A DNA stretch of 64,000 bases from Peptostreptococcus equinus (lineage in GTDB: Bacteria > Bacillota > Clostridia > Peptostreptococcales > Peptostreptococcaceae), in assembly GCF_027125355.1 (NCBI RefSeq), contig NZ_CP114052.1, positions 1,860,001 to 1,924,000 on the forward strand, written 5' to 3'. Positions 1-64,000 of this stretch are shown in pieces. Below the pieces are notes generated by a model that ran no database searches, was not told the origin of the DNA, and saw nothing but the letters and a program-made list of their open reading frames with translations. The translations under genes were made by a program, and so were the position numbers. Numbering within the stretch: the first letter of the stretch is position 1; the number at the start of each line of letters is the position of its first letter.

Positions 1-105
1 AAAATTCGGCGGATGCTTCGCGGTGTGCTAGCATCGTATTCTTGTCTAAAAATAGGGAGTAATCTCTTAACAAAGGGCAATGAAAACTAGCGACTTGTTT
101 TCTAT
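1..105 (+). ncRNA. glmS ribozyme, 3' part (5' end outside window)
   Basis: The window opens with TTCGGCGGATGC, which closely resembles the conserved core segment of glmS ribozymes. A GGGAG/CTC mini-hairpin and a GGCAA...GCGACTTG segment follow, all just upstream of glmS. In Bacillota this leader is a self-cleaving ribozyme activated by glucosamine-6-phosphate, and cleavage lowers glmS mRNA. The cleavage site and the first helices would lie before base 1, so activity cannot be judged. Identification rests on the core motif and position. The exact 3' boundary is uncertain. Confidence 0.65.
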
Positions 106-137
106 TTAAAATTAGGATTTTTTAGGAGGAAACAAAT

Positions 138-1964
138 ATGTGTGGTATAGTTGGTTATTTAGGTAGTAAAAATGCTGCAGGCATTATAGTTGATGGACTT
201 GCAAAATTGGAATACAGAGGTTATGACTCTGCAGGAATCGCTGTAAATACAGGCACTGAATTAGAAATAAGGAAGTTTAAAGGGAGATTAGCTGTGTTGG
301 CTGATGACCTTGAAAAAAATAATATTATAGGAAATGTTGGTATCGGACATACTAGATGGGCTACACACGGTGAACCATCAGATGTAAACTCACATCCACA
401 TTTCAACAAAGATAAGACTCTTGCTGTAGTTCACAATGGTATAATTGAAAACTATTTAGAGTTAAGAGAACAGTTAGAATCAGAAGGTATAGAATTTAAG
501 TCTAAAACTGATACAGAAGTTGTAGCTCACTTATTAGATAAATATTACGAAGGTAATCTTTTAGATGCTGTATATAAGACTATAGGGGATTTAAAAGGTG
601 CCTATGCTTTGGGTATAGTATCTGCAGAACACAATGATGAATTGATAGCTGTTAGAAAAGATAGTCCACTAATTGCTGGTGTAGGTGAAGGTGAGGCATT
701 TATAGCTTCTGACATACCTGCTCTATTAAAGTATACTAGAGATGTAATTTATTTAGATAATGACGAAGTAGTTCATATAAAGGGTGGAAATCTTAAGGTT
801 TATGATTCTCAGAGAAATCCTGTAGATAAAAAAATCAACCATGTAGATTGGGATGTTGAAGCCGCTGAAAAAGGCGGATATAGCTGTTTCATGGAAAAAG
901 AAATCTTTGAACAACCAGAAGGTATAAAATCGACTTTAGAAAGAAGATTAAATGAAGAAGGTAGAATAGTTCTAGATGATATAAACCTAGATAAAGAATA
1001 CCTAGAATCAGTTAATAAAATATATATAGTAGCTTGTGGTACAGCTTATAATGCAGGTGTACTTGGCAAAACTGCTATGCAGAGAATGATGGGTATACCA
1101 GTGACTGTAGATATAGCTTCAGAATTTAGATACAATGAAAACTTTGTAGATGATAAGTCTCTAGTAATTCTTGTAAGCCAGTCTGGAGAAACAGCTGATA
1201 CACTTGCTGTTCTTAGAGATTCTAAGGAAAAAGGAGCTAGAATATTAGCAGTAACTAATGTTGTTGGTTCATCAATAGCAAGAGAAGCTGATGATGTATT
1301 CTATACTTGGGCTGGTCCTGAAATTGCTGTTGCCTCAACAAAGGCTTACACTACGCAGATAGTATCACTTTACATGATAGCTCTTAATTGTGCACTTGAA
1401 ATGGGTAATATAGACGATAAATATTATTTTGATATGATCGAAAAAATGAAGGAAATTCCTGCAAAGATTCAAGAAGTAATAAATAACAAAGATTCAATAG
1501 AACATATTGCAGATGATATAGTTAAAAAAGAACATGCATTTTTCCTAGGTAGAGGTATTGATTACTCCCTTGCTATGGAAGGATCATTAAAATTAAAGGA
1601 AATCTCTTATATTCATGCTGAAGCATTTGCTGCTGGTGAATTAAAGCATGGTACAATTGCTCTTATTGAAGAAGGTACTCCAGTAATATCAATCGCTACA
1701 CAGCAGAGTATGTTTGACAAGATGGTTTCAAATATGGAAGAAGTTCGTGCTAGAGGTGCATATGTAGTTGCAATATCTCAGAGCCACAACAAAGAGGTTG
1801 AAAAAGTATCAAACAAGGTAATCTATATACCAGATAGTGAAGATTTACTTTCTCCAATAATTGCTGTTGTTCCAATGCAGTTATTAGCATTAATGGTCTC
1901 TACAAAAAGAGGTCTTGATGTAGATAAACCAAGAAATTTAGCTAAATCAGTTACAGTTGAATAA
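138..1964 (+). CDS. glmS: Glutamine--fructose-6-phosphate aminotransferase (isomerizing)
   Basis: This cytoplasmic enzyme makes glucosamine-6-phosphate from fructose-6-phosphate and glutamine, the first step towards UDP-GlcNAc for peptidoglycan. The 608-residue length is normal for the family. The N-terminus is MCGIVGY, so Cys2 becomes the nucleophile of the class II glutamine amidotransferase domain (about 1-220). Two SIS sugar-isomerase domains follow (about 285-420 and 455-600), with SQSGETADT in the first. The C-terminus DKPRNLAKSVTVE is the usual ending. The AGGAGG ribosome binding site at 124-129 supports the start. It is followed by a hairpin, so it appears to be a single-gene unit, probably controlled by the upstream ribozyme-like leader. 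Confidence 0.98.
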   Translation: MCGIVGYLGSKNAAGIIVDGLAKLEYRGYDSAGIAVNTGTELEIRKFKGRLAVLADDLEKNNIIGNVGIGHTRWATHGEPSDVNSHPHFNKDKTLAVVHNGIIENYLELREQLESEGIEFKSKTDTEVVAHLLDKYYEGNLLDAVYKTIGDLKGAYALGIVSAEHNDELIAVRKDSPLIAGVGEGEAFIASDIPALLKYTRDVIYLDNDEVVHIKGGNLKVYDSQRNPVDKKINHVDWDVEAAEKGGYSCFMEKEIFEQPEGIKSTLERRLNEEGRIVLDDINLDKEYLESVNKIYIVACGTAYNAGVLGKTAMQRMMGIPVTVDIASEFRYNENFVDDKSLVILVSQSGETADTLAVLRDSKEKGARILAVTNVVGSSIAREADDVFYTWAGPEIAVASTKAYTTQIVSLYMIALNCALEMGNIDDKYYFDMIEKMKEIPAKIQEVINNKDSIEHIADDIVKKEHAFFLGRGIDYSLAMEGSLKLKEISYIHAEAFAAGELKHGTIALIEEGTPVISIATQQSMFDKMVSNMEEVRARGAYVVAISQSHNKEVEKVSNKVIYIPDSEDLLSPIIAVVPMQLLALMVSTKRGLDVDKPRNLAKSVTVE

Positions 1965-1980
1965 TATTAGAAAATTTTAA

Positions 1981-2006
1981 AGGGTGAGTATATGCTCACC
2001 CTGATT
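1981..2006 (+). terminator. Terminator after glmS
   Basis: The inverted repeat AGGGTGAG-TATATG-CTCACCCT lies 17 bases after the glmS stop and is followed by GATTTTAT. The stem is strong but the T-tract is short, so termination is likely but may be leaky. It sits between glmS and the convergent aro genes. Confidence 0.75.
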
Positions 2007-2094
2007 TTATATCCTTATTAAATAATATTGTTAAAATCATTAAACACTGTAGTTTCAAACTATAACATATATTATCTAAAATGCTTATACTTTT

Positions 2095-2346
2095 TTATTT
2101 TTGTAATAATTTAGATTTATCCATTATATCTTGAAAAATATCTATAATCAGATCTTCATACTCTTCATTTTTTATATAAGTACTTATTTTATTCCTTACT
2201 TCTAATTCTCTTTTAGAATCCAAGATATCAATATTATTTTCTTTTTTATAATCTCCAATTTTTTTGCATATATAAAATCTTTTCTCTAGTAAGTTACATA
2301 TTTCTTTGTCTATATCTGAAATTTTTTCTCTATAATCTATCAACAT
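2095..2346 (-). CDS. Chorismate mutase, AroQ type (monofunctional)
   Basis: This predicted 83-residue all-helical enzyme converts chorismate to prephenate, the branch point to phenylalanine and tyrosine. The pattern YREKISDIDKEICNLLEKR, then GDYKKENN and the SKRELEVRNKI segment, is that of the AroQ fold. Arg and Lys residues at the expected spacing would bind the substrate carboxylates. The length is typical of stand-alone AroQ domains. It is the last gene of aroA-aroC-CM on the minus strand, 79 bases after aroC, so the operon makes chorismate and commits it to aromatic amino acids. The family is clear from pattern. No regulatory ACT domain or fusion is present. Confidence 0.85.
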   Translation of the reverse strand: MLIDYREKISDIDKEICNLLEKRFYICKKIGDYKKENNIDILDSKRELEVRNKISTYIKNEEYEDLIIDIFQDIMDKSKLLQK

Positions 2347-2425
2347 AAATATCCCCTTTTTATATAAATGCTTGTATATTTATATATTTAGTAACTATAG
2401 TCAGTTTTTATATATTTTAATTAAA

Positions 2426-3514
2426 CTAATAATTCTCACTATAAATCATATCCAAAACTGCTATAGCACTTACCGCTTCTATCACAGGTAAAACTCTAAG
2501 TACAATTATAGGGTCATGTCTCCCATCTATTTTAAAATCTATATTTTCTTTTTTATACATATTTATACTTGTCTGCATCTTTGCAATAGATGATGTGGGT
2601 TTTATTGCTACTCTAAATATTATTGGCATGGAATTTGTAATACCGCCATTTATACCACCATTATGATTAGTTCTAGTTTTTAAGTTACTATCTTCATCAT
2701 AATAAAATTGATCATTTGCTTGACTACCTTTCATTTTACATATATCGAAACCAGCTCCAAACTCTAAACCCTTTACTGCGGGTACTGAAAAAATAATTGA
2801 TGACAATACTGATTCTACAGACTCAAAAAACGGACTACCAATACCTGCATCCATACCTACAATTGCACATTCAACTACACCGCCAAGAGAATCACCATTA
2901 TCTTTAATTTCCAAGATTAAACTCTCCATATCTTGTCTCAAATATTCATTTATTAATGGTATTCTCTGCTCATTTAATCTAGCAAAAGTATATCTATTCA
3001 TATCATTTTCACTAAATTTCATATCTTCTATGTGACCTATGGATTTTATATGAGAACCTATATAAATATATTTTTCTTTCAAAATTTGTTTTGCTAATGC
3101 TCCTGCAAAGACTAATGGAGCTGTAATTCTTCCAGAAAAATGGCCACTTCCTCTATAATCATTGAATCCATTATACTTTTTATTTGCTGAATAATCAGCA
3201 TGACCTGGTCTTGCTATTGATTTTATATCTGAATAATCTTTTGATCTTATGTCTGTATTATGAATCAAGACTGTAAGCGGTGCTCCTGTGGTATAACCAT
3301 TGAAAAAACCACTGATAATTTCTGCTTTGTCTGCTTCCTTTCTTTGAGTTGATAGATTATCTCTACCTGGAGCTCTTCTACTCATCTCTTTTTCTATTAA
3401 ATCCATATCTATTTTAATACCTGGCTCAATACCATCTATTGTCGCACCAATACAAGATCCGTGCGACTCTCCAAATATTGTTATTTTAAGTTTATTTCCC
3501 CATGTTGCACTCAA
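2426..3514 (-). CDS. aroC: Chorismate synthase
   Basis: It converts 5-enolpyruvylshikimate-3-phosphate to chorismate using reduced FMN, the last common step of aromatic biosynthesis. Family signatures are visible: FGESHG near the N-terminus, RRAPGR, RPGHADYSA, GSGHFSGRIT and the C-terminal DGRHDP. The length of about 362 residues is normal. An upstream GTG at 3523 is in frame, but an AGGGGGTGA ribosome binding site overlaps it and is well spaced for TTG at 3514, so I choose TTG. The start region overlaps the end of aroA (stop at 3492), which implies translational coupling. Confidence 0.95.
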   Translation of the reverse strand: MSATWGNKLKITIFGESHGSCIGATIDGIEPGIKIDMDLIEKEMSRRAPGRDNLSTQRKEADKAEIISGFFNGYTTGAPLTVLIHNTDIRSKDYSDIKSIARPGHADYSANKKYNGFNDYRGSGHFSGRITAPLVFAGALAKQILKEKYIYIGSHIKSIGHIEDMKFSENDMNRYTFARLNEQRIPLINEYLRQDMESLILEIKDNGDSLGGVVECAIVGMDAGIGSPFFESVESVLSSIIFSVPAVKGLEFGAGFDICKMKGSQANDQFYYDEDSNLKTRTNHNGGINGGITNSMPIIFRVAIKPTSSIAKMQTSINMYKKENIDFKIDGRHDPIIVLRVLPVIEAVSAIAVLDMIYSENY

Positions 3515-4907
3515 ATATTTCACCCCCTAAACTTTCAAAATCCTTCCAAAAATCTGGGTAGGATTTATTTACACACTGTGCATCTTTTATTTTAATTGGA
3601 CTGCTAGTAAATAGACTTGAAATTGCTAACATCATTGCTATCCTGTGATCTTTATAAGAGTCTACTTCTATATTCCCTTCTAATATCTGGCTGGGATTAA
3701 TGCTTAAAAAATCTTCTCCATATTCTATTTCTACCCCCAATTTTTTTAATTCACTATAAATAGCTTGCAGTCTATCTGATTCTTTTATTTTAAGCCTAGC
3801 AATATTTATTATCTTGGATTTAAAGTTACTTAAAGACAAGTATAGGGACAAAATTGGTATTATATCAGGAATATCTTTACCGTCTATAATCAATCTATTC
3901 TCCTTTATATATATAGGTGATTTCCCTTTGTATACCTTGACCATATATTCATTAAATATTTTTAGCATTGCATCATCAAATTTTTTTTTGTCAAATGTCA
4001 TTGAAGTATTGATATAATCTAATATATTTAATAAATATATTAGATCTTTATCTGCTTGATTGGAATCTTCTTTTAATCCTTGCACATATATATAATCTGT
4101 TATGCTATTTGCATTTATTTTTTGGAGAGAATTAGCTACCAAGAAAAATGCAGCTTGAGAAAAATCTCCCTCTACTTCTATATCTTGTGATTTATATTTT
4201 TGATTGCCTCTTATAATAAATTCCTTATAATCAATATTTACTATCTCTACCCCAAATGTTTTTAAGCTATCAATTGTCATATCCACGTAAGCCTTTGATT
4301 CCAAATATCCATCAATTATTATCCTAGAATCAAAATTAAGTAATGGCAACAAAAACATCATACCTGAAATAAACTGTGAACTTATATTTCCATCAAATTT
4401 ATAGATACTATCTTCAAATTTTTTGTTATTCTCTATAAAAAGTATATTATTCTCTATTCTATAAATTATCCCCAATTTGTCATATATATAAAAGTATGGA
4501 TCCAATGGCCTTTTAAGAAGTTTTCCTTGGCTATTAATAACAAAATCATTATCAAATAAACTCAACAATGGAAGTAAAAACCTAATTGTAGATCCTGATT
4601 CCTTTACATCTATATTAATTATATCTTTATTTTTTCCACAATTTTTTATAATACTAACAGATTTTTCAACATCTATACAATTTCCTATGCCTCGAACTAC
4701 TAATTCTTCATTATAAAATTCTATTTTAACTCCTAAAGCTTTCATTGCATTTATTGTAGCCATAATATCATTTGAATATGTTAAATGTCTAATATGGCTT
4801 ATTCCATTTGCCAAACTGGCACATATTATTGCTCTATGTCCCATACTCTTAGATTTTGGTATGGAAATTTTTCCACTTAATTTGTTTGCCTGTATTTTCA
4901 AATCCAT
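3492..4907 (-). CDS. aroA: 3-phosphoshikimate 1-carboxyvinyltransferase (EPSP synthase)
   Basis: It transfers the enolpyruvyl group of PEP to shikimate-3-phosphate. The SKSMGHRAIICASLANG, KESGSTIRFLLPLLS and IKESDRL motifs mark the two-domain EPSP synthase fold, and the IPDIIP segment carries the expected catalytic Asp. The gene codes about 471 residues, longer than the usual 425-440. The extra length appears mainly as a hydrophobic and Lys-rich stretch at about residues 295-335. The start at 4907 is chosen because GAGGT lies 7 bases upstream. A TTG at 4937 is in frame but falls in the poly-U run of a hairpin and has no ribosome binding site. It is first in the aroA-aroC-chorismate mutase operon. 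Confidence 0.95.
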   Translation of the reverse strand: MDLKIQANKLSGKISIPKSKSMGHRAIICASLANGISHIRHLTYSNDIMATINAMKALGVKIEFYNEELVVRGIGNCIDVEKSVSIIKNCGKNKDIINIDVKESGSTIRFLLPLLSLFDNDFVINSQGKLLKRPLDPYFYIYDKLGIIYRIENNILFIENNKKFEDSIYKFDGNISSQFISGMMFLLPLLNFDSRIIIDGYLESKAYVDMTIDSLKTFGVEIVNIDYKEFIIRGNQKYKSQDIEVEGDFSQAAFFLVANSLQKINANSITDYIYVQGLKEDSNQADKDLIYLLNILDYINTSMTFDKKKFDDAMLKIFNEYMVKVYKGKSPIYIKENRLIIDGKDIPDIIPILSLYLSLSNFKSKIINIARLKIKESDRLQAIYSELKKLGVEIEYGEDFLSINPSQILEGNIEVDSYKDHRIAMMLAISSLFTSSPIKIKDAQCVNKSYPDFWKDFESLGGEIFECNMGK

Positions 4908-4935
4908 ATAATCTACCTCGCTTAATAATTTTTTC

Positions 4936-4960
4936 AAAAAAAGAGCTCATAAGAGCTCTT
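4936..4960 (-). terminator. Terminator after ecfT / possible aroA leader attenuator
   Basis: On the minus strand the perfect stem AAGAGCTC/GAGCTCTT with a 4-base loop is followed directly by a run of U residues. It lies 68 bases after the ecfT stop and about 30 bases before the aroA start. A TATAAT box (plus-strand ATTATA at 4970-4975) sits just upstream, with no convincing -35. If that box is a promoter, the hairpin would be inside the aroA leader and could act as an attenuator. No leader peptide rich in aromatic codons is visible. Confidence 0.75.
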
Positions 4961-5027
4961 TAAATTACAATTATATTAATAAGTGTTGTGTCTTACCATT
5001 TTTATATAATCGACAAGCCTAGGTTTA

Positions 5028-5837
5028 TTATATCAATCTAATAAATCTGCTGGCAATAGTAAATAATAAATAAGCAATCATTACGAAATCTGCAATTAAA
5101 TCATTTCTTCCTAATTTACTTACTTTCATCTTTGTTCTACCATCTCCACCCCTATAGCATCTAGCTTCCATAGCCATAGCCAATTCATCTGCTCTTCTAA
5201 AAGCACTTACAAATAAAGGTATCAATAGCGGAACCATATTTTTTGCCCTATTCATTATATTTTTACTCTCAAAATCTGCACCCCTAGACATTTGTGCCTT
5301 CATTATTTTGTCTGTTTCATCAAGTAATGTAGGTATAAATCTTAGCGCTATAGTCATCATCATCGCCATTTCATGCGCAGGGAATCCTATTTTTTTTAAA
5401 GGTGAACATGCATTTTCTATACCATCAGTCAATGCTATTGGTGAAGTAGTGAGTGTAAGAAGAGATGTTCCAACTACTAATAATGTAAGTCTAATGGCCA
5501 TAAATATAGCTGTTCTAAGTCCTAAATCACTTATTTTTAAAATTCCAAAGCTCCATACAATATTATCACCTTGAACAAAAAATAAATTTACTATAAAGGT
5601 AAATAGTATAATCCACCTAAGGGGTTTTAAGCCTTTCATAACATAAGATACTGGTATCTTTGAAATCATAGTCACTGCCAACAATAATAAAATCAGTATT
5701 GCATATGGCCAAAATTGATTTATTACAAATATAGATACCATTATTAATAATGTTGCCAAAAGTTTTGTTCTAGCATCTAAAGAGTGTATTTGTGATTTTG
5801 TTGGATAGTATTGGCCTAATGTAATATCTTTAAGCAT
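5028..5837 (-). CDS. ecfT: Energy-coupling factor transporter transmembrane protein EcfT
   Basis: This membrane scaffold links two ATPases to interchangeable vitamin- or metal-binding S components. The 269-residue protein has several hydrophobic helices (about 25-60, 70-90, 105-130 and 240-265). The AMEARCYRGGDGRTK segment near 225-240 carries the Ala-Arg coupling motif that contacts the ATPases, and a second such region (QMSRGADFE) lies near 185. The start is preceded by AGGAGG. It overlaps ecfA2 by 8 bases and ends the operon. No S component is encoded here, as expected for a group II ECF module shared by unlinked S proteins. Confidence 0.95.
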   Translation of the reverse strand: MLKDITLGQYYPTKSQIHSLDARTKLLATLLIMVSIFVINQFWPYAILILLLLAVTMISKIPVSYVMKGLKPLRWIILFTFIVNLFFVQGDNIVWSFGILKISDLGLRTAIFMAIRLTLLVVGTSLLTLTTSPIALTDGIENACSPLKKIGFPAHEMAMMMTIALRFIPTLLDETDKIMKAQMSRGADFESKNIMNRAKNMVPLLIPLFVSAFRRADELAMAMEARCYRGGDGRTKMKVSKLGRNDLIADFVMIAYLLFTIASRFIRLI

Positions 5838-6717
5838 TTTTAATACCTCCTATAAAATCTTTTTCTTTTATGCATCTTTGAATTTCATTTTTTACTTCTT
5901 CTAAATTCAATACATCTGTCCTAATATTAAAACCTAGTTCGCTTTTTAATCTTATAGCTAGCTCTAAAACTTGTGGAATATCTAAGCCCATAGATTTTAA
6001 TTTAGATGCATTGTCTCTAAATATTTCTCTTGGACTACCCATCATTTCTAATTTTCCTTTATTCATAACCATCAATGTATTCACTAACTTTGCCATATCA
6101 TCCATACTATGGGAGGACAGAATAATAGTCATATTTTTTCTCTTATATAAATCCTTAATAAGATTAAATATTTCATCTCTACCACCTGGATCTAAACCAG
6201 CTGTTGGCTCATCTAGGATTAGAACTTCTGGATTCATAGCTATGACTCCTGCTATAGCAACTCTTCTTTTTTGACCGCCAGACAAATCAAACGGCGATTT
6301 TTCTGCATATGTATCATATTCAAGACCTACCGCTTTCATTGATTCTTTTACTCTAACATCAATTTCTTCTTGACTAAGCCCTAAGTTCATAGGCCCAAAA
6401 GCTATATCTTTTGCTACACTTTCTTCAAATAATTGATATTCAGCATATTGAAATACAATACCTACTCTTTTTCTTATCTCAGTAAGATTTTGGTTTTTTT
6501 GAGTGATATCAAAATCATTTATGAAAATTTTTCCAGAATGGGGTTTCATTATTCCATTCAAATGTTGAATTAATGTTGATTTTCCTGAGCCTGTATGACC
6601 TATTAATCCAACAAAATCACCATCTTTTATCTCAAATGAAACATCATCTAGAGCAACATGTTGAAAAGGCATACCATAATCATATATATGAGTTAAATTT
6701 TCTACTTTAATCGACAT
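5830..6717 (-). CDS. ecfA2: Energy-coupling factor transporter ATP-binding protein EcfA2
   Basis: This is one of the paired ABC ATPases that power ECF vitamin uptake. The Walker A motif is GHTGSGKST (about 40), the Q-loop is [10 protein letters not shown], the signature is LSGGQKRR and Walker B is [13 protein letters not shown], followed by the switch His in LSSHSMDD. The [11 protein letters not shown] sequence is typical of EcfA2 rather than EcfA1. At 295 residues it has a C-terminal extension of about 50 residues, normal for the subfamily. It overlaps ecfA1 by 16 bases and ecfT by 8, consistent with coupled translation of the three subunits. Confidence 0.95.
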
Positions 6718-7538
6718 AGTTCACCCACCATTTCTTCAACAGTTAAGACATTTTTATCTATTTCTATTCCTGAAAAGTTTAGCATTTGAGCGAGCTCTGT
6801 CATGTATGGAACATCTAATCCTATTTCTTTTAGCTGATCTATGTGAGAAAATACTTGTCTAGGTGTTCCCTCTAGCACCTTTTTACCTTTTTCCATTACA
6901 ATTACTCTATCTGCCTCCACAGCCTCTTCCATAAAATGTGTTATATGTAAAACTGTTATGTTGTATTCTTTGTTTAACTTCTTTATTGTATCCATTACTT
7001 CTTTTCTTCCTGAAGGATCAAGCATAGCAGTAGCTTCATCAAATATTATGCAGGCAGGCATCATAGCAATTATTCCCGCTATAGCGACTCTTTGTTTTTG
7101 ACCTCCAGATAAAAGGTGTGGCTGACGGTCTTTGTGTTCATACATCTCCACACTTTTTAGAGCATCATCTACTCTTTTTCTAATTTGCGATGACTCTATA
7201 CCTAAATTCTCACAACCAAAGGCTACATCTTCTTCTACAATAGTAGCTACTATCTGATTGTCTGGATTTTGAAATACCATTCCTGCTGTCTGTCTTATAT
7301 CCCAAAGGAGAGATTCATTTTTAGTATTCATACCATTTATCTTTACATCTCCTGATGTAGGTAATAAAATAGCATTCAAATTCTTTGACAATGTAGATTT
7401 ACCAGAACCATTATGACCTATTATAGCAACAAATTCACCTTTTTTAACATTTAGGCTTAAATCATCTATGGCTCTATGTCTAAATTCATCATTGGAATAC
7501 TCAAATATTAAATTATCAATTTCGATAATATTTTCCAT
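6702..7538 (-). CDS. ecfA1: Energy-coupling factor transporter ATP-binding protein EcfA1
   Basis: This is the second ABC ATPase of the ECF module. Walker A is GHNGSGKST, the Q-loop [21 protein letters not shown] is the EcfA1 hallmark, the signature is LSGGQKQR, and Walker [13 protein letters not shown] carries the usual Glu. The length of 278 residues is normal. It is the first gene of ecfA1-ecfA2-ecfT. In many Bacillota it directly follows rplQ, but here rplQ lies 10.8 kb away, so the operon must use its own promoter. Confidence 0.95.
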
Positions 7539-7608
7539 TAAATTCCTCCATTTTATTTTTTGATTAATAAGTTCTAAAATTAAGATTTTTAAAAATCACT
7601 TACCCTTA

Positions 7609-7617
7609 ATTATAACA
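7609..7617 (-). promoter_or_regulatory. Extended -10 promoter for ecfA1
   Basis: On the minus strand TGT-TATAAT lies about 70 bases upstream of ecfA1. This is a perfect -10 with an extended TGn element. The -35 region is poor. The separation of ecfA1 from rplQ makes an own promoter necessary. Confidence 0.5.
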
Positions 7618-7788
7618 TATGTAAAAGGAATATTGTTTACAAAAGTTTATTTTATTGATGATTTAAAACTGTAAAATTAATAATTATAAGAAAATTTTAA
7701 CTTATACCTAGATGTATACTTTGGAAAATTTGTGCAAATTAAATTTTTAATGTAAAATAATATATAATAAGATTTTATTTAAGAAAGG

Positions 7789-8892
7789 GTGATTTTTATA
7801 GGAAAAGTAAAAAAGATAACAATAGTAGGTGCAGGAAATGGTGGAATTACAGCTGCTGCTGATTTAAAGGAAAAAGGATTTAATGTAGTACTTTATGACT
7901 TACCTGAAAAGCAACATAAGTTAGATGCAATTATAAAAAATAATGGAATAATGGTTAATTACAATAATATGAATACTTTTGTTCACAACATTGAATGTTC
8001 AACAGACATAAATCAAGCCATAGAAAATTCTCAAGTAATTATGTTTACTTTGCCTGGTTTATTAGTTGAAAAATATGCAGAAATTATCGCACCAGTAGTG
8101 AACGAAAATCAACTTATTTTTTTCAATTCAGCTGCTTCCCTATCATCTATAAGATTTATCAATAAATCTAAAGAGTTAGGATTAAATAAAAATTATTTTC
8201 TTGCAGAAGCAAATTCATTAACCTATGCCACAAGAGCTGATCATACAATAGCAACAGCAAATATTTCCTTAAAGGTAAAAGAAACTTTAGTTGCAGCTCT
8301 ACCAAAAGAAATGACCGAAAAGGCTTGCTCAATTATTTCACAATTTTACGACGGAATTATACCAGTAGAAAATATATGGAGAATTACTCTAGAAAACGCC
8401 AATCCAGAAGTTCATCCTGGCATGTGCTTATTAAATATAGGTCAACTTGAAAATGATCCAAACTTCTCAGTATATAGAGACGGGTATACAAAAAGCACAA
8501 TAAACTTGTTGTTAGCTATTGCAAATGAAAGAAGAAATATAGCAAAAGCTTTTGGTTTTAAGCTTGAAGACGTCGTCGAAAGTAGAATTAACAGAGGATA
8601 TTTCTCTGATCATAGACAGGACTTACATTTAATGTTTAATCACAGTCCAGTATTTTCAAAAATAAATGGTCCTCATTCAATATATTCAAGGTATTTAGTA
8701 GAGGATATAGAAGATGGCTTAGTACTATGGTCTGATTTAGGAAAACTTACAAACACACCAACACCAATAATTGATTCAGTTATTAATTTAGGTACTGTTA
8801 TTGTTGGAATTGATTTTAGAAAGAATGGATTAACCCTTAAAAGCCTAAATTTAGATGATATGACTTTAGAAGATTTAATAAATTATGTATAA
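7789..8892 (+). CDS. NAD(P)-dependent opine/octopine dehydrogenase-family protein
   Basis: This predicted cytoplasmic oxidoreductase of about 365 residues has a Rossmann motif GAGNGGITAAADL near the N-terminus. Its C-terminal half contains NANPEVHPGMCLLNIG, matching the helical opine-dehydrogenase domain in which the conserved Asn-Pro...His pattern lies at the active site. Members join an amino acid to a 2-oxo acid, or the reverse; the substrate cannot be read here. The reading frame opens at a GTG at 7789, but the only good ribosome binding site (AAAGGGTGA) overlaps that codon. Translation may really begin at ATT or ATA at about 7792-7798. The gene stands alone, bounded by a terminator at 8923-8967. 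Confidence 0.8.
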   Translation: MIFIGKVKKITIVGAGNGGITAAADLKEKGFNVVLYDLPEKQHKLDAIIKNNGIMVNYNNMNTFVHNIECSTDINQAIENSQVIMFTLPGLLVEKYAEIIAPVVNENQLIFFNSAASLSSIRFINKSKELGLNKNYFLAEANSLTYATRADHTIATANISLKVKETLVAALPKEMTEKACSIISQFYDGIIPVENIWRITLENANPEVHPGMCLLNIGQLENDPNFSVYRDGYTKSTINLLLAIANERRNIAKAFGFKLEDVVESRINRGYFSDHRQDLHLMFNHSPVFSKINGPHSIYSRYLVEDIEDGLVLWSDLGKLTNTPTPIIDSVINLGTVIVGIDFRKNGLTLKSLNLDDMTLEDLINYV

Positions 8893-8922
8893 AATTTATA
8901 TATTATAATGTAATTTAGTATT

Positions 8923-8967
8923 AAAAAATAGCGTTGATAAAATTTTAAATTCTCAACGCTATTTTTA
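8923..8967. terminator. Bidirectional terminator
   Basis: AAAAATAGCGTTGA pairs with TCAACGCTATTTTT across a 15-base loop, giving a U-run in both directions. It separates two convergent genes, the opine-dehydrogenase-like gene (+) and the FMN-binding gene (-). Confidence 0.9.
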
Positions 8968-8998
8968 TTTATTTTAAAAGTTTTATATTTTCTTACAA

Positions 8999-9373
8999 TT
9001 ACAATAATTGTTTTGCTGTATCTACAGTTACTATTAAAACCCTGTTCATAAATGGGTATTTTTCGAACATCATATCATAAACTTCACCTGAAGATAAGAA
9101 CTCTGCTCTACCTTCTATTCTAAATCCAGTACCCTGATATCCATTGTATCCTTCTACTTCTCTAGCTGCTAAAGTAAGTTTAACTTTGTCGTTAACTTTC
9201 ACATCAGCTTCTGTAGATGTCATTCCAGCAGCTGGAATATAAATCTTATCACCCTCAACTACTAAATATGAGTTCCAAGTACAAGTAACATTTGCTTCTT
9301 CACCTGATCCCCAAGATACTATCGATACTGCTCCTTCATGCTTTAATACTTCAAAAAATTTTTCGCTTAACAT
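8999..9373 (-). CDS. FMN-binding split-barrel protein (PNPOx-like)
   Basis: This 124-residue protein has the pyridoxamine-phosphate-oxidase-like split beta-barrel pattern. Its sequence and length closely resemble, from memory, the small FMN-binding protein of Desulfovibrio vulgaris: the start MLSEKFFEVLKHEG, the TWNSYL segment, the P-x-GMTSTEADV segment, GTGFRIEG and the VTVDTAKQLL ending all have counterparts. Such proteins bind FMN as homodimers and are proposed electron carriers; the physiological role is not established. GGAGGATT precedes the ATG. It is a single gene between terminators on the minus strand, with no redox partner nearby. Confidence 0.8.
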   Translation of the reverse strand: MLSEKFFEVLKHEGAVSIVSWGSGEEANVTCTWNSYLVVEGDKIYIPAAGMTSTEADVKVNDKVKLTLAAREVEGYNGYQGTGFRIEGRAEFLSSGEVYDMMFEKYPFMNRVLIVTVDTAKQLL

Positions 9374-9471
9374 TTTTAATCCTCCGTTATAATAAGTTAT
9401 TCATATATAGATATAAGCATTTATCTATAAAAATAAAATACCCCTTTAAAATCTTTTAAAGCTAAAAAAAT

Positions 9472-9500
9472 AAAAACCAACTTATTATAAGTTGGTTTTT
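9472..9500. terminator. Bidirectional terminator
   Basis: AAAAACCAACTTA pairs with TAAGTTGGTTTTT, with A/T runs on both sides. It lies 30 bases after the stop of the anchored unknown gene on the minus strand and upstream of the FMN-binding gene. Confidence 0.9.
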
Positions 9501-9530
9501 ATTTTTTTATATATATTTAATTTTTATTCA

Positions 9531-10130
9531 CTATTTATCTTTTTTTAGGTCATTATGAAAATCATAAACTACTTTACCGTCAGTAACTTTTAATAGTATG
9601 TTTTTTTCATTATATGGGTTTAACACTACAAAACTGAAATTTTTTAGTCCTACATCAGCCAATTCCTTTGATGATTCTTGAGAACTTTTCAACATATCAT
9701 TCCAAATATTTTCTAGCTCTTTTTTATTTTCTTTGCCATCTGCTTGATTTCCATCGACTAAATAGTATTTTAACGATTTATCTTCACTCTTATCTTTCAC
9801 TTTGAAAATTATTGTTCTAGTATTTTCGTCAAATTTACTTGTAGCGTATAATCCATCTCCAAGATTTTCCTCTTTTTTTCCATCAAACATCTTATTGTAT
9901 TCCTTAAATACTTCTTTTTCAATTAATAATGTAGTTTGATTATTACTTTTATTTTCTACCTTCTCCATTGAATAAGGCTTTCCAGCTTCTTTACTCTTTT
10001 GCTCGTACATAGTTTCTTGTCTGTCTGCATAAATGATAAATCCTACCGCTGCAATTAACAATACTGCTACTATACTTAAAAATACTTTTAATCCAGTTTT
10101 TTTCTTTTTTACCTTTACTTCCGTTTCCAT
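9531..10130 (-). CDS. Membrane-anchored protein of unknown function
   Basis: I do not recognise a family. The protein has a basic N-terminus (VKVKKKKTGLK), one hydrophobic segment (about 16-36, VFLSIVAVLLIAAVGFIIYA) and a hydrophilic, charged domain of about 160 residues outside the membrane. The C-terminal part alternates hydrophobic and polar residues (FSFVVLNPY, ILLKVTDGKVVYDF), suggesting a beta-sheet domain. An in-frame ATG at 10151 exists, but GGAGG lies 5 bases before the ATG at 10130, so I start there (199 residues). It forms a single-gene unit ending in a terminator. Its layout resembles the unknown at 33003-33470, but I see no clear sequence similarity. Confidence 0.7.
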   Translation of the reverse strand: METEVKVKKKKTGLKVFLSIVAVLLIAAVGFIIYADRQETMYEQKSKEAGKPYSMEKVENKSNNQTTLLIEKEVFKEYNKMFDGKKEENLGDGLYATSKFDENTRTIIFKVKDKSEDKSLKYYLVDGNQADGKENKKELENIWNDMLKSSQESSKELADVGLKNFSFVVLNPYNEKNILLKVTDGKVVYDFHNDLKKDK

Positions 10131-10168
10131 AATATCCTCCATATTACTCAATTAATTATTTCTTATTA

Positions 10169-10177
10169 ATTATATCA
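10169..10177 (-). promoter_or_regulatory. Extended -10 promoter for the anchored unknown gene
   Basis: On the minus strand TGA-TATAAT lies about 40 bases upstream of the start at 10130. The -35 region is weak. The extended -10 and the position support a promoter. Confidence 0.45.
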
Positions 10178-10276
10178 TTTTTTTATTAAAATAATAAGAT
10201 TAAATCAATACTTGTAAGCATTTTCTTAGTATAAAACATTTTTTGTAATCAAATTAATTATTTTAATTAATATTAA

Positions 10277-10306
10277 ATGTTTTTGAATGTTTTTAGATGT
10301 TTTTGA
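10277..10306 (+). promoter_or_regulatory. Putative FruR operator: three 10-bp direct repeats
   Basis: Three tandem copies read ATGTTTTTGA, ATGTTTTTAG and ATGTTTTTGA at an exact 10-bp period, one helical turn. They sit just upstream of the -35 box of the fru operon. Arrays of direct repeats near the promoter are typical targets of DeoR-family regulators, and the first gene of the operon encodes one. The binding itself is inferred. Confidence 0.65.
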
Positions 10307-10317
10307 GCGAAAAAGAC

Positions 10318-10346
10318 TTGAAACGTTCATTAAATAGTATTATTAT
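10318..10346 (+). promoter_or_regulatory. Promoter of the fruRKA operon
   Basis: TTGAAA (10318-10323) and TATTAT (10341-10346) are separated by 17 bp, each one mismatch from consensus. The putative FruR repeats end 11 bp upstream. The arms TGAA/TTCA form a small inverted repeat over the -35 box. Confidence 0.75.
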
Positions 10347-10367
10347 AATGAATATGGAGGTGTGAAA

Positions 10368-11117
10368 ATGCTTACAGAAGAAAGAGAAGAATATATTCTT
10401 AATGAATTAAGAATGAGTCGCACAGTAAAACTGCATCAGTTAATGCAAAAACTAGATGTTTCAGAATCCACGATTAGACGTGATTTATCACAACTAGAAG
10501 AACGTGGACTTTTAACTAGAATTCATGGAGGTGCTAAACTTAACTATCACATCGATAAAGAACCTACCTTCGATGAAAAAAATACCATTAATAATTCCGC
10601 AAAATTATCAATTGGTCAAAAAGCCTCTCAAATGGTAAATAAAGGAGACGTAATATATATAGATGCTGGTACAACAACAGCTAAAATTATTCCTTATTTA
10701 GAGAATAAGCCAAGTACAGTAGTAACTAATGGCCTATTACAAGCTTATGAATTAAGTCAAAATGGTTATCAAACAATACTTTTAGGGGGAAAGATCAAAA
10801 ATACCACACAATCTATTGTTGGCATTAGTGCACAAACACAATTAAGTCAATATGTTTTTGATAAAGCTTTTATTGGTATAAACGGAATACATAGTGACTT
10901 TGGTTTAACAACTGCTGATGAAGAAGAAGCAGCTATTAAATCACTTGTAATAAATCGTGCTGGCAGAACTTATATAATGACAGATTCTAGTAAATTTAAT
11001 AAAGTTTCATTTTGTAAAGTATGTAACTTAGACGAAGTTACAATAATTACAAATAAACTGGAAGAATATGTATCAGACGATTTCATTGAATCAACAACTA
11101 TTTTGGAGGTGAAATAA
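10368..11117 (+). CDS. fruR: DeoR-family transcriptional regulator of fructose utilization
   Basis: This cytoplasmic repressor probably controls the fru operon in response to fructose-1-phosphate. The N-terminal winged helix-turn-helix (about 1-57) shows the DeoR signature VSESTIRRDLSQLEERGLL followed by RIHGGA. The C-terminal sugar-phosphate-sensing domain carries DAGTTTAKI and FDKAFIGINGI, typical of DeoRC. The length of 249 residues is normal. An in-frame GTG at 10362 exists, but GGAGG is 7 bases before the ATG at 10368. The stop overlaps the fruK start by one base (TAATG). Its first place in a fruR-fruK-fruA operon supports the assignment. Confidence 0.92.
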   Translation: MLTEEREEYILNELRMSRTVKLHQLMQKLDVSESTIRRDLSQLEERGLLTRIHGGAKLNYHIDKEPTFDEKNTINNSAKLSIGQKASQMVNKGDVIYIDAGTTTAKIIPYLENKPSTVVTNGLLQAYELSQNGYQTILLGGKIKNTTQSIVGISAQTQLSQYVFDKAFIGINGIHSDFGLTTADEEEAAIKSLVINRAGRTYIMTDSSKFNKVSFCKVCNLDEVTIITNKLEEYVSDDFIESTTILEVK

Positions 11118-12037
11118 TGATTTATACTATCACTTTTAATCCAGCCATTGACCTAGTGTTTCAAGTTAATCACTTAAATATTGGCCAACTAAATCGAGTA
11201 GATAACGAAGATTTTGTAGCTGGAGGTAAAGGTATCAACGTATCTGTCTTATTAAAACGTTTTGATAAAGACAATATTGCAACAGGTTTTATTGGTGGTT
11301 TTACTGGTCAATTTATTATATCTCAACTTGAAAAGGAAGGAATAAAGTCAGCTTTCATTGAAGCAGATGGTATCACTAGAGTAAATTGTAAAATACACTC
11401 TGATAGTGAAACAGAAATCAATGGAAATGGCCCTATTATATCAGAGGAAAACTTCCAAAAATTCTTAAAATTTTTCAAAAGTGAATTAAAAGAAAATGAC
11501 TATGTATTTTTATCAGGTAATTCAGCTAAAGGTATGACATCAGATTCATATGGTCAGGTCGCAAAATTATGTCAAGATATGAATGTTAAGTTGATATTAG
11601 ATTCTAATTTAGACAACCTTACTTCTTGCTTGATTTATAAGCCTTTTATTATAAAACCTAATCATCATGAATTGGGAGAAATTTTTAATATAAAAATCAA
11701 TACTGTAAAAGAAATTATTTATTATGCAAAAAAATTACAGGAATACGGAGCTAAAAATGTTCTTGTATCAAGGGGATCTCATGGAGCTATACTGGTAAGT
11801 CAAGAAGGTAAAGTTTACGAATCAAATGTACCAAGTGGAAATGTAATTAACTCAGTAGGTGCTGGAGATTCAATGCTTGCAGGTTTTATGGCTAAATATA
11901 TGGAAGAAGAAAATTATAAAGAGAGTCTACTTCAGGGAGCTGCATCTGGTTCAGCTACTGCATTCTCTACCGGAATAGGTCAGATAAAACTAATAGAAGA
12001 ACTTAAAAAACAGATTACTGTAAAAGAAATTGTATAG
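11117..12037 (+). CDS. fruK: 1-phosphofructokinase
   Basis: It phosphorylates fructose-1-phosphate, made by the FruA transporter, to fructose-1,6-bisphosphate for glycolysis. The 306-residue protein belongs to the PfkB/ribokinase family. VAGGKGINVSVLLKRF is the first signature, and VNSVGAGDSMLAGF is the second, with the catalytic Asp in GAGDS. The N-terminus MIYTITFNPAIDLVF is typical of FruK/LacC. GGAGGTGAAATA precedes the ATG and lies inside the end of fruR. fruA follows after 9 bases. LacC-type tagatose kinases are similar, but the neighbours favour FruK. Confidence 0.95.
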   Translation: MIYTITFNPAIDLVFQVNHLNIGQLNRVDNEDFVAGGKGINVSVLLKRFDKDNIATGFIGGFTGQFIISQLEKEGIKSAFIEADGITRVNCKIHSDSETEINGNGPIISEENFQKFLKFFKSELKENDYVFLSGNSAKGMTSDSYGQVAKLCQDMNVKLILDSNLDNLTSCLIYKPFIIKPNHHELGEIFNIKINTVKEIIYYAKKLQEYGAKNVLVSRGSHGAILVSQEGKVYESNVPSGNVINSVGAGDSMLAGFMAKYMEEENYKESLLQGAASGSATAFSTGIGQIKLIEELKKQITVKEIV

Positions 12038-12046
12038 GAGGAAAAA

Positions 12047-14047
12047 ATGAAATTATCAGAATTAATTTTGAAAGAAGCAATGGATTTATCATTGCAAACA
12101 AGTGAAAAAAATGAAACACTTTATCATTTAGCCAATAATTTTGCAAAAACTGGCTTATTGACAAATGTTGACTCTTATGTAGAAAAATTAAAGGCTCGTG
12201 AAGCAGAATTTACAACTGGTGTAGGTGATGAAATTGCTATACCACATGCACAAGATGCCTCAATTAAAAAGCCAGCTATTATTATGGGACGTAGCGATAA
12301 AGGAATAGATTGGAATTCATTCGATGGACAACCTGCAAAACTTCTATTTATGATTGCTGCTCCAGAAGGCGGCGGAGAACATTTAAAGGCTCTAGCATCA
12401 CTTTCAAAGGTATTATTAATACCAGAAGCAAAAGCTGAATTATTAGCAGCAAGTAATGCTGATCAGGTCGTTGATATTTTTGATAAGTATGATGAAAGCG
12501 AAGGTTCAAAAATAAATTCAAATAATGAATCTAAAGAAGAAGTTATTGATAAAGAAATTAATAATAGCACTTCTACTCCATCACCTATAATAGCTGAAGA
12601 TAAGCCTTATATTCTTGCAGTAACTGCTTGCCCTACTGGCATAGCTCATACATTTATGGCTGAAGAAAAGTTAAAACAAGCTGCCAAATTAGCTGGTTAT
12701 CCAATCAAAGTTGAAACAAATGGGCAATCAGGAGTAGGTAACAGATTAACTAAAACCGATATAGATAAGGCCACAGCTATTATAGTCGCCGCTGATAAAC
12801 AAGTAGAGATGGCTCGTTTTAATGGAAAACCAGTTATTATAACAAAAGTATCAGATGGTATAAATAAGGCAGATAACTTGGTAGAACGTGCTTCAAAGGC
12901 CGATGCTCCTATATATCATGCTGAAAATACAGATGATGATAATTCAGAAGATATTGAAAATGAATCGCTAGGTCGTAAATTCTATAAACACTTGATGAAT
13001 GGTGTTTCTCATATGTTGCCATTTGTCGTAGCTGGAGGTATTTTAATCGCTATATCATTCTTCTGGGGTATAAATTCTTCAAATCCAGAGGATCCATCAT
13101 ATAATGCAATAGCTCAGACATTGATGGTACTTGGAAAATTATCATTTGCTATGATGTTGCCAATACTAGCAGGATTTATAGGTAAATCAATAGCAGATAG
13201 ACCCGGTCTAGTAATTGGTTTAATGGGTGGTATTTTTGCAAACCCAGGAATTATCGCAGATTTTGGTGGTGGCGTTGGTATATTTAAGGGTGCTGTTCCT
13301 TCAGGATTTTTAGGAGCATTGATCGCTGGTTTCTTAGCTGGTGGTATAGTTTGGTTCTTACGTAAAATCACTAATTGGATGCCAAAATCACTTGACGGTT
13401 TAAAACCTATATTTATCTTCCCTGTTCTAGGTGTTTTAATAATGGGTATCTTGATGCTATTTGTTATTAATGGTCCTATGGGTGCTATTATGAGTAGTTT
13501 AACTGGTGCTATTTCTTCAATACCAAGGGAATGGACAATAATATTAGGATTTGTAGTAGGTGCTATGATGTCAATAGATATGGGAGGACCTATTAATAAG
13601 GCTGCATATGTAACAGGTACTGCTCTAGTAACAGCAGGTGGAGCCGCTGGTTCTAATGTTATGGCTGCCGTTATGGTAGGTGGTATGGTGCCTCCTCTAG
13701 CGATAGCAATAGCTGCTACAATAAAGAAAAATTTATGGCCAGCAGAACAACGCAACAGTGCATTAGTCAATTATGTAATGGGTGCTGCATTTATTACAGA
13801 AGGTGCAATACCTTTTGCAGCCGCTAACCCTCTAAAAGTAATTCCTTCATTAGCCTTTGGTGCTGGTGTTGCTGGCGCATTAAGTATGTTATTTAAGTGC
13901 TACAGCCTTGTACCTCATGGTGGCATATTTGCAGTTGCAGCAGGTGGTGTAACTAATCCATTGATGTTCTTATTAGCATGGTTAATAGGTGGACTTGTAG
14001 GAGCTGGATTATTAATTGTTACCCTTTCAAGAAAAAATATTAAATAA
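12047..14047 (+). CDS. fruA: PTS fructose transporter, EIIABC
   Basis: This membrane permease imports fructose and phosphorylates it to fructose-1-phosphate using PEP through HPr. Three domains are fused in the order IIA (about 1-150, phospho-His67 in EIAIPHAQ), IIB (about 187-285, phospho-Cys195 in AVTACPTGIAHTF) and IIC (about 312-660, many membrane helices, with a GGPINKAAYV motif). A Ser/Asn/Glu-rich linker joins IIA and IIB. The length of 666 residues fits FruA of Bacillota. AGGAGG precedes the start. It is the last gene of the operon, closed by a terminator at 14077-14116. Confidence 0.95.
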   Translation: MKLSELILKEAMDLSLQTSEKNETLYHLANNFAKTGLLTNVDSYVEKLKAREAEFTTGVGDEIAIPHAQDASIKKPAIIMGRSDKGIDWNSFDGQPAKLLFMIAAPEGGGEHLKALASLSKVLLIPEAKAELLAASNADQVVDIFDKYDESEGSKINSNNESKEEVIDKEINNSTSTPSPIIAEDKPYILAVTACPTGIAHTFMAEEKLKQAAKLAGYPIKVETNGQSGVGNRLTKTDIDKATAIIVAADKQVEMARFNGKPVIITKVSDGINKADNLVERASKADAPIYHAENTDDDNSEDIENESLGRKFYKHLMNGVSHMLPFVVAGGILIAISFFWGINSSNPEDPSYNAIAQTLMVLGKLSFAMMLPILAGFIGKSIADRPGLVIGLMGGIFANPGIIADFGGGVGIFKGAVPSGFLGALIAGFLAGGIVWFLRKITNWMPKSLDGLKPIFIFPVLGVLIMGILMLFVINGPMGAIMSSLTGAISSIPREWTIILGFVVGAMMSIDMGGPINKAAYVTGTALVTAGGAAGSNVMAAVMVGGMVPPLAIAIAATIKKNLWPAEQRNSALVNYVMGAAFITEGAIPFAAANPLKVIPSLAFGAGVAGALSMLFKCYSLVPHGGIFAVAAGGVTNPLMFLLAWLIGGLVGAGLLIVTLSRKNIK

Positions 14048-14076
14048 TTTCCTATAACAAAGTAAATATATATAAT

Positions 14077-14116
14077 AAAAAGGTTGAATATACTTAAGTA
14101 TACTCAACCTTTTTTA
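14077..14116 (+). terminator. Terminator of the fru operon
   Basis: AAAAGGTTGA...TCAACCTTTT forms a long stem, with TATACTTAAGTATA pairing in its upper part, and ends in TTTTTT. It lies 30 bases after the fruA stop. Confidence 0.92.
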
Positions 14117-14179
14117 GTTCACTATTTTATATCTATATAATTCTATATTCACAAATTTTTAAAAAAATTCAAAAAATGC

Positions 14180-14212
14180 TTGACATATATTTTTTATCTG
14201 TGATAGTATAAT
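14180..14212 (+). promoter_or_regulatory. Promoter of the T-box/metNIQ unit
   Basis: A perfect -35 TTGACA lies at 14180-14185. With normal spacing the best -10 is TAGTAT (14204-14209), preceded by TG as an extended element. A better TATAAT (14207-14212) is 21 bp away. Both could be used; transcription would start near 14217-14220. Confidence 0.6.
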
Positions 14213-14218
14213 GACAAT

Positions 14219-14472
14219 ATATTTTTAAAAAACTATGAAAAGAAAAGTAAATCGTTGGAAGTTCAAAAAGAGAGTTTACGTTTGGTGAAAGTAAACAACG
14301 GAATGCGATTGAAAATGGTCTTGGAGTTGGATAGGTGATATGTAATCTATCTCGGGGTTGCCCGTTATAGCAATAGAGTATGATAGTACTCGAAGAGGTA
14401 GTCAATGTGAGTTGTCTATAAATTAAGGTGGTAACACGGTATTTCGTCCTTTGGTATGAGGGCGATTTTTTT
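14219..14472 (+). promoter_or_regulatory. T-box leader, probably methionine-specific
   Basis: This 250-base leader has the elements of a tRNA-sensing T-box. It contains an AGAG-type stem I element followed by a GTTTAC/GTAAAC hairpin with the GGTGAAA distal loop. The T-box sequence AAGGTGGTAACACGG lies at 14425-14439, and the terminator TCGTCCT/AGGGCGA at 14444-14465 is followed by seven T residues. In the specifier loop, GAAA-ATG-G (codon 14315-14317) reads as Met. A Trp reading (TGG, one base on) is less likely, because the base after the specifier is usually a purine and the downstream transporter is MetNIQ. Uncharged tRNA would stabilise the antiterminator and switch on the genes. Confidence 0.9.
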
Positions 14473-14514
14473 ATGCATAAAAAATATACTATTATCTAAA
14501 TTAGGAGGTATAAG

Positions 14515-15621
14515 ATGATTGAATTAGGAAATATTACAAGAAGTATAGATGGGCAATTTTATAATGAAGCTGGTGGGATTATAGAATTAGAAAGACTAAT
14601 ATCAAATTTTAATAGACCATTAATTATTACAGGACATAAGTCATTTGAAGCTTTTAAAAAATCATATAAAAGTCACAATAAAAAATTATTAGAATATCCC
14701 TTATTAAAGTATGATCACAGCTCTAGTGAAGAAAATATTTTGGAACTTGTTGAAAAGGCAAAAAAATATAATTCTGATATTATAGTGGCCATTGGTGGAG
14801 GTAAGCTAATAGATACTGCAAAAGGTGTTGCAGACAGGTTAAACATAGATATTGCTACTATACCTACTGTAATAAGCAATTGTGCAGCTGTAACTCCTCT
14901 GGGAGTTGTCTATGATAAAAATAATTGTTTTCTTAGATTTGATTACTTCAAGCGTTCAGGCTTTTTGTGTATAGTAGATTATGAGTTGTTGCTGGATTCT
15001 CCTATTGAATACTTTATAGGAGGTATATGTGATACTATCGCTAAATGGTATGAGGCCGAAGCTATCACAAGACAGTATGACATTACTACTCTTCCTGCTT
15101 TAGTACAGGTAGGATTAGCTACAGCTAAGGTCTCTAAAGAAATATTATTAAAAGATGCTCAAAAAGCTGTAAATGCACTTAAAAATAAAGAAATTAATGA
15201 AGAATTCAAGAGAGTTGTAGATACAGTATTTGCGGTAGCTGGTTATGTTGGATCTCAAGCTGGACAATATGGAAGAATATCAGGAGCACATGCAATACAT
15301 AACGGATTAACTCAATTTAGTGAAACAAATTCTATCCAACATGGTGTTAAAGTATCCTATGGGGTGTTAGTACAACTTGTATACACAAAAGACTATGATG
15401 AAGTGAAAAAACTAATCAAATTTTACAAAGAGAATGGATATATATATTCATGGAATCAACTTGGTATAAAAACTGATTTTGAAGTAGCTGCTAAAAAAGT
15501 AGCTGAATATTCTTCCTCTGACAAAGAATCTTTTAAATTAATTGACTCTAATATCAATAGTGAAAAAGTATATCAAGCTATTGTCAAATTAGAAGGTATA
15601 GTAGGAAATTTAGAGTTATAA
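14515..15621 (+). CDS. Iron-containing alcohol dehydrogenase family protein (GldA/HcxA-like)
   Basis: This cytoplasmic NAD(P)-dependent dehydrogenase of 368 residues belongs to the GldA branch. The nucleotide loop is AIGGGKLIDTAK (about 93-104). Metal ligands are likely Asp in GGICDTIAKW (about 170), His in GAHAIHNGL and His in SIQHGVKVSYG. These match the Asp-His-His set of glycerol dehydrogenase. The branch also contains hydroxycarboxylate dehydrogenases that reduce 2-oxo acids such as 2-oxobutanoate. Placement behind a Met-type T-box and before metNIQ hints at a 2-oxo acid from methionine as substrate, which is inference. AGGAGG precedes the ATG. No terminator is seen before metN. Confidence 0.82.
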   Translation: MIELGNITRSIDGQFYNEAGGIIELERLISNFNRPLIITGHKSFEAFKKSYKSHNKKLLEYPLLKYDHSSSEENILELVEKAKKYNSDIIVAIGGGKLIDTAKGVADRLNIDIATIPTVISNCAAVTPLGVVYDKNNCFLRFDYFKRSGFLCIVDYELLLDSPIEYFIGGICDTIAKWYEAEAITRQYDITTLPALVQVGLATAKVSKEILLKDAQKAVNALKNKEINEEFKRVVDTVFAVAGYVGSQAGQYGRISGAHAIHNGLTQFSETNSIQHGVKVSYGVLVQLVYTKDYDEVKKLIKFYKENGYIYSWNQLGIKTDFEVAAKKVAEYSSSDKESFKLIDSNINSEKVYQAIVKLEGIVGNLEL

Positions 15622-15689
15622 ATTTATTGATAAATTATATTATAAAATTTAAAAGAATATTTTATTAGACTAATAAAGGATGTGAATAA

Positions 15690-16703
15690 ATGATTGAATT
15701 AATAAATGTAAGCAAAAGTTTTAAACAAAATAAAAATACTATTAGTGCATTAAAAACTACTAATCTAAAGATTAAACAGGGAGAGATTTTTGGTATAATA
15801 GGCTATTCAGGTGCAGGAAAAAGCACGCTATTAAGATGTATAAACTTATTAGAAACACCATCTTCAGGTAAAATAATTGTGGATGGACAAACAGTAAACG
15901 AATTAAATAAAAAAGAATTAAGAAAATATCGTCAAAAAGTAGGAATTATCTTTCAGCAATTTAATTTGATTAAATCAAAGACAGTTTATGAAAATATTGA
16001 ATTTAATCTAAAAGCTGGCAATACAAAAAAAGAAGATATTTCAAGACGTGTTGATGAATTACTTGAATTAGTAGGCCTAACAGACAAAAGAAATGAGTAT
16101 CCAAATCAACTATCTGGTGGACAAAAACAAAGAGTTGGTATAGCGAAAGCATTAGCTAATAATCCAAAAATTCTTCTTTGCGATGAGGCTACAAGTGCAT
16201 TAGATCCAGTTACTACTAAACAAATACTGAATCTATTAAAGCAAATAAATGATAAATTAGCTATAACAATTATTATTGTAACACACGAAATGGAAGTAAT
16301 AAAAGAAACTTGCCAAAGAGTTGCTGTGATGGAAAAAGGTCAAATAATTGAACAAAATTCTGTATTTGAGATATTTGCTAACCCAAAAACTAAATTGATG
16401 CAGGAATTTGTATATAATACTAGAAAAAACTTTATTCCAAGTAACCTTATTAAGAGCTTTGACGGAGACAAATTAATTGAATTAACATTCAAAGGACACA
16501 CAGCAAATAAACCAATCGTATATGAATTAGCTAAAAAACATAATGTTGCTGTAAATATCTTCGGAGGTAATATAGAACACTTAGAAGATAAACAGTTGGG
16601 TACTCTAATTTTATCACTAGAAGGTAAAGAGCAAAATACAAATGAAATGATAGATTATCTAAATAATAAAGTAGAAGGCGTGGAGGTGAAAAGATATGCT
16701 TAA
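15690..16703 (+). CDS. metN: Methionine ABC transporter ATP-binding protein
   Basis: This ATPase of the MetNIQ importer couples ATP hydrolysis to uptake of methionine. Walker A is GYSGAGKST (about 37-45), the Q-loop is IFQQFNLI, the signature is [15 protein letters not shown] and Walker B is ILLCDEATSALDP. A C-terminal region of about 80 residues (about 258-337) fits the NIL domain, which in MetN binds methionine and inhibits transport. The length of 337 residues is normal. It overlaps metI by 8 bases. The T-box upstream suggests that the unit responds to methionine starvation. Confidence 0.95.
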   Translation: MIELINVSKSFKQNKNTISALKTTNLKIKQGEIFGIIGYSGAGKSTLLRCINLLETPSSGKIIVDGQTVNELNKKELRKYRQKVGIIFQQFNLIKSKTVYENIEFNLKAGNTKKEDISRRVDELLELVGLTDKRNEYPNQLSGGQKQRVGIAKALANNPKILLCDEATSALDPVTTKQILNLLKQINDKLAITIIIVTHEMEVIKETCQRVAVMEKGQIIEQNSVFEIFANPKTKLMQEFVYNTRKNFIPSNLIKSFDGDKLIELTFKGHTANKPIVYELAKKHNVAVNIFGGNIEHLEDKQLGTLILSLEGKEQNTNEMIDYLNNKVEGVEVKRYA

Positions 16704-17370
16704 TAACTTTATAATCCAATGGAACCGGATATTCCCAGAATTAATAAAAGCATTTAATGATTCTCTAATAATGATAGGAGTCTCAATTATTATTACAGTA
16801 ATTATTGGATTAACACTAGGAATTTTACTTTTTCTAACTAATAATAGATTATTGTTTAAAAACAGGTTTATATATTCTATTGTAGATTTTATAGTAAACA
16901 CAATTAGATCAATACCTTTCATAATATTATTGGTATTTTTAATACCTTTTACAATATTCTTAGTAGGTAAATCAACTGGACCAATAGGAGCAATTGTACC
17001 TCTTACAGTCGCTGCTATACCTCTTTTCACTAGATTGGTGGATACATCGTTAAATGAAATTGATAAGGGAATAGTAGAATCAAGCGTAGCATCTGGTGCC
17101 AGTGTATGGTTAATTGTAAAAGAAGTCCTTATACCAGAATCATTATATGGAATAATACAGTCTATCACACTAACTCTAATAAATTTAATTGCATTTTCTG
17201 CAATGGCTGGAGTTGTAGGTGGAGGTGGTATTGGTGATTTAGCTATAAGATATGGATATTACAGATTTGATAATTTCACAATGTCGATAACTGTAATACT
17301 CTTAATACTTTTAGTCCAAATAACACAAAAAGTCGGTTCAAGCCTAGCTCAAAAATACAAGAGAGATTAA
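16696..17370 (+). CDS. metI: Methionine ABC transporter permease
   Basis: This inner-membrane subunit of MetNIQ has 224 residues and about five predicted membrane helices (about 18-48, 58-90, 95-115, 145-175 and 190-212). The cytoplasmic coupling loop EIDKGIVESSVASGASVWLI carries the EAA-like motif that contacts MetN. The segment AMAGVVGGGGIGDLAIRYGY is highly typical of MetI permeases. The start overlaps metN by 8 bases, so expression is coupled. metQ follows after 48 bases. Confidence 0.95.
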   Translation: MLNNFIIQWNRIFPELIKAFNDSLIMIGVSIIITVIIGLTLGILLFLTNNRLLFKNRFIYSIVDFIVNTIRSIPFIILLVFLIPFTIFLVGKSTGPIGAIVPLTVAAIPLFTRLVDTSLNEIDKGIVESSVASGASVWLIVKEVLIPESLYGIIQSITLTLINLIAFSAMAGVVGGGGIGDLAIRYGYYRFDNFTMSITVILLILLVQITQKVGSSLAQKYKRD

Positions 17371-17418
17371 AAAATACTATTAGAAAAATATTACCGTTAA
17401 ATAAAAAGGAGAAAAAAT

Positions 17419-18261
17419 ATGAAAATAAAAAAGACACTATCAATTGGTTTAGCAACAATCATAACATTAACTACCCTAGTAGGATGCGGTACAAGAAAAA
17501 CTGATGAAAAAGCATCTACTTCTAATTCAAATCAAAAAATTCAGGAAGTTAAAATTGGAGCAACTTCAGGACCATATTCAGATATGGTAAATAAGGCTAT
17601 AAAGCCATTATTAGAAAAAAAGGGATATAAAATCAGTATTGTCGAATTTACTGATTATATTAGGCCAAACCATGCGCTTAATGATAAAGAAATCGATGCT
17701 AATTTATTCCAACATAAAATTTATATGGATAAATTTGCTAAAGAAAATAATATGGATTTAACTGCATTAGTTCAGGTTCCTACTGCTCCAATGGGATTAT
17801 ACTCTGATAAGATAAAAGACATAAATAAAATACAAGACAAAGCCGAAGTTACATTGCCTAACGATCCATCAAACGCTGCTCGTGCATATATATTATTGTC
17901 AGAAGCAGGACTAATAAAATTAAAAAAAGATATTGATCCTCTAAAAGCTAGTCAAAAAGATATTATTGAAAATCCTAAACACTTACAATTTACAGAGTTA
18001 GAAGCTGCACAATTGGCTAGGTCATTAAGTAGTTCTACAATATCAGCTGTACCTGGTAATTTCGCCCTAGCTGCAAATTTTGATTTGACTACAGCTTTAA
18101 AATTAGAAAAAATGACTGATAACAACAGAAATAATATTGTCGTTAAAAGTGAAAACAAAGATTCAAAATTATCAAAAGATCTAATTTCAATAGTTAAGTC
18201 AAAAGAATTTGATGAGATTATAAACACAGATTTTAAAGGCTTCGATAAACCATTATACTAA
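17419..18261 (+). CDS. metQ: Methionine-binding lipoprotein
   Basis: This extracellular substrate-binding lipoprotein delivers methionine to MetNI. The signal peptide ends in the lipobox LVGC, so Cys23 would be lipidated after cleavage. The mature part has the NlpA family pattern: VKIGATSGPYSDMV, FTDYIRPNHAL, DANLFQHKIYMDKF, then LPNDPSNAARAYILL. The length of 280 residues is usual. NlpA-family proteins can bind D- or L-methionine. The T-box context supports methionine. The ribosome binding site AAAAGGAG precedes the ATG. A strong terminator follows the stop. Confidence 0.95.
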   Translation: MKIKKTLSIGLATIITLTTLVGCGTRKTDEKASTSNSNQKIQEVKIGATSGPYSDMVNKAIKPLLEKKGYKISIVEFTDYIRPNHALNDKEIDANLFQHKIYMDKFAKENNMDLTALVQVPTAPMGLYSDKIKDINKIQDKAEVTLPNDPSNAARAYILLSEAGLIKLKKDIDPLKASQKDIIENPKHLQFTELEAAQLARSLSSSTISAVPGNFALAANFDLTTALKLEKMTDNNRNNIVVKSENKDSKLSKDLISIVKSKEFDEIINTDFKGFDKPLY

Positions 18262-18265
18262 ATAT

Positions 18266-18300
18266 AAAAAGAGTTGGTTCTAATGAACCAACTCTTTTTT
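18266..18300. terminator. Bidirectional terminator between metQ and rplQ
   Basis: AAAAAGAGTTGGTTC pairs perfectly with GAACCAACTCTTTTT across TAAT, with U-runs in both directions. It ends both the metNIQ unit (+) and the alpha ribosomal operon (-), whose last gene stops 5 bases away. Confidence 0.95.
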
Positions 18301-18304
18301 AGAC

Positions 18305-18646
18305 CTATACAAGTTCGATAATTGCCATTTCAGCAGTATCTCCTCTTCTTGGTCCTTTCTTTAATATTCTAGTGTATCCACCATTTCTTTCAGCATACTT
18401 TGGTGCGATTGTTTCGAATAATTCTGTAACAACAGTTTCATCTAATATATAAGCAAGAGCTTGTCTTCTAGCATGAAGGTCACCTCTTTTACCAAGAGTG
18501 ATCATCTTTTCAGCCATTCTTCTTGTTTCTTTAGCTCTAGTAACTGTAGTTTCTATTCTTCCTTCTCTTAGTAAACTAGTCACAAGATTTCTTAACATTA
18601 AGTTTCTATGTGCTGTTTCACGTCCTAATTTACGGTAAGTTGCCAT
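18305..18646 (-). CDS. rplQ: 50S ribosomal protein L17
   Basis: This large-subunit protein lies near the peptide exit region. [25 protein letters not shown] is the standard L17 opening, and it ends with [13 protein letters not shown]. It has 113 residues, normal for Bacillota. An in-frame TTG lies directly before the ATG, but the GGAGGG site is spaced for the ATG at 18646. It is the last gene of the alpha operon, 29 bases after rpoA. In many Clostridia ecfA1 follows; here a terminator and unrelated plus-strand genes do. Confidence 0.98.
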
Positions 18647-18675
18647 CAATTTCCCTCCTTTTCTTGAATGAGATC

Positions 18676-19623
18676 TTAGTCTTCGCTAGGTCTTAATCTT
18701 AGCTCTAGTTCATTCAACTTGTGAATTACTTCTTCTAGAGATTTCTTACCTAAGTTTCTAACCTTCATCATATCGTCTTCAGACTTATTAGATAATTCTT
18801 CAACTGTATTGATTCCAGCTCTCTTTAGGCAGTTATATGATCTAACTGACAAATCTAATTCTTCTATTGTCATTTCAAGAACTTTTTCTTTCTTGTCTTC
18901 TTCTTTTTCAACCATTATTTCAACATTGCTTACACTATCAGATAAGTCGATGAATAATCTTAGATGTTCATCTAGTACTTTAGCTGCAAGTGAAATACCT
19001 TCCTGTGGATTGATGCTACCATTAGTCCATACTTCAAGAGTCAATTTATCATAATCTGATCTTTGACCTACTCTTGTATTTTCTACATGGTAACTAACCT
19101 TTTCTACAGGTGTGTATATTGAATCTATAGGTAGTAAACCTATTGGAGTGTTATCAGTCTTGTTATCTTCGGCTGATGTATATCCTCTACCTTTACTTAC
19201 ATGTATTTCCATGTTTAGCTTTGAATGTTCATCCAATGTCGCTATATGTAAATCTTTACTTACTATTTCGACTTCAGGTGGGCATATAATATCAGATCCC
19301 TTGACTTCACAAGGACCTACTGCCTGTATTCTTAACACTTTAGGCTCTTCATCATCGATTGTTGCTGATAATTCCTTCAATGCAAGTATAATTTCAGTAA
19401 CATCTTCCTTAACCCCTGGTACTGTTGAGAATTCATGAAGTACACCATCAATTCTCATTGCGTGAACTGCTACACCTGGTAAAGAAGAAAGTAATATTCT
19501 TCTAAGAGCATTACCTACTGTTATACCAAAACCTCTCTCTAAAGGTTCAACAACAAATTTACCATATCTATAATCTTCACTTAATTCGACAATATCAACT
19601 TTTGGTTTTTCTATTTCTATCAT
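18676..19623 (-). CDS. rpoA: DNA-directed RNA polymerase subunit alpha
   Basis: The alpha dimer seeds assembly of RNA polymerase. The N-terminal domain (about 1-230) has the [28 protein letters not shown] region. A charged linker ([10 protein letters not shown]) leads to the C-terminal domain (about 248-312), with [22 protein letters not shown] and [11 protein letters not shown], which binds UP elements and activators. The length of 315 residues is standard. It directly follows rpsK, with 54 bases between. In several Clostridia rpsD lies between them; here it does not. Confidence 0.98.
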
Positions 19624-19677
19624 GGATAAACCCTCCTAACAAATATTGGCCCACTGAGGGTGAAAACACCTCAAATA

Positions 19678-20079
19678 CTACACTCTTCTTCTCTTTGGTG
19701 GTCTACAACCATTATGTGGTATTGGAGTGACATCCTTTATCATAGTAACTTCAAGACCTGTAGCCTGTAAAGCTCTTATTGCAGCTTCTCTACCTGAACC
19801 TGGTCCCTTTACAAATACCTCAACAGTCTTTAGACCATGTTCCATTGCTGCCTTTGCTGCAGTTTCTGCTGCCATCTGAGAAGCAAATGGAGTAGCCTTT
19901 CTAGACCCTTTAAAGCCTAACTGTCCTGAAGATGCCCAAGAAATTGCGTTTCCATGAACATCTGTTAATGTTACTATTGTATTATTGAATGTAGACTGTA
20001 TATGAGCATGTCCACGTTCTATATTCTTACGTTCTCTTCTTCTAACACGTTGAACTACTTTCTTATTGCCTTTAGCCAT
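19678..20079 (-). CDS. rpsK: 30S ribosomal protein S11
   Basis: This protein of the 30S platform helps shape the mRNA exit region. Core signatures are [38 protein letters not shown] and the C-terminal [16 protein letters not shown]. The length is 133 residues, a few more than the usual 129 because of a basic N-terminus ([19 protein letters not shown]). The ATG is preceded by GGAGG. It lies 32 bases after rpsM. Confidence 0.98.
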
Positions 20080-20111
20080 TTAAATTTCCCTCCTTCTACT
20101 GTATTCTAATA

Positions 20112-20480
20112 CTATTTCTTCTTACGAGATACAGTTTTTCTAGGACCTTTTCTAGTTCTAGCGTTAGTCTTAGTTTTCTGTCCTCTTAGAGGTAAGCCCT
20201 TAGCATGTCTCATACCTCTGTAGCACTTTATATCTCTTAATCTCTTTATATTTAAAGATATTTCTCTTCTTAAGTCACCTTCAACAAGATGGTCTTCGTC
20301 TATTATCTTTCTTAGTTCGTTAACCTGGTCTTCAGAAAGATCTTTAATTCTAGCATCTGGACTGATTCCAGCTTTAGCTAATATTTCATTTGCAGTAGCT
20401 CTACCTATACCATAGATATATGTTAAGCCTATTTCAGCTCTTTTTTCATTAGGTAAGTCTACACCAGCTATTCTTGCCAT
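20112..20480 (-). CDS. rpsM: 30S ribosomal protein S13
   Basis: This 30S head protein forms bridges to the 50S subunit and touches the P-site tRNA through its basic tail. [25 protein letters not shown] opens the protein, [24 protein letters not shown] is the rRNA-binding signature, and the tail ends RKTVSRKKK. The length of 122 residues is normal. AGGAGG precedes the ATG. It follows rpmJ by 56 bases. Confidence 0.98.
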
Positions 20481-20536
20481 ATTCGCACCTCCTACGTATA
20501 CTTGTATATCAAATATCTATATACTGTAATTGCTTA

Positions 20537-20653
<117 letters not shown>

Positions 20654-20680
20654 TTATCCCTCCTCAGACTAAAAAATAGT

Positions 20681-20899
20681 CTACTTCTTACGCCAAGTGA
20701 TTCTTCCTCTTTCCAAATCATAAGGTGAAATTTCTATATTGACCTTATCACCTTCGATAATTCTTATATAGTTCATCCTTAGCTTTCCAGAAATATGACA
20801 TAAAACCTCATGTCCATTTTCTAATTTCACTTTAAACATTGCATTAGGCAGTGTTTCAGACACAATGCCTTCTAATTCTATTACATCTTTTTTGGCCAT
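20681..20899 (-). CDS. infA: Translation initiation factor IF-1
   Basis: This 72-residue OB-fold protein occupies the ribosomal A site during initiation. The sequence [22 protein letters not shown], then [22 protein letters not shown] and the ending RGRITWRKK, matches IF-1 along its whole length. It lies between the KOW-domain gene and rpmJ, the usual Bacillota order. Confidence 0.98.
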
Positions 20900-20933
20900 T
20901 AACTAACCAAACCTCCATTTCAAAGTCAAGTAT

Positions 20934-21203
20934 CTACTTTAACTTATACAGCCTTGCTCTAAGAAAAGAATCCGTTGGTTTCTCTCCTTTTTGCAATAAT
21001 GTTCTAACTTCTTCATCAACAAAGTTAAATACATTTAAATGTTTAATTTTCTTCAATTTTGGTTTATCTAACTTCCTGTGTTTCCCGTCAGAAATCAAAA
21101 CATAATCCTTGTCAACTATAGAAACTATAAAGAACAAATCACCTTGATCTCTTCCACAGGAAGCTTCGACTAATTGACCAACATTTAAATTACTTGATAG
21201 CAT
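20934..21203 (-). CDS. KOW domain-containing RNA-binding protein (L14e-like)
   Basis: This 89-residue protein has a KOW-type beta-barrel: NVGQLVEASCGRDQGDLFFIVSIVDKDYVLISDGKHRKLDKPKLKK. It resembles the family found just before infA in many Clostridia and Bacilli, related to archaeal and eukaryotic L14e. It presumably binds rRNA, but its exact role is not known. GGAGAGTGTAAT precedes the ATG. The methionine aminopeptidase gene (map) that often precedes it is absent, leaving a 158-base gap before adk. Confidence 0.9.
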   Translation of the reverse strand: MLSSNLNVGQLVEASCGRDQGDLFFIVSIVDKDYVLISDGKHRKLDKPKLKKIKHLNVFNFVDEEVRTLLQKGEKPTDSFLRARLYKLK

Positions 21204-21361
21204 ATTACACTCTCCTATCTGGTTTGTGAAGCTATCTATATGCTCTTTAAACTTGCTATAAAAGCTTACGATGTTACTTTATAAGCAACCTAGTTGTCTT
21301 CAAACAGTTATTTCCTATCCTTTTGCAACCGGATTATATTTAAGAGCTAAATAGGTTTTAA
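21204..21361 (-). other. Intergenic gap where map is usually found
   Basis: No coding pattern, map remnant or clear promoter is visible on either strand. On the minus strand GCTTATAAAG and CTTTTATAGC can pair weakly. The stretch may only be a leader between adk and the KOW gene. Confidence 0.4.
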
Positions 21362-22003
21362 CTAAGCTAATGCAGCTTTTATATCTTCAAAAACCTTATT
21401 TATATCCTGATCACCATCTATATTAGCTATTACACCCTTTTTAGTATAATAATCAACTAGAGGTTTTGTTTCAGATAAATAAACATTTATTCTGTGAGAA
21501 ACTGTTTCTTCGTTGTCGTCTGGTCTTTGAGTAAGATTGTGACCACAAACGTCGCAAACATCCTCAACTTTACTTGGGTTAAACTTTACATGGAATGTTG
21601 CTCCACAGTTTTTACATATTCTTCTTCCACAAGCTCTCTCAACCAATAAATTTGAATCAACTTCTATATTTATTACTTTATCAAGCCCTATATTATTTTC
21701 AGTCAAATATCTATCTAGGTATTCAGCCTGAAAAGTATTTCTTGGGAAGCCATCTAGCATAAAACCATTCTTACAATCATCCTCAGATAATCTAGATGCT
21801 ACAAGTCCACAAGTAAGTTCGTCTGGAACTAACTTACCTTCATTCATATATTCTTGTGCCTTCTTACCTAATTCTGTTCCTTCTTTAATGTTCTTTCTAA
21901 AGATATCTCCTGTTGAAATATGAGGTACATTATACTCTTCAACTATATTAGCTGCTTGTGTACCCTTACCAGCACCAGGAGGTCCAAGTAATATTATTCT
22001 CAT
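21362..22003 (-). CDS. adk: Adenylate kinase
   Basis: It interconverts ATP + AMP and 2 ADP to balance adenine nucleotides. The P-loop is GPPGAGKGTQA, with MNEGKLVPDEL and FMLDGFPRNTFQAEYLD following. The long LID carries CGRRICKNCGATFH and CDVCG, a four-Cys zinc site typical of Gram-positive Adk. The start at 22003 (MRIILLGPPG, 213 residues) fits the family, with GGAG at the secY/adk junction. An upstream in-frame ATG at 22018 lacks a site. It directly follows secY. Confidence 0.97.
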   Translation of the reverse strand: MRIILLGPPGAGKGTQAANIVEEYNVPHISTGDIFRKNIKEGTELGKKAQEYMNEGKLVPDELTCGLVASRLSEDDCKNGFMLDGFPRNTFQAEYLDRYLTENNIGLDKVINIEVDSNLLVERACGRRICKNCGATFHVKFNPSKVEDVCDVCGHNLTQRPDDNEETVSHRINVYLSETKPLVDYYTKKGVIANIDGDQDINKVFEDIKAALA

Positions 22004-22019
22004 ATTTATCATCTCCAAA

Positions 22020-23288
22020 CTATTTTAGGAAACCTTGGTAATTTCTCATTACAAGATTTGATTCCAATTGTCTCTTAAGTTCAAGCGCAACACCAACTAC
22101 TATTAGAAGTGACGTACCTCCAAGATTCATTGGTATATGCATATAATGTGTAATAAGTGCTGGTATCATTGCCATAATACCCAAAAATGCCGCACCTACT
22201 ATTGTTAATTTTGATAATATACCATTTAAATATTTCTCTGTTGGATTACCAGGTCTAATTCCTGGAATAAAACCACCACTGTTTTTCATATTCTTTGATA
22301 TATCTTCAGTATTGAAAGAAATTGTATTGTAGAAATATGAGAAAAGTATTATTAATACTATTTCTATAGATCTATAAGTCCAAAATCCTTGATCTGTCTG
22401 TAGATTAAAGAATGTATTAACAGCTTTTTGCATTGATGGCCCACCCAATAATGCTATTGTCTGTGGTAAGGCTAGTATTGAACTAGCAAATATTATTGGC
22501 ATAACACCTGACTGATTTACCTTCATAGGTATGTGTGAGCTGTCCCCGCCATATAATTTTCTACCAACAACACGCTTAGCATATTGTACAGGTATTTTTC
22601 TAACAGATTCAGTAATAAATGTAACACCTGTAATAGTTAATAATATCACCACTACTAAAGATGCAATTGCAGGCCACTGTAATGCTCCAGTATTTGCCTT
22701 TTGAGCTATTTGTATAATATCTATCGGTGTTCTCGATACGATACCGATAAATATAAGTACTGACGCTCCATTACCTAAACCTTTTTCAGTGATTCTATCA
22801 CCTAACCACATAACCATCATACTTGCAGCTACCAAAGTGATTATTACAGTCGTAATAAAAAATGGGCTGTTTACTTTTAATGCGCTTCTTACCACTCCAA
22901 GAGTAATACCTATAGCTTGAACTATAGCCAATAATAAAGCAGTTCCTCTTGTATACTTATCTAATTTCTTCTTACCTTCTTCACCAGATTTTTGTAACTC
23001 TTTAAGAGATTCAAAACCTGCTGTCAAAAGCTGAATGATAATAGAAGCCGTGATATATGGCCCAATTCCTAGTGCAAATATAGTAAAGTTTGAAAAAGCC
23101 CCTCCTGAGAACATATTATATAGTCCCAATAGAGAGTTGTTCTTCACCATATTTTGTATTATTGATGTATTAATACCTGGAACCGGTATTGTAGTACCCA
23201 TTCTGAATACTACTATTATCATTAATGTAAATAATATTTTTTTTCTAATATCTCTTATTTTAGCTGCTTGCTTTATATTGTTTAGCAA
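22020..23288 (-). CDS. secY: Preprotein translocase subunit SecY
   Basis: This central channel of the Sec translocon, with SecE and SecG, moves proteins across or into the membrane. Ten membrane helices can be traced over about 422 residues. FALGIGPYITASIIIQLL is SecY signature 1 and the IPVQYAKRVVGRK loop binds SecA and ribosomes. I start at TTG 23288, 8 bases after GAGGGG and giving a normal N-terminus; a GTG at 23297 is the longer alternative. It lies between rplO and adk, the standard order. Confidence 0.97.
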   Translation of the reverse strand: MLNNIKQAAKIRDIRKKILFTLMIIVVFRMGTTIPVPGINTSIIQNMVKNNSLLGLYNMFSGGAFSNFTIFALGIGPYITASIIIQLLTAGFESLKELQKSGEEGKKKLDKYTRGTALLLAIVQAIGITLGVVRSALKVNSPFFITTVIITLVAASMMVMWLGDRITEKGLGNGASVLIFIGIVSRTPIDIIQIAQKANTGALQWPAIASLVVVILLTITGVTFITESVRKIPVQYAKRVVGRKLYGGDSSHIPMKVNQSGVMPIIFASSILALPQTIALLGGPSMQKAVNTFFNLQTDQGFWTYRSIEIVLIILFSYFYNTISFNTEDISKNMKNSGGFIPGIRPGNPTEKYLNGILSKLTIVGAAFLGIMAMIPALITHYMHIPMNLGGTSLLIVVGVALELKRQLESNLVMRNYQGFLK

Positions 23289-23315
23289 ATTAATCACCCC
23301 TCTTTTTTAAAGTGA

Positions 23316-23759
23316 TTAAACTTCTTCTACAGTTCCGCCTGCATTTTCAATTTTTTCTTTTGCTGATGCTGTAAATTTAGCAGCCTTTACAGTTAAAGCT
23401 TTATCTAAGTTACCATTTCCTAAGATTTTTATACCGTCTTTTTCAATCTTAGATATTGTCTTAGATTCCTTTAACATTTCTGCTGTTATTACTGTTCCAG
23501 CTTCAAATTTATTTAAAGTTTCAACATTAACTTCTGTGTACATTTTCTTGAATATGTTTGTGAAACCTCTCTTAGGTAATCTTCTTGCTAGTGGCATCTG
23601 TCCACCTTCGAATCCTACTCTAACTCCACCGCCAGATCTTGACCACTGACCTTTCTGTCCACGACCAGATGTCTTACCTTGACCAGTAGCTGTACCTCTA
23701 CCTAATCTTCTTTTAGCTCTTACAGCTCCCTTAGCAGGTTTTAACTCATGTAACTTCAT
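23316..23759 (-). CDS. rplO: 50S ribosomal protein L15
   Basis: This large-subunit protein is important in late 50S assembly. [38 protein letters not shown] is the glycine- and arginine-rich N-terminal tail that enters 23S rRNA, and [20 protein letters not shown] is the family signature. The length of 147 residues is normal. AAGGAGGTG precedes the ATG. Confidence 0.98.
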
Positions 23760-23790
23760 TCTGTCGCACCTCCTTCTTTTAAAAATCTTA

Positions 23791-23976
23791 TTATTCTGCT
23801 ATCTCAGTTACTTCTACAAGATGACTTACTTTTGAAATCATTCCTCTTATCTGAGCGTTATCTTCCTTAACTACTACTGATTCTCTCTTCTTTAATCCAA
23901 GAGCTTCAATGTTCTTTCTCTGATTAGGATTAGTTCCTATAACGCTTCTAACTAACTTTATTTGTATCTTAGCCAT
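23791..23976 (-). CDS. rpmD: 50S ribosomal protein L30
   Basis: This 61-residue L30 has the typical [30 protein letters not shown] beginning. It binds 23S rRNA on the 50S surface. It lies 17 bases after rpsE and 31 before rplO in the spc operon. Confidence 0.97.
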
Positions 23977-23993
23977 TGTGAACCTCCTATATA

Positions 23994-24503
23994 TTATCCA
24001 AGTAGATCTTCTACTTTTTTACCTCTTAACTTAGCGATAGATTCTGCTGTCTTAAGGTTTCTTAATCCTTCCATAGTAGCATTTACCATGTTTCTTGGGT
24101 TATTTGAACCTGTTGACTTAGCTCTAACGTCCATTACTCCAGCTAATTCAAGTACGGCTCTGACAGGTCCACCTGCAAGAACTCCTGTACCTTCTTTAGC
24201 AGGCATTATTAATATCTTACCAGCTCCAAAATGTCCCTGTACTGCGTGAGGGATTGTAGTGTCTACTCTTGGAACTACTATAAGATTTTTCTTTGCATCT
24301 TCTACTGCTTTTTTGATAGCATCTGGAACTTCCATTGCTTTTCCTGATCCTATACCTACGTGTCCATTGGCATCTCCAACTACTACTAATGCTGCAAATC
24401 TGAAGTTTCTACCACCCTTTACAACCTTAGTAACACGTCTAACTTCTATAACTCTTTCTTCTAAATCGAATTGAGTTGCATCTATAGGTTTACTATGTAG
24501 CAT
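23994..24503 (-). CDS. rpsE: 30S ribosomal protein S5
   Basis: This 30S protein takes part in decoding accuracy and mRNA helicase action at the entry tunnel. The N-terminal double-stranded-RNA-binding domain shows [31 protein letters not shown], and the C-terminal domain [19 protein letters not shown]. The length of 169 residues is normal. The spectinomycin-site loop region (VVKGGRNF) looks wild type. Confidence 0.98.
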
Positions 24504-24523
24504 ATTTTTCCTCCTTGTTTAAA

Positions 24524-24892
24524 TTAGAACTTAAGACCAGCTTCTCTTGCACCTTCTGCTAGTTCTAATATTCTTCCATGATATATATATCCGCCTCTAT
24601 CGAATACAACTTCTGTTATACCCTTTTCAGCAGCTTTCTTAGCTACTAATTCTCCAACTTTTCTAGCAGCTTCTTTGTTTCCAGTGTATGATACAGCACT
24701 TTTTACAGCTTCGTCTAATGATGAGGCTGATGCTAAAGTTACTCTGTTTGTATCATCTATAATCTGAGCATATATATTTTTTGAACTTCTGAATACACAA
24801 AGTCTAGGTCTTTCAGCTGTTCCACTTATTTTTCTTCTTACTCTTTTATGTCTAGCAAGTCTATTTACGTTTTTATCAACTTTCTTGAACAA
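24524..24892 (-). CDS. rplR: 50S ribosomal protein L18
   Basis: It binds 5S rRNA and joins it to the central protuberance. The sequence [30 protein letters not shown] and the ending [26 protein letters not shown] are standard. I start at TTG 24892, because AGGAG is 8 bases upstream and the result (MFKKVDKN, 122 residues) matches the family; a GTG at 24901 is in frame but overlaps that site. Confidence 0.97.
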
Positions 24893-24917
24893 AGTAATCA
24901 CTCCTTTCTGTTAATTA

Positions 24918-25460
24918 TTACTTCTTACCAGTTTTACCTTCCTTACGAACGATAACTTCATCAACATACTTGATTCCCTTACCCTTGTATGGTTCTGGCT
25001 TTCTCCATGCTCTAATTTTTGAAGCATAGTTTCCAACTAATTGTTTGTCTATTCCCTTTACAATTATTTCAAATTGATTAGGAACTTCTGTAGTGATACC
25101 TTCTGGATCTTCCATTTCTACTGGATGAGAGAAACCTAAGTTCATTACTAGCTTGTTACCCTGCTTAGCAGCTCTGTAACCTACACCCTTAATTTCCATC
25201 TTCTTTTCGAAACCTTCAGAAACACCTACTACCATGTTGTTAAGAAGAGTTCTAGTTAAACCGTGAAGACTCTTATGTTTCTTATTTTCAGTTGGTCTTT
25301 CAACTACTATAGTATTTTCTTCCTTCTTTATAAGCATTTCATTACTTAATTTGCTTGTTAAAGTTCCTTTAGGCCCTTTTACTGTGATTTCATTACCATC
25401 AGCAATTTTTACTTCTACTCCTGCTGGAACTGTGATTGGCTTTATACCTATTCTTGACAT
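24918..25460 (-). CDS. rplF: 50S ribosomal protein L6
   Basis: This protein lies near the GTPase-associated region of the 50S subunit. [18 protein letters not shown] starts the first of two repeated domains, and [22 protein letters not shown] and the [14 protein letters not shown] signature mark the second. The length of 180 residues is normal. GGAGGTG precedes the ATG. Confidence 0.98.
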
Positions 25461-25487
25461 TATTACACCTCCTTACATTAAGAAATC

Positions 25488-25886
25488 TTACCAAACGTAG
25501 CAGATTACTTCTCCACCTACATTATTTTGTCTTGCCTGCTTGTCTGTTAATATACCATTTGAAGTTGATATCATAGCGATACCTAATCCGTTTAATACTT
25601 TTGGTACATCAGCAGCTGCTGCATATATTCTCATTCCTGGCTTTGAGATTCTCTTAATTCCAGAGATTACTCTTTCACCTTCTTGTCCATATTTAAGCTG
25701 TACTCTTATTATTCCTTGTTTTCCATCTTCTATTACATCATAACCTCTGATGAACCCTTCCTCAAGAAGTATTCTGGCTATTTCTTTCTTTATGTTAGAA
25801 GCAGGAACATCAACAGTGTCATGCTTTACTGTGTTCGCATTTCTTATTCTAGTAAGCATATCTGCGATTGGATCTGTCATTGTCAT
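25488..25886 (-). CDS. rpsH: 30S ribosomal protein S8
   Basis: This primary 16S-binding protein nucleates the 30S central domain and, in E. coli, represses the spc operon. [37 protein letters not shown] opens the protein and [26 protein letters not shown] closes it. The length of 132 residues is normal. Two ATGs lie two codons apart; the first is best spaced from AGGAGGG. Confidence 0.98.
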
Positions 25887-25917
25887 AATAAAACCCTCCT
25901 TCCGATTTATCTATATC

Positions 25918-26103
25918 TTACCAACTTGATTTTCTTACACCTGGTATTTCACCCTTGTATGCTAGCTCTCTAAAACAAATACGGCAGATACCGAACTTGC
26001 TAAGAACTCCATGTGGTCTACCACAAACTGTACATCTTGTGTATTCTCTAGTTTTATATTTTTGCTTTTTCTGTTGCTTAACAACCATCGCTTTTCTAGC
26101 CAC
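25918..26103 (-). CDS. rpsN: 30S ribosomal protein S14, zinc type
   Basis: This short 61-residue S14 keeps the zinc ribbon CTVCGRPHG...[12 protein letters not shown], with four Cys ligands in two CxxC pairs. It binds 16S rRNA in the 30S head. Zinc-type S14 in the spc operon is the ancestral Gram-positive form. No zinc-free paralogue is in this window. Confidence 0.98.
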
Positions 26104-26120
26104 GTAAATTCCTCCTATTC

Positions 26121-26663
26121 CTACTTAGAAAACGGCATTCCTAATAATTTTATTAGTTCACGAGCTTCTTCATCTGTCTTAGCGCTTGTTACGAAGACGA
26201 TGTCCATACCTCTTACCTTTTCTACTTTATCATATACTATTTCTGGGAATATTAACTGTTCTTTAATTCCTAGTGTGTAGTTTCCTCTTCCATCAAATGC
26301 ATTAGGGTTTACACCTCTAAAGTCTCTAACTCTTGGTAGAGATACTGATACTAACTTATCTAAGAAGTAATACATTTTGTCACCTCTTAAAGTAACCTTA
26401 GCACCGATTGGCATACCTTCTCTTAACTTGAAGTTGGCAACTGACTTTCTTGCTCTAGTAGTAACTGGTTTCTGTCCTGATATTATTTCTAATTCTTCTA
26501 TAGCCTTTTCTAAAGCCTTAGCATTATCCTTAGAATCTCCAGCACCCATATTGATTACTATCTTATCAAGTTTTGGTATTTCCATTATATTCTTATATCC
26601 AAATTTCTCCATCATTGCTGGAGCAATTTCCTTCTTATATCTTTCTTCTAATCTAGAAGCCAT
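26121..26663 (-). CDS. rplE: 50S ribosomal protein L5
   Basis: It binds 5S rRNA and contacts P-site tRNA and S13 in bridge B1b. [36 protein letters not shown] is the usual N-terminus, and [25 protein letters not shown] is the signature region. The length of 180 residues is normal. It lies 28 bases after rplX. Confidence 0.98.
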
Positions 26664-26691
26664 TGTGTTCCCTCCTTTCGTATCTTTTTGC

Positions 26692-27000
26692 TTATAATTC
26701 TTTTCCGCTCTTTGCAGATACTCTTACTTTCTTTCCATCTTTAATTTCATATCTAACTCTTACACCCTTTTCAGATTCAGCATCAAATGGCATTACATTT
26801 GATATATGAATAGGTGCTTCCTTAGTTGTTATTCCACCTTGTGGGTTTGTAGCAGATGGCTTATTGTGCTTAGTTACAACATTGATTCCTTCAACTAGAA
26901 CCTTGTCATTCTTAACATCAACGTTAAGTACTAAACCTTTTTTACCTTTATCTTTACCAGATATTACTACTACAGTATCGCCTTTCTTTACACGCATCAT
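26692..27000 (-). CDS. rplX: 50S ribosomal protein L24
   Basis: This early 50S assembly protein has a KOW motif: [54 protein letters not shown] is typical of the family. It has 102 residues. The first two codons are both ATG, and the ribosome binding site GAGGAGG is rather far away (12 bases), so either may be used. Confidence 0.97.
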
Positions 27001-27022
27001 TGATCTATTGCACCTCCTCTAA

Positions 27023-27391
27023 TTATAGTACTTCTGGAGCTAGAGATACTATCTTCATGAAGTCGTTGTCTCTTAACTCTCTCGCAACAGGTCCAAATAT
27101 ACGAGTACCTACTGGTGTTTTATCATCCTTTATTATAACTGCAGCATTTTCATCAAATGAAATGTAGCTACCATCATTACGTCTCATACCCTGCTTGCTT
27201 CTAACTACAACAGCTTTTACTACTTTACCTTTTTTTACAACTCCGCCTGGTGTTGCGCTTTTTACTGTTGCAACTATTACGTCACCTACATTGGCGTACT
27301 TTCTCTTACTTCCGCCTAGAACACGTATGCATAATATTTCTCTAGCACCTGAATTATCAGCTACTTTTAAACGTGATTCCTGCTGTATCAT
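27023..27391 (-). CDS. rplN: 50S ribosomal protein L14
   Basis: This five-stranded-barrel protein contacts the 30S subunit in bridges B5 and B8. [33 protein letters not shown] and the ending [19 protein letters not shown] are almost invariant in the family. It is 122 residues long, the standard length. AAGGAGG precedes the ATG. Confidence 0.98.
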
Positions 27392-27414
27392 CGCAATTCC
27401 TCCTTCTCTGTGAA

Positions 27415-27672
27415 CTATTTTACCTTTTCAATTATTTCAACGATTCTAAATCTCTTATCTTTTGATAAAGGTCTAGTTTCCATTATTCTTACTCTATCTC
27501 CAATGTTACACATGTTCATTTCATCATGAGCTTTGTACTTCTTAGTTCTTTTTACACGTTTGTTGTATAATGGATGCTTTACGAAATCTTCGCACGCAAC
27601 TACTACAGTCTTGTCCATTTTATCACTTACAACACGGCCAACTCTAACTTTTCTTCTATTTCTTTCTTCCAT
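27415..27672 (-). CDS. rpsQ: 30S ribosomal protein S17
   Basis: This OB-fold primary binder of 16S rRNA has 85 residues. The core reads [43 protein letters not shown] and [23 protein letters not shown]. The protein sits in the standard rpmC-rpsQ-rplN order. Confidence 0.98.
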
Positions 27673-27697
27673 GTTTTATAAGCCTCCTTTTCCAATA

Positions 27698-27901
27698 TTA
27701 AGCTCTAGCTTCGTTTAACTTTCTTTCAGTAAGAACAGTCTTAACCTTTGCTATGTCTCTTCTTACAGTTTTAATTCTAGCTGTATTCTGTAACTGACCA
27801 GTAGCTAATTGGAATCTTAAGCTAAATAACTCACTTTTGAATTCGTCTAATTTTGTTAGTAGTTCTTCAGTTGATAAATTTCTTAATTCTTTAGCTTTCA
27901 T
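27698..27901 (-). CDS. rpmC: 50S ribosomal protein L29
   Basis: This small two-helix protein lies next to the peptide exit tunnel, where trigger factor and SRP bind. [37 protein letters not shown] is the family pattern. I use the ATG at 27901 (67 residues); an in-frame GTG at 27910 is preceded by no separate site and lies within the end of rplP. Its start region touches the rplP stop, suggesting coupling. Confidence 0.97.
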
Positions 27902-27902
27902 C

Positions 27903-28331
27903 CTATTCACCTACCTTCTCTAAATCTTCTTTCTTAACAAATTTACACTTAATTGGTAATTTGTGTGCAGCAAGTCTCATTGCTTCTCTTGCCTTTGCTT
28001 CTGGAACACCAGCTAGTTCAAACATCACTCTACCTGGTTTTACTATTGCTACCCAATATTCTGGAGAACCCTTACCAGCACCCATACGAGTTTCTGCAGG
28101 CTTTCTTGTTATTGGCTTATGTGGGAAGATTTTAATCCAAACCTGACCACCTCTTTTTATATATCTAGTCATAGCTATTCTGGCAGCTTCTATCTGGTTA
28201 GCTGTAATCCATGATGGTTCTAGTGCAACTAGTCCATATTCTCCATATGTTACTTTGTTACCTTTATTGGCCTTACCAGCTAAGCTTCCTCTATGTACTC
28301 TACGACGCTTTACTCTCTTTGGCATTAACAT
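27903..28331 (-). CDS. rplP: 50S ribosomal protein L16
   Basis: This late-assembly protein helps organise the A-site and tRNA passage. [23 protein letters not shown] is the basic N-terminal tail, and [31 protein letters not shown] is the signature. It has 142 residues; the first ATG (MLMPKR) is 9 bases after GGAGG. It lies between rpsC and rpmC. Confidence 0.98.
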
Positions 28332-28363
28332 GAGTTATTTCCTCCTTCCGAACTATTTAGTCC

Positions 28364-29146
28364 CTACTTTGCTTCTTTTTTAGGAGCTCTAGGTCCTCTA
28401 TTGTTACCTTTTCTATCGTTATTTCTGTTTCCTCTTCTGTCGTTTCTCTTATTGTCTCTTCTGTCGTTTCTTCTTTCGGCTCTCTTTTCTTCTCTTTCAG
28501 TAGAAATATTTCTGCCTGGAAGAATTTCACCGTTACAGATCCAAACCTTGATACCTATTTTTCCGTAAGTAGTGTTAGCTTCTGCAAATCCGTAATCTAT
28601 GTCAGATCTTAAAGTATGTAGTGGCACATTTCCTTCACTATATCCTTCAGTTCTAGCCATTTCAGCTCCACCTAATCTACCAGATGCGCTAACCTTGATT
28701 CCCTTAGCTCCTGATTTCATAGTTCTACCAACTGACTGCTTCATCGCTCTTCTAAATGCAATTCTTCTTTCGATTGCCTGAGCTATGTTTTCAGCAACTA
28801 GCTGAGCATCTCTGTCTATGTTTCTAACTTCAATTATATTGATTATAACTGTCTTGTTAGTCATTTTTTCTAAAGTCTTCTTAAGAGCTTCTATTCCAGC
28901 TCCTCCCTTACCTATTACAACTCCTGGCTTTGCAACATGTAAGTCCATTTTTATCTTATTAGCTGATCTTTCTATTTCAGTCTTTGCTAAACCAGCTGAG
29001 TATAGTTCTTTCTTTAAATACTTTCTAAGTACATTGTCTTCTTTTAAGAACTCGCCAAACTCTTTACTATTACTAGCGAACCATCTTGAGTCCCAATCTT
29101 TAATTACACCAACTCTAAAGCCGTGTGGATTTACCTTCTGACCCAT
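28364..29146 (-). CDS. rpsC: 30S ribosomal protein S3, with basic C-terminal extension
   Basis: S3 lines the mRNA entry tunnel and, with S4 and S5, has helicase activity. [23 protein letters not shown] opens the protein. A KH domain with [13 protein letters not shown] follows (about 60-75), and the second domain includes [10 protein letters not shown] before it and [17 protein letters not shown] after it. Canonical S3 ends near residue 213. Here about 47 extra residues follow, very rich in Arg, Asn, Asp and Gly (repeats such as [14 protein letters not shown]). The tail uses similar codons and has no frameshift, so it looks native. Confidence 0.97.
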
Positions 29147-29164
29147 TTGTGTCCCTCCTTCTTA

Positions 29165-29503
29165 TTAATTTTCTCTTTCTTTGACAACAACCTCGATATG
29201 AGATGTTCTCTTTCTGATAGCTGTTGCTCTACCCTGTGCTCTAGGCATGAATCTCTTCATTGTAGGTCCCTGGTTTGCAACTATATGTGATATGTATAAT
29301 TTATCTGCGTCCATTTCGTGGTTATTTTCAGCATTTGCAGCAGCTGACTTTACAACCTTAGCAACTATTTCAGATGCGTATCTAGGTGTAAACTTTAATA
29401 TTGCTAATGCTTCTTTAACGTCTTTTCCTCTAACTAAGTCGCATATCTGTCCAGCTTTTCTAGATGATACACGAACGTATTTAGCTGTAGCCTTTGCTTC
29501 CAT
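29165..29503 (-). CDS. rplV: 50S ribosomal protein L22
   Basis: L22 has a globular domain on the 50S surface and a long hairpin lining the exit tunnel, a site of macrolide resistance mutations. [33 protein letters not shown] and [29 protein letters not shown] are standard. I start at 29503 (112 residues), because GGAGG is 7 bases upstream; an in-frame ATG at 29527 lacks a site. Confidence 0.98.
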
Positions 29504-29531
29504 TGATAATCCTCCTTTCACCTTCAATTAG

Positions 29532-29813
29532 TTATTTTCTCTTTGAAGATTTTTCGTCATCCTTGTGTCCCTTAAAAGTTCTTGTAGGAACGAATTCTCC
29601 TAATTTATGTCCAACCATATCTTCTGTGATATATACTGGTATATGTCTTCTTCCGTCATGAACAGCTATTGTGTGTTCCACAAACTGAGGGAAAATTGTA
29701 GAAGTTCTTGACCAAGTCTTGATTACTTCTTTCTTTCCACTTTCGTTCATTGCTTCAACCTTTTTCAATAATCCTGCATGGACAAAAGGTCCTTTTTTTG
29801 TTGATCTTGACAT
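29532..29813 (-). CDS. rpsS: 30S ribosomal protein S19
   Basis: This 30S head protein contacts S13 and t[26 protein letters not shown] and [35 protein letters not shown] are nearly universal. It has 93 residues. AGGAGGATCATTA precedes the ATG. It lies between rplB and rplV. Confidence 0.98.
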
Positions 29814-29846
29814 TAATGATCCTCCTTCCTGAGTAAATTAAATCTA

Positions 29847-30677
29847 TTACTTAGTTCTTCTAGATACTATCTGCTTATTAGAAGCTTTGTTTTTCTTTCT
29901 AGTCTTGTATCCAAGAGCTGGTTTACCCCATGGAGTAACTGGTGATGGTCTACCTATAGGAGCTCTACCTTCACCACCACCGTGTGGATGGTCATTAGGG
30001 TTCATTACAGAACCTCTAACTGTAGGTCTTATACCCATATGTCTCTTTCTACCAGCTTTACCGATTACTACGTTTCCGTATTCGATATTTCCAACTTGTC
30101 CAACTGTTGCTTTACAGTTGATGTTTACATATCTCATCTCACCTGATGGTAATCTAAGAAGTGCTTTTCCATTTTCCTTTGCCATTAACTGTGCAGATGC
30201 TCCAGCAGTTCTAACCAACTGTCCACCCTTACCAGCCTTTAGCTCTATGTTATGTACTAGTGTACCTACTGGCATATCCTGTAGTTCTAAGCAGTTACCT
30301 GGCTTGATGTCTGCTCCCTTACCTGATAATACTGTAGTACCTACTTTTAGTCCGTTTGGTGCTAATATATATCTCTTTTCACCATCTGCATAGTGTAAAA
30401 GTGCTATATTTGCAGTTCTGTTTGGATCGTATTCGATAGTTGCTACCTTTGCAGGTATTCCATCTTTATTTCTCTTGAAATCTATTAATCTATATTTTCT
30501 CTTGTTTCCGCCACCTTTATGACGTACAGTTATCTTACCGTGAACATTTCTACCAGCATTCTTCTTTAGGCTTACAAGAAGTGATTTTTCTGGCTGGTTG
30601 CATGTTATTTCGTCAGATCTTAAAACTGTCATCTGTCTTAAGGCAGGAGAAGTTGGTTTAAACTTTTTAATAGCCAT
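29847..30677 (-). CDS. rplB: 50S ribosomal protein L2
   Basis: L2 is essential for peptidyl-transferase activity and subunit joining. [24 protein letters not shown] begins the protein, [32 protein letters not shown] follows, and the C-terminal [19 protein letters not shown] contains the conserved catalytic-centre His. The length of 276 residues is normal. Confidence 0.98.
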
Positions 30678-30700
30678 TATTTATTCCTCCTTAATTTGAA

Positions 30701-30991
30701 TTACATTCCTGCGAAGAATTCTATATCCTTACTATCAGCAGTAAGCTTAACAACAGCTTTCTTGAAGCTTGCAGTCTTTCCTGATGTTCTTCCCATTCTC
30801 TTTACTTTTCCGTCATAGTTTAATGTATTAACCATTTCAACCTTAACTTCAAAGATCTTTTCTATTGCTTTCTTTATTTCAGTTTTGTTAGCATCTTTTG
30901 CAACAACAAAAGTGTATTTCTTGTTACCCATTTCAGCCATTGACTGTTCAGTAACGATTGGTTTTACGATTATATCGTGTGGATTTGTCAT
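30701..30991 (-). CDS. rplW: 50S ribosomal protein L23
   Basis: This tunnel-exit protein docks trigger factor and [45 protein letters not shown] is the family pattern. It has 96 residues. Its start overlaps the rplD stop by one base, so the two genes are translationally coupled. Confidence 0.98.
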
Positions 30992-31614
30992 TACGCGTAC
31001 ACCTCCTCCACTTTCTTAACAGCGTCTTTAGTTATTATAAATGAATCGCAGTTTAGTATGTCATAAACATTTAGTGTGCTTACGTGACAAACATTAGCAC
31101 CTTCTATGTTTCTTACTGATTTTACTACGTTTACATCGTTGTCAGCTGTAACTACTAGAGTCTTCTTAGCTGCATTTACATTCTTGAATAAATTTGTTAT
31201 TTCCTTAGTCTTTGGTGCATCTATTGCTAGTGCATCTAAAACTATCATTTCGTTATCCTGTACCTTTGAAGTTAAAGCAGACTTCATTGCAAGTCTTCTA
31301 ACTTTCTTTGGTAGTGAATAAGAGTAATCTCTTGGCTTTGGTGCGAATGCAACTCCACCGCCTACCCACTGTACAGATCTGATTGAACCTTGTCTTGCTC
31401 TACCAGTACCCTTTTGTCTCCATGGCTTTCTACCACCACCTCTAACTTCTGCTCTTGTCTTAGCAGACTGAGTACCTTGTCTCTTATTAGCTAACTGACA
31501 CTTTACAGCTTCGTAAAGTACATGTTCGTTAACTTCTATATTAAAAATTGAATCGTTTAATTCTATTTCACCAACATTCTGGCCTGATACGTTTAATACA
31601 TTAATCTTTGGCAT
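30991..31614 (-). CDS. rplD: 50S ribosomal protein L4
   Basis: L4 reaches into the exit tunnel with an extended loop, seen here as [41 protein letters not shown]. In E. coli L4 also represses the S10 operon by attenuation in its leader. The length of 207 residues is normal. Whether L4 acts on the hairpins in this operon cannot be seen. Confidence 0.98.
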
Positions 31615-31639
31615 TGTTAATCCTCCTTTCCTCTAGTGA

Positions 31640-32269
31640 TTAGTTAGAACCCTTAATAGCTGATTTTACAGTTACTATTGATCCCTTAGCACCTGGAATA
31701 GCACCCTTTATTAATAAAAGATTCTTATCTGCATCAACCTTAACTACTTCAAGGTTCTGTATAGTAATCTTTACGCTACCCATGTGTCCTGCAAGTTTCT
31801 TGTTCTTGAATACTCTACCTGGATAAGAACAAGCACCCATTGAACCTGGTCTTCTGTGGTATCTAGAACCGTGAGTTTCAGGACCTCTACTCTGTCCATG
31901 TCTCTTTATTGGTCCCTGGAATCCCTTACCTTTAGATATACCAGTTACATCTATCTTGTCACCAGCAGCAAATATGTCAGCCTTTAATTCCTGTCCAACT
32001 TCATATCCTTCTACTGTATCTACTCTGAATTCCTTTAACTTTCTCTTAAGTACACCAGCCTTAGCTAAATGTCCTTTCTGTGGCTTGTTTAATGCTTTTT
32101 CTTTAGCATCTACAAAACCTATCTGGATTGCTTCATATCCATCATTTTCGATTGTCTTAATCTGAGTGATTGATATTGGTCCAGCTTCAACAACTGTTAC
32201 CGGTATAACTGAACCTTCTTCAGTAAATACCTGAGTCATTCCTATTTTCTTTCCTAAAATGCCTTTCAT
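31640..32269 (-). CDS. rplC: 50S ribosomal protein L3
   Basis: L3 is an early 50S assembly protein whose loop reaches the peptidyl-transferase centre. [31 protein letters not shown] starts the protein. The signature [32 protein letters not shown] covers the loop. It has 209 residues, the standard length. The 76-base gap to rpsJ holds two hairpins. Confidence 0.98.
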
Positions 32270-32295
32270 TTTTACCTCCTATTGTTCTTACAGCG

Positions 32296-32340
32296 GATTA
32301 CTCAATTTTGAGCAATCATTCTAAGATATTTCTATCTTAG
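32296..32340 (-). promoter_or_regulatory. Two hairpins between rpsJ and rplC
   Basis: GATTACTCAA/TTGAGCAATC (32296-32317, one mismatch) and CTAAGATA/TATCTTAG (32321-32340, perfect, loop TTTC) form two adjacent hairpins in the spacer. Neither is followed by a U-run on the minus strand, so they are not simple terminators. They may be a processing or regulatory site. This spacer is the longest in the ribosomal block apart from the adk-KOW gap. Confidence 0.55.
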
Positions 32341-32345
32341 GCGGC

Positions 32346-32657
32346 TTATAATTTAATTTCTATATCTACACCAGCTGGTAAGTCAAGCTTCATTAATGAG
32401 TCAACTGTCTTTGGTGTTGGATTAGCTATGTCAATTAGTCTCTTGTGAGTTCTAATTTCGAACTGTTCTCTAGAGTCTTTGTACTTATGTACAGCTCTAA
32501 GTATAGTCACAACCTGCTTCTCTGTTGGAAGTGGTATTGGACCAGATACCTGAGAACCAGCTTTCTTAGCTGTTTCTACGATTCTGCTAGCTGAGTAATC
32601 TAACAATTTATGATCGTATGATTTCAATCTTATTCTTATTTTTTCATTCTTAGCCAT
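32346..32657 (-). CDS. rpsJ: 30S ribosomal protein S10
   Basis: S10 is a 30S head protein and, as NusE, a transcription antitermination factor with Nus[35 protein letters not shown] and [36 protein letters not shown] are standard. I start at 32657 (103 residues), 7 bases after GGAGG; an in-frame ATG at 32699 gives an atypical N-terminus. It is the first gene of the S10-spc-alpha block, which runs to rplQ. Confidence 0.98.
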
Positions 32658-32768
32658 TTTAGTCCCTCCTTCTGTTATATTTAACTGACTAGATAACAAA
32701 ACTCCGATAAACTGTTCCGGGTGTTTCGTAACTTTCTTATCTGAATTTTGATTTATCCACCCAAAACT

Positions 32769-32784
32769 TGCTCATCTTCATGAG
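32769..32784 (-). promoter_or_regulatory. Hairpin in the rpsJ leader
   Basis: GCTCAT/ATGAGC forms a perfect 6-bp stem with a 4-base loop about 110 bases upstream of rpsJ and about 15 bases after the likely transcription start. It has no U-run. It may be a leader stem that protects or regulates the S10 transcript. Confidence 0.4.
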
Positions 32785-32795
32785 CGTACTAGATT

Positions 32796-32824
32796 ATTTT
32801 AACAAAAAAGCCTGCATAATGCAA
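32796..32824 (-). promoter_or_regulatory. Likely S10 operon promoter
   Basis: On the minus strand TTGCAT (plus 32819-32824) and TAAAAT (plus 32796-32801) are 17 bp apart. The -35 is weak and the -10 has one mismatch. The promoter overlaps the terminator of the upstream gene, so the hairpin sits between -35 and -10. Confidence 0.5.
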
Positions 32825-32832
32825 GCTTTTTT
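32804..32832 (-). terminator. Terminator after the unknown gene at 33003
   Basis: AAAAAAGC-C-TGCA pairs with TGCA-A-GCTTTTTT around a 3-base loop with one C/A mismatch. It ends the upstream unit and isolates the S10 block from the giant gene further upstream. Confidence 0.75.
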
Positions 32833-33002
32833 ATAAGTTTTTTATTGTTTTTTCAATCTTTTTTATATTTATAATCAGCTATATTTTTGTTTAAAATTGA
32901 CAAAAAGGTTTATGATTTTTTTCATAAAATATAAACTTACTCTTAATACTTTTACTAGTATATATAATTTTTTTGTCTCGGTCAAGAAATTTTTCTTTTA
33001 TA

Positions 33003-33470
33003 TTAATATTCTTTTTCTATAATTTTCCAAGGAGCATTTTTATTTTCTCTAGCTAATATCCAATAAGCATTTTTAACCTTTTGATTTGCTTTTAGCTTAT
33101 CCTTTAATATTGCTTGCATATTCCTAGCCCTAAAATCTACATTTAATATTATGATTTCTTTATCTTTGTATTTATCCTGATTTTTTATCTTGTTTTCAAA
33201 TTTTTTCATATTATTATCATTATATTCTACTTTTTCCATCTTGCAGCCATTATAGTTATCTTTAAAATCTGCTCTAACAAGTTCTACAGCATGTGTAACA
33301 TCCTCTTTTGTATATATTTTTGAATATGCTTTATAAGTAACATTTCTCGCATTCCCCTTATAAAATTCATAATAAAATAAGTTTGACAACATAATCAATA
33401 TGGCAACCACCATAAATATCTTTTCTTTTTTAGGCATTCTCTGCCATAAATTCTTCTTTTCTTGAGTCAT
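33003..33470 (-). CDS. Membrane-anchored protein of unknown function (NTF2-like tail suspected)
   Basis: I do not recognise a named family. The 155-residue protein begins with a basic stretch (MTQEKKNLWQRMPKKEKI), has one membrane segment (about 18-35) and a basic outer domain of about 115 residues. The helix-rich start of that domain, the beta-strand-like IIILNVDF and the ending WILARENKNAPWKIIEKEY recall small NTF2-like or DUF4829-type domains, but this is a weak impression. It is a single gene between two terminators, lying between the giant gene and the S10 operon on the same strand. Confidence 0.6.
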   Translation of the reverse strand: MTQEKKNLWQRMPKKEKIFMVVAILIMLSNLFYYEFYKGNARNVTYKAYSKIYTKEDVTHAVELVRADFKDNYNGCKMEKVEYNDNNMKKFENKIKNQDKYKDKEIIILNVDFRARNMQAILKDKLKANQKVKNAYWILARENKNAPWKIIEKEY

Positions 33471-33540
33471 TAACTTTTCCCCATATCTAAAATATTTATT
33501 ATATTATATCATTATAAAGATTTATATTCTAGTTATATAA

Positions 33541-33577
33541 AAAATACCAGCAGACTATTGTCCACTGGCATTTTTAT
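33541..33577 (-). terminator. Terminator of the giant surface-protein gene
   Basis: AAAATACCAG...CTGGCATTTTT forms the lower stem and AGAC/GTCC extends it, with a U-run on the minus strand. It starts 22 bases after the stop at 33599. Confidence 0.85.
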
Positions 33578-33598
33578 TTTAAGGTTTACAACTATACT

Positions 33599-36500
33599 TT
33601 ACTTCTTTATTTCTTTTTCCTCTTTTCTAGTTTTTATACCATAAGCTATTAATGCTAATCCTATTAATGCTGCGATACCTCCATAGAAATAAGGACTTCT
33701 GCCATCTCCTGTTGATACTAGTCTCTTATTTGGCGACGAACTATTGTTTGAAGTATTTGAAGTACTTGTATTCGTTGTATTTGTTACATTTCTATGATTT
33801 TCAATAGCTGTTCCAACACCTGGAGTTTTTGGTGTTTCTTCTTTAGGTTTCTCTGGTGTGCTTGGAATGTTTGGATTAACTGTTACTGTATTAGACATTT
33901 TATCCTCTGACGATTTATCAGTAAGAGCCAAGCTAGCTGTATTTGGTATTGATCCAAGTTTCATATATGGTGCTAATTCTTCCTCAGTTGCACCATCTTT
34001 AACTTTTGCATTTATTACTAAAGTAATATTTTTTCCCTTATATGAATCAATCTTTTCCACAGGTATGTCAAGCTTAACAATATTTCCTGCCTCAACTGTA
34101 ATATTTTCTTTTAAGCTATCATCTACTCTATTGTTTACTTTTACAGATATCATGTCCTTTGAAGTTGTTAATATATCTTCTAAATCATCTGTTAATACAT
34201 ACTTAGTATACTTTTGAGTGAAATTAACTTTCTTTGAAGTTTCTTCCTGTGCTGCATCTTCGCTTGCTATACTTTTAGCCATAGATTCTCCTATTGGTCT
34301 TTCTACTTGTCGAATTACTTTAGGTTGAACTTCTTCTGTTGATGTTCCAGTAATTGTCGCCCCTTTAGATAAAACCTCTCCAGTTGCAGTTTCTGCTGGT
34401 ACTCTTTCTTCAGTTGGAGCTTCTCCAGTCGTAATTTCTTTAGATGCTTCTCCTTCGGATGTAACTTCTTTAGTTGCAGTTTCTTTTGGTGTTTCTTCTC
34501 CAGATATAACTTTCCCAGATTCTGCTTCTTTTGGTGTTTCTCCTCCAGATATAACTTTCCCAGATTCTGCTCCTTTTGGTGTTTCTCCTCCAGATATAAG
34601 ATTTCTCTTTAAAGAATCTGCTGGGTTTGTTCCTTCTGTTTTAATTTCTCCAGTTGACGTATTTGTATCAGATGATGTAGTTTTATCAACTTCACTGATG
34701 TCAATTGGTACTATTGTATTAATATTGTATGTAAATTCTTGATCTAAACTATACAAAGGAATACTAGTTTTACCATTTACATCTTTTACTGGAGTTGGAT
34801 CTTCTGGTGTTGGAGGTGGAGGTACTTCTCCTGGTAATATTACTTTAACATCATCTTCACCAGCTGCCTTATCATTAAATACTAAACTAGCTACGTTTGG
34901 TATTCCACCATTCTTTCTATAGCTATCCAATTTTGCCTTATCAGTATCTGCCTTTACTCTAGCTTTGATTGTAAGTACTAAATCTTTACCGGCCAACTTG
35001 TCAAAATTCTTAGTTATTATTAATTCTACTTTACCACTTTCATTTGTCAATGTTCCATAGTCAGCTTCATCTACAACTTGTCCTCCTACAGATAGTGTAG
35101 GTTTTTCAGCTGTTTCTAATATGCTTACTAAATTATCACTTAGTGTTAATTTCTTATAGCCTACAACATTTGCCGGTACCTTTGATGTAACAGTATAAGT
35201 GTGTACATCATTTAAGTTAGTAAGTACATATTCATCTTGACCTTCTACCTTCTTTTCTATTGAAGGCTTGTCTCCTGGTGGAGGTGTTACCTTTGCAGTA
35301 TCTTCTATATCCTTTGTTGGATCATTTGTATAAGATAACTTAGCTGTATTTGGTAATACTCCTGATTCTAAGTAATTCGCTAGGGTCTTAGTACTGTCTA
35401 TTGTAGCTGGTACTGTTACCTTTATTACTCTTCCTGCATATTTGTTGGCTTGCGTTGCTCCTACTATATTTAGAGCCACTGTTTGACCATTTGTAGAAAG
35501 TCCTGCCTTAGCTTCATCAGTTAACTTCTGATCTAACACTCCATCTTTTGTTACTTGAACGCTTGCTGTTCCTAACTTAAATATATTGATAAATGTATCT
35601 GATAAACTAATCTTTGTGATGTCGTTCGTATTTTGTGGTACTTTTATATCCATTGTATAATTTAATGGATCATTCATATCTGAAATACTTATTGCATCTT
35701 GATTATTTACCTTTTTATCAAGACTAGTTTTTTCACTTGGCGGTATAACTTTAACTGTATCTTCAATTGTTCGATTATCGTTAAATGTTAATGTTGCCTT
35801 ATTTGGTATAGAACCAGCATTTAGGTATGGGTTAATTTGTTCTGATTTTAGACCATCCTTAACTCTAGCGTTTATAGTAACAACCAGCTCTTTGCCAGCA
35901 AGTGCTGTAAAGTTCTTATCTAATGTAAGTTTTACTCCTTTTGTCTTATCTAGAGAACCATACTCACCTATTGTTCCAGTAATGTCAGTTCCTCCTGCTG
36001 TTATATTAACTCCAGTTGCTTCTAATACATCCTCTAGACTATCGTTTATTACTATCTTTTGGTAACCAGTAACATGTGTTGGTATCTTTGACTTAATCTT
36101 ATATGTATGTTCTTGATTTAATGTAGTAAGTTTGTATTCATTCGCATCATTTACTGTTTTATCAAGTGTTGGTATATCTCCTAGAGGAGGAGTTACCTTG
36201 ACCTCACTAGTAGTCTTAGGATTACCATTTAATGATAAAGTTGCCTGGTTAGGAATTGAATTATTTACATATGTGCTTAAATCAGCATCCTTTTTAATAT
36301 TTGCTTTCATTTCCACTCTTATTGTTTTTCCAGCTAAATTTTCAAATGGAGAAGTCATAATTCCATTTTCTATAGCTAAAGTAACTTTTTGAGCTTGTGT
36401 TACTGAATCTCTACTTACATCAACCTTATTTGTTAAGTCAGTATCTAATTCTTCATCTACATAAACCTGTATTTTATTGCTTGAATCACTATTCTTGGCA

Positions 36501-39500
36501 ATTTCTAAAACTTTTTGAAGTTCATCAGTCATTGTAAGGTTATTAAATCCAGTCACATTTGTTGGAACGGTATAACGTATGTTGTAAACAAATTCTTCAT
36601 CTCTATTTGATAAAGCAATTGCCTGTTGTCCATTAACGTCCTTTATTGGAGTTGGCGTATCACTAGGTGGTGTTACCTTTACTTCATTTGATACCTTAGG
36701 ATTTCCGTTAAATATCAATGTAGCATTATTTGGTATAGCACTACTAGCATATTTGTATGCTATTTGATTAATATTTACTGTATCCTTAATTTTTGCATTT
36801 ATTACTAATGTAATTGTCTTCCCTGCATATGACTTAAATGTTGAATTTGAATCCATAGGTACATCTAATGAAATCATATTAGGATTTGCTATATCTTTCT
36901 TAACTAATCCTGTAAGAGTTTTATCGATGGCATTATCTACTAACACCTGTGTGCTTGATGCTTCAAGAACATCCTGTAAAGTATCCTCTAATCTAATTGA
37001 CTTATATCCCTCAACATTCGAAGGTAATTCTACATTTACCTTATATGTAAATGGAGTATTCTTTGAATTTATCAACAAGTTTTCCTTTGTAGTATCTGTT
37101 GGACCAGTTTCTACAGTCTTTTCTACTGTTGGCTCATTACCTGGTGGTGTTACCCTAACAGTATTTGAAGTCTTAGAATCATTGTTAATAGTCAATTTAG
37201 ATTCATTTGTTATCTCTACATCACCTTGAATTGTCTTGAATTTAGCAAGATCCTCTTCAGTTGCAGAAGATTTTATATTGGATTCTATCCCTATTCTTAA
37301 AGTTTTTCCTGCCAATGTCTTAAAATCAAAGTCAGGATCTTGAGTAGCATTGTCTATCTTAAATACTATATCATTTCCATTTACAGATAAGAATTTATCC
37401 TTTAAATCTTCATTTACTACATCATTCACATATACTGTTACTTTTTCTGGTGCCGTTTCAAGTACACTCTTTAATGTGTCTGATAGTGTTAAACTCTGGT
37501 ATCCAGTAACATTAGTAGGTATGTGTGCCCTAATATCGTAGAAGAATAACTGGTCTTTCTTTCCAAGTGTTAGGCTATTTTTACCATTTACTGTCTTAAT
37601 AGGTGTTGGTGTTTCTCCTGGAGGAGTTACTGTTACTCTATTTGAAGATGTTCCACCATTTCCTACATTCAAGTTAGCTGTATTTCCTACTATAGAATCT
37701 GGATGAGCCTCAATAAATTCGGTAATGTTTGTAATCTTGGCATCAAATGTAAGTATTACTGTTTTACCTACTAGAGCTTTTATCTTGTCTAAGTTTGTAT
37801 ACTTGAATGTGATCAAGTTATTTTCTGTTGTAAATTGTCCATCTGCTCCGATACTATCTGGACTTATCTCAGTTGTAGTTCCGTCTGGTGATTGTATGTT
37901 CACTTTGACTGTATTTATGTCTATAGTTAATTGTGAATCTATTGGGTCAGTAAGCGTAAACTCTGTCCAACCATCAACCTTAGTAACGGGAACTTCAACC
38001 TTGTAATGGAAAGTATCTTGAACCGAATTAAGATCTAAGTGCTGCTTATCATTTACTGTCTTGATTGGAGCTGGTATGTGAGATTTAGTATTATTAATAG
38101 TAAATCCTGCAAATCCTTCATCTGCTACAGTAGATGTCGCTCCCGCTTCATTTACAAGTATTTCAAAGTTTTTATTTGTATCATTTAGTACATATCCTGC
38201 TGGTGCTGATGTTTCCTTGAAATAGTATTGTCCTGGCCCAAGATTATTTACATAAATCTTGTCAATTCCATTTTCCTTAGATGTTGAATATGTTCTAAGG
38301 AATTTATCTGATTGTGTACTTACTGAAGCCTTCTTATAAAGGGCAAATGTTGCGCTCGTTCCTTCTGGTAAAGCCTCTCCATCTGCAGTCTTTGTAAGAC
38401 TTACATTTCCTACTGGAACACTTACCTTAACTGGCTGCGTACTTAAGCTAGGCCTATTATTTACACTTACAGTTGATACATTTGGTATACCAGTCTTCTT
38501 GTATTCTTCTGGTAGGTTATCGTAAATAAATACTCCACCACTTGCATCCTTTAGTGATACCTTGTAAGTAATTACTATTTTACTATCTTTTACCTTCGCT
38601 AATTCTTCTGGCGTATTAATATTCAAACTAATCTTTTGTCCTGAATTTGTAGCTGTAATTGATGGATCTGTAGTAGTACTCTCTGCTTTAACTATCTCAG
38701 TCTTCAATGAACCATCAACCAATTTGAAGTAATCATCCAATGTATCTTCTATTAATAGATTGTTTATTCCGTCAACAGAATTTACTGGAGTTGTGATAGT
38801 AAATGTTCTTTCCTTGCTGTAATCTTCAAAGAAAGATTTATCCACTTTCTTTTTCTGTACTGGTGTCTTAGTATCATTAATACTTATTTTTTGAGTAGCT
38901 GTAACGTTAGGATCTATTAATATATCTCTTGGGCTGCCTACTTCGTATCCTGCTGGTGCCGATACTTCTGTTAATTTGTAATTACCTAATACTAAACCAT
39001 TTATAGTTACAGGATTTAAGCTTGTTATTTCTATATTATTATTTACTGTCACTAATTTTCCACCTATGTACTTTTCAAGCTTAAATACAGCTTTTTGACC
39101 TTGTGGCCATTGACTCGCCCCATCTAAAGTTTTAGTGATTTCTAGTGATCCCTTTGGAACTATTAAGTTCACATCATTCATGACCTTAGATGCATCATTC
39201 ACTTCTATTGTCGCTGTATTATTCAACTTGTCTTCTATTACATATTCAGAAATATTCTTTGTAGTATCTATTTCAGTATTTATTACAAAACTTATCTTTT
39301 TACCTGCATATTTACTTATATTTGTTTGACCTGTGATTGTAGCTGTTACAAATCCATTAGATTCTGCTATTGCAATATCACTAGTATCACCAATACCTTC
39401 TACACTTACAGTTGCGCTCTTATATTTTAATATTTCCTTTAATTGGTCAGATATTACAAACTTATTGTAACCACTTGTATTTACTGGTACATAAGCATCT

Positions 39501-42500
39501 ATTTCAAATGTAATTGGCTTGAGTGCAGCTGCATCAGTTGCTCGTTCTAATTGCTCCTTTTGAAGCTTGATGCTTTCTGCTTGCAAATTACCTGATTCAT
39601 CTAATGCACCCTTTTCAATTTGTGGATCTATTGGCGGTGTAACTGTAGCCTTAGATTCAGTTCCAGGTTGGTTATTCAATAATATATTTGCTGTATTAGG
39701 TATTTCAATCTTTTTGAAGAATAATGCTCCTGTCTCATATGTAGTTAATTGTTCCTGTGTAAGGCCAGACTTCATTCTTGATGAAAATTCCATCACTATT
39801 GTCTTGCCTGCTAATTTAGTATAATCATACTCATCTACAAATTTAGCCGTTATTATACCATCAGATGTTGCCTTTGGATCATAATTAGCAGTATTTGTGA
39901 GGATATAATCCTTACTTTCTGTTAGAGGAGTAATTACGCCATTTGTGTCTACCACACTTAATTTTATACCACCGCTAACTTCAAGCACCTTAGAAAGTGT
40001 ATCAGTTAGTGATAGATTTCCATATCCTAAGACATTTGTAGGAACTTTAGCTTCTACCCTATAATTGAATACCTGATCATTTGTCTTTAAATCTAAATCT
40101 CTTACTCCGTTTACTGTCTTTGTAACCTCAGGAGGTGCTCCTGGATTATCAGGTACTACATAAACTTCATTAGAATTAGCTGACTTGTCATTTACAGTCA
40201 ATTTAGCTGTATTCGCTATTCCCGCATTATTCTCGGGTTGAGAAACATATTGTTTCAATTGATCTAATGTCACTCCATCAGCAACCTTAGCTCTAAATGT
40301 TAACTTGACCTTCTTATTTTGTATATCAGCAAAGTTATCTGTCATAGTAAATTTGATTGTCTTATTTGCTATATCGATAGTTCCCTTCGTAGATATATCA
40401 TTTCCATCAGCTGTTATTTTTGCTGTTCCTGATACTATATCCAATAAATCATTTACTGTATCTTCAATTACAAATGACTTATATCCCTCTATGGATGTAA
40501 CTGGTATTTCCACACTGTATTCAAAATCTTTACTTAATGATTCTAATGTATATGAAGTTTGTCCATTAACCTTCTTTTCAGGTATTGGCGTAGTTGTTTT
40601 ATTGTCTACTACTTTTAAAGTATATTTAGTCACATTAGGATCTACTGCTGTGTCTACAGTAGACTTAAATTCTGGTGCAACTACATTTCCTGCATCTCCA
40701 GGCCCTACATACTTAGAATATACTGTAGGTATATTATTTGTATCTGTAACAATTGTATACTCAGTAGGATTTTTCAAATATCCTGTTGGTGCTTCTATTT
40801 CTTTTAATTTATATACTTTATTTGGGTATATAGCTGGACTCAAGTCTAGCTGTCCATTTGTTTCTGTCTGAAGTGTCTTTACAACTGTAGATCCATTAGA
40901 TTCATAAGATAAATTAAATGTAGCTCCTCCTACAGGTTGCTCTGATTCTGAATTGTCTACCTTATTAATCTTTAAGTCAGTAGTTTTTAATGTATTTGTT
41001 ACATTAATTACACTAGTAACTGATTCATCAATACTTTTTGGATTGTTATTGGCTAGTGGTTCTACGGAATAACTTGCCTTATAACCATTTGTTCCAATTT
41101 CTTGTACAAAATATGAATATGTTTTGCCATCAGCAGATGTCCTAAGAATATTGAAGTTATTTGTGCTACCAAATGTTAAATAGGTATCGGAATTAAATAT
41201 TATCTCCTGTAAATTTCCACTAGAAACATCTACTGTCTTATTGTAAACATCATGATTTTTTGCAAAGTCATTAAATGCTACATCCAAAGTATCTGGCGCA
41301 TCTCCTGGTTTTGGACTTAATTGTCCTGTCGTTGGATCTATATCATCCTTCTCTCCATTTATAATTGAACGTTGTAACAAGAAATTTATTTTTTTAGGTC
41401 TTGTTTGATTAATATTGCTATTGTCATCCCATCTTTTTACAACAGGTACAATAAGTGTTTGGAGATTTAGTAATTTAACTGGATTCTCAACAGTACCATC
41501 ATATGTTCCTATCAATTTTTCTTCTCCATATTTTTTGCTACCATCAGGACCCTCAACCACTGTTCTCTCATATAACTTCACAACATCTATCATTATTGGC
41601 TTTCCTTGTGGATCAGTCATAGGCTTTCCTTGTGCATCTTTTTTCTGCTCTGTTAAAAATTCAATTGTATATCCATATGAATCTGCCGTAAAAGTTGCCC
41701 AATGAGTTACTCCATTTCCATCAATCCAACTAGTCGGAAGGAAATGTTCTGTTAGAAAATACTTACCACCTAGCAGACTCTTATCCATTATGAAAGTACC
41801 ATTGTCTCTAGATATATAATCCGTTCTATAACCATCTGGTATAGGTGGCCCATCTGGTACACCGTCTGCATTAGTATGTTGCTCTAGTTTGAAAGTTGCC
41901 TCTCTTAGCTTATGTTCATCTGGAGACATTTTTATAAATTCAGCTCCATATTGTTTAGGCGGTGTTGCTGTCGCTACACTTTCTAATTTATATTTATCAT
42001 TTACTTTTAAACTAGCAGTATTAACTAGTTTACCATTTTCTACTAATAATTCTGTTATATATTTCAATGATTGGTCTATCATAACCGGAATAGTTACTCT
42101 TATTGTTTTACCAGCTAATTGATTTATTGTGTATTTATCACTAGTATCTAGGCTAAGATCATATATTCCATCTTTGTTTATACCAGAGTTGTAAGTAAAG
42201 TTGAGCCCTGTAGGTTCCTCACCTGTAGTAAAGTTGCTGCCTTCACCAGTACCAATTTTTCTTTTTACTTTAGTAATATCATACATTATCAAACCATCAG
42301 GAATTAAATCATATAATTCTAGTTTTGTCAATTTACTAGTATCATCTGGAATCTTTATATCTATTATATAATCAAATTTTGAATTCCAATATGGCATATC
42401 GTAGGACTTATTTTCTGGAGTAGGTGTAGTTGGGTCTTCTGCTACTAATTCTTTACCATCCGGTCTTACCATCTTATTTATTGTAGGCAAGTCTGGCATT

Positions 42501-45500
42501 GGATCTACTACATCATCTAGGGTTATTAAACCAGTATCTGGATTAGATTCTATAGTCTTAGTCACCTTACCATCTTTTCCGTCTAGCATTTGTACTTCTA
42601 ATTTATCTTTTTCGCTATTGTAGACTACATTAAAATATATATCCTCAACCTTATTATATCCTTCAGGTGCTTTTGTCTCTCTAAGCATAAATTTACCTAC
42701 ATCAAAGTTTGGTAGACTTACTTTACCACCAATATCAGTTGAATATGGTCTTTCATATCTCTTATCTGTTTCCATATTATATAGATCAAACGATGCAGAA
42801 GTTCCTTCAGGTAGTCTTTCAGTAATTATATTTCCGGAACCATTTAGCCCCTGTACCTTTTTCATAAATTCTAAATTAACTAATTTTGTCACTATATTTA
42901 CATTATTGGTTTTAGTTGTAGTTTTAGAATCATTGTTAAATGTTATAGTTCCTGTATTTGGTATAATTAAATCAGGATGCAGTTCAATCAATTTATCTGT
43001 ATCCATTGCTACATAAGCATTGAATGTAAATCTTAATTTTTTACCATTTAACTTAGTGAAGTCTTGATAGTTAGAACCTGTTGTAAATGTTATTGTCTTA
43101 CCCACATCAGATATATCTTTTGAGAATATACTTGTAACATCTTCTTCAGCGCCCGTATTATCAATAGCTACTACCTTACCGCTTCCATTTACAATCGCCA
43201 TAGAGGGATCTACTGTATCTTTTACAACAATATCAGTTATACCTTGTAAATTTATCTTTTCCTGTGTTATTGAATAAGTAACTTTGTCCTTCAAATTGTT
43301 GAGTTTATAGTTTTCCGAATCTGGTAATGTTCCATTAGCAGGTCCGACTTTTTTGACCGGAGTTACTTTTTCATGATTTATAACTTCAAAAGCATAATCC
43401 TTAGTGCTAGGATTATTATCTAAATCAACAGACACTGGTACTCTTTTCAAGCCAGCTATATTTATATTGCCTTGCAAATCTATTTCAATACTAAATGTAC
43501 TATTTAATTCTAAATACTTATCGTCTGGAGTAAATAATTCTTTTAACACATATTTCTGACCCTTAGTAAGATCAGGAATTGATAAAATACCATTTGTATC
43601 AGTCGTATGCTCTCTAGTATTACCATTTGCGTTTGTAATAACGAATTTTCTTCCGCTTAAAGGTGTTCCATTTGTATCTTTTTTAATCATATTAAGTGAT
43701 ACTTGATCTATTTTATTTTTTAAATCATATCCAGTAACGCCTTCTGTGACTCTTGAATAAGCAGGAACAGGTTCTTCCTCTACAACATAAGTATATTCAT
43801 CACCGTTATTATCATACTTAGGATACTTATTCGTCATTTTACCATCTACGATAGTATCTTTAAATTCATATGTCCACGGCTTACTCACCCTTTTAGTATC
43901 TATGAGCTTCTTTGAATCTGGCCCTCCTTCATCTACTGAGTACCTGTATAGATTAATTGCTATATAGTCAGGTCTATTATTATATCTATTATCTTCGTCG
44001 TCCCAAGTTTTAACACCTGAGATTGTTGCAGGCTCATTATTTACGACTTGATTTTCTTCAATAATAGCACCTGACAAAGTTCTAAATACTATAGCATCGG
44101 GATCAGTACTAGGTATATCAGTATCTGATACTGTTACCCATATATTTTCATATATTGGGAATGTTCCTATTAATGGACTCTCTACCATTATGTAATCTCC
44201 AGCTACAACATTATTAAATGTTACCTCCCCTAAATCGTTAGATGTAGATGAATATGCTTGACCAGTGAAAGGGTCTTTGGCAGGTTCAACTGACATCGAT
44301 CCGTCAGAGCCTCTTTTATATAGTTTAAATGTTGCTCCTGGTTCTTTTACCTTACCAAGCGTTTTTGTAAATACAAAATTCCTTAAAATTTGAGGCTTTA
44401 CATTCACAGTCGATTGAAGTTTAACATCTCCAAATTCCAAATGAGCTGTATTCGGTACTACACCATTCTTTAAATATCCAGATTCAAGTAAGTTCACACC
44501 ATGTTTTACTTTCGCATCAACTTCAATCCTGATCACCTTACCTTCTATTCCTAGACTGGATATATTGGAGCCCTCAATTATTAATTTTAAATCATTAGGA
44601 TTTGCATAATCAATATTCTGTTTTAATAATTTATCAAGTTCTGGGCTATCTGTAAATGTACTACCATCGCCGACCTGCACTCTCACACCAGTGATATCAA
44701 AGGCTTTCGGTATATTATCTGTAATAGTGTAAGTCTTACTTGAATCAAGTGGTGCTGGCATAGGAGTATCAATAGCATATTGCCAAGTCTGACCTATACT
44801 TATAGGCAAATCATTTTTAGAATATGCATTTACTGCTTGTCCACTCTCTGCTTTAATTCTAGCTTTTTTAGTTATTGTAGGAGTTGTAGTCTTCTCATTT
44901 ATTGGCTTTAGTGCTTGTCCAACATCTACTACACCTCCCTGATTATCAGGAACCTTGATTAAAGCATTAGGAATTGGTCCTTTTATAGGAGTATAGCCTC
45001 TTGGTGTAGAGGTCTCTATAAAATAATATGTACCCGTATCTAATAAAGGTATCTTTAGCGTTTGGTCTCCTGTTATTGTATATGTGTGTAAACTCTTATC
45101 TTTTGTCTCATCAGGAATAGGACTAGGTTCTGCTTGTGACGGATCCCTTAATTTATAAAGTGTAAATGAAGCACTTAAATCACTAGTAAGAGGAGTTGCA
45201 GTAGAATCAGCTGCGCCTGTTCCTTTAATTAGTTTTGTAAGACTTACTTCAGCCTTTGTAAGCTGAATAACTGTTTCATTTGTTTCTTTTGATGGTTCTT
45301 CATTTAGAGTCAATTTAGCTTTATTCGGTATTTTACCTTGAGGATAATATGAAGTTGAAGTATCTGCGAATATTCTATCTACAGTATTCAACATCTTAGC
45401 CTCAACCTCAATTACAAGAGTCTTGTTTTCTAAATCTTTGAAACCTCCTGTCTTTTCCCATGTAAATAAATTGCCTTCTGCTACTATAAAAGTACCATCT

Positions 45501-48500
45501 ACCTCAACCTGTGAAGTTGATCCAGGATCTGGTAGTATATATGCCTTGGCTGTTTTCATATCTACACTTAAATATTTATCAAATTTATCTTCGATTTTAA
45601 TAGATGTGTATCCTTCTACAGATTTTATAGGCACTCTAATTTGGTAGGTTACATTTTCACCATTCTTCTTTAAAATATATGGAGAGTTCATAGTAGGTTT
45701 TTTATAATCTTTATTAGAATCAAATTCCCCTAACAACATTTTTTCCGGTATTGGAGACACTGGACCATTATTATTAACTGAGATCGTTTTTTTAGCATTA
45801 TCTATTTTATTTTCTAGTAATGGATCTGTTGGGCCTCCTGTAATAGATACACTATTATCATTATTTACAATAATATTCCATGGAGTCTTATCTACTACAT
45901 ACCCCTCTGGAGTGCTTAACTCTGTTAGTGTGTAGTTTTTACCAGGGGTAAGCTCACTAATTTTCATGGTTCCATCCACCTCAGTATTTAACTTTCTATC
46001 TGGTTCTGCTCCTGTAGTGTCTTTCAATTCAAATATTACATTCGCCAATGTAAGTCTATTTCCATCTTGATCTCTTAATTTACCAAACTTTGTTAATTTA
46101 ATTTCTGGTGTTGGTATTACTGCTGTAACCTTATTTGAAGGTATAAAATCACGTCCATTTATTGAAAAACTTGATGTATTGTCAATTTCATATCTATGTC
46201 TATCATTAGAATATTTCGTTATTAAGTTAGAACCTGGTTTTATTTGGACATCAAATTCAAACGATACTTTTCCTTCTGCCATATCTTCGAATAGATTTGG
46301 TGTTGTAGAAGTTTCTTTTATAGTGTAGCTAACTACATTGGAAGCATCTGTATTCTTAGTTAAATTCTCCGCAGGTATATCTACTCTAGATCCATCTTTT
46401 TTTATATAATATGCTTTTACAGAATTAGCATCATAATTCAAATACGAATCCAAAGGGTCTTTAACAACTAGTGATTCATAACCTGTAGTATCAGTTGGCA
46501 TGGTAAGCTCAATTTTATGTCTATATTTTTCACTTGAGTCGTTTAATATCTCAAGCCCACCCTTCCAATCAGGAGTAGAATTATCTGTAGGTATTTTTGC
46601 AATAAACTTCTGTATAGTTGGGATTTTAAGTTCTGGTGGAACTACACGCGCCTTATTTGAATATTTAATGTTGCCATCCGTTTCTATTTGTGAAGTATTT
46701 GGTATACCTATAGATTTACCATCAATAGAATCAGGAGTTTTTATCATCTCTTCTATCTGAGCATCTGTCACAGTAGATTTTATCTGTGCCTTTACTTTAA
46801 ATACATATTCCTTACCTTCATAACCTCCAAATGGATAAGTTCTTCCATCTATTATCTTTGGGTTTTGCGGTAAGCTATATTGTACAGTATTAGTAGTTTT
46901 ATCTACTGAAATAGCTGGAGTACTTGCTATATCACCTGAATCTCCACCTTTCATTTCTGCGACAAGTGTATTATTTGGTGTCTCAACTAAACTTACATCC
47001 AATATATCTAACCTTGAATCAATATTATCCTTTAAAACCATTGTATTGTTGACTTCTTGAACTTTTGCTGTAAAAGTATATACTGTGTCAAAATAAAATG
47101 ACTGTCTTCTCTTATCCAACTCTTTATAGGTAGTACCATTATTATAGTCTTCTTCGGTTGATGCTACATATTTCTTTATATCTATATCACAATCTTTCTT
47201 AGGATTAGCTTCGGTCTCTAATCCACTAGTATTTAAAGAAGAAGTTGTACTATTAAATGTAAAGTCTATACTGGACAGCGGATTATATGCATTAGGCATA
47301 AATTCGCCTTCTGTCGCTGTATATTCAATTCTATAATTACCTGGTAGTAAATTAGTCATATCAATAGTAAGATCTGAGCCTTCTATTTTTGTGTTTATAC
47401 CAGGTTTAATTTCATACTCTGTTTCAACTATACCGGTTGTGTCTGGGTTATCTCCAATCTTAATGAGCTTATAATCAGCCCCTGGTATCAGAGCCCTATT
47501 AAAATTAAATTTAACACTTTCTATATTATTATTATTTGCATTTTTGAATGTCTGTATTAATTTATTTGCAAAATCTGTTATATTTGATGATGTTGCAAAA
47601 TACTCTGGTTTAGTGGCCATTGAAGTCATAGTATTCATAATTTTGGGCCTCATATTATACCAACCACTAGAATAACCGTAATAATTAGAAATCAATCCAG
47701 AGGTAGGATTTAAGTTTTCCCAAAAAGCTGTAACCATTGTAGCATTACTTCTATCTAAGCCACCTGTAGACTTTAACTCATCTGAGATAATTTTCATACC
47801 ATCAAGCATAACCTTATAGTCTTCAGTACGACCAACCCTATCACCAACTACAATATCTCCATCTGGAGATTGCCTCTCATCAGACCATAAATAAGCTTTA
47901 TCGTTACTACCAGGGTAGTAAATTTGTCCTTTATTATAATATGTGTATCCCCCATATTGATAATAACCTCCTCCATGATAATATGTATATCCGGAGTATA
48001 TACTACCTCTACGTGCTAACGCATTATCTCTAGATGAAACTTCTATGCTATATCCATCAGTTTCCCTAGCAGTATTCCATACTGCACTATTAATATTTCC
48101 TGGCTCAAATTGAGAGTTAGGAGCATCATATAAGTTGAATAATTTCTTAGTACTATCCGGTATATTTGTCCAAGTTGCAGTGTTAGCAGCACCATCTGTA
48201 ACCAATACATAAATAGTTTCACGCTGTCTTTTCGCTCCATTTGGCAATACATACGACTTATTATTATAAATATTATTTGTATTCGTTGCTCTTTGATATG
48301 TATCTTGAGCTTTTCTCATGCCATCTATTGTCGGAGTTCCTCCCTCTGTATACACATCATTAAAATATTTTGTTACAGAAGAAGTTGCAGCATCTTTTCT
48401 TGTTATTAAAGGACTATTCTCATAAGGTAAGTTATCTATTTTATATGAATAGTTTGAGTCTTCATATAGTACTGCCCCAGAACTATTAATATATGCCATA

Positions 48501-48754
48501 CCTTGCGAACCTTGAAATGTTGTAAACATCGCTCTATCTTTAGGTGAAATTCCATCTGCATCTGTTCCCATATCTAAACCACTTATTATATTATTTACAG
48601 CCTTACCAACATCTGCAATAGTACCATCAAATGATCCAGAAAAATCCTGTACAAATACAACATCTACATAACTAGCTGTATCAGGCCATTTAAAATCTAG
48701 CGTTCCTGACAAAGGCCTTAAGCATAGTTGATCATGGCTACCTGTTAACGACAT
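33599..48754 (-). CDS. Giant multi-domain cell-wall surface protein (VWA, fimbrial-D2, SpaA and Cna-B modules)
   Basis: A single open frame of 5051 codons encodes a probable adhesin. A von Willebrand A domain (about 25-410) has the MIDAS core DFSGS at 37-41. Behind it come about 18 D2-type isopeptide modules of about 145-160 residues (each with a P-T/S-N-V-x-G-Y segment, a D-x-L-x-x-x-L segment, an AGK segment and a VTPP linker). These mix with about 9 SpaA-like domains (ending ETxAPxGY) and 2 Cna-B-like domains (GVKTWDD, VKRWDDN). The last eight modules are nearly uninterrupted D2 tandems. A Thr/Asn/Ser-rich wall segment, the sorting signal LVSTG, a membrane helix and a KTRKEEKEIKK tail close it. 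This frame lacks a signal peptide and ribosome binding site; both lie upstream in another frame (48781-48927). Domain counts are by eye. Confidence 0.9.
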   Translation of the reverse strand: MSLTGSHDQLCLRPLSGTLDFKWPDTASYVDVVFVQDFSGSFDGTIADVGKAVNNIISGLDMGTDADGISPKDRAMFTTFQGSQGMAYINSSGAVLYEDSNYSYKIDNLPYENSPLITRKDAATSSVTKYFNDVYTEGGTPTIDGMRKAQDTYQRATNTNNIYNNKSYVLPNGAKRQRETIYVLVTDGAANTATWTNIPDSTKKLFNLYDAPNSQFEPGNINSAVWNTARETDGYSIEVSSRDNALARRGSIYSGYTYYHGGGYYQYGGYTYYNKGQIYYPGSNDKAYLWSDERQSPDGDIVVGDRVGRTEDYKVMLDGMKIISDELKSTGGLDRSNATMVTAFWENLNPTSGLISNYYGYSSGWYNMRPKIMNTMTSMATKPEYFATSSNITDFANKLIQTFKNANNNNIESVKFNFNRALIPGADYKLIKIGDNPDTTGIVETEYEIKPGINTKIEGSDLTIDMTNLLPGNYRIEYTATEGEFMPNAYNPLSSIDFTFNSTTSSLNTSGLETEANPKKDCDIDIKKYVASTEEDYNNGTTYKELDKRRQSFYFDTVYTFTAKVQEVNNTMVLKDNIDSRLDILDVSLVETPNNTLVAEMKGGDSGDIASTPAISVDKTTNTVQYSLPQNPKIIDGRTYPFGGYEGKEYVFKVKAQIKSTVTDAQIEEMIKTPDSIDGKSIGIPNTSQIETDGNIKYSNKARVVPPELKIPTIQKFIAKIPTDNSTPDWKGGLEILNDSSEKYRHKIELTMPTDTTGYESLVVKDPLDSYLNYDANSVKAYYIKKDGSRVDIPAENLTKNTDASNVVSYTIKETSTTPNLFEDMAEGKVSFEFDVQIKPGSNLITKYSNDRHRYEIDNTSSFSINGRDFIPSNKVTAVIPTPEIKLTKFGKLRDQDGNRLTLANVIFELKDTTGAEPDRKLNTEVDGTMKISELTPGKNYTLTELSTPEGYVVDKTPWNIIVNNDNSVSITGGPTDPLLENKIDNAKKTISVNNNGPVSPIPEKMLLGEFDSNKDYKKPTMNSPYILKKNGENVTYQIRVPIKSVEGYTSIKIEDKFDKYLSVDMKTAKAYILPDPGSTSQVEVDGTFIVAEGNLFTWEKTGGFKDLENKTLVIEVEAKMLNTVDRIFADTSTSYYPQGKIPNKAKLTLNEEPSKETNETVIQLTKAEVSLTKLIKGTGAADSTATPLTSDLSASFTLYKLRDPSQAEPSPIPDETKDKSLHTYTITGDQTLKIPLLDTGTYYFIETSTPRGYTPIKGPIPNALIKVPDNQGGVVDVGQALKPINEKTTTPTITKKARIKAESGQAVNAYSKNDLPISIGQTWQYAIDTPMPAPLDSSKTYTITDNIPKAFDITGVRVQVGDGSTFTDSPELDKLLKQNIDYANPNDLKLIIEGSNISSLGIEGKVIRIEVDAKVKHGVNLLESGYLKNGVVPNTAHLEFGDVKLQSTVNVKPQILRNFVFTKTLGKVKEPGATFKLYKRGSDGSMSVEPAKDPFTGQAYSSTSNDLGEVTFNNVVAGDYIMVESPLIGTFPIYENIWVTVSDTDIPSTDPDAIVFRTLSGAIIEENQVVNNEPATISGVKTWDDEDNRYNNRPDYIAINLYRYSVDEGGPDSKKLIDTKRVSKPWTYEFKDTIVDGKMTNKYPKYDNNGDEYTYVVEEEPVPAYSRVTEGVTGYDLKNKIDQVSLNMIKKDTNGTPLSGRKFVITNANGNTREHTTDTNGILSIPDLTKGQKYVLKELFTPDDKYLELNSTFSIEIDLQGNINIAGLKRVPVSVDLDNNPSTKDYAFEVINHEKVTPVKKVGPANGTLPDSENYKLNNLKDKVTYSITQEKINLQGITDIVVKDTVDPSMAIVNGSGKVVAIDNTGAEEDVTSIFSKDISDVGKTITFTTGSNYQDFTKLNGKKLRFTFNAYVAMDTDKLIELHPDLIIPNTGTITFNNDSKTTTKTNNVNIVTKLVNLEFMKKVQGLNGSGNIITERLPEGTSASFDLYNMETDKRYERPYSTDIGGKVSLPNFDVGKFMLRETKAPEGYNKVEDIYFNVVYNSEKDKLEVQMLDGKDGKVTKTIESNPDTGLITLDDVVDPMPDLPTINKMVRPDGKELVAEDPTTPTPENKSYDMPYWNSKFDYIIDIKIPDDTSKLTKLELYDLIPDGLIMYDITKVKRKIGTGEGSNFTTGEEPTGLNFTYNSGINKDGIYDLSLDTSDKYTINQLAGKTIRVTIPVMIDQSLKYITELLVENGKLVNTASLKVNDKYKLESVATATPPKQYGAEFIKMSPDEHKLREATFKLEQHTNADGVPDGPPIPDGYRTDYISRDNGTFIMDKSLLGGKYFLTEHFLPTSWIDGNGVTHWATFTADSYGYTIEFLTEQKKDAQGKPMTDPQGKPIMIDVVKLYERTVVEGPDGSKKYGEEKLIGTYDGTVENPVKLLNLQTLIVPVVKRWDDNSNINQTRPKKINFLLQRSIINGEKDDIDPTTGQLSPKPGDAPDTLDVAFNDFAKNHDVYNKTVDVSSGNLQEIIFNSDTYLTFGSTNNFNILRTSADGKTYSYFVQEIGTNGYKASYSVEPLANNNPKSIDESVTSVINVTNTLKTTDLKINKVDNSESEQPVGGATFNLSYESNGSTVVKTLQTETNGQLDLSPAIYPNKVYKLKEIEAPTGYLKNPTEYTIVTDTNNIPTVYSKYVGPGDAGNVVAPEFKSTVDTAVDPNVTKYTLKVVDNKTTTPIPEKKVNGQTSYTLESLSKDFEYSVEIPVTSIEGYKSFVIEDTVNDLLDIVSGTAKITADGNDISTKGTIDIANKTIKFTMTDNFADIQNKKVKLTFRAKVADGVTLDQLKQYVSQPENNAGIANTAKLTVNDKSANSNEVYVVPDNPGAPPEVTKTVNGVRDLDLKTNDQVFNYRVEAKVPTNVLGYGNLSLTDTLSKVLEVSGGIKLSVVDTNGVITPLTESKDYILTNTANYDPKATSDGIITAKFVDEYDYTKLAGKTIVMEFSSRMKSGLTQEQLTTYETGALFFKKIEIPNTANILLNNQPGTESKATVTPPIDPQIEKGALDESGNLQAESIKLQKEQLERATDAAALKPITFEIDAYVPVNTSGYNKFVISDQLKEILKYKSATVSVEGIGDTSDIAIAESNGFVTATITGQTNISKYAGKKISFVINTEIDTTKNISEYVIEDKLNNTATIEVNDASKVMNDVNLIVPKGSLEITKTLDGASQWPQGQKAVFKLEKYIGGKLVTVNNNIEITSLNPVTINGLVLGNYKLTEVSAPAGYEVGSPRDILIDPNVTATQKISINDTKTPVQKKKVDKSFFEDYSKERTFTITTPVNSVDGINNLLIEDTLDDYFKLVDGSLKTEIVKAESTTTDPSITATNSGQKISLNINTPEELAKVKDSKIVITYKVSLKDASGGVFIYDNLPEEYKKTGIPNVSTVSVNNRPSLSTQPVKVSVPVGNVSLTKTADGEALPEGTSATFALYKKASVSTQSDKFLRTYSTSKENGIDKIYVNNLGPGQYYFKETSAPAGYVLNDTNKNFEILVNEAGATSTVADEGFAGFTINNTKSHIPAPIKTVNDKQHLDLNSVQDTFHYKVEVPVTKVDGWTEFTLTDPIDSQLTIDINTVKVNIQSPDGTTTEISPDSIGADGQFTTENNLITFKYTNLDKIKALVGKTVILTFDAKITNITEFIEAHPDSIVGNTANLNVGNGGTSSNRVTVTPPGETPTPIKTVNGKNSLTLGKKDQLFFYDIRAHIPTNVTGYQSLTLSDTLKSVLETAPEKVTVYVNDVVNEDLKDKFLSVNGNDIVFKIDNATQDPDFDFKTLAGKTLRIGIESNIKSSATEEDLAKFKTIQGDVEITNESKLTINNDSKTSNTVRVTPPGNEPTVEKTVETGPTDTTKENLLINSKNTPFTYKVNVELPSNVEGYKSIRLEDTLQDVLEASSTQVLVDNAIDKTLTGLVKKDIANPNMISLDVPMDSNSTFKSYAGKTITLVINAKIKDTVNINQIAYKYASSAIPNNATLIFNGNPKVSNEVKVTPPSDTPTPIKDVNGQQAIALSNRDEEFVYNIRYTVPTNVTGFNNLTMTDELQKVLEIAKNSDSSNKIQVYVDEELDTDLTNKVDVSRDSVTQAQKVTLAIENGIMTSPFENLAGKTIRVEMKANIKKDADLSTYVNNSIPNQATLSLNGNPKTTSEVKVTPPLGDIPTLDKTVNDANEYKLTTLNQEHTYKIKSKIPTHVTGYQKIVINDSLEDVLEATGVNITAGGTDITGTIGEYGSLDKTKGVKLTLDKNFTALAGKELVVTINARVKDGLKSEQINPYLNAGSIPNKATLTFNDNRTIEDTVKVIPPSEKTSLDKKVNNQDAISISDMNDPLNYTMDIKVPQNTNDITKISLSDTFINIFKLGTASVQVTKDGVLDQKLTDEAKAGLSTNGQTVALNIVGATQANKYAGRVIKVTVPATIDSTKTLANYLESGVLPNTAKLSYTNDPTKDIEDTAKVTPPPGDKPSIEKKVEGQDEYVLTNLNDVHTYTVTSKVPANVVGYKKLTLSDNLVSILETAEKPTLSVGGQVVDEADYGTLTNESGKVELIITKNFDKLAGKDLVLTIKARVKADTDKAKLDSYRKNGGIPNVASLVFNDKAAGEDDVKVILPGEVPPPPTPEDPTPVKDVNGKTSIPLYSLDQEFTYNINTIVPIDISEVDKTTSSDTNTSTGEIKTEGTNPADSLKRNLISGGETPKGAESGKVISGGETPKEAESGKVISGEETPKETATKEVTSEGEASKEITTGEAPTEERVPAETATGEVLSKGATITGTSTEEVQPKVIRQVERPIGESMAKSIASEDAAQEETSKKVNFTQKYTKYVLTDDLEDILTTSKDMISVKVNNRVDDSLKENITVEAGNIVKLDIPVEKIDSYKGKNITLVINAKVKDGATEEELAPYMKLGSIPNTASLALTDKSSEDKMSNTVTVNPNIPSTPEKPKEETPKTPGVGTAIENHRNVTNTTNTSTSNTSNNSSSPNKRLVSTGDGRSPYFYGGIAALIGLALIAYGIKTRKEEKEIKK
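34212..34693 (-). repeat. Low-complexity insert inside the last D2-like module
   Basis: About 160 residues rich in Glu, Thr, Ser, Gly and Lys split the last module between NINTIVP and YTKYVLTDDL, two segments that are adjacent in the other modules. The inserted stretch is made of 15-residue degenerate repeats (pattern ETPKEAESGKVISGG). The reading frame is kept. It could be a flexible spacer or a recently expanded repeat. Confidence 0.7.
34502..34591 (-). repeat. Two near-identical 45-bp tandem repeats
   Basis: Units 34502-34546 and 34547-34591 differ at very few positions (for example GCTTCT versus GCTCCT). Degenerate copies flank them. At 45 bp (15 codons) a gain or loss of units keeps frame, so this part can vary in length between strains. 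Confidence 0.85.
47915..48005 (-). repeat. Tyr/Gly-rich segment within the VWA region
   Basis: Residues about 250-280 read as a run of YY, GG and YG pairs (SGYTYYHGGGYYQYGGYTYY), unlike the rest of the VWA domain. It could be an exposed, sticky loop next to the metal-binding face. The function is unknown. Confidence 0.6.
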
Positions 48755-48780
48755 TGTATTTTTGACATTTTTTATTTCTC

Positions 48781-48927
48781 CTACAGCATCTGCTGTAACA
48801 GTTTTTTATCTGTTGACACTCCTGTTGGTGTTACAGAATCAGCTGCAAGAGCATTTGCAGGCAAAGAACTGGCCAGTAGAACTAGTGCCATAAATACACT
48901 AGTTACTTTCTTAAATCGTTTTTTCAT
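48781..48927 (-). pseudogene. Signal-peptide segment of the giant protein, out of frame with the body
   Basis: An ATG at 48927 follows GGAGGATTTT and encodes a clear signal peptide: basic MKKRFKKVTS, a hydrophobic core FMALVLLASSLP and an ANALA-AD cleavage site. After about 42 residues it runs through six A bases (plus-strand T run 48802-48807) and stops at TAG 48781. With seven A bases the frame would continue as TVTADAVGEIKNVKN straight into the 5051-codon frame, giving about 5109 residues in all. This is therefore the true 5' end of the giant gene, separated by a one-base shift. Confidence 0.9.
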
Positions 48928-49023
48928 AAAATCCTCCACATAATCCACTGTTTTTCTTTTTAAAATCCATATTTTTCCTTATACACTTCAATTAATTTTC
49001 AAAATATATATTTTCATCCTAAT

Positions 49024-49059
49024 AAACACTAAGAGGAAATAAAATCCATCTTAGTGTTT
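49024..49059 (-). promoter_or_regulatory. Long hairpin in the giant-gene leader
   Basis: AAACACTAAGA (49024-49034) pairs perfectly with TCTTAGTGTTT (49049-49059) over a 14-base loop. No U-run follows on the minus strand. It lies between the promoter and the signal-peptide start, so it would be in the 5' untranslated RNA. It could stabilise the long mRNA or be a regulator target. Confidence 0.65.
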
Positions 49060-49086
49060 GGCTATATTTGGTCATATTTTGCCACA
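49057..49086 (-). repeat. Three 10-bp direct repeats downstream of the giant-gene promoter
   Basis: On the plus strand TTTGGCTATA, TTTGGTCATA and TTTTGCCACA follow one another at exactly 10 bp. A related TTTTTGCCACA occurs near 49290-49300. Such helical-phase repeats are typical operator arrays. The regulator is unknown. Confidence 0.55.
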
Positions 49087-49101
49087 TTTTATCTTATTTC
49101 A

Positions 49102-49129
49102 ATTCTATCATATTATTGTCAATTGTCAA
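49102..49129 (-). promoter_or_regulatory. Promoter of the giant surface-protein gene
   Basis: On the minus strand TTGACA (plus 49124-49129) and TAGAAT (plus 49102-49107) are 16 bp apart. A second TTGACA follows the first within the spacer. The predicted leader to the ATG at 48927 is about 165 bases. The rest of 48928-49359 is very AT-rich and holds no gene. Confidence 0.7.
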
Positions 49130-49359
49130 TTTTTATATCTTCTTACATAAGTTTATTTTATATTTTTTAGAAGCTTATACTAGATATATACCTAATATTA
49201 TATAGAATAATTAATCTTTTAATTTTTTATTAATATATTTTTATAACTTTATCCTATTCTAATATTTTTTCTGACTTAATTACCTACCATTTTTGCCACA
49301 TTTATTTTATCTTTTATTATATTCTTATTTAATTTTTAGATAGCCATATTTTTTGTACA

Positions 49360-49393
49360 CAAAAAAAGTCAGTAGTAAAAACTACTGACTTTA
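49360..49393 (-). terminator. Terminator of the str operon (after tuf)
   Basis: AAAGTCAGTAGT and ACTACTGACTTT form a perfect 12-bp stem with loop AAAA, followed by seven U residues on the minus strand. It lies 16 bases after the tuf stop. It insulates the giant gene from str-operon read-through. Confidence 0.95.
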
Positions 49394-49407
49394 TATAATT
49401 CAATTAA

Positions 49408-50601
49408 TTATTCAATTATTGATGCAACAACTCCTGAAGCTACTGTTCTACCACCTTCTCTTATGGCAAATCTTAAACCTTCTTCAACACATATTGAGTT
49501 GATTAGGTCTACTTCTATTGTTACGTTATCTCCTGGCATTACCATTTCTATTCCTTCTGGTAATTTACACTCACCTGTTACGTCTGTTGTTCTGAAATAG
49601 AACTGTGGTCTATATCCATCAAAGAATGGAGTATGTCTACCACCTTCTTCTTTCTTTAACACATATATTTCTGCTGTAAACTTTGTATGTGCATGTACTG
49701 AACCCGGCTTTGCTAATACCTGGCCTCTTTCTATTTCATCTCTTTGGATTCCTCTTAGTAGTGCTCCTATATTATCTCCAGCTTCTGCCTGATCTAGTAA
49801 CTTTCTAAACATTTCTACTCCTGTTACTACTACCTTTCTTGGCTGTTCTGATAATCCTACTAATTCTACTTCATCAGATACCTTTAATACTCCTCTTTCT
49901 ACTCTACCTGTAGCTACTGTTCCTCTTCCTGTGATTGAGAAGATGTCTTCTACTGGCATTAAGAAGTCCTTGTCTACTGCTCTTTCTGGTGCTGGAATAT
50001 ATTCATCTATTTCTTCGAAGAAATCTACTATTATATCTGACCACTTTGATCCTGGCTCTTCTAATGCCATTAATGCTGATCCTCTTACTATTGGAGTATC
50101 ATCTCCTGGGAATTCATATTCATTTAGTAATTCTCTTACTTCCATTTCTACTAATTCTAATAGTTCTTCATCATCTACCATATCGCACTTGTTTAGGAAT
50201 ACTACTATATATGGTACACCTACCTGTCTTGATAGTAGGATATGTTCTCTTGTCTGAGGCATTGGTCCATCTGTTGCTGCAACTACTAGGATTGCACCGT
50301 CCATCTGTGCTGCTCCTGTTATCATGTTCTTTACATAATCCGCATGGCCTGGGCAGTCTACGTGTGCGTAGTGTCTGTTTGGTGTTTCATATTCAACATG
50401 CGCTGTTGATATTGTGATTCCTCTTTCTCTTTCTTCTGGTGCCTTATCTATGTTAGCGAAGTCTACTGCTTCACCTAACTGATACTTATCAAATAAAGTC
50501 TTTGTTATTGCTGCTGTTAATGTTGTTTTACCATGGTCTACGTGACCTATTGTTCCAATGTTAACATGTGGCTTGTTTCTTTCAAATTTAGCTTTTGCCA
50601 T
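49408..50601 (-). CDS. tuf: Elongation factor Tu
   Basis: EF-Tu delivers aminoacyl-tRNA to the ribosome as a GTP complex. G1 is [10 protein letters not shown], the switch I end is [15 protein letters not shown]3 is [13 protein letters not shown] with the catalytic His, G4 is NKCD and G5 is SAL. Domains 2 and 3 follow from about 210 on, with [13 protein letters not shown] and the C-terminal [12 protein letters not shown]. The length of 397 residues is normal. The gene has its own consensus promoter besides being last in rpsL-rpsG-fusA-tuf. Confidence 0.98.
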
Positions 50602-50686
50602 TTTGATTCCTCCTAATAAAATTTATGTTTATTTATCTGGAGCACATTCATACTCCTATTTTACAAAAAATTGTAAATCCTTAATA

Positions 50687-50715
50687 ATTATATCATTTTT
50701 TCTTGTCTTTATCAA
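50687..50715 (-). promoter_or_regulatory. Promoter in the fusA-tuf spacer
   Basis: On the minus strand TTGATA (plus 50710-50715) and TATAAT (plus 50687-50692) are 17 bp apart. This near-consensus promoter starts about 90 bases upstream of tuf and would allow EF-Tu to be made in excess over the other str proteins. Confidence 0.85.
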
Positions 50716-50740
50716 CTTTTACAAGAAAAATTACTTGCTA

Positions 50741-52807
50741 TTACTTACCTTCAGTAAGCTTCTTAGCAACAGATGCTGGAACCTGTGAGTAATGATCAAA
50801 TATCATTGTATATGTAGCTCTACCCTGAGTTGAAGATCTTAAGTCTGTAGAATATCCAAACATTTCAGATAGCGGAACATGAGCCTTTATTACCTGAGCT
50901 CCGTTTCTAGCTTCCATACCCTGGATAAGACCTCTTCTTGAGTTCAAGTCACCCATAACATCACCCATGTAATCTTCTGGAGTAACAACTTCAACTGCAA
51001 ATATAGGTTCAAGTAATACTGCATTACCCTTCTTCATAGCATCCTTAAATGCCATAGATGCTGCCATCTTGAAGGCCATTTCTGATGAATCGACTTCATG
51101 ATAAGAACCATCATATAGTTCAACACCAACGTCAACTACTGGATAGCCAGCAACTATACCTGACTGCATAGCGCCCTGAACACCTTGATCAACTGGACCA
51201 ACATATTCTTTAGGTACAGATCCACCAACAGTAACATTTTCAAACTTGTATCCTTCACCTGGTTCAAGTGGGTTAACTCTAATTTTAACATGACCGTACT
51301 GACCTCTACCGCCTGACTGCTTAGAATACTTGTATTCAACATCTACTGGAACTGTAATTGTTTCTCTGTAAGCAACCTGAGGGGCACCTACATTAGCTTC
51401 AACCTTGAATTCTCTAAGAAGTCTGTCAACGATAACTTCAAGGTGAAGTTCACCCATACCACCGATGATAGTCTGTCCTGTTTCCTTATCAGTTCTAACA
51501 GTGAAAGTTGGATCTTCTTCAGCAAGTTTCTGAAGAGCTACACCCATCTTTTCCTGAGCTGCCTTAGAAGCTGGTTCTATAGCAACGAATATAACTGGTT
51601 CAGGGAATTCCATTGATTCTAGTATTATTGGTTCATTAGGATCACATAGTGAGTCTCCTGTTGTAGTATCCTTAAGACCTACTGCAGCAGCTATATCTCC
51701 CGCATAAACGTTAGTTATTTCTTCTCTTGTATTGGCATGCATCTGTAGGATACGACCAATTCTCTCTCTCTTATTCTTTGTAGCGTTTAATACATAAGAA
51801 CCTGATTCTAATGTACCAGAGTAAACTCTAAAGAATGCTAACTTACCAACAAATGGGTCAGTCATTATCTTGAACGCTAAAGCTGAGAAAGGTTCTTCAT
51901 CTGAAGCGTGTCTAGCAGCTTCTTCACCATCTGGTAATATACCAGTGATTGATTCTATATCAGTTGGTGCAGGAAGGTATTCTATAACAGCATCTAGTAA
52001 TAACTGAACACCCTTGTTCTTGTAAGCTGTACCGCAAAGTACTGGGTTCATTTCACAAGCTATTGTAGCCTTTCTTATTCCTGCCTTTAATTCTTCGACT
52101 GATATTTCTTCACCTTCAAGGTACTTCATCATTAAATCTTCGTCAGTTTCAGAAACTGATTCAACTAATTTTTCTCTGTATTCTTCAGCAAGTTCTATCA
52201 TGTCTGCTGGAATTTCAGTTACTTCTATATCAGTACCTTCATCGTTCTTATAAATGTTGGCCTTCATTGTAAGAAGATCTATAATTCCTGTGAAATCATC
52301 TTCGCTACCTATTGGTAACTGCATTGGAACTGCATTAGCCTTTAGTCTATCCTTCATCATATGTACAACATTTAGGAAGTCAGCACCCTGTCTATCCATT
52401 TTATTTACAAATGCTATTCTAGGTACACCGTAAGTTTCAGCCTGTCTCCAAACATTTTCTGATTGAGGTTCAACTCCTGATCTAGCACAGAAAACTGCAA
52501 CTGATCCATCAAGAACTCTAAGAGATCTTTCAACTTCAACAGTAAAGTCGACGTGACCTGGAGTATCTATAATATTGATTCTATGTTCTTTCCACTGACA
52601 AGTAGTAGCGGCAGAAGTAATTGTGATACCTCTTTCTTTTTCCTGCTCCATCCAGTCCATCTGTGATGCACCATCATGAGTTTCTCCTATTTTATGAGTA
52701 CGTCCAGCATAGAACAGGATTCTTTCAGTAGTTGTAGTTTTTCCTGCATCTATATGGGCCATTATTCCTATATTTCTAGTTTTTTCCAATGGAAATTGTC
52801 TAGCCAT
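50741..52807 (-). CDS. fusA: Elongation factor G
   Basis: EF-G drives translocation of tRNA and mRNA and helps ribosome recycling. G1 is [17 protein letters not shown], switch I has [12 protein letters not shown]3 is DTPGHVDF and G4 is NKMDR. The five domains span 688 residues, normal for FusA. Late signatures include [15 protein letters not shown] and [16 protein letters not shown]. It follows rpsG by about 50 bases. Confidence 0.98.
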
Positions 52808-52857
52808 CTTTTTCCTCCTTAACTTATTTATAAATTCATATATATAAAGTTAAAAGA

Positions 52858-53328
52858 TTACCATCTGTAGTGAGCAAACGCCTTATTAGCTTCTGCCATC
52901 TTATGAGTATCTTCTTTCTTCTTAACTGAAGCTCCAGTGTTGTTTGCTGCATCCATTATTTCCTTTGCAAGCTTTTCAACCATTCCCTTTTCGCCTCTAG
53001 CTCTTGTATATTTTACTAACCATCTAAGACCTAAAGTCTGTCTTCTGTCAGCTCTAACTTCGATAGGCACCTGATAGTTTGCACCACCGACTCTTCTAGC
53101 TTTTACTTCTAATACTGGCATGATGTTTTCCATAGCCTTGTTGAATACTTCTAGAGCATCTTCTCCAGTTCTTTCAGCTACTAATGCAAAAGCGTCATAT
53201 ACTAATTTCTGTGACTTTCCTTTTTTACCATCATACATTAAATTGTTTATTAACTTAGTAACTACCTTACTTCCGTACATTGGATCTGGTAGTACATCTC
53301 TCTTTGGAACATTACCTTTTCTTGGCAT
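52858..53328 (-). CDS. rpsG: 30S ribosomal protein S7
   Basis: S7 nucleates the 30S head and forms part of the E site. [35 protein letters not shown] is the standard N-terminus, and [17 protein letters not shown] and [15 protein letters not shown] segments follow. I start at 53328 (156 residues), 8 bases after GGAGGG; an ATG 66 bases upstream is in frame but gives an atypical N-terminus. In E. coli S7 is the str-operon repressor. Confidence 0.98.
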
Positions 53329-53510
53329 TGCGCTTCCCTCCTTAATTATAAAAGTTAAATCATAGGTACTCGACATAAATTGCCGTGATGCCATAAATAT
53401 ATATATTTAAAGCATCGAACTATAATCAATAGGCTGTAAACAGCCATTTCACTTGTTTACTTGCGTTTTTTGTAGGCTTTTTTTGTAATTTATATACTAT
53501 TTATATAGGA

Positions 53511-53933
53511 TTACTTTTTAGCTTCTTTTGGTCTCTTAGCACCATACTTAGATCTTGACTGTCTTCTCTTGTCAACACCTGCAGTATCTAGTGTACCTCT
53601 TAATATATGGTATCTTACACCTGGTAAGTCCTTTATTCTACCACCTCTTATAAGAACAACACTATGTTCCTGTAAGTTGTGTCCTTCACCTGGAATATAA
53701 GCAGATACTTCTATACCGTTAGTTAATCTAACTCTGGCAACTTTTCTAAGAGCTGAGTTTGGCTTCTTTGGTGTTACTGTCTTAACTGAAGTACAAACCC
53801 CTCTTTTTTGTGGTGCACTCAGATTAGTTGACTTCTTCTTTAAAGAATTGTAACCTTTCTGAAGTGCTGGCGCTGTAGAATTTTTTTCTAGCGCTTTTCT
53901 ACTATTACGTACTAATTGGTTGATTGTTGGCAT
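53511..53933 (-). CDS. rpsL: 30S ribosomal protein S12
   Basis: S12 sits at the decoding centre and controls accuracy. [13 protein letters not shown] opens the protein. [22 protein letters not shown] and the [14 protein letters not shown] loop are the streptomycin-site regions; the Lys in TPKKPNS and the following conserved positions look wild type. I start at 53933 (140 residues), 8 bases after GGAGG. It is the first gene of the str operon, which here has no rpoC or L7Ae-like gene in front. Confidence 0.98.
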
Positions 53934-53989
53934 CAACTGCACCTCCTTCTTTTTAATTTCCGATCATAATCAGTGACCGCCAACCTTAC

Positions 53990-54008
53990 CAATATGCCTT
54001 GCATATTG
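53990..54008 (-). promoter_or_regulatory. Hairpin in the rpsL leader
   Basis: CAATATGC and GCATATTG form a perfect 8-bp stem with a 3-base loop, 57 bases upstream of rpsL within the leader RNA. No U-run follows. A role in autoregulation of the str operon is possible. Confidence 0.45.
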
Positions 54009-54083
54009 ATTAATTGTTTTGATGCTTTAGTCTTCACTAAAATTGATGTAATAATTAATTATTTAAAGATTACATACCTTATT

Positions 54084-54112
54084 ATTTTAGCACTACTTCT
54101 CTTTGATGTCAA
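54084..54112 (-). promoter_or_regulatory. Promoter of the str operon
   Basis: On the minus strand a perfect TTGACA (plus 54107-54112) and TAAAAT (plus 54084-54089) are 17 bp apart, about 150 bases upstream of rpsL. This strong promoter shows that the str genes form an independent operon here, not a continuation of rpoBC. Confidence 0.85.
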
Positions 54113-54342
54113 CGAATTTTAAATTATTAACCAGTTAATTGTTTCTATATTATATACATTATAATTAACAAATTTAATGCTAGTTCTTTTCTTAAATTTT
54201 ATTTCATTATTTATATGTTATTTTTAATTTTTTGTATCATTTTATTTTCAATTTATTTTTTTCTAAATATTCAAGTTCTATTTCAAAATATTATCTAAAA
54301 TATAGACAATATTTTATAGTTCCTTTTTAAGTTTTATTTTAT

Positions 54343-54480
54343 CACTATATAGTGTTACTTTTTATAATTTTATCATTTATAGTTCCTTATTAGTGTATTA
54401 TTATTACGTAATAGAATCATTTTAAGTGTTTTTTTAGTGATACTTTTGTAATATATTATAAAAGTGTAGCGTATTAGTGT
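54343..54480 (+). promoter_or_regulatory. Palindrome-rich region upstream of the ParM-like gene
   Basis: This AT-rich stretch holds three inverted repeats: CACTATATAGTG (54343-54354), TATTACGTAATA (54402-54413) and a 24-bp near-palindrome with arms ACTTTT/AAAAGT (54442-54465). It also holds repeated AGTGT/AGTGA words at 54351, 54392, 54425, 54436, 54463 and 54475. Type II partition loci carry such a repeated operator-centromere (parC) next to parM, bound by ParR. That role is inferred. The rest of 54113-54342 shows only AT-rich sequence. Confidence 0.5.
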
Positions 54481-54515
54481 CATATATGTTATAATTGTTT
54501 ATGGAGGTATTTATT

Positions 54516-55622
54516 ATGGATAAAAAAATAAATAATACAGATATCAATGATATCGAAACATTTGAAAATACTATAGTTGAAAAATATACATCAGATGAAA
54601 AACAGTATTCAGAAGATAAAACAGTAAAAAATGAAGAAGAAAAATCAAAATTATTGAAAAAAGACCAAAATAAAACAAATATTAAAAAGAAGGAGAATGA
54701 AAATAAGATGGACACTCAAATAATAGGATTAGATATTGGTAGAGGTTATGTAAAAGGATATTCATTATACAACGAAAAAGAGTATACTTGTTTATTCAAA
54801 AGTATATATGGCGATGGTAGAAATATTTCATTAGATGACTACAAAGAGAATCCAATATATGTAGAAATAGATGGTGCAGAATACTTTGTAGGAGACCTTT
54901 CAGAAAAAGAAAGTATGAAAAGCATCAGAAATGCTGGAGACAGTAAAACATCATCAGTAGTTAGAATATTGATAAGTGCAGCACTAAGTGAAATAGCCGT
55001 ATCAGACAATGTAAGTCTGATAATAGGCGTTCCATACAAAATTTTCAAGAAGAGCACGCTAAAGGAAATACAGAGGGAATATAAGGATTCTACAGTCTCT
55101 GTAAAGAATAAAATAAATAACAGCGTCAAAACTATAAAGATAGAAAATGTAAACATATTTAGAGAAGCAGATGCAGCTTTAATATATGCTATGGGTAGTA
55201 AAATAAACGAGCATAAACCAGTAGGTATGGTTAATATAGGATTTAGAACTACTGAACTTAGCTACTTTGATAAGGGCTTTAAATTCAATGATAAACTAAG
55301 CACAACTATAGAATCTGGAAATCAAAATGCATTAAAAATGGTACAAAAAAGACTGGTAGAAAATGGAATCACTAAGAGTTTACCTGAAATTGATTCAGCC
55401 GATGATTATCCAGAATTAAAGGAATTAGCTTACAAATTAACTTCTGATGATACAAACGAAATCATTGAAGAAACTTGGAATAACTTGGATGAAATGGATA
55501 TATATGTATCAGGAGGTACAGCGCTTAATTTGAGTTTAGATGATAGATACATTAAAGTTGAAGATAGCCAAATGGCCACTGCAAAGGGATTATACGAGGT
55601 TGGTGTAAAACTTGAAAAATAA
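54516..55622 (+). CDS. ParM/StbA-like actin-family ATPase
   Basis: This actin-like protein may form filaments for DNA segregation. Phosphate-1 loop GLDIGRGYVKGYS, then YFVGDLSEKES, phosphate-2 VNIGFRTTELSYFD and the adenosine motif YVSGGTALN follow the ParM/Alp pattern. The start at 54516 has GGAGG 8 bases upstream and gives 368 residues. It then carries about 64 highly charged Lys/Glu/Asn residues before MDTQIIGLDIG, where most ParM proteins begin. A second site, AAGGAG, precedes that internal ATG (54709), so a shorter form is possible. It overlaps the RHH-like gene, as parM and parR often do. Confidence 0.82.
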   Translation: MDKKINNTDINDIETFENTIVEKYTSDEKQYSEDKTVKNEEEKSKLLKKDQNKTNIKKKENENKMDTQIIGLDIGRGYVKGYSLYNEKEYTCLFKSIYGDGRNISLDDYKENPIYVEIDGAEYFVGDLSEKESMKSIRNAGDSKTSSVVRILISAALSEIAVSDNVSLIIGVPYKIFKKSTLKEIQREYKDSTVSVKNKINNSVKTIKIENVNIFREADAALIYAMGSKINEHKPVGMVNIGFRTTELSYFDKGFKFNDKLSTTIESGNQNALKMVQKRLVENGITKSLPEIDSADDYPELKELAYKLTSDDTNEIIEETWNNLDEMDIYVSGGTALNLSLDDRYIKVEDSQMATAKGLYEVGVKLEK

Positions 55623-55905
55623 CAGAATTAGATTGACATCATATATAAGCCCCGATCTTGATCAAATAATATTAGACTACATGGAAGAAAATAATATAAA
55701 TACAAAGAGTCAAGCCATAGAAAGAATTCTAATAGAATATAAATATATAAAAAATGAAGTTGAGTTTTTAAAATCCATAATCGGTGGCGGAGCTATACAA
55801 TTAAATCCTTCTCAGAGGCAAAATAAGATAGAAAAGAACATCGCTAATGAAGTCGATAAGGTTAAAGATAGTATAAGCGATATTTTTTCTAATATGCCAG
55901 ATTAA
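55612..55905 (+). CDS. Small ribbon-helix-helix-like protein, candidate ParR partner
   Basis: The 97-residue protein starts RIRLTSYISPDLDQIILDYMEENNINTKSQAIERILIEY, a beta-strand followed by two helices as in ribbon-helix-helix DNA-binding proteins. The rest is helical and ends in an acidic, hydrophobic tail (DKVKDSISDIFSNMPD), as ParR proteins do where they bind the filament. TTG is the only usable start and overlaps the ParM-like gene by 11 bases, so translation is coupled. A terminator follows. The ParR role is inferred from context; no activity can be read from the sequence. Confidence 0.7.
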   Translation: MKNNRIRLTSYISPDLDQIILDYMEENNINTKSQAIERILIEYKYIKNEVEFLKSIIGGGAIQLNPSQRQNKIEKNIANEVDKVKDSISDIFSNMPD

Positions 55906-55930
55906 AAAAATAAAAAGAGGGAGAAAGAAT

Positions 55931-55967
55931 AAAAAGCCTAGTGAAAAATATTTTCACTAGGCTTTTT
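55931..55967. terminator. Bidirectional terminator
   Basis: AAAAAGCCTAGTGAAAA and TTTTCACTAGGCTTTTT form a perfect 17-bp stem with loop ATA and U-runs both ways. It separates the convergent ParMR-like pair (+) and the acyl-transfer locus (-). Confidence 0.95.
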
Positions 55968-56008
55968 ATATTTGATATTTTAAAATTAATTTATAACTGA
56001 TTTGCTTA

Positions 56009-57787
56009 TTAATAATTAAGATTCAATATTGAAGAATCTGTATTAAATGTATTGGCATTAGCCAATATCAAAGCATCAGTGAATGAACCATTAGAAGTTA
56101 AATCTTGAACTTTTCCTGTATAATACCTAAGGTCAACTACCATGATTTCCGAATAATTATTTACCAAAAATGGCAGCATAGCATTAGCATAAGAATCTTT
56201 AAATATTAATAACTTTCTATCTGTATCTACATTGGTTCTAATCTTTATCTGAGTATGATTACCTCCAGTAAAAACCTGATATGGATCCTTTGTATCCAAC
56301 TTTTCTGCATCATACAAACTAGGAATTTTTTTCTTTGTATCATAATATTTTGAAAGAACTACTAAATCATTTTGTTGTAAATACATCTCTAGCTTATCAG
56401 GTTTACCTATCTGGGCTGCATTTTTATAATACAGGCTACCATAGAACTTATCTGTTGCAAGAGACTTTGTAAATGAATTAAGACCTACTGGCTCAATATT
56501 CAAAGTCTTGCAATAGCTTTTATATGCTAAATAAGCACCATCTACAGTCCAGTGATGATCTGTTCTAAAGTATAGCTGTTCGTTATTCTTTGCTCTTAGC
56601 ATAGGATCAAGTGCATCTACAAATTTGATTTTATCATCCAATCCTTTTTTAACATAATTTAAATATTCTTTTTGCGAATCGACTGGTGCATTAGTTGGCA
56701 TTAAATTATTATAAACTTCTACTTTATTCGGAGCTAATAATACACTTACTTTTATACTCTTATTCTTGTTAGAAAAGTTATTTATAGCCTTCACTTTAGC
56801 ATCTGTTGTCTTATCATCACTTCTCTTAAAGCCTTCCATCAAATAGTCATCCTTGCAGATATATACTCCATTGATTTCTTTCTTGCCCATAAATCTATCA
56901 AAATTTGCTTTTGTTTTAATGAAATTCTTTCTAAATACAAACTGATCAGACACATACGTGGAAAAATCTTCACCATATTTGCCATGTATAAGTCTATCTA
57001 TAGAAAATTTTGGAGCCTGAGCCAATGTTCTATTCTCCGCTTCTGATATTTTATTTGAAGGTGTCACAATATTAAGCAACAATAGAACAAAAACAATAAC
57101 AAATAAAATTGCTGTATTAATTCTAAAATAACTCTTATCTAATTTCTTTTTATTTTCCTTATTTATATATAATTTTTTATCACCGCCATTGATTACAAAA
57201 TCTATTAACATGCGAAGTAAATTAAGTATATAAAATAAAATACCACTTATACTTACATGTGATTTAGGTTTTGATTGAGAGGATTTTCTTCTATCCCCTA
57301 TATATGTGTTTCTTTTTATATTAGAGGATTTATTTTTTATTGCATTTCTATTATTTTTAACAACATTCTCTTTGTCTAGCTTATATTTGTTTGAATTATG
57401 TATCTCAGCCCTTTTATTGCTTTTTTTAGGCCTTTTGTCTAATTCCCCATGGTTTCTATTGGAAAAAGATCTTCCCTTTCTTAAATTGGCATTTGAGGCG
57501 CTATTATTTGTTTTAGATGACTTACTTAAATCCCCTAATCTACTTGAGTGACTATTTTTTCTTTGATCATTAGATTTACTAGTACCTAACTTTTTCTTAG
57601 TATGTGTAGATTTTTTTGTAGCAATAGCTTTTTTCTTTGAATTTGAAGTCGATTGTGGTCTTTTAGTTTTTGATGATCTATTTTTCCTATAATAATCATC
57701 AAATCTAGGGTCTTCTACATCTAGTTCTAGTAGTTTTCTTAAACTTTCAGGCATGTCGGGTTCACGATATCTTATCTTTTTACTCAT
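56009..57787 (-). CDS. DHHW/AlgJ-like O-acetylation protein with long basic N-terminal tail
   Basis: The C-terminal part (about 250-590) is a DHHW-family SGNH-like domain: FRTDHHWT carries the Asp-His pair and LLIFKDSYANAMLPFL the nucleophile Ser. Such proteins work with an MBOAT acyltransferase to transfer acetyl groups to an extracytoplasmic glycan. The single membrane helix is at about 225-245 with the catalytic part outside; a weaker hydrophobic stretch lies near 185-200. The first 180 residues are very rich in Lys, Ser, Asn and Arg and would face the cytoplasm; I know no family with this tail. Start 57787 (592 residues) is 5-6 bases after AGGGGGTGA. It is the last gene of the locus. Confidence 0.85.
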   Translation of the reverse strand: MSKKIRYREPDMPESLRKLLELDVEDPRFDDYYRKNRSSKTKRPQSTSNSKKKAIATKKSTHTKKKLGTSKSNDQRKNSHSSRLGDLSKSSKTNNSASNANLRKGRSFSNRNHGELDKRPKKSNKRAEIHNSNKYKLDKENVVKNNRNAIKNKSSNIKRNTYIGDRRKSSQSKPKSHVSISGILFYILNLLRMLIDFVINGGDKKLYINKENKKKLDKSYFRINTAILFVIVFVLLLLNIVTPSNKISEAENRTLAQAPKFSIDRLIHGKYGEDFSTYVSDQFVFRKNFIKTKANFDRFMGKKEINGVYICKDDYLMEGFKRSDDKTTDAKVKAINNFSNKNKSIKVSVLLAPNKVEVYNNLMPTNAPVDSQKEYLNYVKKGLDDKIKFVDALDPMLRAKNNEQLYFRTDHHWTVDGAYLAYKSYCKTLNIEPVGLNSFTKSLATDKFYGSLYYKNAAQIGKPDKLEMYLQQNDLVVLSKYYDTKKKIPSLYDAEKLDTKDPYQVFTGGNHTQIKIRTNVDTDRKLLIFKDSYANAMLPFLVNNYSEIMVVDLRYYTGKVQDLTSNGSFTDALILANANTFNTDSSILNLNY

Positions 57788-57802
57788 TAACTTCACCCCC
57801 TA

Positions 57803-59209
57803 CTAAAACTTAAAATACAAGAATGGACTATAGCTATCAGCTACCAATGAGGATATAGATAACAATACTATAATCGCATAAAATACTGCTAAGAATATAT
57901 AACCATTCTTTCCAAACCTTCTTTTTATATTTTCATATAAACCAAGAACAAATGGTGTAGAACCTAGGATAGCTATTAAAAACAACTTCCATGATGTTCT
58001 AATTATATAAAGAGCATTTGAGTCAACTAAACCTGTCGAGCCTATAATAAACATATTGGCATAGAACTTAAATATCTGCCCTACAGACTGTAAATCAAAC
58101 ATTACCCAGCCTATTACAACAATGAAAAGACAGTATAAAACCTGTATTTTACTATTCATTCTCGAAAGTGGCTTAGCTATTTTTATTTTTTCTAAATAAA
58201 TTATAATTCCATAAAATAACCCCCAGAATATAAAATTCCAGTTAGCACCATGCCATAAACCTGTAACCATCCATACAACAAATATATTTCTTAGGTTCAA
58301 TAATTTTGATACTCTATTACCTCCTAGAGGAATATAAATATATGTCTTGAACCAGTTACCTAAAGATATATGCCATCTTCTCCAGAACTCACTAGCTGAT
58401 TTTGATATATATGGATAATTAAAGTTCTCAGCCCAAGTAAATCCTAACATTCTTCCAAGACCTATAGCCATATCAGAATATCCACTAAAGTCAAAATATA
58501 TATATAGTGTAAAGGCTATAATTCCTAACCAAGCTGTCAAAGCTGACATCTCTAATCCTGGTATAGACTTTACCTGCACCCATATAAGAGACAAATTATT
58601 AGCTATCAATACTTTTTTACCAAGCCCCATTATAAACTTCTCTACACCCTTGCCAAACTTCTCAGGAGTTACTTTTCTTTCAAATAGCTCTGACTCCATA
58701 TCAGAGTACTGAACTATTGGTCCTGCACCAATTTGTGGGAATATAGACACATACAAAGCAAAACTCGTAAGCCTTGACTGAGGTTTACATTTACCAAGAT
58801 ACACATCCACTATATAAGAAATTATCTTAAAAGTATAAAATGATATACCAAAAGGAAGTGGTAAGTTAATTATCTTTAGATTTAATCCAGTAAGTATGCT
58901 AATATTATCTATCAGAAATCCATAATATTTATAAAATGCCAGTATAGAAACATTGAAAACTATTAGACATACCATATAAAATTTTGCTTCTTCTCTTTTG
59001 TTTTTAATATTGTACATAAGCTTTACCCCTAGCCAGGTAATGACTATGGATAAAATAATCAACAATAGATATATAGGATTTCCCCAACTGTAAAATATCA
59101 AACTCAACAATAGGAGAACTTTGTTTTTAAATTTCTTCGGCGTGAACGTATATAAAATAACCGCCAACGGGAAGAAATAGATCAAAAACGTTAAACTTGT
59201 AAAACTCAT
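57803..59209 (-). CDS. MBOAT family membrane O-acyltransferase (AlgI/DltB-like)
   Basis: This multi-pass membrane enzyme of 468 residues probably moves acetyl groups across the membrane for O-acetylation of a surface polymer. About 10-11 helices can be traced. FPQIGAGPIVQYSDM, IYFDFSGYSDMAIGLGRMLG, NYPYISKSASEFWRRWHISLGNWF and VTGLWHGANWNFIFWG are AlgI-type motifs, with the conserved catalytic His in LWHGA. Neighbours on both sides (DUF4358 and DHHW) form a typical Clostridial O-acetylation cluster. The acceptor glycan is not known. DltB is related, but no dltA/C/D is present. Confidence 0.93.
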   Translation of the reverse strand: MSFTSLTFLIYFFPLAVILYTFTPKKFKNKVLLLLSLIFYSWGNPIYLLLIILSIVITWLGVKLMYNIKNKREEAKFYMVCLIVFNVSILAFYKYYGFLIDNISILTGLNLKIINLPLPFGISFYTFKIISYIVDVYLGKCKPQSRLTSFALYVSIFPQIGAGPIVQYSDMESELFERKVTPEKFGKGVEKFIMGLGKKVLIANNLSLIWVQVKSIPGLEMSALTAWLGIIAFTLYIYFDFSGYSDMAIGLGRMLGFTWAENFNYPYISKSASEFWRRWHISLGNWFKTYIYIPLGGNRVSKLLNLRNIFVVWMVTGLWHGANWNFIFWGLFYGIIIYLEKIKIAKPLSRMNSKIQVLYCLFIVVIGWVMFDLQSVGQIFKFYANMFIIGSTGLVDSNALYIIRTSWKLFLIAILGSTPFVLGLYENIKRRFGKNGYIFLAVFYAIIVLLSISSLVADSYSPFLYFKF

Positions 59210-59225
59210 CTTTCTTCACCGTCCT

Positions 59226-59879
59226 TTATTTATAACTAGCCTTTATAGCTTCATCAATTTTATTCATATTTTTTGCTGATATATAATAAATATAATCTCC
59301 CTTAACCTTTAACTGACTTTGGCTTATTATACTGTATTGGTCTGGAGCATAATTCTTAAAACTATTAGATTGTGAATCTATTCTAACCTGTATTTTATTC
59401 ACTATCGACTGCACAGCTTCTGGTTTAGCTTTTATTACTAAAATTTCACTGGCTATCATATTACTCTTCGGAGCATATGAACAGAATTTTTCAATATCCG
59501 TTCTATCTATACCATATAATTTCCTAAGAGTAGACTCATCTCCTTTTTGAAGCTCGTCCATACTGACATTATTTTCAATTTGTGTGCTCAGTTCAGAAAA
59601 ATTAATTTCTTTTACCTTCACAAACTGATAAGCAAGTACAAACACTAGAAATACAACAACCCATAAAATAGCATATTTTTTTCTGTATATAGAACTTGTT
59701 TTTAGAGGTTTTCTTTTTACAAAGTTTCTAAAAGGGTTAATTTCATCATCTTTGCCTTTTCTTGTATGTTCAATTTCTTCACTAGTAATTATTCTAAGCC
59801 TAGCTGTTTGTTCAAAATTACTAGTATTAGATTCTTTTTTTGCTTTTTCCTTCTTCTTGTCATCATTATTATTATTCAA
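59226..59879 (-). CDS. DUF4358-family membrane-anchored protein
   Basis: A charged Lys/Asn/Glu-rich cytoplasmic part (about 1-65) leads to one membrane helix (about 68-88) and an outer domain of about 125 residues. LRKLYGIDRTDIEKFCSYAPKSNMIASEILVIKAK, RIDSQSNSFKNYAPDQYSII and VKGDYIYYISA match DUF4358 as I recall it. The family is often found beside MBOAT and DHHW genes; its function is unknown. GGAGG is 7 bases before TTG 59879; the in-frame ATG at 59906 lies inside the preceding gene with no site. The next gene follows after 16 bases. Confidence 0.8.
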   Translation of the reverse strand: MNNNNDDKKKEKAKKESNTSNFEQTARLRIITSEEIEHTRKGKDDEINPFRNFVKRKPLKTSSIYRKKYAILWVVVFLVFVLAYQFVKVKEINFSELSTQIENNVSMDELQKGDESTLRKLYGIDRTDIEKFCSYAPKSNMIASEILVIKAKPEAVQSIVNKIQVRIDSQSNSFKNYAPDQYSIISQSQLKVKGDYIYYISAKNMNKIDEAIKASYK

Positions 59880-59892
59880 AACTACACCTCCT

Positions 59893-60636
59893 CTATATGT
59901 TTTCACTCAAGAAATGCAACCAATTTCTATAGAAAGCATATTTTAGATGTATTCCATCTGGCTCATACATTTCATCAGATGTAATTAATCCATCGGATGA
60001 AAGAAAATGCGCGCCAGTCATACTAGCTACCTGTTTAGCCTTTTCTGTAAATAGTTTAATATTTTCATTATTTATTCTCGAATCCTTGGCTGCAGCTACC
60101 TTTTCGTAAACTGGTAAAGGAGCTTGAATAAATATATTTACATCTTTATCAACTTCTTTTATAGACTTTACCAACTTTATGTACTCTTCTTTAAATTTTT
60201 CTGGAGAAGAATATGTTATGTCATTAGCACCATAAAGTATAACTACTTGTTTAGGTTTTAAGTCCTTTATTTCATTTAAATGCTTTTCTGCTTGATTTAC
60301 ATGTTCACCTTTTTTGGCAACCACACTAGAAGAATCAAGTATATTAGCTTCTCTCAAATATTCAGTTACAGAATCACCCACAAATAAAGTATCTTCAAAC
60401 CTCTTTTGAGCCTTAGACATATCAAATTTTTTTATATCGCTATCTTCATTAACTTTATTAATTTCTTTCTCTGTATCACTAATATTCCTGCCCATCTCTC
60501 TTTTTATAAAAGCTTTAGTCCAAGCTATAGATTCAGCGTCAGTCTTTGATGAATCTGCTGCGAAAATATTAGAATTTATAAAAATACTAGCACTTATAAT
60601 TGTAATACCAGACAATGCTATCACTTTCTTATTCAT
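59893..60636 (-). CDS. Secreted SGNH/GDSL-family hydrolase
   Basis: This protein has an N-terminal signal peptide (MNKKVIALSGITIISASIFINSNIFA, cut near FAA-DS) and an SGNH domain from about 80. FVGDSVTEYL holds the nucleophile Ser (block I), YGANDI is block III with Asn, and DGIHLKYAFY has the Asp-His pair (block V). It may remove or transfer acetyl or acyl groups on an envelope polymer outside the membrane. It is the first gene of the SGNH-DUF4358-MBOAT-DHHW unit. It has 247 residues. Substrate unknown. Confidence 0.85.
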   Translation of the reverse strand: MNKKVIALSGITIISASIFINSNIFAADSSKTDAESIAWTKAFIKREMGRNISDTEKEINKVNEDSDIKKFDMSKAQKRFEDTLFVGDSVTEYLREANILDSSSVVAKKGEHVNQAEKHLNEIKDLKPKQVVILYGANDITYSSPEKFKEEYIKLVKSIKEVDKDVNIFIQAPLPVYEKVAAAKDSRINNENIKLFTEKAKQVASMTGAHFLSSDGLITSDEMYEPDGIHLKYAFYRNWLHFLSENI

Positions 60637-60823
60637 AAATTACCACCTATCTTGTCACAAATTTATATATTATCAAAATGTATATAAAAATCTCATTATA
60701 TCCATTATAACCGAAATAATAACTTTTGGGTAGCTTTTTGACATAAGTCAAAGGCTCATAAATAGCCATTTCTATTTTTTTTAGTTAAAACAAGTCCATA
60801 ATCAAAACATATATTTATTTACA
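60637..60823 (-). promoter_or_regulatory. Promoter region of the acyl-transfer locus
   Basis: Two TATAAT boxes lie close together on the minus strand (about 60695-60715), 60-80 bases upstream of the SGNH gene, without good -35 boxes. An inverted repeat TTTGAC-N4-GTCAAA sits at 60737-60752, 25-30 bases further upstream, and could be an activator or repressor site. No other gene is visible here. Confidence 0.4.
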
Positions 60824-60867
60824 TAAAAAAAGAGCCACCCGATCCAAAATGATACAGACAACCCTTT
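60824..60867 (-). terminator. Terminator after rplL
   Basis: On the minus strand AAAGGGTTGTC can pair with GGTGGCTCTTT through several G-U pairs, followed by seven U residues. It lies 33 bases after the rplL stop and shows that transcription ends here instead of entering rpoBC. Confidence 0.7.
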
Positions 60868-60900
60868 GATAGTATTTTTTATTTTTGAAATTAATTTTAA

Positions 60901-61269
60901 TTACTTAACTTCTACTGATGCACCAGCAGCTTCTAACTTACTCTTAATTTCTTCAGCTTCTTCCTTAGAAACGCCTTCTTTAACAGCCTTTGGAGCGTTA
61001 TCTACAACTTCCTTAGCTTCCTTTAATCCAAGACCTGTTATAGCTCTAACTTCCTTGATTACTCCAACCTTTGAAGAACCAGCTGAAGTTAATATTACAT
61101 CAAATTCAGTCTTTTCTTCACCAGCAGCAGCACCGCCAGCAGCAGCACCAGCCATCATTACTGGAGCAGATGCAGATACACCGAATTTTTCTTCTGCAGC
61201 CTTAACTAATTCATTTAATTCTAAAACTTTCATATTTTCTATAGCTTCTAATATCTGTTCTATTGTCAT
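60901..61269 (-). CDS. rplL: 50S ribosomal protein L7/L12
   Basis: L7/L12 forms the flexible stalk that recruits translation GTPases. The N-terminal dimerization domain is [30 protein letters not shown], the hinge is Ala/Gly-rich ([12 protein letters not shown]), and the C-terminal domain has [28 protein letters not shown]. The length of 122 residues is normal. It follows rplJ by 67 bases. No rpoB follows. Confidence 0.98.
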
Positions 61270-61336
61270 TTTATTGCACCTCCGTGTGTCATTATAATTT
61301 AAATTTTAATATGTGCCAGTTAACTGGACTTTAATA

Positions 61337-61861
61337 TTATGCTTCTTCTGTAGCTTCTTCGCCGTCTTTCTTTGCAACAGCATCCAATAAGTAAACAAAG
61401 TTTGATAGTGGAGCCTTCAAGCTGCCAAGAAGTTTTGCGATAAGTTCTTCTCTTGATGGTATATCTGCAAGTTCAACAATTTTCTTTTCATCATAGAATT
61501 CGCCTTCTACTATACCCATCTTTAAAGATAACTTCTTAGGATTCTTATCCATAAATCCCTTAAGTATTCTAGCTGGAGCAACTGGATCTTCATATCCAAA
61601 AGCTATAGCATTTGGTCCTACTAATAGTTCATCATTGAAGTTAGCATAAGCTTCTCCTTCAACTTCCTTAGCAGCTCTTCTTACAAGTGTATTCTTGTAT
61701 ACCTTGTAATCAACACCAGCTTCTCTCATCTGACTTCTTAATTCTGTAACCTGTTCAACTGTTAAACCTTTGTAGTCAACTACGATAACAGATGAAGCTT
61801 TCTGTAATTTTTCTGCAATTTCTGAAACCACTGCTGATTTCATTTCAATAGCATTACTCAT
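61337..61861 (-). CDS. rplJ: 50S ribosomal protein L10
   Basis: L10 anchors L7/L12 dimers to 23S r[56 protein letters not shown] is the family pattern, and the C-terminal helix ([16 protein letters not shown]) binds L7/L12. The length of 174 residues is normal. It is preceded by a typical L10 leader with an attenuator, through which the L10-L12 complex can reduce its own synthesis. Confidence 0.98.
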
Positions 61862-61915
61862 ATTCTTAGTGCACCTCCTTCACAAAAATAAAGTTTAGCA
61901 CTTACCGTATAAAAT

Positions 61916-62021
61916 AAAAACCCTTATTATCAAGTAGACAATAAGGGTTCAAGTATCACGTATATCGTAACCTCGGCGGGAAAATTAAGCATATTGCACC
62001 CACTGTCTACGGCAAATCTAT
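61916..62021 (-). ncRNA. L10 leader with attenuator hairpin
   Basis: On the minus strand the leader contains GCCGTAGACAGTGGGTGC and TTAATTTTCCCGCCGAGGT, the two conserved segments of Bacillota L10 leaders. A terminator follows, AACCCTTATT/AATAAGGGTT plus a U-run (plus 61916-61951). The GUAGACAG part can pair with the terminator arm containing TTGTCTAC, giving the alternative structure. Binding of the L10-L12 complex would favour termination. It lies 55 bases before rplJ. Confidence 0.9.
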
Positions 62022-62039
62022 TCTTTTTTAACATTGACA

Positions 62040-62068
62040 ATTATATACTATTTGTCAACCTGTGTCAA
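62040..62068 (-). promoter_or_regulatory. Promoter of rplJ-rplL
   Basis: On the minus strand a perfect TTGACA (plus 62063-62068) and a perfect TATAAT (plus 62040-62045) are 17 bp apart, between rplA and the L10 leader. A second TTGACA lies in the spacer. This makes rplJL an independent unit. Confidence 0.92.
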
Positions 62069-62098
62069 CAGTAATTCGATTATTAATTCAATCGATTA

Positions 62099-62797
62099 TT
62101 AATCAGCATACTTAACTGGGTTAATCTTAACGCCAGGTCCCATAGTTGAAGATACTGTTATAGACTTCAAATACTGTCCTTTAGCAGCTGATGGCTTGGC
62201 CTTAACTATAGCTTCCATTAAAACCTTGAAGTTATCAAATAACTTTTCCTGTCCGAATGAAGCTTTACCGATTGTAGTATGAATAATGTTAGTCTTATCT
62301 AATCTATATTCAACCTTACCAGCCTTAATTTCTTCAATAGCCTTTGCTACATCAAATGTAACTGTTCCAGACTTTGGATTTGGCATTAATCCCTTAGGTC
62401 CTAATACTCTACCTAGTCTACCAACTACACCCATCATATCAGGAGTAGCAACTACTATATCAAATTCAAACCAGTTTTCTCCCTGGATTTTCTTTACTAA
62501 TTCGTCAGCTCCTACAAAATCTGCTCCTGCAGCTTCTGCTTCCTTAGCCTTTTCACCCTTAGCGAAAACTAATACTCTCTTCGTCTTACCTGTTCCGTGT
62601 GGTAATACCACAGCACCTCTAACCTGCTGATCAGCATGTCTAGAGTCAACACCCAACTTAATGTGAGCTTCTATTGTTTCATCAAATTTTGCAGCTGCAG
62701 TGTCTACTGATAACTGTAGAGCCTGAGATGCATCATAGTAAACACTTCTGTCTACTTTTGCAGATACTTCTGCATATCTCTTACCTTTTTTTGCCAT
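62099..62797 (-). CDS. rplA: 50S ribosomal protein L1
   Basis: L1 forms the mobile stalk that moves deacylated tRNA out of the E site and can repress its own m[30 protein letters not shown] opens the protein, and [32 protein letters not shown] is the signature. The length of 232 residues is normal. It follows rplK by 94 bases. Confidence 0.98.
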
Positions 62798-62811
62798 TTT
62801 CTTTCCTCCTT

Positions 62812-62838
62812 GTGGTAATACGGTTTTAAACCTCCCAC
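62812..62838 (-). promoter_or_regulatory. Possible L1-binding mRNA element
   Basis: On the minus strand GTGG-GAGGTTT-AAAACC-GTATT-ACCAC can form a stem with an internal loop just before the rplA ribosome binding site. It resembles the L1-binding motif of 23S rRNA and of L1 operator mRNAs (GGGAGG next to an AAACC pairing). This would let L1 repress translation. Binding is inferred. Confidence 0.45.
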
Positions 62839-62891
62839 TAATAGCGAACGACTTGTCCTCTATAGCGAATAAAAATAAATATTAGTAGTTA

Positions 62892-63317
62892 TTAGTCAAC
62901 TACTTCAACACCCATACTTCTAGCTGTTCCAGCTATCATTTTCATTGCTGATTCAACTGAAGAAGCGTTAAGGTCTTTCAACTTTAATTCAGCAATTTCT
63001 CTTACCTGAGCTGAAGTTATTTTACCAACTTTCTTCTTGTTTGGTTCTCCTGAACCTGACTGAAGGTTGATTTTCTTCTTGATAAGAACTGCAGCTGGTG
63101 GAGTTTTAGTTATAAAACTGAATGATCTATCCTGGTATACTGATATTACTACTGGTATTATCATACCTGCCTGATCTGCTGTCTTAGCATTGAATTCCTT
63201 TGTGAACGCCATAATGTTAACACCGTGCTGTCCTAGTGCTGGTCCAACTGGTGGAGCTGGAGTTGCCTTTCCTGCAGGTATCTGTAATTTAATCTGTCCA
63301 ATAATTTTCTTAGCCAT
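62892..63317 (-). CDS. rplK: 50S ribosomal protein L11
   Basis: L11 forms the GTPase-associated centre with 23S rRNA and is the thiostrepton target. [38 protein letters not shown] is the standard N-terminal domain, with the Pro-rich drug site. The C-terminal domain ends [11 protein letters not shown]. The length of 141 residues is normal. It lies between nusG and rplA. Confidence 0.98.
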
Positions 63318-63331
63318 TTTATTGCACCTCC

Positions 63332-63874
63332 TTATACTTTTTCTATATTTTCAAGCCCTAATGTTACTAGAGCCTTCCTACCAAATGCATTTACATAGAC
63401 TTTTACTTCTCTTTTTTCAATGTTTACGTCGTCAACTTCTCCTACATTATCGACAAAAGCACCACTGATTACTTTTACTGTATCGCCCTTGTGTAAATCA
63501 ATTTCTCCACTGACAATCTTTGATTCAGGTAATTCTATTCCCATAGCCTTAACTTCATCTACTGTCAATGATACTGGTTTAGACCCAGGACCTACAAATC
63601 CAGTAACACCCTTAGTGTTTCTGACAATATACCATGATTCATCTGTCATTTCCATTTTGATAATAACATAGCTTGGAAATACTTTTCTCTGACTAATTTT
63701 TTCTTTACCAGTCTTAGTAGTTGTCACTACCTCTTCAGTAGGAACTATTACCTGTTGGATAATATCTTCCATACCTCTATTTTTTACAGTATTTTCAATT
63801 GTAGTTTTTACTTTATTTTCATGTCCTGAGTATGTGTGAACGACATACCAATTTAAATCTCTTTCTTCTGACAT
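63332..63874 (-). CDS. nusG: Transcription termination/antitermination protein NusG
   Basis: NusG binds RNA polymerase and links transcription with Rho, S10 and pausing. The NGN domain (about 1-110) has [47 protein letters not shown], and the C-terminal KOW domain has [18 protein letters not shown]. Start 63874 (180 residues) is about 9 bases after AAAGG; an ATG 9 bases upstream overlaps that site. It follows secE directly. Confidence 0.97.
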
Positions 63875-63899
63875 CAAAATCATCCTTTCAACGTAGCCA

Positions 63900-64000
63900 T
63901 TATTTAACTATCAAACTTAGCAGCTTGGATAGCCCCGTATCTACTAACCATACAAATAAAGTAGATACTATTACAACTCCTAGTACGACTGTTGTCTTAC
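63900..64000 (-). CDS. secE: Preprotein translocase subunit SecE (partial, C-terminal)
   Basis: Only the last 33 codons are in the window: KTTVVLGVVIVSTLFVWLVD, then TGLSKLLSLIVK and stop. This single membrane helix followed by a short amphipathic tail is the C-terminus of SecE, the clamp of the SecYEG channel. The position just before nusG is the standard one. The start lies beyond base 64000. Confidence 0.9.
   Translation of the reverse strand, partial: KTTVVLGVVIVSTLFVWLVDTGLSKLLSLIVK

What the first reader, a model, noticed from the sequence alone, without database searches (positions are those of the whole stretch)
48755..48927. Giant surface protein split from its signal peptide at an A-run: possible phase-variation switch
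The ribosome binding site and signal peptide (ATG 48927) are in one frame; the 5051-codon body is in another. They meet at six A bases (plus T run 48802-48807). Exactly one more A would give a continuous protein of about 5109 residues with no stop codon. The rest of the 15-kb frame is intact, which argues against a long-dead gene. Reversible slippage at this run, or polymerase slippage during transcription, could switch surface display on and off. A homopolymer sequencing error is the main alternative.
Basis: partly seen in the sequence, partly recalled or inferred. Interest (0 to 1): 0.8.

Follow-up and report, generated by a model that had tools for sequence, protein, structure and literature searches.

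The report
Frameshifted giant adhesin, probably switched off
A huge bacterial surface-adhesion gene is cut off from its export signal by a small reading-frame slip at a run of A bases; most likely this is a recently silenced copy (or a sequencing slip), though the spot also looks unusually prone to ribosome slippage.

Summary
Shine-Dalgarno and signal peptide (ATG 48927) open a 48-codon ORF; the 5051-codon body (33599-48754) lies in another frame. The frames overlap by about 22 nt at the A6 run. The body is a giant wall-anchored adhesin with isopeptide-type domains. In 13 of 13 relatives examined, signal and head share one frame, so the split is derived. No stop in 5051 codons makes it recent.

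A phase-variation switch is not established: A6 runs occur in the gene at chance frequency, none lies at this junction in the 4 relatives held as DNA, and no second allele was found. The closest precedent is the A7/A6 OFF allele of Listeria inlA. A 294-kb sample of this complete genome showed no other homopolymer break, though the test is insensitive, so an assembly error stays possible. Unexpectedly, an SD-like AGGAG and a 7-bp hairpin flank the run: 8 of 722 A-runs of the sample have both kinds of element, 2 of 722 an SD plus an equally stable fold. Minus-one ribosomal slippage is a live minority reading, although published hairpin rules fail.

The parts
49365..49392 (-). Intrinsic-terminator-like hairpin after tuf (EF-Tu, 49408-50601); suggests the adhesin is a separate transcription unit
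   Evidence: 12-pair stem followed by T run; tuf by Pfam
49102..49129 (-). Promoter-like site TTGACA-16-TAGAAT (11 of 12, TG before -10)
   Evidence: the scan found 5 sites in 48700-49450 against 5.2 expected in shuffles; this is the only one with 11 of 12
49018..49061 (-). Hairpin in the leader of the adhesin mRNA, function unknown
   Evidence: -16.8 kcal/mol, z -4.2
48933..48937 (-). Shine-Dalgarno GGAGG of the signal ORF
48781..48927 (-). 48-codon ORF: signal peptide plus about 20 residues, ending at TAG
   Evidence: one match in the genome
48819..48823 (-). SD-like AGGAG inside the signal ORF, upstream of the A-run
   Evidence: 9 of 722 A-runs have a strong SD at this spacing
48802..48807 (-). 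A6 run (AAA_AAA in the signal frame), the likely place of the frame change
   Evidence: overlap of the two frames is 48784-48805
48781..48798 (-). 7-bp hairpin (loop AGAT) just downstream of the A-run
   Evidence: 30 nt from 48799 fold at -7.9 kcal/mol (z -4.0); 47 nt from 48801, with two outer pairs, at -11.5 (z -4.0); 0 of 200 shuffles as stable in each
33599..48754 (-). Body of the giant adhesin, 5051 codons, no stop; no SD at usual spacing before its first ATG (by eye)
47550..48670 (-). VWA-like head with MIDAS-like DFSGS, GGTPT and VTDG motifs (approximate limits)
   Evidence: Pfam VWA in 4 of 5 aligned members, best E 5.3e-4, but E=1 and below cut-off for the window's own copy
33869..47131 (-). 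18 copies of a ~140-aa isopeptide-type domain (19 matched stretches, two of them halves of one copy split by an insert), interspersed with SpaA/Cna_B domains
   Evidence: TIGR04226: 16 stretches in the 4752-aa piece given
34420..34599 (.). 45-bp tandem repeat x4, in frame, in the low-complexity insert that splits the last domain
33599..33721 (-). Sorting-signal-like end LVSTGD, hydrophobic stretch, basic tail
   Evidence: read by eye

Best explanation
This is a giant adhesin gene, probably acquired horizontally, lying between tuf and the S10 ribosomal operon. A recent one-step length change in or next to the A6 run has put its export signal out of frame with the body. As sequenced, translation starts normally, makes the signal peptide and stops after 48 codons; the body has no evident ribosome site or signal of its own, so the adhesin should not reach the surface (an OFF allele). 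Like any A-run of this length, the tract can change length again at a low rate, so the allele may be reversible in a population, but nothing shows a tract evolved for switching. Shown: split frames, intact body, one frame in the relatives examined, recency. Inferred: acquisition, loss of display, slippage as the cause, reversibility.
For: 13 of 13 relatives examined have signal and head in one frame. Homology in the body frame extends upstream of the body's first ATG. That ATG has no SD at usual spacing. The body is intact over 15 kb, with 16 A6/A7 runs inside it in frame. Zero nonsense codons bounds neutral divergence at about 0.5%. Promoter-like site, SD and signal intact. Precedent: natural A7/A6 alleles at the 5' end of the Listeria surface-protein gene inlA, A6 giving an 8-aa peptide, with reversion estimated about 1,000-fold above the point-mutation frequency (PMC2831843, section 13 read).
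Against: No second allele or strain was available, so neither the mutation nor its reversal was seen. A homopolymer error would look the same. The run sits in a context unusually fit for ribosomal slippage, which a plain indel does not predict. No relative above 46% identity was found, so selection on the body was not measured.
Confidence: 0.55

Rival explanations
1. Sequencing or assembly error in the homopolymer: the organism's gene is continuous and the adhesin is normally displayed.
For: Single-base homopolymer errors are a common error kind (general knowledge); one in a 2.0-Mb assembly is enough. Two relatives also show breaks at other places, whose cause is unknown: L024, from a metagenome-assembled genome, near 4254-4274, and P0006, which ends abruptly.
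Against: The assembly is one contig, 100% complete, 0.24% contamination. In 294,002 nt sampled, 62 frame transitions were called: by eye 59 look like ordinary gene-to-gene junctions, 2 lie at stretch edges and 1 is a deletion in a prophage remnant. That model has limited sensitivity: it did not call the target itself. 16 other A6/A7 runs inside the body ORF are in frame.
Confidence: 0.25
2. Minus-one ribosomal slippage at AAA_AAA, helped by the upstream AGGAG and the downstream hairpin, lets a fraction of ribosomes pass from the signal frame into the body. It is either a programmed signal that sets the dose of a very costly protein, or a leak that partly rescues an indel.
For: The direction fits (signal frame to body frame is -1). 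AGGAG lies upstream within the published 6-17 nt range; the 7-bp stem starts 4 nt after the run. Of 722 A>=6 runs inside ORFs of the sample (the target is not among them), 88 have an SD of the published types near that spacing, 63 a stem of 7 or more, 8 both; 10 have a fold as stable as the target's, 2 of these with such an SD. The 0-frame stop follows at once. The body is intact. A_AA.A occurs among the tetramers of IS elements (PMC4066793 passages).
Against: The motif is only the tetramer A_AAA, the lowest of six tetramers active in E. coli and in need of a strong stimulator (PMC4066793 passages). By that paper's hairpin rules (section 13), in my simplified test, the target has no qualifying hairpin, with or without the rule on the first pair. 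The short hairpin alone is not rare: 9 of 104 runs and 47 of 722 fold at -7.9 or lower. No relative has the split, so no conservation. The comparison was made after seeing the site.
Confidence: 0.12
3. True contingency locus: the A-run is maintained by selection as an ON/OFF switch of surface display.
For: Surface protein; run near the 5' end, where poly-A tracts of 5-8 nt concentrate; the authors of PMC2831843 argue that A-tracts, six-base ones included, are general regulators, and measured A6-to-A7 reversion in inlA (passages; section 13).
Against: Six A is under the 7-nt minimum used for poly-AT phase-variation calls in PMC3711429 (passages). Run counts in this gene are at chance. No run of six or more lies at the junction in L023, L024, L025 or L064 (L023 has a T6 about 110 nt further on, in the head). 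The four other adhesin/pilin ORFs read in this genome have a signal-like start in frame, by eye.
Confidence: 0.06
4. The body is translated separately without the signal, by re-initiation after the short ORF.
For: An AGGAG (48782-48778) and a 7-codon ORF overlap the body's first ATG.
Against: That ATG is in the signal frame; the body's ATG has no SD at usual spacing; a sorting signal without a signal peptide makes little sense for a cytosolic protein.
Confidence: 0.02

Closest known systems
Listeria monocytogenes inlA A7/A6 alleles (PMC2831843)
   Same: Surface protein gene; frame lost at a short A-run at the 5' end; a short truncated peptide results
   Different: There both alleles are known among isolates and reversion was measured; here one allele is known, and the run follows the signal peptide
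SpaH/EbpB-type LPXTG pilins and isopeptide adhesins (NF033902, TIGR04226, PF17802, PF05738)
   Same: Isopeptide-type domains, SpaA and Cna_B domains, sorting-signal-like end
   Different: 18 copies and a VWA-like head in one 5051-codon body; signal out of frame in this allele
-1 programmed frameshifting of the dnaX / IS3-family type (PMC4066793; dnaX layout partly from recall)
   Same: A-run, SD-like element upstream, hairpin downstream, stop in the 0 frame soon after
   Different: Tetramer not heptamer; hairpin fails the published rules; not conserved; not a mobile-element or dnaX gene
Transcriptional slippage of Citrobacter rodentium tssM (PMC4256274)
   Same: Out-of-frame gene with a poly-A tract just before the stop
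   Different: 11 A there, 6 here; the paper finds no SD or structure near that site, this one has both

Membership tests
Slipped-strand contingency (phase-variation) locus | Repeat tract longer than expected by chance | tested here: not met
   A6, 16 in the gene against 16.0 expected; no tandem repeat at the junction
Slipped-strand contingency (phase-variation) locus | Tract-length variants among strains or cells | not testable with these tools
   No second copy found: 0 of 60 relatives and 0 of 70 other family genomes, 8 same-genus ones included; no reads
Slipped-strand contingency (phase-variation) locus | Tract kept at the same place in relatives | tested here: not met
   No run of 6 or more at the junction in the four relatives held as DNA: L023, L024, L025, L064
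-1 programmed ribosomal frameshifting | Slippery motif in the right frame | tested here: inconclusive
   A_AAA tetramer in the signal frame; no X_XXZ_ZZN heptamer at the run in that frame; tetramer efficiency from PMC4066793 passages
-1 programmed ribosomal frameshifting | SD-like stimulator 6-17 nt upstream | tested here: met
   background 54 of 371 in-frame AAA_AAA sites
-1 programmed ribosomal frameshifting | Downstream hairpin by the rules of PMC4066793 | tested here: not met
   none, with or without the G-C-first rule (simplified test, hairpins of 17-45 nt); looser stem count and fold find it
-1 programmed ribosomal frameshifting | Conserved frame change in homologues | tested here: not met
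   13 of 13 relatives examined in one frame
Programmed transcriptional slippage | Homopolymer of about 8 or more | tested here: not met
   A6; lengths from PMC3711429, PMC5009743 and PMC4256274 passages
Sortase-anchored isopeptide adhesin | Isopeptide-type repeat domains | tested here: met
   TIGR04226 E 5.8e-194, 16 stretches; NF033902 above cut-off (on 4752 of the 5051 residues)
Sortase-anchored isopeptide adhesin | C-terminal sorting signal | tested here: met
   LVSTGD + hydrophobic + basic tail, by eye; not canonical LPXTG
Sortase-anchored isopeptide adhesin | Export signal in frame | tested here: not met
   in frame in 13 of 13 relatives examined

The most novel reading that the evidence does not exclude
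Surface display of a giant adhesin is gated by minus-one ribosomal slippage between the signal peptide and the mature protein: only the few ribosomes that slip at AAA_AAA, aided by an internal SD and a hairpin, commit to a 5,000-residue protein. I know of no such gating of a wall-anchored protein (recall; the one search aimed at it found 442 papers with at least 4 of its 5 terms, and the 12 listed have no occurrence of 'programmed frameshift').
Probability: 0.1. Interest if true: 0.75.

Novelty: new member of a known kind. Interest (0 to 1): 0.36.

Why it matters
If it is a plain OFF allele, it adds a giant adhesin to the known cases of 5' homopolymer silencing of surface proteins, and warns against annotating the body as an intact cytosolic or surface protein. 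If the slippage reading is right, it would be a new way to ration a very expensive surface protein, and easy to test with a short reporter.

Tried and rejected
Phase-variation switch as the lead reading: set aside for lack of a long tract, of conservation and of a second allele. Transcriptional slippage: set aside on run length. Long-dead pseudogene: rejected (no stops). Search for the same species or a second allele: the protein collection gave only relatives of 31-44% identity (which scored only the 1125 candidates sharing most words, 5 hits, 4 hits among 6625 candidates). Genome contigs gave nothing with the single sequence, then three distant loci with the alignment; viral contigs gave none. 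Of 390 other genomes of the class, 2 matched: G446 is real (L064; L066 is the same gene), while the match in G236 (L065, E 5.3e-4) looks like a chance match to a binding lipoprotein and was dropped. Solved structures: no credible match to the head (best E 0.017). The L049 frame change first looked like a phage tail frameshift but reads as a deletion in a tape-measure-like gene (by eye). My note places the AGGAG one base off; one search gives the right place.

Full report
What is in the sequence. The window is 1,860,001-1,924,000 of a single 1,995,029-base contig (100% complete, 0.24% contamination). On the minus strand, after tuf and a terminator-like hairpin (49392-49365), come a promoter-like site TTGACA-16-TAGAAT (49129-49102), a leader with a stable hairpin, GGAGG (48937-48933) and ATG 48927. 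This ORF encodes a Sec-type signal peptide (judged by eye and by hydropathy) and ends at TAG 48783-48781 after 48 codons. The body, 48754-33599, is 5051 codons without a stop in another frame. The body frame is open from 48805, so the frames overlap over 48805-48784, which includes most of the A6 run 48807-48802. The frame change must lie in this bracket; the A-run is its most likely place, but the sequence alone does not fix it.

The body is a real adhesin. Pfam finds SpaA, Cna_B and a pilin backbone domain (the body in two pieces); NCBIfam finds the isopeptide-forming domain TIGR04226 in 16 stretches (E 5.8e-194) and NF033902 (4752 of 5051 residues). A profile grown from one unit finds 19 stretches, which I count as 18 domains, the last being split by a low-complexity insert with a 45-bp tandem repeat. 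The first 500 residues look VWA-like (DFSGS, GGTPT, VTDG), but Pfam VWA scores only E=1 for the window's copy; 4 of 5 aligned members match at E of 1 or better, best 5.3e-4. The end carries LVSTGD, a hydrophobic stretch and a basic tail.

The split is derived. Nine database proteins (P0001-P0009) and four genes seen as DNA (L023, L024, L025; L064) have a signal-like start, a linker and the head in one frame: 13 of 13, read by eye. Predicted-protein collections favour unbroken frames, so the 4 of 4 DNA loci, found through the head, are the fairer count. The body frame upstream of its first ATG matches the relatives, and that ATG has no SD at usual spacing, so the body is unlikely to be an independent gene.

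The split is recent. For this sequence, 3.9% of random substitutions (transitions weighted double) would make a stop; none in 15,153 sites bounds neutral divergence at about 0.5% (95%). This does not tell an OFF allele from an error or from recoding.

Is the run special? In length, no: the gene has 16 A6 and 3 A7 runs, and a first-order Markov model expects 16.0 A6 and 25.2 runs of six or more. No run of six or more lies at the junction in the four relatives held as DNA. In context, yes, moderately. AGGAG lies at 48823-48819 and a 7-bp hairpin at 48798-48781 (z about -4.0 against shuffles). I compared it with all A>=6 runs inside kept ORFs of 100 aa or more in 294 kb of this genome, the target itself not being among them: 722 runs, of which 88 have an SD-like element of the published types near the published spacing, 63 a stem of at least 7 pairs and 8 both; 10 have a fold at least as stable as the target's, 2 of them with such an SD. 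For stronger SDs the counts are 9, and 1 together with the stem. Earlier counts with other cut-offs: (window only) gave 0 of 104 with a strong SD, 3 with a stem of 7 or more, and 9 with a fold of -7.9 or lower; one search gave 2 of 722 with a strong SD and a stem of 6 or more, and 47 with a fold of -7.9 or lower. The shift from signal frame to body frame is minus one, the direction that such elements promote. Against this, the motif is the weak tetramer A_AAA, and under my simplified version of the hairpin rules of PMC4066793 (hairpins of 17-45 nt) the target has no qualifying hairpin, with or without the G-C-first rule. Of 371 in-frame AAA_AAA sites, 54 have the SD, 2 a strict hairpin, 0 both; 9 a relaxed hairpin, 2 both. 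The comparison was made after seeing the site. I therefore give recoding about 12%.

Could it be an error? A frame-transition model over 294,002 nt called 62 transitions. By eye, 59 are gene-to-gene junctions with a start codon near, 2 are at stretch edges and 1 is a deletion in a prophage tape-measure-like gene. No other homopolymer break was seen. But the model also failed to call the target, whose first ORF is short, so its sensitivity for such cases is low. One error per genome cannot be excluded.

How it most likely works. As sequenced, ribosomes start at 48927, make a 48-residue peptide with an export signal and stop; the adhesin is not displayed (inferred). The nearest precedent is inlA of Listeria, where A7 and A6 alleles occur in nature, A6 gives an 8-residue peptide, and A6-to-A7 reversion was estimated about 1,000-fold above the point-mutation frequency (PMC2831843, section 13 read; passages). 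By analogy this allele may be reversible at low rate. Transcriptional slippage needs longer runs by the papers whose passages I saw (9 A or T in PMC5009743; 11 A in PMC4256274; often 8 or more in PMC3711429). Of PMC4066793 I saw passages and section 13. Other papers were seen in search listings only.

Where the gene came from. The head was found in 0 of 60 relatives, 0 of 70 other family genomes by profile and 2 of 390 other class genomes by profile, of which one is credible. The gene sits between tuf and the S10 operon. S10 is present in all eight same-genus species searched. Both flanks were seen in four (in two of these only the last 17 and 33 residues of tuf, at a contig start), each with different cargo and none with the adhesin; in two no tuf lay within the 20-kb stretch, and in two the contig ended. 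So it is probably an acquired gene in a cargo hotspot.

Verdict. Most likely a recently silenced giant adhesin (0.55), else an assembly error (0.25), else ribosomal slippage (0.12). Interest is moderate: ordinary as an OFF allele, high only if the slippage reading is confirmed.

Noticed in passing
window 32346-50601; L056-L063: The interval between tuf and rpsJ (S10) carries different cargo in each same-genus species where both flanks were seen (4 of 8): probably an insertion hotspot between two highly expressed operons.
   Followed up: partly
window 34420-34599: 45-bp tandem repeat (x4, in frame) inside a low-complexity insert that splits the last isopeptide-type domain; length variation here would keep the frame.
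   Followed up: partly
window 49018-49061 (minus strand): Strong hairpin (-16.8 kcal/mol, z -4.2) in the leader between promoter and ATG, not followed by a T run; possible regulatory element.
   Followed up: no
window 48782-48797 (plus strand): On the other strand the same hairpin followed by the T run scores as an intrinsic-terminator-like site, antisense within the gene.
   Followed up: no
L049 near 864 (G000:C1 about 600,864): Tape-measure-like prophage gene truncated by what looks like a deletion joined to an unrelated short frame: a prophage remnant.
   Followed up: partly
L024 near 4254-4274: A relative of the adhesin in a Tissierellia metagenome-assembled genome has a frame break elsewhere in the gene; assembly error or a second silenced copy.
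   Followed up: no
L021 6397-15913 (G000:C1 about 314.4-323.9 kb): Sortase-pilus-like locus (three pilin/adhesin ORFs, three sortase-like ORFs, by eye) in the same genome, all with open frames.
   Followed up: partly
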